The notes beneath the pieces are model-generated. The model saw only the letters and a list, made by a program, of their open reading frames with translations, searched no databases and was not told the origin of the DNA. From Closterium sp. NIES-65 (Eukaryota > Streptophyta > Zygnematophyceae > Desmidiales > Closteriaceae): a stretch of DNA of 64,000 nucleotides. A program made the translations under genes and the position numbers. This document shows positions 1 to 64,000 of the stretch, piece by piece. Where the stretch lies: the NCBI GenBank assembly GCA_948144175.1, contig CANXME010002579.1:62001-126000 (forward strand). Direction: 5' to 3'. How positions within the stretch are numbered: position 1 is the stretch's first letter; each line of letters opens with the position of its first letter.

Positions 1-190
1 GGGGCGCGGGCGAGAGGGCGCTTAGGGGCGCGGAGGTCCTAGAAGGTAACCTAGCGTGATACCATCTCAAAGTAGCTTAGCGGAATGATTGGATTGGGGT
101 TGTGAAAGCATACAAGTAGGATACCTAACAAAGTGTTGTACTCCCTAAGGAGCAACTCACTACAGCCTATCACAAATATAACATTTGACA
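1..190 (-). mobile_element. LTR retroelement edge (5' LTR, minus strand)
   Basis: Positions 65-190 look like a 126-bp LTR read on the minus strand. It ends in TGACA on the plus strand and carries the same short-LTR layout (about 125-135 bp, 'gtagtgagtt' core) as the Copia and TRIM LTRs elsewhere in the window. Just inside it, 58-64 is the complement of a TGGTATC primer-binding site. The GC-rich body continues left and leaves the window at position 1. Only the edge is present, so the family (Copia or TRIM) cannot be decided. Confidence 0.6.
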
Positions 191-304
191 AAAAGAGACA
201 CAGTTGTTATATTATTGAGGCCACTCAAAGACATGGTTTTGAAGCACTGTTTTCTTAGCACAATAGAAGCTTTGCAAAGCTCATGTTTTTCGCTAACAGG
301 TTGC

Positions 305-1070
305 CCCTGTTGGGAACAAATAGTTTAAGCGCCTCTGTCGTGTCGAAATTCAGACACAAGTGAAGCAGCTCAAATCGAAGCATCGCGAGTCAACCCTCGG
401 AGGTTAATGTAACCGTTGGAGGTTACGAGAAAGTCAAAGGTCAGCGACCTTTGACCTTGTTGGGCTGAAACGCCCTAGGATCTTTGTAGAGTTAAAGTCT
501 GAGTAGACGTTGTAAGATGAGTACAGAGAATATGAAGAGACATTATAACTAATTTTACTGTTGCGATTCGATACAGTGCGACTCGGGCAACTGCTCAATG
601 TCGAGTCAGTTGTTTGTCCTTGCTGTCGCGCTGCGTCAAGTCAAAGGTCAGCGACCTTTGACTTTCCCGTAACCTCCGACGGTTACGTTAACCACCTTGA
701 TTGACTCGCGATGCTTCGACTTGAGCTGCTTCGCTTTGTGTCTTGAGTTCTGACACGACAGAGGCGCTTAACTTATTTGTTCCCAACAGACCTGACGCAG
801 CGCGACAGCAAGGACACATAACTGACTCGACGTTGAGCAGTTGCCCGAGTCGCACTGTATCGAACCACAACAGTAAAGTAGTTATAATGTCTCTTCATAT
901 TCTCTGTACTCATATATTTATATTCCTGTATCCTTTTGCCTTAATCAACTTACTTTGCCCTCACATACTAGCGCAAGGTGGTTCAAGGACTTCATTCAAC
1001 GCTTCCGCTATTATATCATTACTCAAGACTTTAACTCTACAAAGATCCTAGGGCGTTTCAGCCCAACAGC
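305..1070. repeat. Interleaved inverted repeat (A-B-A'-B')
   Basis: Block A (about 305-455) recurs as its reverse complement at about 641-797. Block B (about 456-635) recurs as its reverse complement at about 798-1070, with about 85 extra bases inside the second copy. The order is A, B, A', B', not the A, B, B', A' of a simple palindrome. Identity is roughly 90% by eye. A perfect 10-bp hairpin (GTCAAAGGTC with loop AGC) sits at the A/B boundary and again at the start of A'. A tandem satellite of about 340 bp with one inverted unit would give this layout. The small ORFs here are not supported as genes. Confidence 0.75.
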
Positions 1071-1194
1071 CCCCCCCCTCCCCATCCCCATTCAGTTCTT
1101 GTTCCAAGATTTGAAGCACTCTGAGCTCTAGGGCAAGTGCATCTCTTATCGTAGCCTGGATGTAATAAAATGGAGAGACCCCTATCATCATATC

Positions 1195-1459
1195 TGTCGA
1201 AATATATTTGTCATGTTTTATAACTGCTTGTAGTTGTAGTTAGTGTAGTTATTTAAACTGTTGTTGGTGGTGCACCTTATTTGGTTCCTATGCTATATGT
1301 ACTTCGAACCCTATAGTGAAACCATCATTCTCCAATTTCTCTTCCAACTCACTCGATACTCACCCTAGGTAAAACCCGCTCGACATCCTACTTGGGCCTA
1401 GGCTACTAAGCCTAGGCCCTACTTTAATCTACTCGTTCGTTCACCTTGATCTCTCGACA
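1195..1459 (+). repeat. 5' LTR of TRIM-2
   Basis: 265-bp direct repeat paired with 2231-2495, with about one mismatch. It starts TGTC and ends GACA. Confidence 0.88.
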
Positions 1460-2230
1460 TGTTATCGGAGTGAATTACGTCCTGGCCTGTGGGCCCGCCC
1501 TACACTTCCGCTGCTAAGATTTTCCGGTCGCGCGCCTAGGGCGCGTGACGATTTTTACCTTGTCCCGCCCACGGGCGTGTGACTCCTTCTCTGCCCGTCG
1601 CGCGCCCCGTGGCACGCGACGGTGCCCTTCAACTGCCCATCGTGCGCCCCGTGGCACACGATGGTGCCCTGCTCGTCGTGTGCCCCTAGGCACACGATCG
1701 GGCCCTTTCTCTTATCCTACCCGTCGTGCGCCCCGTGGCACTGGCACGCGACGGGCCTTTCCGCCCCTGCTCTCCCTGAAGCCGCCCCTGACCCATCTGC
1801 ACCGACACCGTTTCGCCGCTCTGCGGCTTTCTTCCCGCCCACCCCCCTCCTCCTTTGTCTCCCTGCAGCCGTGGGGAGGAGGGTATGGGGGTGGCGGGTG
1901 TTGGAGTGTTGGGTCAACTCTCTCCCTTCCCCTCCTTCTTTCAGTCCCACCGCTGCAGCTGCCGCTGGGGGGGGAGGGTGTGAGGATGTGGGGGAGCAGG
2001 GGGAGTGGTACCGGGGTGGCGGGTGTGAGGCAACATGCAGCCGTCCCTCCACCTCTCCTCTCTTCCCCCCTTCTCTGCTGCTCCTGCAGCAGTGTGGGGG
2101 AGGGGAAGGAGGAGGGTGAGGAGATAGAGGGGGTAACTATTCAATGTTAGCCCGCCTGCAGTACCTGCTGTTGCTTGTTATTCTTTTGCATGGCGTAACT
2201 ACATTTCTACCTACAAGCATTATGGGGGCG

Positions 2231-2495
2231 TGTCGAAATATATTTGTCATGTTTTATAACTGCTTGTAGTTGTAGTTAGTGTAGTTATTTAAACTGTTGT
2301 TGGTGGTGCACCTTATTTGGTTCCTATGCTATATGTACTTCGAACCCTATAGTGAAACCATCATTCTCCAATTTCTCTTCCAACTCACTCGATACTCACC
2401 CTAGGTAAAACCCGCTCGACATCCTACTTGGGCCTAGGCTACTAAGCCTAGGCCCTACTTTGATCTACTCGTTCGTTCACCTTGATCTCTCGACA
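2231..2495 (+). repeat. 3' LTR of TRIM-2
   Basis: 265-bp partner of 1195-1459, directly after the polypurine tract and followed by the ATATC target-site duplication. Confidence 0.88.
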
Positions 2496-2570
2496 ATATC
2501 TGCAGAGCGTGCCAAACCAAAATACATTCATCCCTTAGCTCCCTCCCTGCATCCGTCAACACATAAAATG

Positions 2571-2643
2571 TGCGGTAAGCGCGGATCGAATACGCGAATT
2601 TTAGATCTGCAGTCTGACGCCCTCCCAACTGAGCTATCCCACG
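2571..2643 (-). pseudogene. tRNA-Phe-like sequence with a GCA anticodon (degenerate tRNA)
   Basis: The 73-nt minus-strand sequence follows the plant nuclear tRNA-Phe body closely: A box TAGCTCAGTTGG, a GCGTCAGAC segment, a TTCGATCC T-loop, and ACCGCA at the 3' end. From memory of tRNA-Phe(GAA) I count about 11 mismatches. The anticodon loop reads CTGCAGA, so the anticodon is GCA (Cys), not GAA. The acceptor stem pairs poorly because its first three bases differ, and one anticodon-stem pair is lost. It is therefore probably a pseudogene or tRNA-derived remnant. A functional tRNA-Cys is less likely. Confidence 0.6.
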
Positions 2644-3048
2644 TGGAGAATTGAGCTAAGCTAGCGGTCTACAATCTGATCTACATCACCATTGTTTCGC
2701 GACCTCCTTAAATCTTACTGGCAAATCTAGGCCACTTGTCGCTTCTCCTTCAGGAATCTTTGTTCCAGAGTCATCTACAATCCCAGGTTACAAGGAGTCA
2801 GGACTGGTGCCCTCTCTTATGCTTCATAGTAGTGAAATTGGAGCAAGACAGCATCCGACCAGAGTCACAATTGCAGGTCACAATGTGGGCTGGTTTGTGC
2901 CATAATCATACACCTCCGTTGCCCAATCTAGCAACCTAATACATTTCCAGGCTAGAAACCCAACCGCTCCAGGCTCTGTGTCATAAAGCCTCATATGGTA
3001 TGAAGGTGGGTGTTCAGTCCATGATGACTGAACTTGTTTGTTGTGAGA
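2644..3048. other. Intergenic, 3' flank of p23
   Basis: Between the tRNA-like sequence and the p23 stop codon. It presumably includes the p23 3' UTR on the minus strand. I see no further gene or repeat. Confidence 0.5.
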
Positions 3049-4764
3049 TCACTTCTCAAGGTCTCCCAACTCTGCAAGTACAAGGGAAAAAAAGGAGCAG
3101 TGTTGGAGCATGTGGTGGGAATGCGATGGGGAGGAATCGATTGATGAGGCCAGGAGGGGAGGGAAACAAGTTCATGTGAGGGAAAAAAAAAAAGGGGCGT
3201 GAGGGGAGACAAGACCAAAGAGGCTCAGAACGGGGGCGGGAGAAGGAGCAAGAGCAGGAGTTCAAAATGTAGGTCAAATAAGAAGCAAGAAGAAAGGAAA
3301 GGGGAAAAAAGTCACTTACCTTCATCCTCCTCGTCCTCATCCTCATCACCACCAAGCCCAGCACCTCCGAAATCAGCACCACCAAAGTCAGCACCTCCAA
3401 AATCACCACCTCCAAAACCACCACCAAAGCCACCCGCACCACCGAAGCCACCAGCACCCTGCAGCTCAAAGAAAAACGCGATGCATCAATATATTTGCAC
3501 AAGGAAGACTGTGACGCATGTACGAACCATGGCAGATCCACACTTGCATCGATCATGGACCCAGCATTTATGGAAAAAACAAAAGTTGTCAACACCTGTG
3601 GCAGTACGATCGATCATGTGTCTTGCTTTTCATATGACCTCACCTGGAATTGTTTCATGAAGTCAGGGTCCACTGCCAAAAAAAACAAGAGTGACAAAGA
3701 GAGGGAGGAAATTGAAAGGTTTAGATGGGAGGAAAGACATGCATGTTAAGAGGGGAGCGATTTAGCATATCCTGTTTGATCGGGAAAAACATGGCTATAT
3801 TCCTGCTTGATGGGGAGCCATATGACACCTTCATACTAAAAAACCGTTAAAAAACGTGCCATTCAGCGACAGAGCATGTGAAGGACAACAGTAGCGTGGA
3901 GCCATCCACGCCATACGCTTCAGCAACGATGGCCACGTAAACGTTGATGTTTTGCAATTGTGACAAACACACAATGAAATTCGCTTCCGTTTGAACTTTC
4001 ATCTTGTCCTCTCCCTTGTTAAACCTGTTCACGATTGAACATTATCCCACTTGTACTCACATTGGTTAGCACTTGACTCCTCGTCTTCATCGACCCACTT
4101 GTTCCAGTCAACCTTGAGGAACGGCGGAGCTCGTCCCGCCGCCTTGATCAGCCGAGGCCACCACTTGGCCTCCGCCTTCACCACCATGAATATTGTGTGC
4201 CGCAAGGTGCTCACCACTTTGCTCTCCTGAAAACAGATCGTCAGCATAGAAAACGAGAAGTTGCGTCAATGAAGATATAACGTTTCCAATCGTCAAGACT
4301 GGACCAATGGCCGAACGGAGTACCTTCCAAGAGTAAGATGTGAAGCCTGTGAATGCAATTGAGCGTTCACAACTGAAGGAATCTGATCTATGTTGGCCGA
4401 ACCACGCACCTCGACATTAATTTTATCAAACAGCTCAAGATCGACGGCGAAGTCTTGATCGTCGGCTCCTGCTTTAGCTGAGTATGATAGCTTCCCCTCT
4501 GGATCTAGATTCGTCTTAATGTCTTTAGCATCAGGGAGCTCGACTGTGATGATAACGTTGTCTGACCGTTGAGCCCAGACCACCTCTGGATGGCGACTGC
4601 ACAGACCAGACGCATGTTATCGTCAGTGCGGATTACCGAAAAGTACTGTATGATAAACCCAAATAATCATATCGATAAGCACAAAAAAAAACAGCTAAAC
4701 CAATTTAAATCTATCGATCTGTGTTAAGAGTCACGAGGCAGCAGCCACAATTCCCGTACCCCAT
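3049..4764 (-). CDS. p23 co-chaperone of Hsp90 (CS domain)
   Basis: p23 proteins bind the ATP-bound state of Hsp90 in the cytosol and nucleus and stabilise it on client proteins. I place six exons on the minus strand: 4764-4760, 4596-4410, 4226-4061, 3672-3644, 3458-3320 and 3071-3049. Together they give 549 nt, or 182 residues. The reading frame passes every junction and all introns are GT-AG. The CS domain fills about residues 4-115, with HPEVVWAQRSD, then KAEAKWWPRL, then the p23 signature KVDWNKWVDEDEE. The C-terminal part is a Gly/Phe-rich segment (GGFGGAGGFGGG) and an acidic tail ending ELGDLEK, as in plant p23. The 5-nt first coding exon, with a GTACGG donor, is the least certain part. 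The gene is divergent from SmF. Confidence 0.9.
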
Positions 4765-5553
4765 GGTGGTCTTGATGAGAGAAGAACGAGAAGCTCAGAT
4801 GTTGGAGATCGATCCGAACCCTCGGAAAACACAATAAAATCAGGAGGGCTGATCAAGGAATCTAGAGCGAAGCTGCACTTCGGACGGTGGGGGTCAGTGA
4901 CTGCTAATCAGAAGATAAAGCTGGCGTTGGCGAAATTTATTCGTCTCGCAGACCGATTAATCGCAGGAAAAGACCTCGTGACCAAGAACTTCGAGAAAAC
5001 GTTCGGAGCCTCAAACTATTAATGCAGGATAGGTGATTAGAGCATACTGTAATAAGCATGGATGTTGCAACTCCTGAATCCTGGACAACTCGACGATGAA
5101 CTCGTTCGGCCACATAGTAGAAAGGAGATATTTCTCGTTCTGTCCGCTTGTGTCTCAAGGTGGTTCTGGAACTTGCAGAGTCAGGGGAAGGGGCGTCGTT
5201 GAAGCACAGATGTCTACTCACAAGCTGCCACGTCGGAGACGAACGCAAGTGACATTCGGTTCGGTCTGCTACGGTAGCTGCAGAAGCAGGAATCTCGAAT
5301 ACACTAAATTGCGAAGTCGTTTTTCTCGGTAGTGAGGAAGCACCGCTCCAGACCGCACAAACCCCTTCTGTGCACACACCGCAACAAACTAGAAAATATC
5401 GTAGGTGTGCAATGCCGGAACACGCAGTAACGAGGATAATCTGCTCTTCGCTGATCAGTTGCCGAGATTCGTAGCTCTTGCGTCCTGATCCGACTTTCGT
5501 TGTACTAGTTGCCGTCGATTACAGTACCTACGCCAGGTCATCACAGTGAGAAC
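4765..5553. promoter_or_regulatory. Shared intergenic region between divergent p23 and SmF
   Basis: About 790 bp separates the two start codons, which point away from each other, so both promoters and 5' UTRs must lie here. I find no convincing TATA box. Short ORFs in the interval show no recognisable protein. Its use as a bidirectional promoter is inferred from the layout only. Confidence 0.45.
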
Positions 5554-6715
5554 ATGGCGGTAAGTTCGCTTTTCGTTGTCTTGTTTAGAAATGGGAAACG
5601 CTCAAAGTCTGCTTCCTGATGCTTATTCTCCTCTCTTTCGTTCGCGTTTCCGCAGACCGTTCCAGTAAACCCTAAGCCGTTCCTAAACGATCTCACGGGG
5701 AAGCAAGTCATCGTAAAATTGAAATGGGGCATGGAGTACAAAGGTGAGTGAAGAAGCAAATAAACAAAACGTTTCTTGCGTCCTTCGCTCTACCTGTTTC
5801 TATCCGTTGACCTAATCGCGTTGTTTGACCCTCGCAGGCTATCTCATGTCTGTCGACGCCTATATGAACCTCCAGGTAAACCATAACTATATGAAGCTTT
5901 GCCTTTCGTAACAAAAACAGTACGGTTTTATCAGATCCCATCAGGTCATCGCAAATTTTCATGAATCTCATCGGTGATCGTTCCGTGTGTTGCGCTGACG
6001 GTGTGTGCAGCTAGCGAGCACGGAAGAGTACATCGACGGTCAGTTCATGGGAAGCCTTGGTGAAGTGCTCATCAGGTGCGCTCTTCCGTGCCTCGCATGC
6101 TCCTTCCCTTCGCATGATGCTCCGTGCCTTGCATGCTCCTTCCCTTCGCATGATGCTCCGTGCCTTGCATGCTGCTTCGCATGATGCTTCGTGCCTTGCA
6201 TGCTCCTTCGCATGATGCTCCGCACCTCGCATGCTCCTTGGCACTGACTTACTTCCTTCCTTGCTGTCGTCAAGGCGAACCGCCAGTGAAGGCGAGCCGC
6301 CAGCCCGCTTCAGTGTCGTTCTCTATCTTCCCCTCGCCTGCTTCCTTGTCTTCTCATGCAGTCCGCACATCTCACAATCCAGCTGATTGTTCCTTTCCCC
6401 CCCGTCCCTTTTCATCCCGCCCTTCCACTGATTTGTGTCTGCGGTGCGAATGTTACCTTGTGAGTGGATGTGCTGATTGCCTTTCCCTCCGTCCTTCCCC
6501 TCCGTCCCCTCGTTCCGCGTGCTGGAATGGTTTGGTTGAGTGTGTTTTACACAAGAAAGTTCCGCGTGCTGTGCTGAATCCGTCTGCGTTCCGTCTGCAT
6601 GTTGTCATGTGAACCAACCACCTCACGGTCACGCAGATGCAACAACGTGCTGTACATGAGAGGCGTGCCAGAGGACGACGAGATCACAGAAGCGCAGGAG
6701 GAGGAGGAAGGCTGA
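5554..6715 (+). CDS. Small nuclear ribonucleoprotein F (SmF)
   Basis: SmF is one of seven Sm proteins forming the heteroheptameric ring around the U-rich Sm site of spliceosomal snRNAs. Five exons (5554-5559, 5656-5743, 5838-5875, 6011-6075, 6637-6715) give 276 nt, or 91 residues, the normal SmF size. The N-terminus [14 protein letters not shown], the Sm1 stretch [13 protein letters not shown] with DAYMNLQ, and the Sm2 motif [18 protein letters not shown] are all present. The C-terminus is an acidic run. All introns are GT-AG. The first coding exon has only two codons (Met-Ala). Intron 4 (6076-6636) contains a short tandem repeat. A second copy of the start of exon 5 lies about 70 bp past the stop codon (see 6780-6820). 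Confidence 0.95.
6090..6240 (+). repeat. Short tandem repeat in SmF intron 4
   Basis: About four imperfect units built on GCATGCTCCTTCCCTTCGCA and GCATGATGCTCCGTGCC, lying just after the intron 4 donor site. The small ORFs across it follow from the repeat. Confidence 0.7.
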
Positions 6716-6779
6716 CAGCCAGTAAGAATATTGACGGTTTACAGGCACAAAAAACGCAGGTACATTGTTGGAGACGTCT

Positions 6780-6820
6780 CAAAAGAGATGCAACAACGTG
6801 CTGTACTTGAGAGGCGTGCG
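6780..6820 (+). repeat. Echo of SmF exon 5 (possible alternative last exon)
   Basis: About 33 bases from 6786 repeat the start of SmF exon 5 with one mismatch, directly preceded by AG. If spliced from exon 4, this would keep the Sm2 motif (RCNNVLYLRGV) and then run about 14 new residues to a stop near 6853. The same sequence begins the second copy of the large duplication at 43177, where it has changed at several more positions. It could be a degenerate partial duplication or a used alternative exon. Sequence alone does not decide. Confidence 0.55.
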
Positions 6821-8375
6821 AATCATATACTTAATCAATCACTTGCCCTCCCCCTTTATGTGATTTACTTACCAATCTCCCTACCCCCACTCCATCTCCC
6901 TTAGCCCCCGCCCCGCTCCCCCGCTTCCCTCCCACCACTGTCTGGTTCTCCAAGTCTTTATTTCTTAGTAACCCTTTCATTTCAGCTTCACCCATTCCCC
7001 CCACCACTCGTTGTTCCCCTTCCTCCACTCCCTGTCTTCCAACAACCCTTCTACCGGATCACCTCATTCTTTCACCCCTTTTCAAAGTCCGAATTTCATG
7101 CGCTTGGCTCCATTTTCTAAGATGCTCGTTCTTTCTGTTGGTCCTTTTGCCCTGGTCCATGTTTGTCAGCTCTGTATGGCACTCTGCGGCTCCTCGTGTC
7201 CTTGTCTTCCAACCACACCCTCTCAACATTCAAATATGCTGAATTTGTTCTTGCAAGGTAGAACAGTATGGTAAGGCAACCAATCCAGGAAACATGGTGA
7301 CTAATATAGCTAGCTGCAACAACTTACGTGTTACCTGTAGTTGCTTGCTTGCAGTATCCATAGCAGGGACTCAGTGTGGCTAGTACTAGGTTGGAAAAAG
7401 GCGTCCTCCTTTGTGCTTGGGCTGGCCACTGAAATCCAGTGTTCATCCTCATTTTTGCCACCTCGACCTAAGATGATGATGCACTCCCTGGTTTGACCAG
7501 TTTACTATGTTTACTGTGGTTTGAATGTTTTTATCACTGGGCTGCAAATGAAGAAGGACTAGGTGCAAATGCAAAAGGACTAGGTTGCAATGCAATGTGT
7601 TTGTATTGATTCCAGGATTCTAGTATGAATTTCTTCACGCTTTCAATAAAGGCCTTCTGCTATCATGTAGAGTAAGGCAGATTTGTTCTTCAGGGCACCC
7701 GCCTTTAGCTAAGCATCTCGTAGTTCTAGAAGCTTCACTAGGCAAGCATATATTCCCATAATCCTATACGGAGGTCGTTTGGTGAGGATGAGAAACGAGG
7801 CGAAATGCATGCCACGTACTCACCTTTTCGGGCAGCTAAATGGTGGATAGTGAATTAATCTCAGACGTCGACTGGAGTTCATCGGATGGCTTTCGGCTTT
7901 CTCTCACAGTTAGGGGGCAGCAGTGATACCGCGTCAACAATCCGAGTCGCTAGCGACGCCGCCCTCCCGTGACGCCTTCAAGTAATGGTTCATTTTTCTG
8001 AACCAGCCCGTTTCAGTCAGTAGCTTTCGGACATAGCATCGAGTAAAATATGTAGGCATAACATCGACTTCGCGCTAGATATAATATGGTGGAAAGGCAT
8101 GGATTTATCGATCAGCAATTTTGAAGCAGGGGTACACTTTTCACATTTCATGGACCATTCTTCTCGACTGCCCATAAAATCGGCGCTGATATTCAGCCGA
8201 GACGCGTCCCTCGTCGACCAGACCAGACCAAAATGTCGGCGCTTCGCCTGAGGTTTGATGAGGGAGGAACATCTGGGGGCAAAAAAATCGAGAATAAATT
8301 GGGGCTGGAAATCCAGTCCATTCATTCACTTCCAAGCGTCGTTTCGAGGTTCAGTTCACTCCCCACCCCTTCACC
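6821..8375. other. Noncoding 5' flank of the Asp/His-rich gene, copy 1
   Basis: A pyrimidine-rich stretch at about 6840-7100 is followed by unremarkable sequence. 7546-7600 has a short direct repeat (GCAAATG..AAGGACTAGG). I recognise no gene. It is duplicated at 43218-44772. Confidence 0.5.
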
Positions 8376-8702
8376 ATGGCTTCTATGAAGCTCCTCGCTC
8401 TTCTGATCGCGATTTCCGCGATTTTGGTCGCCCTGCTTGCGCCCTCCGCTTATGCGGAGTCCAGCGCCGTCGCCACTTCAGGTGGGTACCGTCATTCCGC
8501 TGCTGTGACTTACGTCAAAGCGTTTGCTATTCATTTTTTGTTCGTTTGTTGTTTGCTCGTTTGTTTCTATTCCAAAATGTGCAAATTCTGACTCTCGCCA
8601 CGCGTTTTATTTCAGGATCCGCGTCAGCTCTCGCCACCAGGCGCTTCTTGGGCGACGACCACGACGACGACGATGATGATGACGATCACCACGACCACGA
8701 CG

Positions 8703-8736
<34 letters not shown>

Positions 8737-9178
8737 CGACCACCATCACCACCACGAGAAGAAGGAGAAGAAACCCAAGAAGAAGCTGACGTGCATTGAG
8801 AAGTACAAGATCAAATACGCCAAGTGCGAGGAGAAGGAGGAGAAGTGCGAGGCGAAGGCGGCGAATGCGGACGAGAAGGAGGTCTGCGAGGCGCAGTCGA
8901 CGGTGTGCGAGCGCAAGGCGTACAAGTCGTTCAAGAACTGCAAGTATGGCAAGTGGGGGTGCAAGGACTGGTGCCTGTACCGCCGCCGCCAGTGCCTCAA
9001 GTGGTACAAGGCGCCGATGTGCGAGGAGAAGTACGAGAAGTGCGCCGAGTCGTGCAAGCCCAAGCCGAAGAAGGAGGAGAAGCCCAAGAAGGAGAAGAAG
9101 AAGGAGCACCACCACGACCATGACCACGACGACGACGATCATCACGACCACGACGACGACGACCACCACGACGACTAG
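8376..9178 (+). CDS. Secreted Asp/His-rich, 12-cysteine protein, copy 1
   Basis: Two exons, 8376-8481 and 8616-9178, are joined by a GT-AG intron and give 669 nt, or 222 residues. Residues 1-27 form a clear signal peptide (MASMKLLALLIAISA..., cleavage near AYA/ES), so the protein enters the secretory pathway. Next comes a run of about 35 almost pure Asp and His residues. Then follows a Lys/Glu-rich core with 12 cysteines, including KWGCKDWC and WYKAPMCEEKYEKC, enough for six disulfides. A Lys-rich linker and a second Asp/His tail end the protein. I do not recognise the family. The acidic/histidine arms suggest binding of divalent metal or mineral ions outside the cell or in a vacuole, which is inference. 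The first ATG fits the signal peptide. An upstream in-frame extension exists only by reading through the intron frame. Confidence 0.82.
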
Positions 9179-9849
9179 ATGACGCTTTTTGAAACGATCC
9201 CCGTGATTGCACGCCTGACGGATTCCCGTGGTAGTAATTAACTCGCGGCGAGTTCCCGAGGGTGCGATGAGCCACGACGAACAACCTCACAAGAAGGACT
9301 TGCAGGAACCTCCTGGATTCACGGGAATTTCTTTTTGAAGACTCGAGGTTGAAGCTGTGAATGCGAGGGGGGCATAACCTCTTGTTATGCTTCTTTGCGC
9401 GTTCGGCTGCTGCGTTTGTTTTTCTTTCTTCCTCTTGGGTAGGTTGCACTGTTCGCCTGTGCGTCGCGTGGATACGTTGGCAGGCTCGAGTGGCCTGGGC
9501 TTTTCTATGGGAGAAGGGTAGAATTGGGCTTTTCCTAGGGAGGGGATAGTGAGGGTTGATTGGAGTCTGGGGGTGTTTATCATGAGGTCCAAGTAGGGAA
9601 ATAATGTTGTGTGTCCATTCAAAAGTCATCTTGCTGCTCTCCATCCCTCATTTTTTATCATCCTCATCATTCTCTTGAATCTCAACCTGCTAACAACTAC
9701 CGGTAACCTCCTTCCACTGGTTACCCCTTCTTTCCTTCCTGTCCTTCCCCAATAGGGTTGTATCAATGCCACATTACGAAAAACGCCTAAAATATCCACA
9801 TAGGTTATCTCCTTGCCTTATCCACATACGGTACAAGGTGTATCATGTA
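9179..9849. other. Intergenic, between convergent Asp/His gene and eIF2D remnant (copy 1)
   Basis: Presumed 3' UTRs and spacer. I see no gene, RNA or repeat. Near-identical to 45576-46246. Confidence 0.5.
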
Positions 9850-11066
9850 TCATCTCCTTGTCTTATCGAGTACCTCTATATGGGACTTGGGAATACCATG
9901 CACGTCTACTAGCAGCTGAGCCAGTTGATCCAACACGCCTCCCTGAATCAGCACCTCGTGCTGCCCCTTCTTGCCTGTATGGAAGCATGAACGAGTGCAT
10001 GGATGCGTGCATGGGTGCATGGATGGGTGATGCGTGCATGGGTGCATGGATGGGTGATGCGTGCATGGGTGCATGGACGAGTACATGGGTGCATGGACGA
10101 GTACATGGGAGCATGGACGAGTACATGGGTGCATGAATGGTGAGAGAAGAGCGGGAGAGCAGGGAAGCATACACCTGCTGCAGCCGAACCCACCCATCTG
10201 TTGCAATGCAACGAAAGCCCACCTTACACACCTGAACCGCCTGGCAGACCAACAAAGCCCTGCCACCTGTTACCCCTGCTAGCCACCACCGTATCTGCCA
10301 GCCCTCCCACCTGGAGCAGCAAATCCCACCTGGCACTTCAGCCACTAAGGTGCTCGAGGCGAACTTCCTCTGCAGCTCAGCAGCCAGCGGCTCAGCCTCC
10401 ACCAGATAAGCCTCCACCAGCCCCGACACCCCTGCTACCCCCATCTGCTGCAACACAACCCATCTGGCACTTCAGCAACCCATGTGCTTGAGGCAAACTT
10501 CCTCTGCAGCCAGCGGTTCAGCCTCAATTAGAGTAGCCCCTTGGTGCCTGCTACCCCTGTACCTGTTAGCCCTCTCACCAATAAGAACCCACCTGGCACT
10601 TCAGCAACTGACGTGATCGAGGCGAACTTCCTCTGCAGCTCAGCAGCCAGCGGCTCAGCCTCCACCAGATAAGCCTCCAGCCCTGCCACCCGCCTGCCCT
10701 CCTATCTACAGAGCCCAGCCCACCTGGTAGTTCCGCGACTGACGTACTCGAAGCAAACTTCCTCTGCAGCTCAGCAGCCAGAGGTTCAGCCTCCACCAGG
10801 TAAGCCTCGAGCCCCGACACGCGCGTCACCTTCTTGTTGCCCTGCCGCCGTTAATGTAGCCCCTTGGTGCTTGTTAGCCGTGTTAACCCTGTTACCACTT
10901 TTACCCCTGCACCTGTTGGCCCCAGTGACTAACATACCCTGTTAGCCCTCACGCACACCTGCTAAATCCAAAACCCACCTGGCACTTCAGCCATTGATGT
11001 GCTCGAAGCAAACTTCCTCTGCAGCTCAGCAGCGAGAGGCTCAGCCTCCACCAGATAAGCCTCCAG
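9850..11066 (-). pseudogene. eIF2D 3' end, copy cut off by a Copia insertion
   Basis: On the minus strand this holds the last eIF2D exon (9974-9850, ending EVLDKTRR then TGA), the last intron, the four tandem echoes of the end of exon 8 (about 10325-10439, 10463-10536, 10589-10680, 10719-10851), and the last about 90 bases of exon 8 itself (10977-11066). At 11067 a plus-strand Copia LTR begins, so the upstream nine tenths of the gene are not attached here. The exon 8 donor reads CCAG/GTGGGT in this copy, whereas the full-span copy reads CCAC/GCGGGT. Without its 5' exons this copy cannot make eIF2D. Confidence 0.82.
9990..10135 (+). repeat. 27-bp minisatellite in the eIF2D last intron, copy 1
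   Basis: Tandem units built on GTGCATGGATGGGTGATGCG and GTGCATGGACGAGTACATGG. Copy 1 has two of the 'GATGGGTGATGCGTG' units, and the corresponding tract in copy 2 (46413-46559) has three. The repeats lie upstream of the last eIF2D exon on the minus strand. Confidence 0.85.
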
Positions 11067-11199
11067 TGTCAAATTATATATATGCTATATATGTTTAGGC
11101 TATAGCGGGGTAGCCAATATGGGTTACAACCCCTTCTAGGGTTTCATATTTGTACCCAACACTTTCCTAGTTGATCCATTCCTACCTAGCATTCTGACA
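11067..11199 (+). repeat. 5' LTR of Copia-A
   Basis: 133 bp, starting TGTC and ending GACA. It is similar to the Copia-E LTR at 59112-59245. It lies in an eIF2D coding exon. Confidence 0.82.
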
Positions 11200-14196
11200 T
11201 GGTATTCATAACAGTAGGTCCGTAGGACCGATTTTTTAGGACCGGTTACTGAGCTGCCCCACGTCGTGCCTACGATGTGCTGCCCGCGCGCGCCCTGCCT
11301 TGCCTGCTCTGCGCTGCCCGCGCGCGCCTCTGCCTTGCCTGCGCGCGCTGCCCTAGTCCCGAGCGCGCCGCCTGGTCCGGCCCCGCGCGCCACCTTAGGA
11401 GCCCGCGCGCGGCTCGCTGCTGCCCCGCACGCCGCCTAAGGAGCCCGCGCGCGGCTTGCTGCTGCCCCGCATGCCGCGTCCGCCGCCCGTGCAGCCCGCT
11501 GCTGCCCTGCGCGCCGCGTCCGCCGCCCGCGCAGCCCGCTACTGCCCCGCGCGCCGCGTCTGCCGCCCGAGCAGCCCGCTGCTGCCCCGCGCGCCGCGTT
11601 CGCCGCCCACGCAACCCGCTGCTGCCCAGCACGCCGCGTCCGCCGCCCTAGCGCGGCCCGCTCCTGCCTCGCGCGCTGCCTTAACTTCCCGCGCGCGGCT
11701 TCAGCAGCCTGCGCGCGCCTCGCTACTGCCCTGCGCGCCGCCCTAGCCATGTGTGTGTCGCCTCAGCAGCTTGTGCGCCGCCGCTGCCGCCCTATGCGCA
11801 GCTTCTCCAGTCTGTGCTTTGCCTTGCCGCCTACGCACTACTCTCACCTGCGCTGCACTCATGGCGACTCTCAATGTCCTAGCTTTCGATTCTGATGGTC
11901 GCCCGATAGAGTTCGCCACTTGGCTCGACGACCTGCAACTGTTCCTTCTGACTGATGCGAAAGACGGAGTTTCACTGTTCGATTACGTGACTGGCTCTTC
12001 CATTGCTCCTGCTGACACTGCTACCGCTCTTGACCGGTCACAGTGGCAGACTCGCGATGCTGCTGCGCGCCTCGCTGTTCGCAATGCTGCTGCGCGCCTC
12101 GCTGTTCGCAACCATCTACCGATCACTGAGCGCGCGCACTTTAGTCAGCACAAGACTGCTAAGGCACTGTATGAGGCTGTAGTTGTCCGCTACTCTTCCC
12201 CAGCCACTACAGCCGTAGGCCGTCTCATGCTACCCTACCTGTTCCCCGACCTGTCCTCGTTTACCACCGCTGAGGACCTCATCTCTCACCTCCGCGCTAG
12301 TGGCGCTCACTTTTGTGCCGCCCTTTCAGACGAGTTCCTCGCCGAGAATCAACCCCCAATGTACTTTACTCTCTACTTCCTTATCACCCGCCTCCCTGAC
12401 ACTCTTCGCTCAGTTAGGGACCACTTTCTCACCCTAGACCCGACCACTCTCACTGGCGCCGACTTCGAGACGCACCTCCTAGCAGCTGAAAATAACATTC
12501 TCGCTATAGGTGCTACTCGTGGCACTCCTCGCACTCCCCTCTTTGAGAGGTGCTCCCCCTCCCCTCTTGCCCCCTCCTACGCCTCTGCTGCAGCTGCTCT
12601 CGACTACCTTGGTGCTGAGGAGGCCAGAGCTGCTTCCGCTCCTAGTGGGAAGCGCCGCAGCGCCAGGGGCAGCAGGGGTGGCAGGGGAGGTGGAGGTGGC
12701 GGTGGAGGGGGCGGTGGTGGAGGCGGCGGGGGTGGTGGAGGTGGTGGGGGTGGTCGTGGGGGTGGAGGTGGTGGTGGGGGCGGCGGGGGTACCGGGGGCA
12801 GTGGAGGTGGCAGCGGCGGGAGTGGGGGAGGAGGGAGCGGTGGTGGTAGCGGTGGTGGGAGCTAGAGTGGAGCCGGCCAGAAGGGGAGCTCCAGTGGTGG
12901 CCAGGGATAGCAGCAGCAGCAGCAGCAGCCGCAGCAGCAGCAGCGTCAGCGTCACACCCCCACGCCTCAGCAGTTTCATGACTGGTACGCTCAGCGTGGG
13001 GCGTCTGGGGGTCCTGTTTGCTGCACCTATACCATTCGCACAGGTCCCCGCGCTGGTCGCCCATGCAACGGCTTTCACACGGAGTACCGCTACTTCTCTC
13101 GGCTCAGCGACGCTTGGCGCGTCAAGTTTCCTGAGGCTACTGAGTTCCCCCCTTGGGCAGATCTGCTTAGGCGTGATGTTCCTATCTTTGATCTTGAGTA
13201 TGATGCAATTCTTGCTACCATGTATGCATTGACTGTTAGTGCTGAGGGTGACTGCTACTTGTGTGTACCGCCTGACCTAAGTATAGCCCCATGTAAGGAG
13301 CCTGCAGCCCTAGGTGCTAGTGAGTCTGTTCTCCCTGGTACTGCGTCCGCTCAGGCCTTGCACACCTTTACACTTGACTCTGGTGCTTCCCGCTGTTTCT
13401 TTCGCGACAGCACCACAGTCACTCCCCTCCCTGTCCCTGTCTCACTGGCTGACCCCTATGGGGGCCCAGTGCTAGCACGGTCCACCACTGTGCTTCCGTG
13501 TCCGGCGGTCCTGTCTCGTGAGCTGTCTGGTCTCCACCTCCCCTCGTTGTCTACGAACGTGGTGACACCTTTACTCCTGGAGAACAGCGTGTGGCGATCT
13601 GCACGTGCTCTCGGACTGGCCACCACCTGGCCACGTTCACACGTGCGCCTGGGTCAAGTCTGTACACCCTCACCACCGCGTCGCGCTACACCCCTTTGTC
13701 TCCGCAGTTGTACGCGTCCGCTCAGGTAGCTACCCAGTGTGAGTGTCGCCGCGTGTCGCACCAGACTCTCCTTTGGCACCACCGCCTTGGTCACCCCTCC
13801 TTGCCTCGCCTTCGTGGCACGCACTCTCGCCTACTGGTCTCTTGTCTTCCCAGGTCTCTTCCCTCCCTCCCTCCCTCGCCTGCGCCACCCTGCATTCCTT
13901 ACGTCGAGGGGCGGCAGCGCGCCGCTCCTCACTCCTCCTTGTTCCCTCCCACAGAGGCTCCACAGCAGACTCTCCACGTGGACGTGTGGGGCCCAGCCCG
14001 CGTCCGTGGACACAGCCACGAGCGGTACTTCCTGCTGGTAGTCGACGACTACACGCGTTACACCACGGTCTTCCCCTTGCAGCGCAAGGGGGATGTCCCT
14101 GTTGTGTTGATCCCTTGGATCCGCGCTGTTCGTCTCCAGCTCCGCGAGGGGTTCGAGTCGGACTTTCCTGTCCTGCGTCTGCACTCTGACAGAGGT

Positions 14197-14569
14197 TGTG
14201 AGGATCTAGGATCGAGCTCAGAAAAGAGAATTGTAATTGAATTGAATGATCACCTGGGTACAACACGAGGCTATATATAGGCTCGACACAAGGCCCCGTA
14301 ACCAGGTGTTACGCGAAGGTTCCGCGGGTCGCGAAGCGTCCCGAACAGATCCTTCCCGAATTCGGTAGAAGGCAATTCGGTGGCGACCGAAAAGCCAGAA
14401 TTCGGTGCACGCAACCTAGCTCGGTGCTATAACTATAATCAAATATAGGAAAGCACCTAGCCTAGGAAATCAAGCAATTCATGCATGCAGAAAATAAACA
14501 TATGCTAGAAATAGCATAATAAAGTAAAGGCAAGCAAGCATAGCTGGCATAAGCCGTCGTACTCTCACA
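14197..14569 (-). repeat. 3' LTR of Gypsy-D
   Basis: 373 bp, pairing with 28596-28964. The GAGGT target-site duplication is at 14192-14196. Confidence 0.9.
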
Positions 14570-14579
14570 CGTCCCCCCC

Positions 14580-15125
14580 TCAAAGCTGGGTGGTGTGAGA
14601 TACACCCTGCTTGACAAGATAGTCCTTGAGAGCACGGCGTGCGTTGCCCATATCAGCTTCTGCAACCCAACTGTCCTCAGTGGGGTCGTATCCCTTCCAG
14701 CGTATCAGGAACTCGAGGGTCTTGCCGCCGCGGCGCCGATGAGAGAGAACGCGCTCAATCTCGTACTCGGGTTCATCCTGCACAACAACAGGTGGAGGTG
14801 GCGGTAGCTGCCGTCCCTGGAACTGTTGGTTGGGGTCCTTGTAGGGCTTCAGTAGCTGGACATGGAAAGCATTGTGAAGCTTCCATGTATCTGGTAAGTG
14901 CAAGCGAAATGTAACTGGTGTCACCTGTGCCTCAACGAGAAAAGGACCACAGAAGCGAGGCCGGAGTTTGGATGGTAGGTGAGACAGGTTCAAGTTGTGA
15001 GTGTCAAGAAGCACCCGATCTCCGACTGCTACTGAGTGATCTCGTCGCTGACAATTGGCATACTGCTTCTGGGAGTTCTGCATCGTGGTGAGACGTTGTT
15101 GAGTCTGCTCCCATAGCTGCTGCAT
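14580..15125 (-). CDS. Gypsy-D integrase C-terminus with chromodomain
   Basis: The frame includes the GPY-like region (FCGPFLVEAQVTPVTFRLHL) and a chromodomain with the expected core (ERVLSHRRRGGKTLEFLIRW and then KGYDPTEDSW). In chromoviruses this domain is thought to bias insertion toward marked heterochromatin. TRIM-1 lies just upstream on the minus strand. Confidence 0.8.
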   Translation of the reverse strand: MQQLWEQTQQRLTTMQNSQKQYANCQRRDHSVAVGDRVLLDTHNLNLSHLPSKLRPRFCGPFLVEAQVTPVTFRLHLPDTWKLHNAFHVQLLKPYKDPNQQFQGRQLPPPPPVVVQDEPEYEIERVLSHRRRGGKTLEFLIRWKGYDPTEDSWVAEADMGNARRALKDYLVKQGVSHTTQL

Positions 15126-15223
15126 GGTGGTGATGAAGTCATGTGCGGCTTGGACGTGGGCTGGTGTCGTTGGCTGCTGTGGTGTGAGTGGTTCCCGTCC
15201 GTAACACAGGAAGAAAGGAGTTT

Positions 15224-15363
15224 TTTGAAAATTGAAACGAGAATGAGAAATGAGAGAAGAGGGGGTTCATTAAAAAGCAGCAGGATACATATAAGAAACC
15301 CTAAGGGGTTGTACTCGCTATAGAGTACCCCACTGCAGGCTAGAGAACAATAACATTCTGACA
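15224..15363 (-). repeat. 3' LTR of TRIM-1
   Basis: 140 bp, pairing with 16699-16838. Confidence 0.88.
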
Positions 15364-16698
15364 CACCCCCATAGCCAAAGTGGGGTGTAATCAGCAGAGC
15401 AAGCAAAGCAGAACAAGCTCAGGGTGGATCACAATGTCACCACACATTCTGAGCACAAGTTCAAGAAGTAACAGTTTAAAGTTCACAAATGTAAGCAAAG
15501 CTAGAGGCTATCGCAGAGGGCAAGTGTGGAGGAGGAGGGACTATGAGAGGAGAGGAGGTAGTGGGCGGCAGCTGAAGCTGCTGGCACACGGCGCAACTGG
15601 AGCAACTGGCACACAGGCAACTGGAGCAACTGGCACACTGACAACTGGAGCAACTGGCACACGGGCTACTGGAGTAACTGGCACCGCGGCTAAAAGTAGC
15701 GGTAGACGAGCAACGGACTCACGGGCGACTGGAGCAACGGGCTCACGGGCGACAGGCGCAACGGGCTCATGGGCGACTGGCGCAACGGTCTCACGGGCGA
15801 CTGGAGCTGCTGGCTTCACGGTGGCCACCCCCTTCAACCTCCCCAAACTATCCCACCCCCATTTCACACACCCCCTACTGCACCCCTAGGTTCACTCACA
15901 CCCCACCCCTTAGCACCACTCCGTCGACTCCCACACACCCACCCCCCTCAGCGGCAGCTGCAGCAATGGGAGACAGAGGAGGAGGAGGAGCAGGGGAGAC
16001 CACACACCTGCCACCCCCCACTCGCCACCCCCAAACCCGAACACAGGGCAGGGCGGGATGGCGGGTAGGGAGGGTACGGGGGGGGGGGGCGACGCGCGGC
16101 CTCCCAGGGCGCCAAAGCAGGCGGCAGAAGGGGCGACGCTCGCCCTCCCCCCCAGGTCGCTCCTCAGGTCGCCTCGACAGGCGACGGGAAAAGGGGTGGG
16201 GGGGCGGTGCACGTGCCCCAGGTGCGCCGCGGCTGGCGACGGGGCATGGCCGGGGCGGGGCCGGGGCCGCAAGTGGCGGCGACGGGGCCGCTGGCGGCGA
16301 CGACGGGGCCGCTGGCAGCGGCGACGGGGCCGATAGGAGCGGCGACGGGGCCGCTAGGGTCGGCGACGGGGCCGCTGGCGGCGGCGACGGGGCTGCTGGC
16401 GGCGGCGATCGGGCCGATAGGAGCGGCGACGGGGCCGCTAGGGTCGGCGACGGGGCCGCTGGCGGCGTCGACGGGGCCGCTGGCGGCGGCGACAGGGCCA
16501 ATAGGAGCGGCGACGGGGCCGCTAGGGTCGGCGACGGGGCCGCTGGCGTCGTCGGCGGGGCCGCGAAGGGGCCGCGAGGGGCCTGGAAGGGAGGCAACGG
16601 GGCCGCTAAGAGTAGCGCGAGGGGCACGCCACGGGGCGTGCCGAACACAGAGTAGCAGCGGAAGCAATAGGCCAGGAACGTAGTTTGCTCTGATAGCA

Positions 16699-16838
16699 TG
16701 TGAAAATTGAAACGAGAATGAGAAATGAGAGAAGAGGGGGTTCACTAGAAAGCAGCAGGATACATATAAGAAACCCTAAGGGGTTGTACTCGCTATAGAG
16801 TACCCCAGTGCAGGCTAGAGAACAATAACATTCTGACA
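16699..16838 (-). repeat. 5' LTR of TRIM-1
   Basis: 140 bp, with the primer-binding site directly to its left on the plus strand. Confidence 0.88.
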
Positions 16839-16895
16839 AGTTTTCCCTGTGGCCGCATGTGATGCGTTGTTGTGAGCGAACTCTAGGGTCGGTAA

Positions 16896-17690
16896 CTATG
16901 TGTCCCAGTGGCTGACGTCGTCTTTGCAAGCTGTGCGCAGTAACTGTTCAACCACTTGATTGAGTCGCTCTGTCTGTCCGTCAGTCTGGGGGTGGTATGC
17001 TGAAGACATTGCAAGCTTTGTCCCCAACAGTCCCATGAGCTCCTTCCAGAACTTACTGGTGAATTTGGGGTCTCTGTCTGAGATGAGTGTAGCGGGGATG
17101 CCGTGGATGGTGATGATGCGGTCGAAGAAGAGGCGAGCAGTTGCTTCAGCTGTGGCGGTGGCATTGATCGGTATGAAGTGTCCCATTTTGGAGAACTTAT
17201 CGATGACTACGAGAATGGAGACATGTCCCCGTAAGGTCGAGGGAAGTCCTGTGATGAAGTCGAGACTAACGACCTGCCATGGCTGCTCCGGTACGGGTAG
17301 AGGCTGAAGTAATCCTGCTTTTTTCTGTTTGCTGCTCTTCATCCGCTGGCACGTGTCGCAGGAGGTGACGAACTGCTGCACGTCTGCTGCCATCCGAGGC
17401 CAGTAGTAATACTTCGCTATTCCCGCTAACGTCTTGTTGCTCCCGAAATGTCTTGCGTATGGTACGTCGTGAAACTCCTCCAATAGGATCTGCCGTAGCG
17501 GGGCGTAATTCGGTACCCAAAACTTTCCTGAACCCTTCCTTAAAGCTAAGTCTTTCTCCCACTGTAACAACTTCTTGGTCTGTGCTGTAGCGATTTCTGC
17601 GTCCACGGAGTACCCATGTTGGAATAGACCCTTGAGCAGAGGGTTCATCCCGTCGAGCTGGATGCCTGCTACATGTCCGGGGCGGCTCAA
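16896..17690 (-). CDS. Gypsy-D integrase, zinc finger and catalytic core
   Basis: An HHCC zinc-binding segment (YYWPRM, then CDTCQRMK) is followed by a core with [35 protein letters not shown] and [11 protein letters not shown]. This is the usual Ty3 D,D,E layout. Confidence 0.85.
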
Positions 17691-18769
17691 TGCGTCTGCT
17701 TGTTGTGTAGCCTGGGCTTGTAGACGATGTCATAGTGGAAGTGAGTTTCCAGGAAGTCCACCCACCGCACCTGTCGTCGTGAGAGCGTCGGCTGCGACTT
17801 CAGGTATTTGAGACTGCGGTGGTCAGTATAGACTGTAGTCTTGGCTCCCTCTAGGTAACACCTCCACGCCTTGAAGGCTATGACTATCGCTAAGGCTTCC
17901 TTGTCATGGATGGGGTGGTTCAGTTCTGCTCCGTGTAGCTTCTTACTGAGGTAGGCGATGGGCTGCAAACCGCGTCCGTGATCCTGCATCAGTACTGCTC
18001 CGACTGCCTGGTCACTAGCGTCTGCTTCCACCACGTAGTCCTTGTCTGGATCCGGCAAGATGAGTACTGGCGCTGTAGTCAGTGCTGTCTGTAGCTGTTC
18101 CATGGCTTGCTGATAAGGAGTATCCCATTTAAAGGGCGTATCCTTTTTCAGTAGGTCGGTCAGTGGCGCTGTTATCTTTGCGTACTGCGGCACGAACCTG
18201 TTGTAGTAGTTGGCGAAGCCTAGGAACTGCTGCAACTCCTTCATGTTCTCCGGTACTTTCCACTTCTTGACGGCTTTGATCTTCCGCGGGTCCACGTGTA
18301 CGCCCTCGGCACTCACCATGTGCCCGAGAAACTGCACCTTCTTCAGGGCGAAGTCGCTCTTCGACAGCTTCACGTAGAACTTGTTTTTCCGCAGGATCTC
18401 GAACACCTTCCGCAGATGCTCCACGTGCTCCTTCATGTTCTTGGAGTAGATGAGAATGTCGTCCAGGTACACCACTACGCACTCGTCCAGCAGGGGTCGT
18501 AAGATGTGATTCATCTCCGCCTGAAACGTTGCTGGTGCATTGCAGAGTCCGAACGGCATCACCAAGTATTCGTAGGAGCCGTATCTGGTACGGAACGCCG
18601 TCTTGTGGACCGAGTTGTCTGCCATCTTGATCTGCCAGTAACCCGATCGTAGGTCCAGCTTGGAAAATACTGTTGCTCCACGCAGTTGATCCAGTAGGTC
18701 GTCTATGCGCGGTATGGGGTATTTGTTTTTAACTGTCTGTTTGTTCAGTGCGCGGTAGTCGATGCACAT
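17687..18769 (-). CDS. Gypsy-D reverse transcriptase and RNase H
   Basis: RT motifs run from [20 protein letters not shown] through [13 protein letters not shown] and [13 protein letters not shown] to the catalytic [11 protein letters not shown]. RNase H follows ([41 protein letters not shown]). The order and spacing fit Ty3/Gypsy. Confidence 0.88.
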
Positions 18770-18865
18770 CCGTAAACTGCCGTCTGGTTTTGGAGTGAAG
18801 AGGACTGGTGCACCGTAGGGAGAGGTGGATGGGCGGATCAGTTGTCTGTCCAGTAGATACTCTAT

Positions 18866-19642
18866 CTATTTCTTCATGTCTGTCAGCTCGGTCGGACTCT
18901 GTCGGTATGGTGCACGTGAGACGGGTTTCGCACCTGGTTCCTCCACAATCTCGTGCTCGTGGGTGCGTGCTGGAGGTACGCCTGCGGGTAGGTCGTCAGG
19001 CATTATATCCTTGTACTGCTCCAACACCTCCTTTACTGCTGCAGGTAGCTCCGAACTCGGCTTCTCCTCCTCTGCTGCTGCCATAACCAGTGCTAAGTAA
19101 CTCGTGTTACTCTCATTCACCGTCCATTCGAACCGTGCCAATGTTGTTGCAGGAACGCTCCCTGTACCCGTCCAGCTTCGCAGCTCCACTCGTTTCCCGT
19201 TGTTGTAGATGCATACCTTCCTGCTGACCCAGTCGATCTCGGGGTTGAACCGCTTCAAGAAATCTCGCCCCAAGATGAAATCTAAAGCCTTGATGTTTGT
19301 GATCGGCAACGTCGGCTTCCACCTCAGTGCCCCTATGTGTAGCTGCAGTGATGCTTCGCCGTGGATGGGAAGTTTCGCACCGTCCACCATCGTTGCCGAG
19401 AACTTGGTCTCCTCTGAAAATTCTCCAATTTTCTCCAACGTCCCGCGGTCGCACACCGAGAGGGACGTTCCACTGTCCACCAGTGCCTTGAGGCGTCGCC
19501 CATTGCAGATCACCTCGAGTAGTAGTGGTTTTTGCTGCTCCGAATAATCGTAGATGGTCTCGCTTATAGGATCGTAGGGTACGTCAAATAGATCATCCCT
19601 CGGTCCTGCGCTCGAAGCTGCTGACTCCATATCAGTTTCCAA
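18866..19642 (-). CDS. Gypsy-D aspartic protease region
   Basis: It carries a retropepsin active site (ALVDSGTSLSVCD) and the downstream FILGRDFLKRF, lying between the gag knuckle and RT. It ends toward the RT linker (DLPAGVPPARTHEHEIVEEP). Confidence 0.8.
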   Translation of the reverse strand: METDMESAASSAGPRDDLFDVPYDPISETIYDYSEQQKPLLLEVICNGRRLKALVDSGTSLSVCDRGTLEKIGEFSEETKFSATMVDGAKLPIHGEASLQLHIGALRWKPTLPITNIKALDFILGRDFLKRFNPEIDWVSRKVCIYNNGKRVELRSWTGTGSVPATTLARFEWTVNESNTSYLALVMAAAEEEKPSSELPAAVKEVLEQYKDIMPDDLPAGVPPARTHEHEIVEEPGAKPVSRAPYRQSPTELTDMKK

Positions 19643-20010
19643 CTGAGCAGGGTTAGAAGGATTTATCCGAGGCCGATTCAGCTTCGTCTTGGCCTGGAAC
19701 CTTCCCTTAAGCCTTTGCAGCTGTGTAGGCTTCTCCTGTGGGCAATAAGAGCCTTAACACTAAGCTGCGGGGAGAGAATATGAACTCCTTGGAACGCACG
19801 ACCCTTTTCAACGCTCCGGAGTGGTTTGCCCAACTTCTCAGGTACCTGAATAATGTCTGAAGGCTTTTTCTTGGCCTTGAAATCTCCCCTGAATTTTTTA
19901 AAGGCTTGAAAACCTCGAGAGGGAATATTCTTACTCTCGGGGGTGTTCGGTTGGAGTTTCCCGGTCGGTGCAGAGTCTTGTTTCGCGGAGCCTCCATTTG
20001 TCTCGGCGAT

Positions 20011-20397
20011 TTACCCTGTTGCCGGCCGGTCGTGACGTTTTAAATTTGCGCCATCATTTTCTCCTTTTTTCGCCATCTTGGATGTCGCACTGTTGTTGCC
20101 CTGCAGCTCCGCTCGTGCCTTCTTCATTTTCCAACACGCCAAGAATCGATGTCCTGCTGCGCCGCAAAATTCGCAGTTCTCATATTTTGTCGGCCGCTGC
20201 TTCGCGTCGATCTTGTCCATATCCATCGGGTCGGCGGTCGTGGGTGGTGCCGATCGCTTCGTGCCAAATGATCGGTTTGGCACGTGGCATCGTGTCTCGG
20301 GCTCACATCGCATTAGCGCATCGGATCTCTCTGCTGCACACACCATGTTGCGGTAGTTGTTGTAGTTTGCGGCAATCACCTGTCGGCGGACTTCCAT
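20011..20397 (-). CDS. Gypsy-D gag fragment with CCHC zinc knuckle
   Basis: It contains CEFCGAAGHRFLACW, a C-x2-C-x4-H-x4-C nucleocapsid knuckle, which is the canonical form. The gag is interrupted upstream by Copia-2. Confidence 0.75.
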   Translation of the reverse strand: MEVRRQVIAANYNNYRNMVCAAERSDALMRCEPETRCHVPNRSFGTKRSAPPTTADPMDMDKIDAKQRPTKYENCEFCGAAGHRFLACWKMKKARAELQGNNSATSKMAKKGENDGANLKRHDRPATG

Positions 20398-20635
20398 CTT
20401 TAGCCCCTCAGTATACGCTTGGATTTTTTCCCCTTCGGACGTGCCGCCTCAAGATTCACTGTAGCTGCTGCCGCTGCTGCTGGGTGAAGTGTCGGTGTCG
20501 CCGCTGCTCCTGCTGACGTCGCTGCTGCATTCACCGTTGCGTTCGCTACTGCTGTGGCGGCTGCCGACTGGTTCGCGAGGAGCGCCTCTATTCGCTGGAG
20601 TGCCGCTCGCGTCTGGTCCAGGCCGGTGTGTAACT

Positions 20636-20769
20636 TGTGAAAGAAGGAACGTGAAATCGAATGAACTATGAATGAAGTGAGTACAAATATGAAACCCTAA
20701 TTGGGTTGTACCCCCTATGGGATACCCCACTATAGCCTACACAAATAAGTAAGCTATAATGTTCTGACA
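20636..20769 (-). repeat. 3' LTR of Copia-2
   Basis: 134 bp, near-identical to 27987-28120. Left target-site duplication TAACT. Confidence 0.93.
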
Positions 20770-20981
20770 CACCCCCATAGGCAAAGTGGGGGAGAACAAG
20801 GGGTCACAAGACCAAACAAGCAAAGCAAAGCAAAGCTCAGGGTGGATCACAAAGTCACCACACATTCAGAGCGCAAGGTCAAGGGCCACAAGGCCAGTTC
20901 GCATGCAAGATCATATATAGAGATATACAAGAGTCAAGCAAGCAAGAGCAAGAGTATATATAGGTCAAGGTACAAGCAAGG

Positions 20982-23900
20982 TCAAGAAGAGAGCAAGTGA
21001 GGCAAGACAGGCACAAGACCCAGCTGCGTGCAGCAACGCTGATGATCACAAGGCGCAAGTGCCTTGGTGAAGACATCAGCAGTGTTGGCCTCAGAGGCCA
21101 CGTACGCAAGTCGCAACTGTCCACGCTGCTGTAGCTCACGAGCAAGAAAGTAGCGGAGAGCAATGTGCTTTGTCCTGTGCTCCAGTCGCTGCTCTCGACA
21201 CAAGGCCAGCATGGCCTTGTTGTCTACGTACAGGACTGGAGGAGAACGAGGCGGCTCTCCAAGGTCGGTCAGCAGGTAGGTGAGCCAGCGAAGCTCCTGA
21301 GCAGCCATAGCCCCGGCGTAGATCTCAGCCTCACAACTGGAGCCGAGAACAGAAGACGAGCGAGTAGCCCGCCACGAGACAGAGCCGGAACCAAGGCCGA
21401 AGGTGTAACCCTGTGACGACCGCTGCGTAGCCTGGTCGTCAGCCCAAGAAGCGTCCGCGTGCCCAGTGAGGACCACTGGACTGCGCCCTCCAAGCACTAG
21501 CCCCATGCCCGACGTACTGCACAAGTAGCGCAACACCCTCTTCGATGCAGCCATGTGCTCTGGTCGGTGTCTCCCAGGAGCAACATAGCGTGCGAGAATG
21601 CTGAGAGGGTATGCAAGGTGAGGTCGTGTGCAGGTCATCAGGTACATGAGGCAGCCAACAAGCTCTGCATACGGGCCACTCGACTCTACGGACTCATCCG
21701 AAGGCAGAGCTGAGAGCGAGTGGCGAGTAGGCAGAGGAGTGGCCTGAGGCGAGGAGTACGTGAAGCCGAAGCGCTGAAGGACCTGCTGCACCATGTGTGA
21801 CTGAGTCAGGGTAATGGTGCGGCGTGCTCTGTCCCGGGTGATCTGCAAGCCAAGGTAGCTGCTCAGTTCACCCAGGTCAGTGCACGTGTGTCTCTTCTGC
21901 AGCTCGGACTTCACGTAAGCGAGTCCAGCAGTGTCCGCTGTGGCAAAGACCAAGTCGTCGACGTACACGAGGATGTAGAACGGCGGCAGAGAGGTGTCGG
22001 TGCGCAGAAACAGCGACGGGTCGGCAGTAGAAGGAGCAAACCCAAGTGCCGCAAGCGTAGTCCTCAGTGTGTCGTGCCACTCACGTGGCGCCTGGCGGAG
22101 ACCGTAGAATGGACGCCGGAGACTCCACTGGGTACCAGGAGGGAAAGACCCAGTGAAGCCAGGTGGGCGACGCAGCCAGATCTCCTCGTGCAGGCTGCCC
22201 TGCAAGAAAGCAGTGCTGAAGTCGAGAGAGTGCAGCTCGTAGTCACGGTGAGCAGCGACGTGCAGCAGTACCCGAAGAGTGGTCATCTTCGGGGTGGGGG
22301 AGAAGGTCTGAAAGTAGTCAACCCCCTGCCGCTGACTGAAGCCACGAGCCACGTAACGCGCCTTGAAGACAGGCGGAGAACCCGGCGGCCGCTTCACCCT
22401 GAAAATCCACATGCCACTGACGATGTTCGCCCCAGGAGGGGGAACAGCGTCGACGTAGGTGCCTGTGGACTTCCAGGAAGCCATCTCTGCATCCATAGCT
22501 GCCTGCCACTGAGAGGAGTAGGGACCCTCTATCGCCTCCGCGTAAGAGCGCGGAGTCGGGATGTCTAGTGCATCCGGGTCTCCCTCAGGGGCTAGCAGTA
22601 CAGACGCGAGATGAGGTGAAGCGACGGCCAGACACTGGAACTCCTCCTGCCTGTCCTCAAGGACGTCCGTGCCAAGGGCACACTCACCCCCGACGGACGG
22701 AGGACAGGCAGACTCAGACTCAGCGACAAGACTAGCAGTGTAGTCTAGGCGACAGCGCGCAGCAAAGTCGACGAGCTCAGTGACAAGGGCAGACGCAGCA
22801 GAAGACTCGAAAGAAGGGTCAGTGACAGCAGTAGCAAGAAGACGCGTGACAGTAGGACTGGCAGCACGAAGAGAGTCCGACTCCGGGTCGGCAAGAGCAG
22901 GAAGAGAGGAAGCAGGAGGAGAAGGCAAAGGGGCATGCAGAGGAGCAGTGGACGGACGCAGAGACATCCGGTGCGTGCCAGGGACAGGAGGAGGACGCTG
23001 ATGCGAACCGCGACCACTAGCGCGCGTAGTACGAACAGGCGACGCAGGACGAGACGCAGGCTCACGACGCTCAGTAAGACCTCGAGTCGGACCAGCGTAG
23101 GGAGAAGGAGCAGGCAAAGGGGAGGCAGGCTGTAGCTGTGACTGTGACGAGACAGGCTGTGGACCCTCTGAGGGAGGAGGAGGAGGACCAGGAGAAGGTG
23201 TAAGACCAAGAACCTGCTGCAAGAGCGGAACGAAGTACGGCCGGGGCCGCGTGGCGTCGCCAGAAACAGCAGGGACAGCACCAGTACCCCCAGCAGGAGT
23301 ACCCGCTCCAGCAGCACCTCCAGTAGCTCCAGAACCTCCAGCAGCACCACCAGGAGCACCGCCAGTCGGACCTCCAGCGGCAGTCTCAGCGTCAACACCC
23401 TCAGCAGCACCAGCTCCAGGAGAACCCTCAGACCCAGCAGCTCCAGCACCCACAGTACGAGCACCGCCGGGACGCTCGGCAGCAGTACCCTCTGCAGCCG
23501 AAGAACCTCCAGCACTAGCAGCACGCCTCCAGCGTCTGGCAAACCACTCACGTAGCTCCTGAGGGGAGAGTGGCTCTCGGCGAGACGAAGTACCTCCAGG
23601 CGAAGCACCCCCAGTCTCAGCACCCCCAGGCTCAGCACCCCCACGCTCAGCACCCCCAGGCTCAGTACCCTCACGCACAGCACCCCCAGGCCCAGCACCT
23701 CCAGGCACAGCACCCCCAGGCTCAGCACCCCCAGGCTCAGCACCCCCAGGCTCAGCACCCCCAAGCTCAGCACCCCCAGGCACAGCACCCCCAGGCTCAG
23801 CACCACCAGACTCCGCACCCCCAGGCTCAGCACCCACAGGCGTAGCACCTCCAGTCTCAGCACCCCCAGGCTCAGCTCCCGCAGCCGCACCAGAGTCACC

Positions 23901-26900
23901 AGTGACCTCGACAGGCTTGACCGCGTCTACCTGGGACACACCCGAAGGGGCAGGACCCTGAGGGGGGAGGGGGTCTACCGGGGGGGGACCTGGTACCAAG
24001 AAGAGCGGGGGCGGGGGGAGGGACGGAGTGCGGTAGGGGAAGAGGCGGTAGTAGGGTACCGACTCGTCAAACGTGACGTCCTGGGAGGACAGAACACGTC
24101 GAGAGGTGGGGTGGTAGAACTGCCACCCGGGGGCGTCGGGGGGGAACCCCGGGAAGACGCAGGGAGCAGCGCGAGGGGACAGCTTGTCCGCAGACAAGTC
24201 GCGGACAAACGCCCGAGATCCCCAGACCCGGAACGCCGACGCATCGCCAACCTTCCCCGTCCACAGCAGCGCTGGGGAGGTCTCCGGCCTGGAGACCCTG
24301 GGGTGGAGGTTGATCTGATGCGCTGCGTACCTGACCGCAAACGGCCACAGAAAATGGGGGGCAGCCGCATGCATCATGGACGTACGAGCGACGTCCATGA
24401 CCATGCCAATGCGGCGCTCTGCAATCCCATTCTGCTGCGGGGAGTCCGGAAGCGTGAAGGTCTGGCGGATGCCTCGCGCACGACAGTAGGCACGCAGAAG
24501 GCCAGAGGAGAACTCTCCGCCTCTGTCCGAGTGCAGACGCAACACAGGAAAGTCCGAGCCAAAGCTCTGCCTGAGCTGGAGACGAGCTGCGCGGATCCAG
24601 TCGATCAGCACCTCAGTGACATCACCCTTGCTGCGCAAGGGGAAGACTGTGGTGTAACGCGAGTAGTCGTCAACCACCAGCAGGAAGTAGCGCTCGTGAC
24701 CGAGTCCACGGACGCGGACAGGGCCCCACACGTCCATGTGAAGTGTCTGCAACGGAGCCTCTGTCGGAGGAAACTGGGAGGAGTGAGGGGCAGCACGCTG
24801 GCGCCCCTCGACACAGGGGACACAGGCAGGGCCAGGGCCCTGAGGAAGGGGAGGTAGAGACCGGGGGAGACCTGACACAAGAAGACGGGAGGCCATGCCT
24901 CTGAGCCGAAGCAGAGAGGGGTGGCCAAGACGGTGGTGCCAGAGGAGGGTCTCGTGAGACAGACGGCGACACGAACAGGGGGCAGACTCAGGACCACACC
25001 TGGACGCTGCAGCAAACACCTGACCAGACGAAGGGACTCTACCAGACTCAGCACCTGGAGGAGAAGCAGTGGTCAGTGTGTACAGGCTCAACCCTGGCTG
25101 ACGTGTAAACGTAGCCAGGTGACGACCCGTGCTAGCCTCCGTGCAGTGCGTCACTCGCTGACTAGCAGGGGTGAACTGGTGGACTCCCCCATCCTGTAGG
25201 TCAGCACCACTCACCAAGTTCGTAGAGAACGAGGGGAGGTAGAGACCAGACAGAGTGCCAGAGGGAGCCGCCGGACACGGGAGGACCGTGGAGAAGCGAG
25301 CCAGGACAGGACCCCTAGAGGGGTCAGCCAGGGAAACCGCAACCGGCCGACTAAGCGGCGTAAGTGTGGTGCGGTCCCGAAAGAAAGAGCGAGACGCTCC
25401 AGAGTCAAGAGTGAAGGTGTGGGAGGCCGAAGCGGACGCAGTACCTGAGAGCGCAGACGCAGTAGTACCTGAGAGAGCAGTCTCACGAGTACCTGAGAGT
25501 ACAGACGCACTGGCACCTAGAGCAGAAGCCTCACCGGCACCTGGAGCAGCAGTACCAATGCCCGGGTCGGGCGAGAAACACCGGTAACAGTCACCCTCCT
25601 CACTAATGGTCACAGCATACATGGCAGCAAGGATAGCATCAAAATCAAGATCAAAGATAGCTACACCAGCCCTAGACAGCTCTCCCCAGCGGGGGATCTC
25701 CACGGCCTCCGGGAACTGCTGACGCCAAGCGTCTGTCAGGCGGCCAAAGCAGCGCTGGGCGGGGTGGGCACCCCCACACTGCTCTCCAGTGCGGTCGCCT
25801 GTGCGGAGAACGTAGGTGCAGGCACCAAAACCCCCATCGCGCTGACGCTGCGTGTACCACTCACGGAGCTGCTGAGGGGTGGGGACGTCGCGAGAACGTT
25901 GCTGCTGCTGCTGCTGCTGTTGGCGCTGACCGCCACCAGTGCCGCTCCGCTGCGAAGCCCCACTCCGACCACCTCCACCTCCGCCACCCCCGCCTCCGCC
26001 TCCACCGCCCCCGCCTCCACCTCCACCGCCGCTACCTCCGCCACCTCCGCTACCACCGCCACCGCCGCCGCCACTCCCGCCGCCACCGCTGCCACTAGCA
26101 CCCCCACCCCCACTACCACCTCCACCGCCACCCCCACTCCCTCCGCCGCCTCCACCTCCACCGCCACCGCCCCCTTTGGCCCCACCCGCTCCCTTGCCCC
26201 CCTTGCCCTTGCCAGAGCGGCGTCTCCCACTAGGGGCAGACGCCGCACCGACCGACTCAAGACCAACGAGGTCGGCCGTAGCGGCAGAGGCGACAGAGGG
26301 CAGGAGAGGGGAAGGAGAACACCCCTCAAAGATGGGGGCGCGGGGGTCACCTCGAGAGGCTCCTACAGCAACTATGCTCTTCTCTGCTGCAAGAAGGGCC
26401 TTCTCGAGGCTGTCGACTGTGAGGGTGGTGGGACAGACCGCAAGGAAGTGGTCCCGGACTACACGAAGGGAGTCAGGGAGGCGAGTGACTAGGAAGTAGA
26501 GAGTGATGTACATGGGGGGGGGGTTCTTGGCGCAGAAGTCAGCAGGAAGTGCAGCGCGGTAGCGAGTGTCACTAGTGCGGAGGTGCGTGATGAGATCAGC
26601 GACAGTGGGAAAGGCGGCAAGGTCAGGGAAGAGGAAGGGGAGCATGAGGCGGCTCAGTGCAGCAGTGGCAGGGGAGGAGTAGCGCGCAACTACAGCGTCG
26701 TACAAGGTCTGAGCACTCTTGTACTGGCTAAAGTGCGCGCGCTCAGCGGTAGGCAGGTGGCGACGCACAGCAAGACGTGCAGCAGCATCGCGCGTGGCCC
26801 ACTGAGAGCGAACAGTGGCGTCAGCATTAGCAGCAGGGGCAGGGACAGCGCCAGAGGTGAGGTCAAAGAGAGACAGACTGTCGGCCCTGTCGCACTGTAA

Positions 26901-26984
26901 AAACAGCTGCAGGTCGTCGAGCCAGACCTCAAAGTCAATGGCTCGACCCTCAGCGTCAAAAGCGAGGACACTGGGTGTAGCCAT
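20982..26984 (-). CDS. Copia-2 gag-pol polyprotein (2000 residues)
   Basis: A single open frame. In order it shows: gag core (about 1-260), a poly-glycine tract (about 265-345), a glutamine run, and an atypical zinc-binding motif C-x13-C-x3-H-x4-C (about 390-415). Next are an aspartic protease (TLDSGASRSFF, about 510), the GAG-pre-integrase HHRLGHPS, and an integrase core with DVWGPVRV, LVVDDYSRYT and LHSDRGGEFS. A long, low-complexity Gly/Ala/Pro/Glu linker follows (PGGAE repeats). Reverse transcriptase (FKARYVARGFSQ, LDFSTAFLQGSLHEE, ILVYVDDLVFA) and RNase H (HADASWADDQ, SSCEAEIYAGAM, TKHIALRYFLARE) end the protein. Domain order with integrase before RT is diagnostic of Ty1/Copia. It is longer than the usual ~1300-1500 residues because of the glycine tract and the linker. 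Confidence 0.93.
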   Translation of the reverse strand: MATPSVLAFDAEGRAIDFEVWLDDLQLFLQCDRADSLSLFDLTSGAVPAPAANADATVRSQWATRDAAARLAVRRHLPTAERAHFSQYKSAQTLYDAVVARYSSPATAALSRLMLPFLFPDLAAFPTVADLITHLRTSDTRYRAALPADFCAKNPPPMYITLYFLVTRLPDSLRVVRDHFLAVCPTTLTVDSLEKALLAAEKSIVAVGASRGDPRAPIFEGCSPSPLLPSVASAATADLVGLESVGAASAPSGRRRSGKGKGGKGAGGAKGGGGGGGGGGGGSGGGGGGGSGGGGASGSGGGGSGGGGGGGSGGGGGSGGGGGGGGGGGGGGGGGGGGGRSGASQRSGTGGGQRQQQQQQQQRSRDVPTPQQLREWYTQRQRDGGFGACTYVLRTGDRTGEQCGGAHPAQRCFGRLTDAWRQQFPEAVEIPRWGELSRAGVAIFDLDFDAILAAMYAVTISEEGDCYRCFSPDPGIGTAAPGAGEASALGASASVLSGTRETALSGTTASALSGTASASASHTFTLDSGASRSFFRDRTTLTPLSRPVAVSLADPSRGPVLARFSTVLPCPAAPSGTLSGLYLPSFSTNLVSGADLQDGGVHQFTPASQRVTHCTEASTGRHLATFTRQPGLSLYTLTTASPPGAESGRVPSSGQVFAAASRCGPESAPCSCRRLSHETLLWHHRLGHPSLLRLRGMASRLLVSGLPRSLPPLPQGPGPACVPCVEGRQRAAPHSSQFPPTEAPLQTLHMDVWGPVRVRGLGHERYFLLVVDDYSRYTTVFPLRSKGDVTEVLIDWIRAARLQLRQSFGSDFPVLRLHSDRGGEFSSGLLRAYCRARGIRQTFTLPDSPQQNGIAERRIGMVMDVARTSMMHAAAPHFLWPFAVRYAAHQINLHPRVSRPETSPALLWTGKVGDASAFRVWGSRAFVRDLSADKLSPRAAPCVFPGFPPDAPGWQFYHPTSRRVLSSQDVTFDESVPYYRLFPYRTPSLPPPPLFLVPGPPPVDPLPPQGPAPSGVSQVDAVKPVEVTGDSGAAAGAEPGGAETGGATPVGAEPGGAESGGAEPGGAVPGGAELGGAEPGGAEPGGAEPGGAVPGGAGPGGAVREGTEPGGAERGGAEPGGAETGGASPGGTSSRREPLSPQELREWFARRWRRAASAGGSSAAEGTAAERPGGARTVGAGAAGSEGSPGAGAAEGVDAETAAGGPTGGAPGGAAGGSGATGGAAGAGTPAGGTGAVPAVSGDATRPRPYFVPLLQQVLGLTPSPGPPPPPSEGPQPVSSQSQLQPASPLPAPSPYAGPTRGLTERREPASRPASPVRTTRASGRGSHQRPPPVPGTHRMSLRPSTAPLHAPLPSPPASSLPALADPESDSLRAASPTVTRLLATAVTDPSFESSAASALVTELVDFAARCRLDYTASLVAESESACPPSVGGECALGTDVLEDRQEEFQCLAVASPHLASVLLAPEGDPDALDIPTPRSYAEAIEGPYSSQWQAAMDAEMASWKSTGTYVDAVPPPGANIVSGMWIFRVKRPPGSPPVFKARYVARGFSQRQGVDYFQTFSPTPKMTTLRVLLHVAAHRDYELHSLDFSTAFLQGSLHEEIWLRRPPGFTGSFPPGTQWSLRRPFYGLRQAPREWHDTLRTTLAALGFAPSTADPSLFLRTDTSLPPFYILVYVDDLVFATADTAGLAYVKSELQKRHTCTDLGELSSYLGLQITRDRARRTITLTQSHMVQQVLQRFGFTYSSPQATPLPTRHSLSALPSDESVESSGPYAELVGCLMYLMTCTRPHLAYPLSILARYVAPGRHRPEHMAASKRVLRYLCSTSGMGLVLGGRSPVVLTGHADASWADDQATQRSSQGYTFGLGSGSVSWRATRSSSVLGSSCEAEIYAGAMAAQELRWLTYLLTDLGEPPRSPPVLYVDNKAMLALCREQRLEHRTKHIALRYFLARELQQRGQLRLAYVASEANTADVFTKALAPCDHQRCCTQLGLVPVLPHLLSS

Positions 26985-27059
26985 GACGACGACAGTGGCT
27001 CAGTGCAAGCAGTAGGGGAAGGGTACGCAGTGACAGCAGTGCAGTGCTCACCGGGCAGG

Positions 27060-27900
27060 GCAGGTCGGGCGGCTCGGGAGGAAGGTCGCCAGACGACACG
27101 GCCGCTAGGCTGCTGGGCGGCTCGGCTCCCGGGCGGCTCGGCTGCTGCTGGGCGGCTCGGCTGCTGCTGGGCGGCTCGGCGGCTCCTGGGCGGCTCGGCT
27201 GCTGCTGGGCGGCTCGGCTGTTGCTGGGCGGCTCGGTGGCTCCTGGGCGGCTCGGCTGCTGCTGGGCGGCTCGGCGGCTCCGGGCGGCGCAGCTGCTGCT
27301 AGGCGGCTCGGCTGCTGCTGGGCGGCTCGGTGGCTCCTGGGCGGCTCGGTTGCTCCGGGCGGCTCGGTTGCTCCGGGCGGCTCGGCTGCTTCTGGGCCGC
27401 GTAGGTAGGGCGGCCGGGCGGGCCGTAGGTAGGGCGGCGGGTAGGCCGCAGGTAGGGCGGCGGGACGGCCGCAGGTAGGGCGGCGGACGGCCGCAGGCAG
27501 GGCGGCGGGTAGGCCGCAGGTAGGGCGGCGGGTTGGCCGTAGGTAGGGCGGCGGGACGGCCGCAGGTAGGGCGGCGGACGGCCGCAGGTAGGGCGGCGGG
27601 GAGGCCACAGGTAGGGCGGCGGGTGGGCCGCGACTGGTTGGCGGGGCCGCGACAGAGGGGCGGGGCCGCTCGAAGGGGTGGCGGGATCGCGACGGAGTGG
27701 CGGGGCCGCGACGAAGGGGCGGGGCCGCTCGAAGGGGGTGGCGGGGCCGCTACGGAGTGGCGGGGCCGCGCTTAGGGGTAGCGGGGCCGCGACTGGGTGG
27801 CGGGGCCGCGACGGGACGGCGGGGCCGCTAGCGAGGGCGGCAAGTGGGCCGCTAAGGTAGGGCGGCGCCGGGCCGCGAGTAGGAACAGGGCGACTCGAAG
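27060..27900. repeat. GC-rich tandem-repeat leader of Copia-2
   Basis: Between primer-binding site and gag: units around GGGCGGCTCGGCTGCTGCTG (27110-27400), then AGGTAGGGCGGCGG (27400-27620), then GGCGGGGCCGCGAC (27630-27840). All ORFs across it follow from the repeats. Confidence 0.8.
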
Positions 27901-27986
27901 GGTCGCTAAAAAAAAGGCGCGCGCCTCGGGCGCGCTTCGGTGGGCCCTAAAGAACAGTCCCTAGGATGGGACCTGCTCTGATTCCA

Positions 27987-28120
27987 TGTGAAAGAAGGAA
28001 CGTGAAATCGAATGAACTATGAATGAAGTGAGTACAAATATGAAACCCTAATTGGGTTGTACCCCCTATGGGATACCCCAATATAGCCTACACAAATAAG
28101 TAAGCTATAATGTTCTGACA
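27987..28120 (-). repeat. 5' LTR of Copia-2
   Basis: 134 bp, followed on the plus strand by the TAACT duplication. Confidence 0.93.
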
Positions 28121-28595
28121 TAACTTTGTAATTTTCCGTACGGAATTATCACTGTTTTCCTCCATTTGGCGATTTATAGGAAGAGTTGCGGCGAAAATAA
28201 ATGAATTTTAGGCGCTTGTCATCTTACTGTGAGTTGAGCTGACTGCAGAAATGACGAGGGCTGATTCTGTAGTCGCGTTAATCTCCCTTAGTCGAAATTC
28301 GCGTCTGATCTCGGCCGTTGAGAAGAAATTCGATCCGACGCTCCAAATTCCAACTTGTTTGGGCAAATTTCTCGAGGCCGTTGAGATTCGAATCGATCCG
28401 ACGGTCGAAATTCCAACGTTTTCGCCGCTGGACCTGAGGAGTGTTCGAAAACCGGTTCGAGGGGGACGTTAGAAAATAGCGCGGAACTGGTTTACGTACC
28501 CGAAATCGGCGCTTTCCGTCGTCGCCCCCGCGGTTTTAAAAGCTAGGTTTAAGCGGGCGAAAAACTTCGCTTGCAAACAGGCTCTGATTACCAAG

Positions 28596-28964
28596 TGTGA
28601 GAATCTAGGATCAAGCTAAGAAAAGAGAATGTGAATCGAATTGAATGATCACCTGGGTACAACACGAGGCTATATATAGGCTCGACACAAGGCCCCGTAA
28701 CCAGGTGTTACGCGAGGTTCCGCGGGTCGCGAAGCGTCCCGAACAGATCCTTCCCTGATTCGGTAGAAGACAATTCGGTGGCGACCGAAAAGCCAGAATT
28801 CGGTGCACGCAACCTAGCTCGGTGCTATAACTATAATCAAATATAGGAAAGCACCTAGCCTAGGAAATCAAGTTCATGCATGCAGAAAATAAACATATGC
28901 TAGAAAAAGCATAATAAAGTAAAGGCAAGCAAGCATAGCTGGCATAAGCCGTCCTACTCTCACA
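28596..28964 (-). repeat. 5' LTR of Gypsy-D
   Basis: 369 bp, followed by the GAGGT duplication at 28965-28969. Confidence 0.9.
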
Positions 28965-31853
28965 GAGGTGGTGAGTTCTCCTCTGACCTCTTGCGAGCCT
29001 ACTGTGAGGAGCACGGCATCCGCCAGACCTTCACGCTTTCGGCCTCTCCGCAGCATAATGAGGTTGCTGAGCACCTCCGCATTGGCCTCTCTGCCCCCCA
29101 TTTTTTGTGGTCGTTTGCAGTCCAGTACGCCGCGTATCAGCTCAACTTCTGGCCACGTATCTCCGTTCCGGAGATTTCACCCACACTATGTTCGACGGGG
29201 GAGGTTGGCGATGCGTCGCGGTTCCGGGTCTGGGGTGCTCGTGCCTTTGTCCGCGATACCACTGCGGACAAGCTCTCCCCTCGCGCCATTCCCTGCGTCT
29301 TCCTTGGTTTCCCCCCTGACGCGCATGGCTGGCAGTTTTACGACCCCGCCTCGCGTCGTGTCTTTGCGTCTCAGGACGTCACCTTTGACAAGTCGGTCCC
29401 CGTTTACCGTATGTTTCCCTACCGCACTGCCCCTCTCCCCCCCCCCCGCTGCTCTTCCTCGCTCCAGGTCCTCCCCAAGTAGACCCCCTCCCCGCTCCCG
29501 GTCCTGCTCCTTCAGGTGTGTCTCAGGTAGACCCTCCTCCCTTGACTGAGCCGGTTGAGGTCACTGGTGACTCAGGTCCTGCTGGGGGTGGTCCTACTCG
29601 GGCTGCTGCTTGTGCGGGTGCTGAGCTTGGGGGTGTGGAGCCTTGGGGTGCTGAGCCTGGGGGTGAGGAGCCTGGGGGTGCTGAGCCTAGGGGTGCGGAG
29701 CTTGGGGGTGCTGAGCCTGAGGGTCCAGAGCCTGGAGGTGCTGAGCCTGGGCGTGAGGAGTTTGGGGGTGCTGAGCCTGAGGGTACTGAGTCTGGGGGTG
29801 CTGCGCGTGGGGGCACTAAGGCGCCTGGTGAGCAGTCTCCATGGAGCGGCCGCCTCCGTAGTCGCTCCGCTGGTGCCTCACCGCAGCGCTCTCGTAGGCG
29901 TGTCACTCTCTCCACGTAGCAGCTGCGTGAGTGGTACGTTAGCCGTCAGGGTCGCGCTGCTGGAGCTAGGGGCCCTGCTACAAGAGGCGCTGGTGTTGGA
30001 GGCATTGGAGCTGGCGCTATCCCTCTCTCCCCACAGCAGCTGCGTGAGTGGTACGTTAGCCGTCAGGGTCGCGCTGCTGGAGCTGGGGGCCCTTGCTGCA
30101 GGAGGCGCTGGAGCTAGTGACTCTGCTACTAGAGGTGTTTCTACTGGGGTTCCAGGAGGCGCTGGTCCCGGATGTGCTCGTACTGGAGTTACTGGAGCTG
30201 CTTGGACTGGAGGTACTGCCGAACCTGGAGGAGCTGCTCTCGACTCTGAGGTTGGAGGTCCTGGAGTTGGAGGTGCCGGTTCTGGGGGTGCTGCTCTTAG
30301 AGACACTGAGACTGGAGACCCTAGGACTGGAGGTGCCGGTTCTGGGGGTGCTGCTGCTGGTGGTACTGGTACTAGAGGTGCTGTAACTGGAGGTTCTGGA
30401 GCTGCTGGAGGTGCTGGTACTGGAGGTGCTAGCTCTGGAGGCGCTAGAGCTGGAGGTTCTGGAGCTGCTGGAGGTGCTGGTACTGGAGGTGCTAGCGCTG
30501 GAGGTTCTGGAGCCGGTGGAGGTGCTGGTGCTGGAGGCGCTGGAGCAGGAGGTTCTGGAGCTACTGGAGGTGCTGGAGCTACTGGTGCTGGTGGCCCCAC
30601 ACAGCCGCGACTGTTCTTCGCTTCGCCGTCGCCTTCGTCCCTGCCACCGCCTGACTCCGTGCTTTGCCAGGTTCTTAGCCTCTCGTCATCTACTGGTCTT
30701 CCGTTACAGCCTGGCTCACCGGTGCCTGCTGCTTCTCCTTACACTTAGCAGACAGGGGGTCTTACTCAGCGTCGTGAGCCTGCGTCTCGTCCTGTCTCGC
30801 CTATTCGCACTGTCCGCATTGGTTGTACTGGTTGTCGTGTTCCTCGTGAGCGTCTGCCGGCTGACCCCGGCACACACCTCATGGCTCTGCGTCCTTCCTC
30901 TGCTTTGCAGCGTGTTCCCTTGCCATCCCATCCTGCGTCTGCTCACCCTACTGTCATGAGTCTGCTAGCCACTGTTGTCACTGACCCGTCGTTTGAGTCT
31001 GCTCCCGCGTCTGCCTTCGTCGCTGAGCTTGTTGACTTTGCTGCTGCCTGCCGTATAGACTAAGATGCTAGTCTTGTTGCTAAGTCTGAGTCTACCTGTC
31101 CTCCGTCTACCAGGGGTGAGTGTGCTCTTGGCACGGACGTCCTTGAGGACACGCAAGAGGACCTTGAGTGTCTTGCAGCCGCTGCGCCTCATCTCGTGGC
31201 CATGCTGCTTGCCCCTGAGGGAGACCCGGATGCTCCACACGTCCCGACCCCGCGCTCTTACGCTGAGGCGATCACGAGTGAGTACTCCTCTCAGTGGCAG
31301 ACAACCATGGATGCAAAGATGGCATCCTGGAAGTCCACAGGCACTTACGTCGACGAGGTTCCCCCTCCTGGGGCGAACATCGTCAATGGCATGTGGATTT
31401 TCAGGGTGAAGCGGTCGTCGGGTTCTCTGCCTATCTTCAAGGCTCGTTACGTTGCTCAAGGCTTCAGTCAGCGGGAGGGAGTTGAATTCTTCCAGACCTT
31501 CTCCCCCACCCCGAAGATGACCACTCTTTGGGTGCTGCTGCACGTTGCCGCTCAACGTGACTACGAGCTTCACTCTCTTGACTTCAGCACAACTTTCTTA
31601 TAGGGCAGCCTGCACGAGGAGATGTGGCTGCGCCGCCCACCTGGCTTCACTGGGTCGTTCCCTCTTGGTACCCAGTGGAGCCTCCGGTGGCCGGTCTACG
31701 GTCTCAGCCAGGCGCCGCGTGAATGGCACGACACACTGAGGACGACACTTACGGCTCTTGGGTTTGCTCCTTCCACTGCTGAGCCGTCGCTGTTTCTGCG
31801 CACCGACACTTCGCTGCCGCTGTTCTACATCCTCGTGTACGTCGACAACTTGG

Positions 31854-31978
31854 TGTGAAAGAATGAGGAATGAATGAACTAGGAAAGTGTGTGATACAAA
31901 TATGAAACCCTAGAAACCTGTACCCCTTAGTGTCTACCCCACTAGAGCCTACAGACACTATGTCATATATATCTGACA
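31854..31978 (-). repeat. 3' LTR of Copia-B
   Basis: 125 bp, TGTGAAAG...TCTGACA on the plus strand. Related to the Copia-C LTR at 33608-33731. Confidence 0.8.
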
Positions 31979-33607
31979 CACCCCCATAGGCAAAGTGGGG
32001 GAGAACTAGGGGTCACAAGACCAGTCAAGCAAAGCAAGCTCAGGGTGGATCACAATGTCACCACACATTACGAACACCAGTTCAAGGCCACAAGGCCAGT
32101 TCACATGCAGGATTATATATATAAGGTAAACAAGCAAGTGCAGGTATGGATAGATCACAGTACAAGCAAGGTCAAGAAGTGAGCAAGTGAGGCCAAGTAG
32201 GCACAAGACCTAGCATCGTACAAAAGCGCTGATGATCACAAGGCTGAAATGCCTTGGTAAAGATATCGGCAGTGTTGGCCCGAGAGGCCGCGTAAGCAAG
32301 GCGCAGCTGACCACGCTGCTGCAGCTCTCGAGCAAGGAAGTAGCGAAGAGCAATGTGCTTCGTTCTGTGCTCCAGTCTGTGCTACGGACACAAGGCCACC
32401 ATGGCCTTGTTGTCTACGTACAGAACTGGAGGAGAACGAGGCGGCTCTCCTACGTTGGTCAGCAGATAGGTGAGGCAGTGTAACTCCTATGCAGCCATGG
32501 CCCCTGCGTAGATCTCAGCCTCACAGCTGGAGCCGAGAACAGAAGACGAGCGGGTAGACTGCCACGAAACAGAGCCGGAACCAAGGCTGAAGGTGTAACC
32601 CTGTGACGACCGCTGCGTAGCCTGGTCGTCTGCCCAACAAGCTCTGGGTACGGGCCACTCGGCTCTACGGACTCATCCGAAGGCAGAGCTGAGAGCGAGT
32701 GGCGAGTAGACAGAGGAGTGGCCTGAGGCGAGGAGTACGTGAAGTCGAAGCGCTGGAGGACCTGCTGCACCATGTGTGACAGAGTCAGGGTAATGGTGCG
32801 CTGTGCTCTGTCCTGGGTGATCTGCAAGCCAAGGTAGTTGCGCAGTCCACCCAGGTCTGTGCACGTGTGTCTCTTCTGCAGCTCGGACTTCACGTGGGCG
32901 AGTCCAGCAGTGTCAGCAGTAGCAAAGACCAAGTCGTCGACGTACACGAGGACGTAGAACGGCGGGAAAGAGGTGTCGGTGCGTAGAAACAGGGACGGGT
33001 TGGCAGTAGAAGGACCAAACCCAAGAGCCGCAAGAGTAGTCCTCAGTGTGTCGTGCCACTCACGGGGCGCCTGGCGGAGACCGTAGACTGGCCGCCGGAG
33101 GCTCCACTGGGTACCAGGAGGAAACGACCCAGTGAAGCCAGGTGGGCGGCGCAGCCAGATCTCCTCGTGCAGGCTGCCCTGTAGGAAAGGAGTGCTGAAG
33201 TCAAGAGAGTGAAGCTTGTTGTCGCGCTGAGCGGCTATGTGCAGCAGCACCCGAAGAGTGGTCATCTTCGGGGTGGGAGAGAAGGTCTGAAAGTAGTCAA
33301 CTCCCTGCCGCTGACTGAAGCCTCGAGCCACGTAACGCGCCTTGAAGACAGGTGGAGAACCCGGCGGCGGCTTCACCCTGAAAATCCACATGCCGCTAAC
33401 GATGTTCGCCCCAGGAGAGGGAACCTCGTCGACGTAGGTGCCTGTGGACTTCCAGGAAGCCATCTCTGCGTCCATGGCTGACTGCCACTGAGAGGAGTAG
33501 GGACCCTCTATCACCTCCGCGTAAGAGCGCAGAGTCGGGATGTCTGGTGCATCCGGGTCTCCCTCAGGGGCAATCAGCATGGACACGAGATGAGGCAAAG
33601 CAGCAGC

Positions 33608-33731
33608 TGTCAAACTCATATCATATAGTTTGTCTAGGCTATAGTGGGGTAGACACTATGGGGTACAGTTTCCTGGGGTTTCCTACTTGTACCCAACCTT
33701 GTGCTAGTTCATTCATTCCTCATTCTTCACA
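33608..33731 (+). repeat. 5' LTR of Copia-C
   Basis: 124 bp, TGTCAAAC...CTTCACA. Confidence 0.82.
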
Positions 33732-33789
33732 TGGTATAGAGCAGGTTCCCTCGTGGGAACGCGTCTCAGGGCCCACCAACTAACTCGAT

Positions 33790-34720
33790 GTTTTTTTCCT
33801 GCCCGAGGCGTGCCCCGTAGGCCGCCCTCACGTCGCGCCCTTCTAGCGGCCCCTTGCGCCACCCTTAGCGGCCCCGTCGTCGTCCTTAGCGACCCTGTCG
33901 CCGCCCCTCTAGGCCCCTCGCGGCCCCTTCACGGCCCCGTCGCCGCCGCTCTAGGCCCCTCGCGGCCCCTACATAGCCCCGTCGCCGCCGCTCTAGGCCC
34001 CGTCGCCGCCGCTCTAGGCCCCTCGCGGCCCCTTCACGGCCCCGTCGCCGCCGGTCTAGGCCCCGTCACCGCCGCTCTAGGCCCCTCGCGGCCCCCTTCA
34101 CGGCCCCGTCGCCGCCGCTCTAGGCCCCGTCGCCGCCGCTATAGGCCCCTCGCGGCCCCTTCACGGCCCCGACGCCGCCCCTAGCGGCCCTGTCGCCGCC
34201 CCTCTAGGCCCCTCGCGGCCCCGTCGCCGCCACTTGCGGCCCCGTCGCCGCCCCCCTCTAGGCCCCTTATGGCCCCTTCGCGGCCTCGTCGCCGCCCCTC
34301 TAGGCCCCTTGCGGCCCCTCTGCGGCCCCGTCGCCGCCCCCAGCGGCCCCGTCGCCGCCCCTTCGCGGCCACCTTGCCGCCCTTAGCGGCCCCGTCGCCG
34401 CCCCTAGCGGCCCCATTGCCTCCTCTACCGGCCCCGTCGCTGAGCCGCCCAGCACCTGAGCAGCCGAGCCGCCCAGCAGCCGAGCCGCCCAACAGCCGAG
34501 CCGCCGAGCCGCCCAGTAGCCGAGGCGCCGAGCCGCCGAGCCGCCCAGCAACTGAGCCGCCTAGCAGCCGAGCCGCCCAATAGCCGAGCCGCAGAGCCGC
34601 CCAGCAGCCAAGCCGCCAAGCCGCCGAGCCGCCCATCAACCGAGCCGCCGAGCCGCCCAGCAGCCGAGCCGCCGAGCCGCCCTTCCGTCGAGCCACTACT
34701 GTTCCTTCCGGCGCGCCCCG
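33790..34720. repeat. GC-rich tandem-repeat leader of Copia-C
   Basis: Units around CTCTAGGCCCCTCGCGGCCC and CCCGTCGCCGCC up to about 34430, then GCCGAGCCGCCCAGCAGCC up to about 34690. It lies between primer-binding site and gag. Confidence 0.8.
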
Positions 34721-34749
34721 GCCCTACTTACTCGGACTGGTGAGATCAC

Positions 34750-37700
34750 TCCCTGCTAGGCCACTGCAGTCATGGCTACCCCCAGTGTCCTTACCTTTGA
34801 TGGTGAGGTTCGTGCTGTTGACTTTGAGGTCTGGGTCGATGACCTTCAGCTGTTCCTACAGTGCAATAGGGCAGACGGACTCTCCCTATTCGATCTCACC
34901 TCTGGTGTCTCTCCTGCCCCGCCTTCTACTGCTGACAGCACTGCTCGCTCACAGTGGGCCACACGCAATGGTGCTGCCCGCCTTGCTGTGCGTCGCCACT
35001 TACCGACCACTGAGCGTGCGCACTTTAGACAGTACAAGAGTGCTAAGACCTTGTACGACGCTGTAGTTGCACGCTACTCCTCCCCTGCCACTGCTGCGCT
35101 TAGCCGCCTCATGCTGCCGTACCTGCTCCCTGACCTTGCTGCCTTTCCCACAGTCGCTGACCTCATTACGCACCTTCGCACTAGTGACACTCGCTACCGC
35201 GCTGCGCTTCCTGCTGAGTTCTGTGCCAAGAACCCCCCCCCCCATAAACATCACCCTCTACTACATAGTCACCCGGCTCCCTGACTCCCTTCGCTTAGTC
35301 AGGGACCACTTCCTCTCAGTTTGCCCCACCACACTCACCGTTGACCTCCTCGAGGAGCGCCTCCTAGCAGCAGAGAAGAGCATAGTCGCTGTAGGAGCCT
35401 CTCGTGGTGACCCTCGCACCCCCGTCTTTGAGGGGTGTTCCCCCTCCCCCCTTTTGCCCTCTATTGCTTCTGCTTCTGCGGCCGACCTCGTTGGTTTCGA
35501 GCCGGTCGGCGCTGCGTCTGCCCCTAGCGGGAGACGCCGCACCGGCAAGGGCAAGGAGGGCAAGGGCGCTGGAGGGGCTGGCGGGGGCGGTGGAGGTGGT
35601 GGTGGAGGCAGTGGAGGGGATGGGGGTGGTAGTGGGAGTGGCGGCGGGGGTGGAGGCGTCGGTGGCAGCAGTGGAGGCGGAGGAGGCGGCGGTGGTGGCG
35701 GAGGGAGCGGAGGCGGCGGAGGTGGCGGAGGCAGCGGAGGTGGCGGAGGGGGTGGAGGTGGCGGAGGCGGCGGCGGCGGCGGTGGAGCTGGTCGCGGCTC
35801 TACGCAGAGCAGTGGGTCCGGTGGTGGTCCGCGCCAGCAGCAGCAGCACAATCGTGAGACCCTGTCCCCTCAGCAGCTTCGTGAGTGGTAAGCTGCACGT
35901 CAGCGCGGTGGGGGCACTGGTCCCTGCACCTACGTCCTCCGTACCGGCGACCGCGCTGGTGAGCAGTGCGGGGGCCCGCACTCCACCCAGCGCTGCTTCG
36001 GCCGCCTGACGGACGCGTGGCGCCACCAGTTCCCTGAGGCCTCTGAGATCCCTCGCTAGGGGGAGCTGTCTAGGGCGGGGGTTGCTATCTTTGATCTTGA
36101 TTATGATGCTATTCTTGCTGCCATGTATGCTGTGTCTGATAGTATTGAGGGTGACTGTTATCTGTGTGTTCCGCCTGACCCGGGCATTGAGGCTGCTGCT
36201 CTAGGTGCTGGTGAGGCTGCTGCTCTAGGTGCTAGTGCGTCTGCTGCCCCAGGTGCTGGTGAGTCTGCGCTCTCAGGTACTACGTCAGCTCAGGCCTTAC
36301 ACACCTTCACCCTTGACTCGGGTGCTTCCCGCTCCTCCTTTCGAGACCGCACCACGCTTACGCCGCTTAGTCGGCCGGTTGCAGTCTCCTTGGCGGACCC
36401 CTCTGGGGGTCGTGTCCTTGCTAGCTTCTCCACTTTCTTACCGTGCCCGGCAGCCCCCTCTTGCACCCTGTCAGGTCTCTACCTCCCCTCGTTCTCTACG
36501 AACTTGGTGAGTGGAGCTGATCTACAGGAAAGGGGGGTTGACCAATTCACTCCTGCGAGTCAGCAGGTGACCCACTGCACGTGTGCTCGGACAGGCCGAC
36601 ACTTGGCCACGTTCACCCGTCGGCCGAGGTCGAGCCTGTACACACTTACTACTGAGTCTCCTCCGGCTGCTGAGTCTGGTCAGGTAGCTGCGTCGAGTCA
36701 GGTGTTTGCTACAGCGTCCAGGTCTGGTCCTGAGTCTGCTCCCTGCTCGTGTCGTCTCTTGTCCCACCAGACTCTCCTTTGGAACCACCGCCTTGGTCAC
36801 CCCTCCCTGCCTCGTCTCCAAGGCATGGCCTCCCGTGTCCTTGTCTCTGGTCTCCCCCGGTCTCTCCCTCCCCTACCTTCGGGGCCTGGCCCTACCTGCG
36901 TCCCCTGCGTCGAGGGGCGACAGCGTGCCGCCCCTCACTCCTTCGAGTTTCCTCCGACAGAGGCTCCGCTGCAGACTCTTCACATGGACGTGTGGGGCCC
37001 CGCCCGCGTCCGTGGACAGGGGCACGAGCGTTACTTCCTGCTAGTGGTTGACCACTACTCGCGTTACACCACAGTCATCCCCTTGCGCAGCAAGGGTGAC
37101 GTCACTGAGGTGTTGATCGACTAGATCCGCGCAGCTCGTCTCCAGCTCAGAGAGAGTTTTGGCTCGGACTTTCCTGTTCTGCGTCTGCACTCTCACAGAG
37201 GCGGGGAGTTTTCATCTGCCCGTCTGGGAGCCTTCTGTTGTGCACAGGGCATCCGCTAGGCCTTCACGCTTCTGGCCTCTCCACAGCAAAATGGGATTGC
37301 TGAGCGCCGCATTGGCATGGTCATGGACGTCGCTCGTACGTCCATGATCCATGCGGCTGCCCCCCATTTTCTGTGGCCGTTTGCGGTTCAGTACGCAGCG
37401 CATCAGCTCAACCTTCAGCCCCGGGTCTCCTTGCCAGAGACCTCCCCCACCTTGCGGTGGACGGGGAAGGTTGGCGATGCGTCTGCGTTTCGGGTCCGGG
37501 GATCTCGGGCGTTTGTCCGCGACTTGTCTGCGGACAAGCTGCCCCCCCCGTGCTGTTCCCTGCGTCTTCCTTGGCTTCCCCCCTGACGCGTCTGGGTGGC
37601 AGTTTTACCACCCCACCTCGCGCCGTGTTCTGTCCTCCCAGGACGTCACTTTTGACGAGTCGGTGCCTTACTACCGTCTCTTCCCCTATCGCACTGCGCC

Positions 37701-40700
37701 CCTCCCCCCGCCGCCGCTCTTCCTTGCGCCAGGTCCTCCCCCGGTAGACCCCCTCCCCCCTCAGGGTCCTGCCCCGTCACGTGTGTCCCAGGTAGACGCA
37801 GTCGAGCCTGTCAAGGTAGCTGTTGAATCTGGTGCTGCTAGAGGTGCTGAGCCTGCGGGTGCCGGGTCTGGAGGTGCTGAGGCTGAGGGTGCGGAGCCTG
37901 GGGGTGCTGAGTCTAGCGGTGCGGAGCCTGGGGGTGCTGAGTCTGGGGGTGCTGAGCCTGGGGGTGCTGAGTCTGGGGGTGCTGAGTCTGGGGGTGCTGA
38001 GCCTGGGGGTGCGGAGCCTGGGGGTGCAAGGTCTGCTTGTGTGGCCTCTCACGGTGCTTCGTCGAGGCGGGAGCCACTCTCTCTGCAGGAGCTGCGCGAG
38101 TGGTTTGCCCAGCGCTGGAGCCGTGCTGCTGGAGCTGGAGGTACTACTGTTGCTGCTGGTCCCGGAGGTGCTCGTACTGGCGGTACTGGAGCTGCTGGGG
38201 CTGGGGGTGCTGCTGGGGCTGCTGGAGTTAGTCCTGTTGGAGCTGCTGGCGGTACTGGAGCTGCCGGTCCTGCTGGAGTTGGTGCTGCTGGAGCTGGAGC
38301 TGCTGGGGGTGTTGGCGCTGGTGTTTCTGCTAGCGCTGGTGCGTGTGAGGGTGCGGGAGTTGGCGCTGTTGGAGCTGGAGGTGCTGCTGCCACTGGGGGT
38401 ACTGGTGCTGTCCCTGCTGGTTCTGGAGGCGTTGGGCGGCCAAGGCCGTACTTCGTTTCACTCCTTGAGCAGGTTCTTGGTCTCCCGCCCTCTACTGCTC
38501 CTGCTCCTCCCTTAGAGTGTCCACAGCCTGTCCAGTCGCGGTCACAGTTACAGCCCGCCTCCCCCCTACCTGCTCCTTCTCCCTACACTGGTCCTACTGG
38601 AGGTCTTGCTGAGCGTCGTGAGCTTGCGTCTCGTCCTGCGTCGCCTGTTCGTGCTGCTCGCACTAGTAGTCGTGCTTCGCGTCCGCGTCCTCCTGCGGTC
38701 CCAGGCACACACCAGATGGCACTGCGTCCTTCCACTGCTCCTCTGCGTGTCCCGTTGCCGTCTCCTCCAGAGTCCTCTCTTCCTGTTCTTGCTGACCCGG
38801 AGTCTGACTCTCTTCGTGCTGCCAGTCCTACTGTCACGCGTCTCCTGGCTACTATTGTCACTGACCCTTCCTTTGAGTCCACTGCTGTGTCGGCCCTAGT
38901 TGCTGAGCTTGTCGACTTTGCTGCTCGCTGTCGTCTAGACTACGCTGCTAGTCTTGTTTTACTGCTCAGACTCAGCAACCAGACTAGCAGCGTAGTCTAG
39001 ACGACAGCGAGCAGCGAAGTCGACAAGCTCAGCAACTAGGGCGGACGCAGCAGTGGACTCAAAGGAAGGGGGAGTGACAACAGTAGTCACGAGACGTGTG
39101 ACAGTAGGACTGGCAGCACGAAGAGAGTCAGACTCCGGGTCAGCAAGAGGAGGAAGAGAGGACTCTGGAGGAGATGGCAAAGGGACACACAGTGGAGCAG
39201 TGGAAGGACGCTGTGCCATCTGGTGTGTGCCCGGGACCGCAGGAGGACGCGGATGCGGAAGACGACGACTAGTGCGAGCAGCACGAACAGGCGACGCAGG
39301 ACGAGACGCAGGCTCACGACGCTCAGCAAGACCTCCAGTAGGACCAGTGTAGCAAGAAGGAGCCTGCAGTGGGGTGGCGGGCTGTAACTGTGACTCAGAC
39401 TGGACAGACAGTGGACACTCTAAGGAAGGAGCAGGACGAGTAGAGGGCGGAAGACAAAGAACCTGCTCAAGGAGCGGAACGAAGTACGGCCGTGGCCGCG
39501 CAGTGCCTCCAGAACTAGCAGGTACAGCACCAGCACCCCCAGCGGCAGCACCTGAGCCAGTAGCACCCCCAGCTCGAGCAGCGCCAACTCCAGCACCCCC
39601 AGAAGCACCAGCGCCAGCAGCACCTACAGCGCCAACGCCCCCTGCAGCTCCAGCTCCAGGAGGACCACCGGAAGACTCAACAGCTCCAGCTCCAGTAGCT
39701 CCAGTAGCACCTACCCCAGCAGCACCGCCAGCTCCAGCATCGCCAGCAGCTCCAGTACAAGGAGTACCCCCAGGCCCAGCAGCTCTAGTACCTCCAGTAC
39801 GAGCATGTCCGGGACCCGTGGCACCAACACCTTCAGCAGCAGTAGAACCTCCAGCTCGAGCAGCACCTCCAGCTTCAGCAGCACGGCTCCAGTGCCGAGC
39901 AAACCACTCGCGCAGCTCCTGGGGAGAGGGTAGCTCCCGCCGGGACAAAGCACCCGAAGGACCTCCAGGCCCAGTACCGCCAGACTCCACACAAGCAGGC
40001 CCAGCACCCTCAGGCTCCACACCCCCAGTCGCAGCACCCCCAGGCTCAGCACCCCAAGACGCAGCACCCCCAGGCTTAGCACCCCCAGGCTCCGCACGCG
40101 CAGGCTCAACACCCCCAGGCTCAACACCAGAGTCAACAGCTACCTCGACAGGCTCGACTGCGTCTACCTGAGACACACCTGAGGGGGCAGGACCCTGAGG
40201 GGGAAGGGGGTCTACCAAGGGGGGCCCTGGAGCAAGGAAGAGCGGCGGCGGGGGAAGGGGTGCAGTGCGGAAGGGGAAGAGAAGGTAGTAAGGAACCGAC
40301 TCGTCAAACGTGACATCCTGGTAGGACAGAACACGGCGCGAGGTGGGGTGGTAAAACTGCCAACCAAGCGCGTCAGGGGGGAAGCCAAGGAAGACGCAGG
40401 GAACAGCACGGGGGGACAGCTTGTCCGCACACAAGTCGCGGACAAAGGCCTGAGATCCCCAGACACGAAACGCAGACGCATCGCCAACCTTCCCCGTCTA
40501 CCGAAGAGTAGGGGAGGTCTCCGGCAAGGAGACCCGGGGCTGAAGGTTGATCTCATGCGCCACGTACTGAACCGCGAACGGCCACAGAAAATGGGGAGCA
40601 GCCGCATGGATCATGGACGTACGAGCGACGTCCATGACCATGCCAATGCGGCGCTCAGCAATCCCATTTTCCTGTGGGGAGGCCGGAAGCGTGAACTTCT

Positions 40701-43176
40701 GGCGGATGCCCTGTGCACGACTGAAGGCTCGCAGAAGGTCAGAGGAAAACTCTCCGCCTCTATCAGAGTGCACACGCAGAACAGGAAAGTCCGAGCCGAA
40801 ACTCTCTCTGAGCTGGAGACGAGCTGCGCGGATCTAGTAAATCAACACCTCAGTGACCTCACCCTTGCGGCGCAAGGGGAAGACTGTGGTGTAACGCGAG
40901 TATTCGTCAACCACCAGCAGGAAGTAACGCTCATGACCCTGTCCACGGACGCGGGCGGGGCCCCACACGTCCATGTGGAGAGTCTGCAGCGGAGCCTCTG
41001 TCGGAGGAAACTCGGAGGAGTGAGGAGCGGCGTGCTGCCGCCCCTCAACGCAGGGAACGCAGGTAGGGGCAGGCCCCGGAGGAAGAGGAGGGAGGGACCG
41101 GGGGAGACCATAGACAAGGACACGGGAGGCCATGCCTCGGAGACGAGGCAGGGAGGGGTGACCAAGGCGGTGGTGCTAGAGGAGAGTCTGGTGAAACAGG
41201 AGATGACACGAGCAGGGGGCGGACTCAAGACCAGACCTAGACGCTGCAGCAAACACGTGACCCAACGCAACTACCTGACCAGACACAGCAACTGGAGGAG
41301 ACTCGGTAGTCAGTGTGTACTGGCTCGACCCCGGCTGACGGGTAAATGTGGCCAAGTGTCGGCCCGTTCGAGCACATGTGCAGTGGGTCACTCGCTGACT
41401 CGCAGGAGTGAACTGGTCAACCCCTCCATCTTGTAGATCAGCACCACTCACTAAGTTCGTAGAGAACGAGGGGAGGTAAAGACCTGACAGGGTGCCAGAA
41501 GGGGGCCGCCGGACACGGTAAGAAAGTGGAGAAGTGGGCAAGGACAGGACCCCCAGAGGGGTCCGCCAGGGAGACTGCAACCGGCCGACTAAGCGACGTG
41601 AGTGTGGTGCGGTCTTGAAAGAAGGAGCGAGAAGCACCCGAGTCAAGGGTGAAGGTGTGCAAGGCCTGAGCCGACGTGGTAACTGAGAGAGCAGACTCAC
41701 CAGCACCTGGGGAAGCAGACTGACCAGCACCTGGAGCAGCAGACGCACTAGCACCTAGAGCAGCAACCTCACCAGCACCTAGAGCAGCAGCCTCAATGCC
41801 CGGGTCAGGCGGAACACACAGGTATTAGTCACCCTCATCACTAGTAGACACAACATACATGGCAGCAAGAATAGCATCATAATCAAGATCAAAGATAGCA
41901 ACCCCCGGCCTAAGCAGCTCGCCCCAGCAAGGGATCTCAGTGGCGTCAGGGAACTGGAGACGCCAGGCGTCCGTCAAGCAGCCGAAGCAGCGCTGGGTTG
42001 TGTGCGGGCCACCGCACGGCTCACCAGTGCGGTCGCCGGTACACAGGACGTAGGCACAAGGACCAGCACCCCCACCCCGGTGACGCGCAGCGTACCATTC
42101 ACGAAGCTGCTGGGGGGGCGGGGTGTCACGAGTGCGTTGCTGCTGCTGGCGCTGACCTCCACCGAAGCCGCCCCGCTGCACAGAGCCACCCCGACCAGCT
42201 CCACCGCCGCCGCCGCCACCGCCGCCACTGCCGCCACCGCTGCCTCCTCCGCTCCCACCGCCACCGCCGCCGCCGCCTCCACCGTCGCCACCGAGGCCCC
42301 CACCCCCGCCACCACTCCCACCGCCACCCCCACCCCCTCCGCCGCCTCCACCTCCACCGCCCCCGCCAGCCCCTCCAGCGCCCTTGCCCCCCTTGCCCTT
42401 GCCGTTGTGGCGTCTCCCGCTAGGGGCAGACGCAGCTCCGACCGACTCGGTGCCAACGAGGTCGACCGCAGCAGCAGAGGCAACAGAGGGCAGAAGGGGG
42501 GAGGGGGAGCACCCCTCAAAGAAGGGGGTACGAGGGTCACCACGAGAGGCTCCTACAGCGACTATACTTTTCTCAACTGCCAAGAGGCGCTCCTCGAAGA
42601 GGTCAACGGTGAGTGTGGTGGGGCAAACAGAGAGGAAGTGGTCCCTGACCGAGCGAAGGGAGTAAGGGAGCCGGGTGATTAGGTAGTAGAGGGTGATGTA
42701 CATGGGGGGGGGGGGGGGGGGGGGAGGTTCTTGGCGCAGAACTCAGCAGGAAGCGCAGCGCGGTAGCGGGTGTCACTACTGCGAAGGTGCGTAATGAGGT
42801 CACCGACTGTGGGAAAGGCGGCGAGGCCAGGGAACAGGTACGGCAGTATGAGGCGACTTAGGGCAGCAGTGGCAGGGGAAGAGTAGTGTGCAACTACAGC
42901 GTCGTACAAGGTCTTAGCACTCTTGTACTGACTAAATTGCGCGCGCTCAGTGGACGGCAAGTGACTACGCACAGCAAGACGGGCAGCAGCATCGCGTGTG
43001 GCCCACTTTGAGCGAACAGTGCTGTCAGCATCGGCAGCAGGGGCAGCAGAGGCGCTAGACGTGAGATCGAACAGTGAGAGACCGTCTTTCCTATCGCACT
43101 GCAGGAAAAGCTGCAGATCATCGACCCAGACCTCAAAGTCGATAGCCCGACCCACAGGTGAGAACACTAGGGGTGG
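34750..43176. repeat. Large inverted repeat formed by Copia-C and Copia-B
   Basis: 34750-38958 (plus) and 38959-43176 (minus) are diverged copies of the same gag-to-integrase region, facing each other tail to tail. The arms are about 4.2 kb with only a few bases between. Around 38935-38995 the arms give a near-perfect short palindrome centred on GTCTAGACTACGCTGCTAGT. Confidence 0.8.
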
Positions 43177-43219
43177 CAAAAGAGATGCAACATCATGCTG
43201 TACTCGAGAGGCGTGCGAA

Positions 43220-44772
43220 TCATATACTTAATCAATCACTTGCCCTCCCCCTTTATGTGATTTACTTACCAATCTCCCTACCCCCACTCCATCTCCCTTA
43301 GCCCCCGCCCCGCTCCCCCGCTTCCCTCCCACCACTGTCTGGTTCTCCAAGTCTTTATTTCTTAGTAACCCTTTCATTTCAGCTTCACCCATTCCCCCCA
43401 CCACTCGTTGTTCCCCTTCCTCCACTCCCTGTCTTCCAACAACCCTTCTACCGGATCACCTCATTCTTTCACCCCTTTTCAAAGTCCAAATTTCATGCGC
43501 TTGGCTCCATTTTCTAAGATGCTCGTTCTTTCTGTTGGTCCTTTTGCCCTGGTCCATGTTTGTCAGCTCTGTATGGCACTCTGCGGCTCCTCGTGTCCTT
43601 GTCTTCCAACCACACCCTCTCAACATTCAAATATGCTGAATTTGTTCTTGCAAGGTAGAACAGTATGGTAAGGCAACCAATCCAGGAAACATGGTGACTA
43701 ATATAGCTAGCTGCAACAACTTACGTGTTACCTGTAGTTGCTTGCTTGCAGTATCCATAGCAGGGACACAGTGTGGCTAGTACTAGGTTGGAAAAAGGCG
43801 TCCTCCTTTGTGCTTGGGCTGGCCACTGAAATCCATTGTTCATCCTCATTTTTGCCACCTCGACCTAAGATGATGATGCACTCCCTGGTTTGACCAGTTT
43901 ACTATGTTTACTGTGGTTTGAATGTTTTTATCACTGGGCTGCAAATGAAGAAGGACTAGGTGCAAATGCAAAAGGACTAGGTTGCAATGCAATGTGTTTG
44001 TATTGATTCCAGGATTCTAGTATGAATTTCTTCACGCTTTCAATAAAGGCCTTCTGCTATCATGTAGAGTAAGGCAGATTTGTTCTTCAGGGCACCTGCC
44101 CTTAGCTAAGCATCTCGTAGTTCTAGAAGCTTCACTAGGCAAGCATATATTCCCATAATCCTATACGGAGGTCGTTTGGTGAGGATGAGAAACGAGGCGA
44201 AATGCATGCCACGTACTCACCTTTTCGGGCAGCTAAATGGTGGATAGTGAATTAATCTCAGACGTCGACTGGAGTTCATCGGATGGCTTTCGGCTTTCTC
44301 TCACAGTTAGGGGGCAGCAGTGATACCGCGTCAACAATCCGAGTCGCTAGCGACGCCGCCCTCCCGTGACGCCTTCAAGTAATGGTTCATTTTTCTGAAC
44401 CAGCCCGTTTCAGTCAGTAGCTTTCGGACATAGCATCGAGTAAAATATGTAGGCATAACATCGACTTCGCGCTAGATATAATATGGTGGAAAGGCATGGA
44501 TTTATCGATCAGCAATTTTGAAGCAGGGGTACACTTTTCACATTTCATGGACCATTCTTCTCGACTGCCCATAAAATCGGCGCTGATATTCAGCCGAGAC
44601 GCGTCCCTCGTCGACCAGACCAGACCAAAATGTCGGCGCTTCGCCTGAGGTTTGATGAGGGAGGAACATCTGGGGGCAAAAAAATCGAGAATAAATTGGG
44701 GCTGGAAATCCAGTCCATTCATTCACTTCCAAGCGTCGTTTCGAGGTTCAGTTCACTCCCCACCCCTTCACC
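43220..44772. other. Noncoding 5' flank of the Asp/His-rich gene, copy 2
   Basis: Near-identical to 6821-8375. A pyrimidine-rich stretch and spacer; no gene recognised. Confidence 0.5.
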
Positions 44773-45099
44773 ATGGCTTCTATGAAGCTCCTCGCTCTTC
44801 TGATCGCGATTTCCGCGATTTTGGTCGCCCTGCTTGCGCCCTCCGCTTATGCGGAGTCCAGCGCCGTCGCCACTTCAGGTGGGTACCGTCATTCCGCTGC
44901 TGTGACTTACGTCAAAGCGTTTGCTATTCATTTTTTGTTCGTTTGTTGTTTGCTCGTTTGTTTCTATTCCAAAATGTGCAAATTCTGACTCTCGCCACGC
45001 GTTTTATTTCAGGATCCGCGTCAGCTCTCACCACAAGGCGCTTCTTGGGCGACGACCACGACGACGACGATGATGATGACGATCACCACGACCACGACG

Positions 45100-45133
<34 letters not shown>

Positions 45134-45575
45134 CGACCACCATCACCACCACGAGAAGAAGGAGAAGAAACCCAAGAAGAAGCTGACGTGCATTGAGAAG
45201 TACAAGATCAAATACGCCAAGTGCGAGGAGAAGGAGGAGAAGTGCGAGGCGAAGGCGGCGAATGCGGACGAGAAGGAGGTCTGCGAGGCGCAGTCGACGG
45301 TGTGCGAGCGCAAGGCGTACAAGTCGTTCAAGAACTGCAAGTATGGCAAGTGGGGGTGCAAGGACTGGTGCCTGTACCGCCGCCGCCAGTGCCTCAAGTG
45401 GTACAAGGCGCCGATGTGCGAGGAGAAGTACGAGAAGTGCGCCGAGTCGTGCAAGCCCAAGCCGAAGAAGGAGGAGAAGCCCAAGAAGGAGAAGAAGAAG
45501 GAGCACCACCACGACCATGACCACGACGACGACGATCATCACGACCACGACGACGACGACCACCACGACGACTAG
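44773..45575 (+). CDS. Secreted Asp/His-rich, 12-cysteine protein, copy 2
   Basis: Exons 44773-44878 and 45013-45575 encode the same 222-residue protein as 8376-9178: signal peptide, Asp/His arm, 12-Cys Lys/Glu core, Asp/His tail. By eye the coding sequence differs from copy 1 at two bases. One is silent, and the other changes an Ala to Thr just after the intron (SALATRR becomes SALTTRR). The near-absence of change, the intact intron and the intact long Asp/His tracts mean that the two copies are very recent, allelic, or an assembly duplicate. The function is unknown, and metal or mineral binding is inferred from composition. Confidence 0.82.
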
Positions 45576-46246
45576 ATGACGCTTTTTGAAACGATCCCCG
45601 TGATTGCACGCCTGACGGATTCCCGTGGTAGTAATTAACTCGCGGCGAGTTCCCGAGGGTGCGATGAGCCACGACGAACAACCTCACAAGAAGGACTTGC
45701 AGGAACCTCCTGGATTCACGGGAATTTCTTTTTGAAGACTCGAGGTTGAAGCTGTGAATGCGAGGGGGGCATAACCTCTTGTTATGCTTCTTTGCGCGTT
45801 CGGCTGCTGCGTTTGTTTTTCTTTCTTCCTCTTGGGTAGGTTGCACTGTTCGCCTGTGCGTCGCGTGGATACGTTGGCAGGCTCGAGTGGCCTGGGCTTT
45901 TCTATGGGAGAAGGGTAGAATTGGGCTTTTCCTAGGGAGGGGATAGTGAGGGTTGATTGGAGTCTGGGGGTGTTTATCATGAGGTCCAAGTAGGGAAATA
46001 ATGTTGTGTGTCCATTCAAAAGTCATCTTGCTGCTCTCCATCCCTCATTTTTTATCATCCTCATCATTCTCTTGAATCTCAACCTGCTAACAACTACCGG
46101 TAACCTCCTTCCACTGGTTACCCCTTCTTTCCTTCCTGTCCTTCCCCAATAGGGTTGTATCAATGCCACATTACGAAAAACGCCTAAAATATCCACATAG
46201 GTTATCTCCTTGCCTTATCCACATACGGTACAAGGTGTATCATGTA
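45576..46246. other. Spacer between convergent genes, copy 2
   Basis: Near-identical to 9179-9849. Nothing recognised. Confidence 0.5.
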
Positions 46247-49200
46247 TCATCTCCTTGTCTTATCGAGTACCTCTATATGGGACTTGGGAATACCATGCAC
46301 GTCTACTAGCAGCCGAGCCAGTTGATCCAACACGCCTCCCTGAATCAGCACCTCGTGCTGCCCCTTCTTGCCTGTATGGAAGCATGAACGAGTGCATGGA
46401 TGCGTGCATGGGTGCATGGATGGGTGATGCGTGCATGGGTGCATGGATGGGTGATGCGTGCATGGGTGCATGGATGGGTGATGCGTGCATGGGTGCATGG
46501 ACGAGTACATGGGTGCATGGACGAGTACATGGGAGCATGGACGAGTACATGGGTGCATGAATGGTGAGAGAAGAGCGGGAGAGCAGGGAAGCATACACCT
46601 GCTGCAGCCGAACCCACCCATCTGTTGCAATGCAACGAAAGCCCACCTTACACACCTGAACCGCCTGGCAGACCAACAAAGCCCTGCCACCTGTTACCCC
46701 TGCTAGCCACCACCGTATCTGCCAGCCCTCCCACCTGGAGCAGCAAATCCCACCTGGCACTTCAGCCACTAAGGTGCTCGAGGCGAACTTCCTCTGCAGC
46801 TCAGCAGCCAGCGGCTCAGCCTCCATCAGATAAGCCTCCACCAGCCCCGACACCCCTGCTACCCCCATCTGCTGCAACACAACCCATCTGGCACTTCAGC
46901 AACCCATGTGCTTGAGGCAAACTTCCTCTGCAGCCAGCGGTTCAGCCTCAATTAGAGTAGCCCCTTGGTGCCTGCTACCCCTGTACCTGTTAGCCCTCTC
47001 ACCAATAAGAACCCACCTGGCACTTCAGCAACTGACGTGATCGAGGCGAACTTCCTCTGCAGCTCAGCAGCCAGCGGCTCAGCCTCCACCAGATAAGCCT
47101 CCAGCCCTGCCACCCGCCTGCCCTCCTATCTACAGAGCCCAGCCCACCTGGTAGTTCCGCGACTGACGTGCTCGAAGCAAACTTCCTCTGCAGCTCAGCA
47201 GCCAGAGGTTCAGCCTCCACCAGGTAAGCCTCGAGCCCCGACACGCGCGTCACCTTCTTGTTGCCCTGCCGCCGTTAATGTAGCCCCTTGGTGCCTGTTA
47301 GCCGTGTTAACCCTGTTACCACTTTTACCCCTGCACCTGTTGGCCCCAGTGACTAACATACCCTGTTAGCCCTCACGCACACCTGCTAAACCCAAAACCC
47401 GCGTGGCACTTCAGCCATTGATGTGCTCGAAGCAAACTTCCTCTGCAGCTGAGCAGCGAGAGGCTCAGCCTCCACCAGATAAGCCTCCAGCCTCGACACG
47501 CGCGTCACCTTCTTGTTGCCCTGCCGCCTCTCCACCAGAATCTGCACCGGCACCAACCCTCCCTTGCGCACGATGCTTTTCCCTATAGAAGCTCTCTCCA
47601 CCCTGTGATGCGCCTGGATGCGCTTCACTATAGTCGGACCCAGTTCCCGCTTGTGGCATTCCGTGGGGTACGTGGCGCCCTTTTTTATCGCGCCTTTGTA
47701 CAGTGCGTCGCAGAGCGGTGCGTCGAGGATGACTATAGAGGGGTCGGAAGGCTTTGTGAGAGCAGCCTCGCGGGCAGCCGAGGGGGAGTAGTAGGCGTGT
47801 GGGTCGAGCCCTCCGGCTTCGAAAATGGCTGACACGTGGTGGGTAGGTTTCAATACCTCCTCTACTGTCAGCCCTCCACTGCTGCTGCTGCCGCTACCGC
47901 TGCTGCTGGTGGTTGTGGTGGTGGTGGCGGTGGTGGTCGGTGCTCCAGGTGCGGCTGGGGATGCGTCAAGGGTTGCAGCAGCAGGGGTCTGGGCGGGCTT
48001 GTTTGTCTTGTCTGGCGTGAAGGCAATGAGGGTCGGGTGGCGGTAGTTGACAGCGGAGAGGATGAACTCCTTTCGGTGCTTGTCCTCCTTGCCGCTTATC
48101 TGGGAGGGCAACGAACAAGGGGGTGGGGGTGGGGGATGGCAGTGTATGAGTGCAATAGAAGCGATGATGCCACAGGTTGTTGACAGCAGAGAGGATGAAC
48201 TCCTTTCGGTGGTTGCCCTCCTTGCCGCTTATCTGAGGGGGGGGGGGGGTAATGGGAAGAGGTATATAGATTTGTGCAGTGGGAAGGGCGGAAAGGAAGG
48301 GGTGGGTACATGCTATTGGCGGATAAAGACAGAGAGGATGAACTCCTTTCGGTGCTTGTCCTCCTTGCCGCATATCTGTGAGGGGGGAGGGAAGGGAGAA
48401 GATAGATGAGTGCATCGAAAGTAGTGATGGGTGCAAGGGAAGGGAAGGGTCGGGTGGCGGTAGCCTGTACAATGGGAAGGGTCGGGTGGCGGTAGCCTGT
48501 AGGAAATGGCAGGCAGAGAGGATGAACTCCTTTCGGTGCTTGTCCTCCTTGCCGCATATCTGGGAGGGGGGGAGGGGAGGGTAGATGGGTCCAATGGGGA
48601 GGGTTGGGTGGTACAGGTGGGAACATGCCATGGGTGGTTGATAGCAATGTTGATGGTACTTCTGAGAATTCTCAAAAGTACCTTCAATGGGGAGGGTTGG
48701 GTGGTACAGGTGGGAACATGCCATGGGTGGTTGATAGCAGAGGAGATGAACTCCTTCAGGTGCTTATCCTACTTGACGCATACATCAGGGGGCAGGCAGG
48801 CAAGAAGCTTTCCCCTGAATGTCACTCACTCTCACAATCCCTCACTCTCACTCACTCACTCACTCACTCACCAGCCCCTCAACCGCCTTGGCATGCAGCC
48901 ACTCATACTCACACGCTCTCTCACACTCACACTCCCTCCCTCACGCACTCACCAGCCCATCAACGGCCTTGGCATGCAGCCACTTGCTCAGCTTCTTGTG
49001 AGACGACCTCTTGATGTCCACTGTTGTGCCGGGCGGCCGACATGGCAGCACATGATTGGACCTGCCAGCCATGCACGTGGTGGTGGGAGAGCATCAGGGT
49101 ATCACATGATTCACGTGTCATGCGCCTTGTGTCAGACACATGGCAGCACGTGAATGGACCTGCCGTGCAATGCGTGGTGGTGGGAAAGCATCAGGGTATG

Positions 49201-49656
49201 ACATGATTCGCATGCCATGGGCCTCGTGTTGGACCTGCCGTGCAGGGGGGGTGGAAGGGAGGGAGGGGCAAGCAAGGCAATCTTTCACGGAGAACCAACA
49301 TGGGATAGCTAGCACACTCTGGTAACCAACAACCCAAGCTGCCGAGGAATGTGAGATATCCCCTTAAAGCCTCACAACATGAGACAGCCTTTCAGGCGCC
49401 TCTCTTCAGGGGGAGGTTACCAGAGTGTGCTAGCTCCCAGTGGCAGGTGGGAGAAGTTGAAAGAGACGGAGAGGGCCTGCAGCAGACGCTGGTGCGCTTG
49501 CTAACCGCGAGTGAAGACGACGCAGGAGACAGCGATCCAACAGCTCATCCATCTGTTCTGCTGCCATTGCCACCTGAGAGGAAGGTTACCAGAGGGAGGT
49601 TACCAGAGGAAGGTTACCAGAGGGAGGTTACCAGAGGGAGGTTACCAGAGGGAGGT

Positions 49657-49749
<93 letters not shown>

Positions 49750-50037
49750 CAAAGGGAGCGTACCAGAGGGTGCTAGCTCCCAGCGGCAGGTGGGAGGGCT
49801 TGACAGAGACGGAGAGCCTGCAGCAGACAGCGATCCAATAGCTCATCCATCTGAGCCGGTGTCAATGCCACCGCTGCTGCTGTTTCTGCTGGTGCTGGTG
49901 CGGTTTCCTCTGCAGCAGCTGCTGCTTTTTGTTCCCCCTCGCTGCCCCCAACAGCGCCAACAGAATTATTATTACCAGCAGCAGCAGTGTCACGTATTCC
50001 CAGATGCTGCAGAGATTCTGACAGGTGCTCTGATGAA

Positions 50038-50069
<32 letters not shown>

Positions 50070-53000
50070 TGCTGCTGCCCCCTCCTCCATCACCGCACCT
50101 GCCTCTCCCTCCTCATCGCCCCTCCCCTCACCTCGCCCGGCCTCACCCTCCCCCCCTCCAGTCCCAGTAGCACCCAAATCGTCATCAGGTGAATCATCAG
50201 GCGAATCTTCAGGTGCTGCTCCCTCTGACGGAACAGGCTCGGCATCAGGGTCGGGCACAACCAGGTCTGGCAGGAAGCCCTTGTTCGGCACATAAGAGCC
50301 CTCTGCTGTCTCCCTGTGGGCGCGGTGGGGAAGTGGGGGCGTCAAGTGGTGGTGCTCCATTTGGAGGAGAAGAGCAGGCGTGGCATCAGAATCGGGGAGG
50401 CGTCTCCCTGTGGGCGTGGGTTGGTGCGGAAGAGAAAGGGATTGCACAAGCGTTGAGCATGAGAGCAGGAGAACAAGCAGCGCACAGACAGGCACGACCA
50501 GGTCCGGCAAGAAGCCCTTGTTTGGGACGTACGAGCCCTCTGCCATCTCATACTGTGAGTGGGGATTGGGGTGGATTTCATACTGAGTGCAGTAGTATTG
50601 GGACACATGTGGGGTTGCTGACCAAAGTAAGTCATGGCAATAGTGGGTGATTCGAAGGAGCTTCCCTCTCATGCCTGCTCTCACGGCCTCTCATATGAGC
50701 AGATACAAAGAGAGAGTGGGTGGGCATGCTGTGCTGACCAGAGCGAGTCGCGGTAGTAGTGGGTGACTCGGAGGAGCTTCCCTCTCATGCCTGCTCTCAT
50801 GACCTCTCGTGTGAGCGGACAGCGAAAGAGTGGGTGGGAATTGAATTGACACCACAAGGAGGATGTGAGTGGACAGAGAGAGTAGAGTAAGGTGGAATGC
50901 GGTGCTGACCAGAGCGAGTCGCGGTAGTAGTGGGTGATTCGGAGGAGCTTCCCTCTCATGCCGGCTCTCACAGCCTCCGCACTGCCCACCATCGTTATGC
51001 CCACCTGCGTGCATGGGCATGGCGAATGGTGGAGTGGAAACACATGCACATGCGGACGGATGGGATGGGGTGAGATAAGACATATGAGATGAGAGAATGC
51101 ATGCCGGCTCTCACGGCCTCTGCTGCACTGCCCACCATAGTTATGCCCACCTGGTGTGCATGGGACATGGTACACATGCACATGCATACATGGGATATGG
51201 TGCACATGCACATGCATATATGGGATATGGTGCACATGCACATGCATATATGGGATATGGTGCACATGCACATGCATATATGGGATATGGTGCACATGCA
51301 CATGCATATATGGGATATGGTGCACATGCACATGCATATATGGGATATGGTGCACATGCACATGCATATATGGGACATGGTGCACATGCACATGCATATA
51401 TGGGACATGGTGCACATGCACATGCATATATGGGACATGGTGCACATGCAAATGCATATATGGGATACGGTACATAGACATGAGCACAAGGGCGAACACC
51501 TGTTCGGTTCGCCTCGAACGTGTTTTTTTTGCTTAAATTGTTCGCCGAACAGTGTTCGATGTTCGCCCGAACACGTTCGTGTTCGGGCCGCTGCTGCAAT
51601 TTGCCCCGCGACGAACACGAACGTGTTCGAGGTTCGCCCGAACACACCTTCACAGGCGAACGGCGAACACGTGTTTTTGCTTAAAGTGTTCGCCGAACCG
51701 AACTTCGGTTCGGCAAACGGATGTGTTCGTCTAGGGGTGAACACGAACATGTTCGTGTTCGCCCCTTGCTCATCCCTAACGGTACACATGCACATGCATA
51801 TATGGGATATGGTGCACATGCACATGCATATATGGGATATGGTGCACATGCACATGCATATGTGGGATATGGTGCACATGCATAAATGGGATATGGTACA
51901 CATGCACATGCATATATGGGATATGGTGCACATGCACATGCATATATGGGATATGGTGCACATGCACATGCATTTATGGGATCTGTGGTGCACATGCACA
52001 TGCATATATGGGATATGTGGTGCACATGCACATGCATATATGGGATATGGTGCACATGCACATGCATATATGGGATATGGTGCACATGCACATGCATATA
52101 TGGGATATGGTGCACATGCACATGCATATATGGGATATGGTGCACATGCACATGCATATATGGGATATGGTGCACATGCACATGCATATATGGGATATGG
52201 TGCACATGCATATATGGGATATGGTGCACATGCACATGCATATATGGGATATGATGCACATGCACATGCATATATGGGACATGGTGCACATGCACATGCA
52301 TATATGGGATATGGTGCACATGCACATGCATATATGGGATATGGTGCACATGCACATGCATATATGGGATATGGTGCACATGCACATGCATATATGGGAT
52401 ATGGTGCACATGCACATGCATATATGGGATATGGTGCACATGCACATGCATATATGGGATATGGTGCACATGCACATGCATATATGGTACATGGTGCACA
52501 TGCACATGCATATATGGGATATGGTGCACATGCACATGCATATATGGGATATGGTGCACATGCACATGCACATATGGGATATGGTGCACATGCACATGCA
52601 TATATGGGATATGGTGCACATGCACATGCATATATGGGATATGATGCACATGCACATGCATATATGGGATATGGTGCACATGCACATGCATATATGGGAT
52701 ATGGTGCACATGCACATGCATATATGGGATATGGTGCACATGCACATGCATATATGGGATATGGTGCACATGCACATGCATATATGGGATATGGTGCACA
52801 TGCACATGCAGATATGGGATATGGTGCACATGCACATGCATATATGGGATATGGTGCACATGCACATGCACATATGGGATATGGTGCACATGCACATGCA
52901 AATATGGGATATGGTGCACATGCACATGCATATATGGGATATGGTGCACATGCACATGCATATATGGGATATGGTGCACATGCACATGCATATATGGGAT

Positions 53001-56000
53001 ATGGTGCACATGCACATGCATATATGGGACATGGTGCACATGCACATGCATATATGGGACATGGTGCACATGCACATGCATATATAGGATATGGTACACA
53101 TGCACATGCATATATGGGATATGGTGCACATGCACATGCATATATGGGATATGGTGCACATGCACATGCATATGTGGGATATGGAGCACATGCATAAATG
53201 GGATATGGTACACATGCACATGCATATATGGGATATGGTGCACATGCACATGCATATATGGGATATGGTGCACATGCACATGCATTTATGGGATATGTGG
53301 TGCACATGCACATGCATATATGGGATATGTGGTGCACATGCACATGCATATATGGGATATGGTGCACATGCACATGCATATATGGGATATGGTGCACATG
53401 CACATGCATATATGGGATATGGTGCACATGCACATGCATATATGGGATATGGTGCACATGCACATGCATATATGGGATATGGTGCACATGCACATGCATA
53501 TATGGGACATGGTGCACATGCACATGCATATATGGGATATGGTGCACATGCACATGCATATATGGGATATGGTGCACATGCACATGCATATATGGGATAT
53601 GGTGCACATGCACATGCATATATGGGATATGGTGCACATGCACATGCATATGTGGGATATGGTGCACATGCACATGCACATGTGGGACATGGTGCACATG
53701 CACATGCATATATGGGATATGGTGCACATGCACATGCATATATGGGATATGGTGCACATGCACATGCATATATGGGATATGGTGCACATGCACATGCATG
53801 TATGGGATATGGTGCACATGTACATGCATATATGGGATATGGTGCACATGCACATGCATATATGGGATATGGTGCACATGCACATGCATATATGGGATAT
53901 GGTGCACATGCACCTGCACATGAGGGACATGGTGCACATGCACATGCACATGCACATATGGGACATGGTGCACATGCACATATGGACAAGATCGCACAAG
54001 CCTATGTAGCAGCATGTAGCAGGGCAATTGAGCATCACGCACTTACCGCTATGGGGCAGGAGTTTCCTGGAACCTTCACGGACCACACCTCCCCTGGTCG
54101 GAACTCTGGCAGGCCTTCCGCAGGCCACTGGCGGGCAGAGGAATGCAGAGGGGTGCAGAGGGGTGCAGGAGAAGACATTTTTCAGGAGAACCGAACCGAA
54201 AGGGGGAACTTTTGAATAGAATCCAAGTAAACTCACCTGCACACGTGGCGCCTTGATATCAGCCCCTGACAGCAAGTAGCGGAGACCTTTCAAGCAGTAG
54301 AAGCTACACTACACCCTCGCCCTGTAACCTACTACACTATTCCTTCAACCCTCCCTTCACTCTCACCTGCATGCCTGGTGCCATGAGGTCAGCCCCTGAC
54401 AGCACGTAGCGGGACAACGGCAAAAACAGAACGCTGCACCCTAGAATCCCTCCCACCTTCGCAATACCCTAAACCCCCACCTCACTCTGACTCACCTAAA
54501 CGCCTGACGCCATAAGGTCAGCCCCTGACAGCACGTAGCGAGATACCTCCCCGCCCTTGAGCAGGAAGGACGGCAGCAGGTCAGGAACAAGCCAGAGCGC
54601 AAACACTGGGATGGGATGGGGTATGAGGGTTGGGTTGACAGGGGTTCAGGGTTTCGGGGTTTAAGGCAACTGTTGCGTCAACTTAAAAGTCATCACCTCC
54701 CTCCCTGCCCTTGAGCAGGAAGGACGGCAGCAGGTCAGGCACAAGCCACATCGCCACAATTGGGGATGAAGTACGGGTTGCAGGGTTTCGGGTTCAAATG
54801 TCGAGCTTAAGGTCACAAGTTTGCAATTTCAGCTATCTCCTAGTAGATTCGATTCAAATATCACCTCCCTGCTTTTAAGCAGGAACGACGGCACCAGGTC
54901 AGGCACAAGCCACATCGCAACAATTGAGGATGGGGTTTCAGGACTGGGTTTGAGAGGCAGGAATTGAGGGTATAAGGTTGAAGGTCCGGAATTGAGGGAT
55001 TCAGGGTTTAAGATGAGGAGGGTGAACAGCAGGTGGCTGTTGAGCTGCGGTGAAGGTGATTGAAATGATAGCATGGGACGGGAATGGAGGGCGCACAGGA
55101 AGCACGTGCTATGGACGGCAGGAACAACAAATAAGGAGATTTGGAGGAAAGGGCTAAGATCAAACCACACGATTGAAGTCATGAAGAGCGGAGGAGGGCG
55201 AGAAAGAGGAGGGGGCGGGGAAGGGAGGGAGGGAGGGAAGAGCGGAAAGGTTTGTATGAGTATCTGTGTGGTTACATCGGTGTGGTTACACGGCCATGTG
55301 GTTACCAGTGGGGTAGATCTCGGTGTGGTTACATGACCGTGTGGTTACCATTGGGGTAGATCTTGGTGCCCCTGCCGTCGCAGTCGAAGAGCATGGGCAG
55401 CCCGCTCTCGAGTCCATACACCAGCACGCGATCAAGGGAGGGGGGGATGGGTATCTGTGTGGTTACATCTCCATGTGGTTACCAGTGGGGTATATTTCGG
55501 TGCCCCTGCCGTCGCAGTCGAAGAGCATGGGCAGCCCGTTCTCGAGTCCGTACACCAGCACGCGATTCACCAGCCTCGTCACCGACACGTCAGCCTGGAC
55601 CGGGCAAACAAACCGAGGGGAGTTTCGTGAAAGATACTCGGAATTCCGAAAAGACTACACCACTAAAGAGAGCGGGGGATTCGGAGAGCGCAAGCACCAG
55701 AGCGGATTAAGGACGAGGTGGTCACAATGAACGGCGAGGATTCAACACGCGGGTTATCAGGTGGCGATTGCGTGGGCCTACGTGGAGAGTGAACGGCGGG
55801 GGTACTAATACGAGGGTTAAGCGGGAAGCTACTAAGGAGCACCTTGGGCGGCAGGATCGCGTAGGCCAATGTGTAATCGGCGGAGGGTGATACGGAGGTT
55901 ACGACAAGAAGCTACTAAGGAGCACCTTGGGCGGCAGGATCGCTACTAAGCAGCACCTTGGGTGGCAGGATCGCTACTAGTAAGCAGCACCTTGGGTGGC

Positions 56001-56311
56001 AGGATCGCTACTAAGGAGCACCTTGGGCGGCAGGATCGCTACTAAGCAGCACCTTTGGTGGCAGGATCGCTACTAAGGAGCGGCACCTTGGGCGGCAGGA
56101 TCGCTAAGGAGCACCTTGGGCGGCAGGATCGCTACTAAGGAGCACCTTGGGCGGCAGGATCGCTACTAAGGAGCACCTTGGGCGGCAGGATCGCGTCCAG
56201 CTGCTCCTCAGTGGCGCCTGGAAACTTGTCTCGGATGTTTCGCCGAAGCTTCTTTCTGTCCGCTCCTGACAGACGCTGCTGTCCGCGAACGTCGCTAGGC
56301 TTTTTGAACAT
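46247..56311 (-). CDS. EIF2D: Translation initiation factor eIF2D (ligatin), multi-exon
   Basis: eIF2D places initiator tRNA on the 40S P site without GTP and helps recycle ribosomes in the cytosol. Exons I can place on the minus strand: 56311-56177 (MFKKPSDVRGQQRL, ending ILPPK), 55594-55483 (VLVYGLENGLPMLFDCD), 54605-54496 (ALWLVPDLLPSFLL), 54127-54047 (EGLPEFRPGEVWSV), 51004-50910 (MRGKLLRITHYYRDSLW), 50313 to about 49760 (GSYVPNKGFLPD, low-complexity, QMDELLDRCLL), 49020-48953 (DIKRSSHKKLSKWLHAK), 48099-47403 (SWIB-like and most of SUI1) and 46371-46247. They follow human eIF2D order: N-terminal/PUA, winged helix, SWIB, SUI1 (NKKVTRVSRLEAYL, HEVLIQGG). Phases agree for most junctions. Doubtful points: exon 3 reads TAG just before its GTGAGT donor (54498-54496), exon 6 changes frame near its end, and the exon 8 donor is GC. 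It may be weakened, or may use the tandem exon copies. Confidence 0.85.
46413..46559 (+). repeat. 27-bp minisatellite in the eIF2D last intron, copy 2
   Basis: The same tract as 9990-10135 but with one extra 27-bp unit, the only length difference noticed between the two blocks. Confidence 0.85.
46749..47275 (-). repeat. Tandem echoes of the end of eIF2D exon 8 (SUI1 segment)
   Basis: Four further copies of the exon 8 end lie in the last intron: about 47275-47143, 47104-47013, 46960-46887 (degenerate) and 46863-46749. Three keep an open frame through LVEAEPLAAELQRKFASST and end at a GT donor (CCAG/GTGGG). The first also repeats the upstream NKKVTRVSGLEAY part. Upstream AG acceptors are present (for example GGCGGCAG/GGCAAC). 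They could serve as alternative exons or be inert. Confidence 0.8.
48190..48792 (-). repeat. Tandem echoes of the start of eIF2D exon 8
   Basis: Four copies of the intron 7 acceptor plus the first about 45 bases of exon 8 (GKEDKHRKEFILSA) lie upstream of the authentic acceptor at 48099: about 48236-48190, 48381-48330, 48567-48519 and 48792-48741. Three keep a pyrimidine-rich AG acceptor, and the last is more diverged. Confidence 0.82.
48870..48905 (-). repeat. Echo of the end of eIF2D exon 7
   Basis: It repeats WLHAKAV(D/E)GL and the GTGAGTG donor of exon 7 (49020-48953), about 55 bp downstream of the authentic donor. Confidence 0.75.
49308..49660 (-). repeat. Echoes of the exon 6 end and donor-motif array
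   Basis: 49410-49500 is a second, in-frame copy of the HLPLGASTLW segment with its CTCTG/GTAACC donor. 49575-49660 is about six tandem units of GGTTACCAGAGGGA, the complement of that donor edge. A small copy in the opposite orientation lies at 49308-49326. Confidence 0.7.
49657..49745 (+). repeat. GA dinucleotide microsatellite
   Basis: An almost perfect (GA)n run of about 88 bases between the donor-motif array and the end of eIF2D exon 6. Confidence 0.95.
50400..50560 (-). repeat. Echoes of the start of eIF2D exon 6
   Basis: 50560-50500 repeats AEGSYVPNKGFLPDLVVP with an upstream AG. Around 50420-50395 is another copy of the acceptor edge (CCCACAGGGAGAC). The authentic acceptor, whose phase fits exon 5, is at 50313. 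Confidence 0.75.
50610..51155 (-). repeat. Echoes around eIF2D exon 5
   Basis: The full exon is 51004-50910. A copy of its first half (GITMVGSA) lies upstream at about 51155-51085. Copies of its second half with donor (RAGMRGKLLRVTHYYRDSLW) lie downstream at about 50815-50735 and 50690-50610. Confidence 0.82.
51156..53985 (+). repeat. 30-bp minisatellite in an eIF2D intron
   Basis: About 80-90 units built on GCACATGCACATGCATATAT followed by GGGATATGGT, lying in the intron between eIF2D exons 4 and 5. Because 30 is divisible by 3, several frames on both strands stay open for hundreds of codons. A higher-order copy is visible: the variant run at about 51781-52020 recurs at about 53094-53335. 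It is interrupted at 51481-51780. Confidence 0.95.
51481..51780. mobile_element. Foldback/MITE-like insertion in the minisatellite
   Basis: About 300 bp unlike the flanking repeats, rich in GTTCG/CGAAC. The ends resemble inverted repeats: GAGCACAAGGGCGAACAC on the left and the complement of GAGCAAGGGGCGAACAC on the right. Many internal inverted repeats (AACACGTTCGTGTT-like) are present. It encodes nothing evident. A non-autonomous DNA element is the likeliest reading; the target duplication is obscured by the repeats. Confidence 0.6.
54235..54925 (-). repeat. Echoes around eIF2D exon 3
   Basis: The full exon is 54605-54496. First-half copies (MWLVPDL(L/V)PSFLLK) lie upstream at about 54763-54700 and 54925-54860. 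Second-half copies with donor (RYVLSGADLMAPGMQ/GTGAGA and a variant) lie downstream at about 54440-54376 and 54290-54235. Confidence 0.82.
55297..55440 (-). repeat. Echoes of the end of eIF2D exon 2
   Basis: About 55434-55342 repeats VLVYGLESGLPMLFDCDGRG and its GTAACC donor. 55322-55297 is a shorter copy of the donor edge (EIYPT/GTAACC). Confidence 0.82.
55829..56176 (-). repeat. About 31-bp array of the eIF2D exon 1 donor edge
   Basis: About nine units of CTACTAAGGAGCACCTTGGG plus CGGCAGGATCG in the first intron. Each reads ILPPK followed by the GTGCTC donor on the minus strand, so each copies the last codons of exon 1 and its 5' splice site. Confidence 0.88.
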
Positions 56312-57190
56312 GACGGCGATCGTGCGGTTCGAAAATTGTATGGCTTAGTAAGAAGGTATGGTTCAATTAGCATGCACTCCGAAGTCGCGGTTCGACGAAC
56401 CAATTGGTGGGTGGGGAATGAAGACCAGCAGGCATGGGAATGAAGGATGAGGATTTGGGATGGAGACATCGTCGGCGTGACTCGTAGGTTCGATTGAATG
56501 CGGTTCGATAATGTGTTTTGCGTTCTACAGAAATACTCGCGGCAGTTATCTTGTTTGGGTACGGTTAGGAACTTCACAGATGGTGTTCTGCCGATCGATC
56601 GTCAGAAGGGGGACGCGCCTTGAAGTTCGTGCCACAATTCGGGTCGTATGAGGCTGCGTCAGCAAAGCTGATGAAGATGGTAAATATTGGTTACAGAAGA
56701 TTGGGAGTACACGAACCGACCCGAACTCGCAATCTTGGTTTCAGAAGATCGGGTCGACTCTGTACTCGGTTCGGTGCTCACAAGATTTGATGTCGGTCTG
56801 AACGAACCAAACCTCCTAAGTGGATTATGGTTACACCTATCAATGAAACAGTACAGAAATGCTTGATCCCTAAGACAATAGCGAAAGGTTTCGCCACACG
56901 CCGCGAACTCGATCGAGTTCGCAAGTGGAGTGCCCCATGACCGAATGGATGATAAATCCCTTAGTAATTCCTCACTACCTCCCTAATTGTTCCAGCTTAG
57001 TAATCCCTAAGTGCAGTATGGCGCGAATTTAATAGCACTCAAGGTAACAGCATAAGTTCGCGTCGTACTTGCTGTGTTAGTCCATATTATTTTCCGCAAG
57101 CATGCTTTAGACGCTGCCGCTTCCTACGCGCTGCTAAGAAGTGGGGTGCCTTCATCTCCTACTAAGATTTTTGTTTCAAACATATTCTCA
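56312..57190. other. 5' flank of eIF2D
   Basis: It should contain the eIF2D promoter and 5' UTR (minus strand). I see no other gene, RNA or repeat. Confidence 0.5.
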
Positions 57191-57191
57191 G

Positions 57192-57246
57192 GGGACAGAA
57201 GTTGCTGCAATAAGATGCATTTTGTGGCTGATTGACATCCATCCAG
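57192..57246 (+). other. Candidate exon of an unrecognised host gene
   Basis: An open 55-base stretch bounded by TTCTCAG and GTAAAT, encoding EVAAIRCILWLIDIHP. It reads like a real internal exon, but I do not recognise the protein, and its phase does not join directly to the next candidate exon. Confidence 0.35.
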
Positions 57247-57365
57247 GTAAATCGTCTAAAATCCACCTTATCCAAGCAAGCACCCACCCAACAAAGGATA
57301 AACAACATATCCATGAACACCCACATAGAGAACGCTAGCACACCCACTTGGCATGAAGAAGAACC

Positions 57366-57489
57366 AGTCAGAATATTATGCTCTAGCCTGTAGTGGGGTG
57401 CTCTATAGCGAGTACAACCCTTCTAGGGTTTGCTATTTGTATCCTCATTCTTGCTAGTGCAACCCTCTTCTTTCTTTTAAACTTCAACA
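57366..57489 (+). repeat. 5' LTR of TRIM-3
   Basis: 124 bp, pairing with 58720-58843. Confidence 0.88.
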
Positions 57490-58719
57490 TGCTATCAGAG
57501 CAGGTCGATCCCATTGGATCGATCATGTGGGTGGGCTCACCACCTCGTTGCTTCCGCTGCAACTTCCACTGCTACTCTCTGTGCCGCACGCCCCGTGGCG
57601 TGCGGCAGTTTTTCTTCCCGCCGTGCGCCCCGAGGCGCGCGGCAGTTTTCTGCCCGCCGTTCGCCCTGTGGCGCGCGGCGGTTCTCTGCCCGCTGTGCGC
57701 CCTGAGGCGCGCGGCGGGCTTCTGCCCCGTCACTCGGCGCGTCGCCCTCGGGAGGCGCTGCGACGGGCGACGGGGACCCGCGCGTCGCCCCCCGTCGCCC
57801 GTCGTGGCCTGCGCGCGGCCCGTACAGGCTGCGCGCGGCCCGTAAGGGCTGCGCCAGGCCCGCGCGCGGCCCGTACGGGCTGCGCCAGGCCCGCGCGCGG
57901 CTCGGGCCGCCTGCGCGCGGTTCGGGCGGCTGTGCCAGGCCCGTGGGCGGCCCTTTCCTCGCTGCCCCTGCCCTCCCCGCTGTCCCCCGCGCTTCTACTG
58001 GCGCCCCACCCCTCCTACAGCCCGTTCTCCTGAATTAGGGTTTGGGGGTGAGGGGTATGGGGGTGAAGCCACTGTGTGCCGTTCCCTGCTCCTCCTCCTC
58101 CTCCGTCTCCCTGTGCTGCAGCTGCCGCTGAGGGGGGGTGGACTTGTTGGAGCCGTTGGAGTGGTACTAAGGGGGGGTGAAGGGGGAGTGGAGCTAGCGG
58201 TGTAACAACGGGTGTGTGTCAGGGGGAGTGGGATAGTTTGGGGAGGTTGAAGGGGGTGGCCGCCGTGAAGCCAGCAGCTCCAGTCGCCCGTGAGACCGTT
58301 GCGCAAGTCGCCCGTGAGCCCGTTGCGCCAGTCGCCCGTGAGCCCGTTGCTCCAGTCGCCCGTGAGTCCGTTGCTCGTCTGCCGCTACTTTTAGCCGCGG
58401 AGCCGGTTACTCCAGTAGCCCGTGTGCCAGTTGCTCCAGTTGCCAGTGTGCCAGTTGCTCCAGTTGCCCGTGTGCCAGTTGCTCCAGTTGCGCCGTGTGC
58501 CAGCAGCTTCAGCTGCCGCCCACTACCTCCTCTCCTCTCATAGTCTCTTTCCTCCTCACTTGCCCGTTGTGACTATCACTAGCTTTGCTCATAATTGTGA
58601 ACTTTAAACTATTGCTTCTTGAACTTGTGCTCAGAATGTGTGGTGACATTGTGATCCACCCTGAGCTTGTACTGCTTTGCTTGCTCTGCTGATTACACCC
58701 CACTTTGGCTATGGGGGTG

Positions 58720-58843
58720 TGTCAGAATATTATGCTCTAGCCTGTAGTGGGGTGCTCTATAGCGAGTACAACCCTTCTAGGGTTTGCTATTTGTATCCTC
58801 ATTCTTGCTAGTGCAACCCTCTTCTTTCTTTTAAATTTCAACA
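58720..58843 (+). repeat. 3' LTR of TRIM-3
   Basis: 124 bp, followed by the GAACC duplication. Confidence 0.9.
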
Positions 58844-58898
58844 GAACCAGGAGAGAAATGAGCACACCTCCATGGTCGCAAGGCTAATCTCCATTGCA
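58844..58898 (+). other. Candidate exon next to TRIM-3
   Basis: An open stretch reading NQERNEHTSMVARLISIA, ending at a GTAAGT donor (58899). The same strand left of TRIM-3 supplies MKK in frame, so TRIM-3 may have landed in an exon. Protein not recognised. Confidence 0.35.
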
Positions 58899-59111
58899 GT
58901 AAGTAGACGGCCCCTCGCCTTTTCCCCGCCGTTACTAATATATGTATTACTAATAACTTTACACGCTTCCAGTCTTGACAGCAGGCCCGCTAAGTGTTGC
59001 TAGGCGCTGCTCTTGGCGGCTGCTGGATAAGCAGGGATATGAGGACAGAAGAACAAGGTAGGGAGGTGGCACGAGTCAGTTCCTCAGCATATGCACACAC
59101 AGGCGTGTTGG

Positions 59112-59245
59112 TGTCGAAGTATATGCCTGTTATATATGTGTAGGCTTTAGTGGGGTAGCCAATATGGGGTACAGCCCCTTTTAGGGTTTCATACTTGTAC
59201 CCAACTTTTTCATAGTTGATTCATTCCTGCTGCTAGATTCTGACA
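59112..59245 (+). repeat. 5' LTR of Copia-E
   Basis: 134 bp, TGTCGAAG...TCTGACA. Confidence 0.8.
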
Positions 59246-59489
59246 TGGTATCAGAGCACTAGGTCCGTAGGACCGTTTTTTTCGGGCCCACCTACCGTTG
59301 CAGTTACCGCGCTACCCCACGTGTTGTCCTGCGCCTGCCTGCCCTGCCTTGTGACGTGCTGCGCTGCGCGCGCCGTCCTGCAGCCCTTGCGCTGCCTCAT
59401 GCTGCCCTAGGCCAGCGCGCCGCCCCTGCAGGCCCGTACGGCCCGCGCGCCGCCCCTACAGGCTCGTAAGGCCCACGCGCCGCCTCTAC

Positions 59490-60140
59490 AGGCCCGTCAG
59501 GCCCACGAGCTGTCCCTGCAGGCCCGTCAGGCCCACGAGCCGCCCCTGCAGGCCCGTTAGGCTAGAACGCGGCCCCGCCCTGCCTCTGACGCGGCCGCGC
59601 CCAGCATCTGACGCGGCCGCGCCCTGCCTTAGACGCGGCCGTGCCCTGCCTTTGACGCGGCCGCGCCCTGCCTTCGACGCGGCCGCGCCCTGCAGCCGTC
59701 GCGGCCGCGCCCTGCCTTCGACGCGGCCGCACCCTGCCTTCGACGCGGTCGCGCCCTGCAGCCGTCGCAGCCGCGCCCAGCCTCTGACGCGGCCGCGCCT
59801 TGCCTTCGATGCGGTCGTGCCCTGCCTTCGACGTGGCCGCGCCCTGCCCTCGACGCGGCCGCGCCCTGCAGCCGACGCGGCCCCGCCCTGCCATTGATGC
59901 GGCCGCGTCCTGCCTTCGTCGCGGCCGCGCCCTGTCTTCGACGCGGCCGCGTCCTGCCTTCGACGCGGCCGCGCCCTTCCTCTGAATCGGCTGCGCCCTG
60001 CATCACGCGGCCCTGCCCTACCTCTGACGCGGCCGCGCCCAGCCACTGACGCGGCCGCGCCCTGCAGCCAGCGCGGCCCCGCCTTACCTTTGACGCGGCC
60101 GCGCCCTGCCTCTGACGCGGCCGCGCCCTGCAGCCGACGC
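59490..60140. repeat. GC-rich tandem-repeat leader of Copia-E
   Basis: About 25 units of roughly 24 bp around GACGCGGCCGCGCCCTGCC, followed by a CCCCTGGACCC-type repeat up to about 60380. Confidence 0.9.
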
Positions 60141-62130
60141 GCCCTGGTGCAGCCGCCCCTGGACCCTCGAGCAGCCGCCCTTGGACCCAGAGCAGCCGCC
60201 CATGGCCCCTGCAGCAGTCGCCCCTGGTGCAGCCGCCCCTAGACCCTCGAGCAACCGCCCCTGGACCCATAGCAGCCGTCCCTGGCCCCTGAAGCAGCCG
60301 CCCCTGGACTCCGTGCAGCTGCCCCTGGACCCGCGAAGCCGCCCCTGGACCCGCGACGCCGCCCCTGGACCCCGTGCAGCCGCCCGCCGAGCGCCGACCC
60401 TGCTCGCCTAGCGAGCGCCTGCTCTTCCCGCCACTGGTGAGCACCTGCCTTGTTAGCGCACTGCCTGCCTGCCAGCCAGCCTGCCTGCCTGCCTACCTTC
60501 CTGCCGCGCCTACCCTGCCCGCGCTGCTGCTGCTACTACTGCCACTACCACTGCTACTGCTGCTACTGGCGGTGGCCAGATGCAGCTTCAGCGACGTCCG
60601 CGCGAGTCTCTCACGCCCCAGCAGCTTCGTGAGTGGTACGCTAGTTGGGGTTGTGGCGGTAGCCGTCGTGGCTGTCGCCCTGGAGCTGGTCAGTTGGGAG
60701 CGTCTGGCAGTGGCCAGCTGCAGCTACAGCGGCGTCCGCGCGAGACACTTACGCCCCAGCAGCTTCGTGAGTGGTACGCACAGAGTAGAGGGTCTTTGAA
60801 TACCGTTCGCTGCCCGTACGTCATTCGCACAGGTGATCGGACTGGTCAGGCTTGCGGGACGCTTAGTCACACACAGTCTCGCTGCTTCGCCCGTCTGAGC
60901 GACGCCTGTCCTACCGAGTTTGACGACGAGGCTGAGCTCCCCGACTGGGTGGAGCTGCTTGGGCAGAGGGTAGATATATTTGCTCTTGACTATGATGCTA
61001 TTCTCAGTGCCATGTATGCATTGCCTACTAGTGCTGACCGTGCCTGCTACCTGTGCGTACCGCCTGACCCAGGTATAGAGCCTGTTGCTCTCGGTGCTGG
61101 TGAGGCTGCTGATCTAGGTGTTCGTACGTCGCCTGCTCTAGGTGCTGGTGAGGCTGCTGCTCTAGGTGCTAGTGCATCTCCTGCTCTGGGTGCTGGTGAG
61201 GCATCTGCTCCAGGTGCTGGTGAGTCCGCTTTCTCTGGTACTGCGCCTGCTAAGGCCTTGTACACCTTCACACTTGACTCTGGTGCTTCTTGCTCCTTCT
61301 TTCGCGACAGCACCACCCTCACGCCGCTCAGTCGGCCGGTTGCAGTCTCCCTGGCAGACCCCTCTGGGGGTCCAGTCCGTGCGACCTCCACCACTGTCCT
61401 CCCTTGTCCTGCTGTCCCGTCCGGCACACTGTCGGGTCTTTACCTCCCCTCGTTCTCTACGAACTTGGTGGCGGGTTCTGCGCTCCAGGACGCGGGTGTT
61501 CACCAGTTCACCCCTGCCTACGAGCGTATGACACACTGCACGTGTGCTCAGACGGGTTGTCACCTGGCTACCTTCACTCGGCATCCGGGGTCGGGCGTGT
61601 ACACACTGACCACTGAGTCCCCTCAGGTAGCTGCGTCTGCGTCAGGTCAGCTGTCGGCCCCCTGCTCGTGTCGCGCCTTGTCGCATTAGACCCTCCTTTG
61701 GCACCACCGCCTTGGTCACCCCTCGGTGTAGCGTCTTCGCAGCATGCACCGCCGTGTCCTTGTCTCTGGTCTTCCCAGGGTTCTCCCTCCCCTCCCACCC
61801 TCGCCTGCTCCTCCCTGTCTTCCCTGTGTCGAGGGGCGGCAGCGCGCCACTTCTCACTCCTCCTCGTTCCCTCCCACAGAGGCTCCACTGCAGACTCTCC
61901 ACCTGGACGTGTGGGGCCCAGCCCGCGTCCGTGGACCGGGCCACGAGCGGTACTTCCAGTCGGACTTTCCTGTCCTGCGTCTGCACTCTGTCAAAGGTGG
62001 TGAGTTCTCCTAAGACCTCTTGGTAGCCCTCTGTGCGGAGCACGGCATCCGCCAGACGTTCACGCTTCCTGCCTCTCCGCAGCATAATGGGGTTGCTGAG
62101 CGCCGCATTGGCTTAGTCATGGAGGTCGCT

Positions 62131-63875
62131 GCGCCCATGTCTCCTGCCACAACTTCGATGTGAATTTCGGATCTCGATCGCTGATGATCGCCGAAGGTAG
62201 TCCGTGTAGGCGTACGACGGTGGAGATGAAGAGTTTTGTGGTATCTTCGGCTGTGGTCGTCATGCGGCATGGTGCGAAATGCGCCATTTTCGTTAATCGG
62301 TCAACGAAGACCAACACCTAGTCGTTGCCACTCGCGCCAGCTGGGAACCCCGTGACAAAATCCATCGTCACCTGTTGCCACGGTCGTTCGGGTGGCTCGA
62401 GGGGCTGTAGCAATCCGGCCGGCCTTTGTCGCGACAGGTCGGGCATGTTGTCAGGTTGTGCTGCACGTTGGTCAGAATGTCAGGCCAATAGTAGTTCCGC
62501 TGCAGCAGCTTGAGTTTTTGTCGATGCCGAAATGCCCGGAAATGTTGGAGTCGTGAACCTCCTGCGTCAGCAACTCCCGTAAAGGCTGGTAGGCGGGTAC
62601 CTAAATCTGCTTCCCACCGGCTTTTTGGTAATACTTGCCGTGTTGCGTAGTAGCCCGTTGGTGAAGATTCTTGAAAAACCTGTCAATCTTGTAGCCGTGG
62701 GTAAATAGTCCTGTCAACATCAGGTTGGTGTGGGCGATTAGCACTGCTGCTGTCTGCATGGAAGGGCGGGTCAGAGCGTCAGCGATGTTGTTGGCGCCCT
62801 TCTTGTACGTGATGGTGTGCCGAAAGTTGGACTCGAGGTTGTCCAACTACCGGATTTGTCGCGGGTTGAGTGTCGGTTGCGTGCGCATGTACTGTAATGA
62901 TTTGTGGTCGGTTCGAATCGTCACGACGGCTCCTGTCAAATAGCAGCGCCATGCACAAAATGCGTGGACTATAGCCAGCATCTCTTTGTCGTGGACTGGG
63001 TAGTTGAGCTTGGGTGGCTGCATCTTGCGTGATTCGTAGGCGATGAGTTGCAGCCCTTTGCCGAAGTCCTGTAGCAGGACGGTGCCAACTGCGAAATAGA
63101 TGGCGTCCGGGATGACTTCGAACGGTCGAGATGGGTCGGCGAGGCGGAGGACCAGGGGTGAACTCAAAATGTTTCTGAGTGTGTCGAAGGCGGACAGCTC
63201 TCTCTCCCCCCACTGAAAATTGTTGTCCTTGTGCAGGAGGTCGGTTAGTGGCTTGGTAATCCCTGCCATGTTGGGTACAAAACGTCGAACGTAGTTAACA
63301 TATCCAAAAAAAACGTTGCAACTCGGTAATGTTAGTTGGCTGCTTCCACTAAGCGATAGCATCCACAATGTGGGGGTCGATTTTAATTCCGTCTTCCCAG
63401 AAACTCCAACTCCGGTTTTAGGAATTCGCACTTAGACCCCTTCGTGTTGAGCCGGTTCCCCTGTAAGCGCCAGAATGCCTCCTCCAAATCCCGCAAATGT
63501 TCTTCTTTCGTCTTGCTGTACACCAGGATGTCGTCGAGATACACGATGACCTTTTTGTCCAGCATGTCCCCGAAGATCCCGTTCATAGTCAGCTGGAACG
63601 TCGAGGGCGCGTTGGTCAGTCCTAACGGCATCACTGTATATTCATAACTGCCGTAGCGTGTGCGAAAAACTGTCTTCGGGTAGTCATCGGCTAACACGCA
63701 AATCTGGTGGTAGCCTCCTCGCAAACCGATCTTCGAGAAGAAGCGAGCCCCGCGAAGCTGATCCAGCAGGTCATCCTAACGGGATCGGGTAACACAATTT
63801 GATTCTGACCCTATTCAGCGCTCGATAATCGATACACATGCGTAGGCCCCCGTCCTTCTTCGGCGTGGACAGTAT
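62131..63875 (-). mobile_element. Gypsy-F, Ty3/Gypsy pol fragment
   Basis: Minus-strand RT (MCIDYRALN near 63835, MPLGLTNAPSTFQ, VIVYLDDILVYSKTKEEH), RNase H (NYPVHDKEMLAIVHAF, IRTDHKSLQYM) and the beginning of integrase ([26 protein letters not shown]). No LTR, protease or gag lies in the window. Its sequence is clearly different from Gypsy-D. A broken fossil, with its ends set by the junction to Copia-E and by unrecognised sequence after about 63875. Confidence 0.85.
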
Positions 63876-64000
63876 GTGTTGTATGCACGTCAGTATGCGT
63901 GTATGTCATCCTAACGTCCTGCCGTGTGCTCGTGCAATTCATGCTTGCGTCATTTGCACGAACATAAATCATTATGCATGGCTGTTGGATTTTATCACCT

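Follow-up and report, generated by a model that had tools for sequence, protein, structure and literature searches.

Decayed copies of parts of the adjoining exon ends litter the introns of an eIF2D gene in Closterium sp. NIES-65, as they do those of several unrelated genes. We call an extra partial copy of an exon end or start in the adjoining intron an echo. The gene, hereafter copy W, occupies positions 46247..56311 of the window (the whole 64,000-nucleotide stretch analyzed) on the reverse strand, and was delimited by tblastn of exon peptides and by inspection of splice sites; homology searches identify its homologs as eIF2D. Its nine exons, all on the reverse strand, lie at 56311-56177, 55594-55483, and 54605-54496 (exons 1 to 3), 54127-54047, 51004-50910, and 50313-49764 (exons 4 to 6), and 49061-48953, 48099-47404, and 46372-46247 (exons 7 to 9). 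Intron 4 is mostly satellite. Copy W is damaged and pseudogene-like: exon 3 has an in-frame TAG at its end, a frameshift falls close to the end of exon 6, and exon 8, besides having lost its donor, shows a 24-nt deletion when compared with the sister copy A, damage that the first-pass annotation did not mention. Echoes are present in the intact eIF2D paralogs B and C as well.

Self-comparison with exon models places partial exon copies at 12 of the 16 internal exon-intron boundaries of copy W, with none for exons 4 and 9. On the donor side (reverse strand throughout), the echo array of the end of exon 1 with its donor spans 55828..56194, a 31-bp unit being repeated about nine times in a Tandem Repeats Finder (TRF) array at 55911-56194 and once more at 55828-55862. 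The ends of the other exons are echoed downstream at 55320..55432 (exon 2 with its donor; 113 bp, 91% identity), 54231..54414 (exon 3, two echoes), 50616..50799 (exon 5, two echoes), 49411..49574 (exon 6, in two aligned pieces), 48823..48903 (exon 7 with its donor), and 46744..47273 (exon 8, four echoes, at 47143-47273, 47010-47117, 46878-46934, and 46744-46853). Acceptor-side echoes of exon starts lie upstream at 54700..54977 (exon 3, two echoes), 51100..51150 (exon 5), 50491..50549 (exon 6, an echo that starts with the exon itself and lacks the junction AG), 49138..49229 (exon 7), and 48175..48782 (exon 8, four echoes, at 48175-48241, 48332-48384, 48478-48568, and 48726-48782). The set of exons with partial copies in introns (1, 2, 3, 5, 6, 7, and 8), recovered by self-comparison of 45.5-57 kb, is thus the one named in the first-pass annotation, and its placement of start copies upstream and end copies downstream is borne out; echoes on both sides, which it had noted for exons 3 and 5, extend also to exons 6, 7, and 8.

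Across copies W and C, 13 of 54 echoes stop short of the junction. Among those that reach it, GT is kept in 20 of 25 donor-side echoes (23 of 25 if a one-base register of exon 8 of copy W is allowed) and AG in 12 of 16 acceptor-side echoes, such that the splice site is included in most of these copies (32/41), as first described. Whole-exon echoes were found in neither W nor C (CCT genes, treated below, are known only as exon cores). Chance similarity is excluded as the origin of the echoes, because only 1 of 939 45-bp tiles matched an unrelated control region.

The pattern recurs in five unrelated chaperonin (CCT) genes, where it is clear in four and weak in the fifth: 13 of 26 exon starts have upstream copies and 14 of 26 exon ends have downstream copies. 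Echoes in eIF2D and CCT genes sit head to tail, locally and on the same strand, as recovered by a same-strand search, and the nearest-copy period is 60 to 180 bp in 77 of 113 cases. The divergent paralogs W and C carry echoes at corresponding positions. Pooling 45-bp tiles from all genes except the echo-poor eIF2D paralog F, a nearby copy exists for 50/80 exon ends, 361/724 intron tiles, and 10/57 exon middles; exon ends are therefore slightly above introns (Fisher P = 0.03), as they are when copy W is left out (39/66 versus 254/571; P = 0.03). CCT exon middles are not depleted (8/20 versus 186/466 intron tiles), with the proviso that CCT exons are HMM cores and some CCT "intron" tiles may be exon. 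In the pooled counts, copies lie on the expected side in 49 cases and on the wrong side in 1. DNA flanking the genes is poorer in local copies (153/918, or 0.17, versus 0.50 in the genes studied). Paralog F, which is open through exon 8 and matches exon 9 in full, has almost no echoes and local copies for 5 of 44 intron tiles; its introns measure 234-698 bp, compared with 368-3042 bp in W and 506-1220 bp in C. Two NIES-53 models (P0019 and P0003) read through the would-be intron 2 (~72 and 96 nt).

On balance, we think it probable that echoes are by-products of frequent local duplication that is blind to boundaries, sorted by selection on genes whose introns were initially short. Duplications within exons would destroy the protein and be lost; a duplication that crosses a donor would be tolerated only with its spare copy downstream, and one across an acceptor would need it upstream, which would account for echo orientation. 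Introns would then grow from degenerate fragments of the exon edges that bound them, if the duplications were tandem and the ancestral introns short, as we infer. The first-pass annotation held that random duplication would not be expected near almost every boundary. This objection fails if introns began short, because simulations of boundary-blind duplication under purifying selection (starting introns of ~100, 220, or 400 bp) give copies of a fraction of 0.57-0.67 of exon ends and 0.02-0.06 of exon middles from ~100-bp introns, with exon ends falling to 0.33-0.52 from 220 bp and 0.19-0.24 from 400 bp. The simulations run too high for intron copies (0.82-0.98 from a 100-bp start versus 0.50 observed) and for wrong-side copies (0.05-0.19 for exon ends and 0.14 for exon starts, versus 1/80 observed), and we suspect that real echoes reach less deep into exons than simulated ones. 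A duplication-prone genome, one of the causes originally suggested, is supported by the echoes that CCT genes and eIF2D paralogs share and by introns that nearly match exon ends in their copies.

Exon and echo can recombine because echoes stay homologous to their exon, and the eIF2D paralogs contain a candidate case. Copy B equals copy C minus 159 bp, with the junction inside the exon/echo homology; collinear non-echo introns of the two differ by 0.2%. Exon 7 of copy B has the donor and intron that in copy C come after the echo, so that the splice site in use in copy B appears to derive from an echo, the direction of change being our reading of the sequence comparison.

One source of the local duplications, as some sites show, is a genome-wide set of palindromic insertions (22-40 bp) with flanking direct duplications. 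At 48592..48739, a palindromic micro-insertion of ~38 bp, missing from copy A, lies between two identical 55-bp segments. Members of this family have constant arms (ACTTTTGAG...CTCAAAAGT) around a centre that varies but is usually palindromic; the pattern has 6107 matches genome-wide and its reversed control has 0. Direct repeats abut 17 of 20 sampled palindromes versus 6 of 100 random sites (Fisher P = 5e-13), the flanking duplications at the sampled sites varying from 13 to about 65 bp; an older palindrome in copy C has a 93-bp flanking duplication of 81% identity. Filled and empty sites can be paired between W and A and between L035 and L038. The inverted-repeat ends and the empty sites in A and L038 are traits of TIR DNA transposons or MITEs, but the variable flanks differ from the short, fixed-length target duplication of such elements. 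At some sites, then, local duplication is seeded by palindromic micro-insertions. It is possible, and we advance it only tentatively, that recently active insertions of this kind, on landing close to exon ends, copy the edge of the exon together with its splice site, with recombination between the copies making arrays, enlarging introns, and occasionally setting the splice site of an echo behind the functional exon. Most echoes have no visible palindrome, and a palindrome forms the spacer in only 6-7 of 48 spaced direct repeats.

Rather doubtful is copying tied to splice junctions, whereby pieces ending at the splice site (an exon end with a few initial intron bases, or the converse) would go into the adjoining intron, separated from their source by unrelated spacer; we know of no mechanism for such copying. 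Evidence for it lies in the flanks: similarity often stops near splice sites, and in 14 of 49 testable echoes the sequence past the splice site does not exceed the 95% shuffle level in similarity, even with exonic parts 81-98% identical, a loss that simple tandem duplication does not predict. Several other echoes have flank similarity only out of register, and in several arrays the outer flanks of the outermost echoes are unrelated. Both the slight excess of exon ends over introns and the scarcity of wrong-side copies relative to simulation also fit junction-tied copying. A further point against the boundary-blind reading is that exonic parts can have diverged far less than intronic parts in the same duplicate, as for exon 5 in W (2/61 versus 12/46 differences) and exon 7 in C (2/76 versus 11/50). 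Against it stand the long, in-register intron homology of echoes of exons 3, 6, and 8 in copy C, the local copies found for half of all intron tiles, and the gaps of at least 10 bp between three CCT pairs, 0 of 11 of which touch an exon core (although 1 of 6 gaps between W and A touches exon 8 and 1 of 4 between B and C touches exon 7). Given the blind simulation and the CCT genes, the main pattern requires no process that is specific to this gene and tied to its splice junctions; a junction-related element may still be involved, because copies are denser in genes than in flanks and because of the 14 echoes without flank similarity.

We regard as unlikely an origin by template switching, or by unequal exchange, involving diverged homologs or paralogs, which would bring in echo and outer intron from another gene copy. 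In its favor, the differences seen in echoes resemble synonymous changes and are often shared with other paralogs, flanks are often nonhomologous, exon and echo recombined in B/C, and passages of PMC10407611 describe a C. psl. complex rich in duplicated genes and a hybrid origin for NIES-4550. However, echo/exon trees are poorly resolved, no donor copy was found to match an echo, each CCT locus (5/5) has one partner copy among the matches listed, and the three CCT partner copies compared differ by 0.1-2.6%.

Selection for echoes as alternative or decoy exons is quite improbable. The retained GT or AG dinucleotides are compatible with it, and public gene models (P0040, P0042, P0044, P0046, and P0048, as we read them) splice echoes as exons, but these models are predictions rather than RNA evidence, and paralog F remains open through exon 8 while almost echo-free. 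A first count of echo-exon differences, without outgroup control, gave 29/22/65 at codon positions 1/2/3 and suggested coding constraint. This third-position excess vanishes once other paralogs serve as outgroups, contrary to what constrained coding echoes would show: counting distinct echo changes only where every other paralog exon agrees, positions 1/2/3 hold 9/7/8 (acceptor side) and 7/5/7 (donor side) in C and 6/6/5 and 7/8/7 in W, with no difference among positions in either copy (P = 0.33-0.78). Among the remaining third positions in donor-side echoes of C, 28 of 38 differing bases match another paralog's exon. Judged by the sites that every other paralog exon conserves, echoes thus appear neutral, and the earlier suggestion that they are retained as decoys finds no positive support. 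An assembly artefact, conceivable in a genome with many near-identical copies, is scarcely credible given echo-derived peptides in gene models of other assemblies (NIES-64 P0044; Naga37s-1 P0042 and P0046), the corresponding echo positions in W and C, and copies that differ by changes of various ages.

Several known systems resemble the echoes in part. Vaughn and Bennetzen (2014) reportedly described small tandem duplications arising from break repair. According to parts of PMC8355091, no short insertions (<100 bp) are commoner in the human genome than such duplications; that paper cites human and plant work tying them to nearby single-strand breaks, and has Schiml 2016 among its references. 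These duplications, like the echoes, are short and local; Closterium introns, in contrast, are largely built of copies, some with filler or palindromic spacers. When an intron is gained by tandem duplication, its first part would be expected to copy the start of the next exon and its last part the end of the previous one. The echoes do not fit this origin, as the order in Closterium eIF2D and CCT genes is reversed (left-exon-end echo ... right-exon-start echo). Intron gain by tandem genomic duplication, as treated in passages of PMC4974935, likewise alters gene structure through splice-site duplication, but there a new intron arises inside an exon, whereas in Closterium existing introns grow. 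Tandem or mutually exclusive exons (parts of PMC6071210) also place extra exon-like copies within introns; the Closterium copies, however, are partial and free of codon-position constraint with paralogs as outgroups. Duplication of such exons does not fit copies W and C, in which no echo spans a whole exon.

The birth of minisatellites (VNTRs) and unequal exchange build repeat arrays, and Closterium likewise has arrays of 31-, 62-, and 124-bp and similar units, along with the unit difference between B and C. Unlike in a minisatellite, one array member is a functional exon end, and recombination can therefore place an echo's splice site behind a coding exon. Passages of PMC2670323 describe short palindromes in intergenic and intronic organelle DNA of Volvox carteri, some with nuclear copies judged to be inert organelle transfers; "direct repeat" does not occur in that text. 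The Closterium palindromes, by contrast, are numerous in the assembly, with fixed arms, a variable centre, and long flanking direct duplications. Published work on the Closterium group also reports rampant gene duplication, but as whole-gene copy number, and sub-exon copies in introns are not described in the passages of that work considered here.

In Closterium, introns in several genes are made from copies of the exon edges that border them, and the inference that the splice junctions of one gene attract duplication is weakened. How intron length, cryptic splice sites, and errors in gene annotation originate becomes open to test; several public gene models for these strains have taken echoes as exons. 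The palindromic insertions, with their long duplications, provide a tangible source of mutation to trace between strains; if their proposed role is true, a tiny mobile sequence would drive intron growth and the turnover of exon edges.

The eIF2D gene (46247-56311 of the window, minus strand, nine exons) belongs to a family of copies in the 874-Mb assembly that we searched for gene copies and palindromes; PMC10407611 gives 876 Mb as the published assembly size for Closterium sp. NIES-65. The family consists of the window gene (W) and its close sister A, B and the near-identical C, D, E, F and the near-identical G, and a fragment, H, with W and B/C sharing about 79% identity. When W was compared with itself using exon models, and pairs within its 30-bp satellite were left out, 12 of its 16 internal exon-intron boundaries proved to carry an echo (a decayed partial copy of an exon start or end, often with its splice site, in the adjacent intron), which bears out the partial exon copies described by the first-pass annotation. 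W is damaged: exon 3 ends in a TAG, exon 6 has a frameshift near its end, and exon 8 lacks 24 nt relative to A as well as its donor. The echoes are not a result of gene decay, however, because C carries them at 11 of 16 boundaries; in both B and C the reading frame stays open through exon 8, and exon 9 is matched over its full length (the exon-9 junction is one base off in the model). Paralog F, compact and open through exon 8, has a single echo, an old acceptor-side copy at exon 3 (70%). In one search, the exon-derived share of intron bases was 1387 of 8051 for W, 1464 of 5798 for C, and 0 of 3122 for F.

Other repeats also occupy the eIF2D copies and their surroundings. Most of intron 4 of W is a 30-bp satellite (51160-53981, of which A has about 1.8 kb less); a block containing GAACACGTTCG-like palindromes breaks it at about 51490-51780. 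In intron 6, W contains a perfect (GA)42 microsatellite (49660-49744), and A and B have insertions of about 5.5 kb and 3.1 kb, respectively, relative to W and C. A 4.3-kb segment with the eIF2D 3′ end is present twice in the window (6780-11066 and 43177-47490; 99% identical, 36.4 kb apart), and a nest of retroelement-like repeats lies between the two copies.

The same arrangement occurs in chaperonin (CCT) genes, an unrelated comparison set. A PF00118 exon search of the genome returned 93 matches, in which partial extra matches beside exons were already visible. Of 11 noted loci, five were compared, along with the partner copies of three, and self-comparison of the five put copies from the acceptor side upstream and those from the donor side downstream; the pattern is weak in L034, with copies at 0 of 4 exon starts and 1 of 4 exon ends. 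The nearest copy lies at a period of 120 to 180 bp in 33 of 61 CCT cases and at 60 to 180 bp in 77 of 113 cases when W and C are added. At CCT locus L031, self-comparison reveals a 124-bp array (4862-6289, about 99% identical) whose unit combines intron with the first 57 nt of the CCT exon core; this is a very young exon-start echo array.

To score the distribution of copies, 45-bp tiles were searched for a match within a 700-bp radius. Exons shorter than 90 bp, namely exon 4, do not enter these counts, nor do intron tiles lying 60 bp or less from an exon. Exons 1 and 9 of W, C, and F contribute their inner ends only, CCT loci all their core ends. The satellite is included among the W intron tiles, and B is outside the pool because it is nearly identical to C. 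In the compared loci, pooled without F, a nearby copy exists for 50/80 exon ends, slightly more than the nearly as rich introns (361/724 tiles), and both exceed flanking, mostly non-target DNA (153/918 tiles), with exon middles at 10/57 and an unrelated-region control at 1/939 tiles. Without F and W, the corresponding values are 39/66 exon ends, 254/571 intron tiles, and 8/38 exon middles. Exon middles are depleted in eIF2D (2/37) but not in CCT genes (8/20). In the same pool without F, copies fall on the expected side of the exon in 49 cases and on the opposite side in 1. Paralog F, counted separately, has copies at 0/14 ends, 0/20 middles, and 5/44 intron tiles.

We simulated boundary-blind duplications of 70 to 180 bp under a purifying filter, with small indels only, no segment deletion, and three replicates per setting. 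Starting from 100-bp introns, copies arose at 0.57 to 0.67 of exon ends, 0.02 to 0.06 of exon middles, and 0.82 to 0.98 of introns, and wrong-side copies at 0.05 to 0.19 of ends; the observed exon-end frequency is thus matched, whereas the simulation gives too many intron copies and too many wrong-side copies, which could reflect loss of either member of intron-intron pairs together with a shorter exon reach. When introns began at 220 and 400 bp, too few exon ends were echoed (0.19 to 0.52), so the agreement holds only if ancestral introns were short. F hints at such introns, as do two predicted NIES-53 gene models that read straight through the position of intron 2 (about 72 and 96 nt). The earlier argument that random duplication would not center on boundaries therefore fails if introns began short.

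On balance, we lean toward boundary-blind local duplication combined with purifying selection as the explanation of the echoes. A process that duplicates or copies sequence at splice junctions is an improbable alternative: the excess of wrong-side copies in the blind simulation over those observed speaks for it, and for this reason our confidence in blind duplication was lowered a little and that in junction-tied copying raised marginally. As a main cause, duplication particular to eIF2D splice junctions, one of the possibilities first raised, is disfavored, given that CCT genes behave alike and that copies are nearly as common in introns as at exon ends.

Retention of echoes as functional copies, another early suggestion, is unsupported. 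Raw echo-exon differences look coding-like, with 29, 22, and 65 changes at codon positions 1, 2, and 3 (a count in which phases are shifted at W exons 7 and 8 owing to length differences in W exons 6 and 8). This third-position bias was not seen in a phase-corrected test that used only sites at which the local exon base is shared by all other available paralog exons (P = 0.33 to 0.78). Among the other third positions in donor-side echoes of C, 28 of 38 differing bases equal the exon base of another paralog, so an echo either keeps an older exon state or formerly joined in exon exchange. Comparison of echoes with one another (W exon 6 left out, and W exon 8 read in a shifted phase) also fits neutral echoes copied at different times; in echo/exon trees the sequences are too short for resolution, and exons of D, E, and H, whose exon models are missing, carry the echo label. 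Public predicted proteins P0040, P0042, P0044, P0046, and P0048 (from NIES-65, NIES-64, and Naga37s-1) apparently take echo sequence as exons, possibly an annotation error in these genomes. Assembly error as the source of echoes is unlikely, as echo peptides are present in gene models of other assemblies.

Comparison of B and C points to exchange between an exon and its echo. The two differ by 0.2% in collinear non-echo introns, yet C has 159 bp in the exon 7 region that are absent from B. Exon 7 of B is identical to that of C, but the donor and intron that come next in B are identical to the ones behind the first echo of C rather than to those behind C exon 7; because exon and echo share their end tract, the crossover point can be placed only to within that tract. 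Between the two C copies, 2 of 76 bases differ in the exonic part and 11 of 50 in the intronic part, too many for the duplication in C to be younger than the B/C split. The simplest reading is therefore a deletion in B by exon-echo recombination, through which exon 7 would have come to use the donor of the echo, with the direction inferred.

Palindromic insertions with flanking duplications are one source of local duplications at some sites. Relative to A, W has a 93-bp insertion in which a 55-bp duplicate is joined by about 38 bp that include the palindrome TACTTTTGAGAATTCTCAGAAGTA; among CCT loci, L035 carries a 23-bp palindrome with 30 bp duplicated, for which L038 has a clean empty site, and in L037 an insertion of 44 bp relative to L033 comes with a duplication of 21 bp. 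The form ACTTTTGAG-NNNN-CTCAAAAGT has 6107 exact matches in the genome (reversed control, 0); its center is usually palindromic, it is often adjoined by direct repeats 13 to about 65 bp long, and it also occurs in tandem arrays with units of 57 to 68 bp. Family members lie at 48592-48739 of the window, L035:2345, L033:2151 and 3268, and positions 14728 and 15083 of the joined L025/L026 locus; locus H (L023/L024) has 86 copies, as well as a satellite, in its first 7 kb in gene orientation, whose spacings are multiples of 68 bp. The TCGA-centered form had no match in prokaryote or viral collections. Abutting direct repeats scored above 24 at 17 of 20 sampled palindrome places versus 6 of 100 random sites, a cut chosen after the palindrome-place scores were seen, with repeats counted up to 150 bp at palindrome places and up to 110 bp at random sites; the sample was drawn from the first 29 places listed, 9 of which were skipped because they lie in arrays or close to another one on the list. 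Under earlier nulls, with 95th percentiles of 192 and 104, 0 of 46 and 1 of 20 passed, and we attribute these high percentiles to satellites in the pool. In copy C, a palindrome of this kind with one mismatch lies between the first donor-side echo of exon 8 and the exon itself. A palindromic spacer is present in only 6 to 7 of 48 spaced direct repeats, so most echoes are without a demonstrated palindrome seed.

One feature does not fit simple local duplication: 14 of 49 tested echoes have no flank similarity beyond the splice site above the 95% shuffle level, with exonic parts 81 to 98% identical, and in several arrays the outermost echoes have unrelated outer flanks. Fast intron turnover, filler added at duplication, or copying off a diverged homolog could each account for this. 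Within the open-licence literature searched, we found no description of such exon-edge echo arrays. The echo pattern is real and is found in unrelated genes too, and a link to splice junctions is not needed for its main features; exon-edge echo arrays are a variant of local tandem duplication that builds introns and can exchange with the exon.
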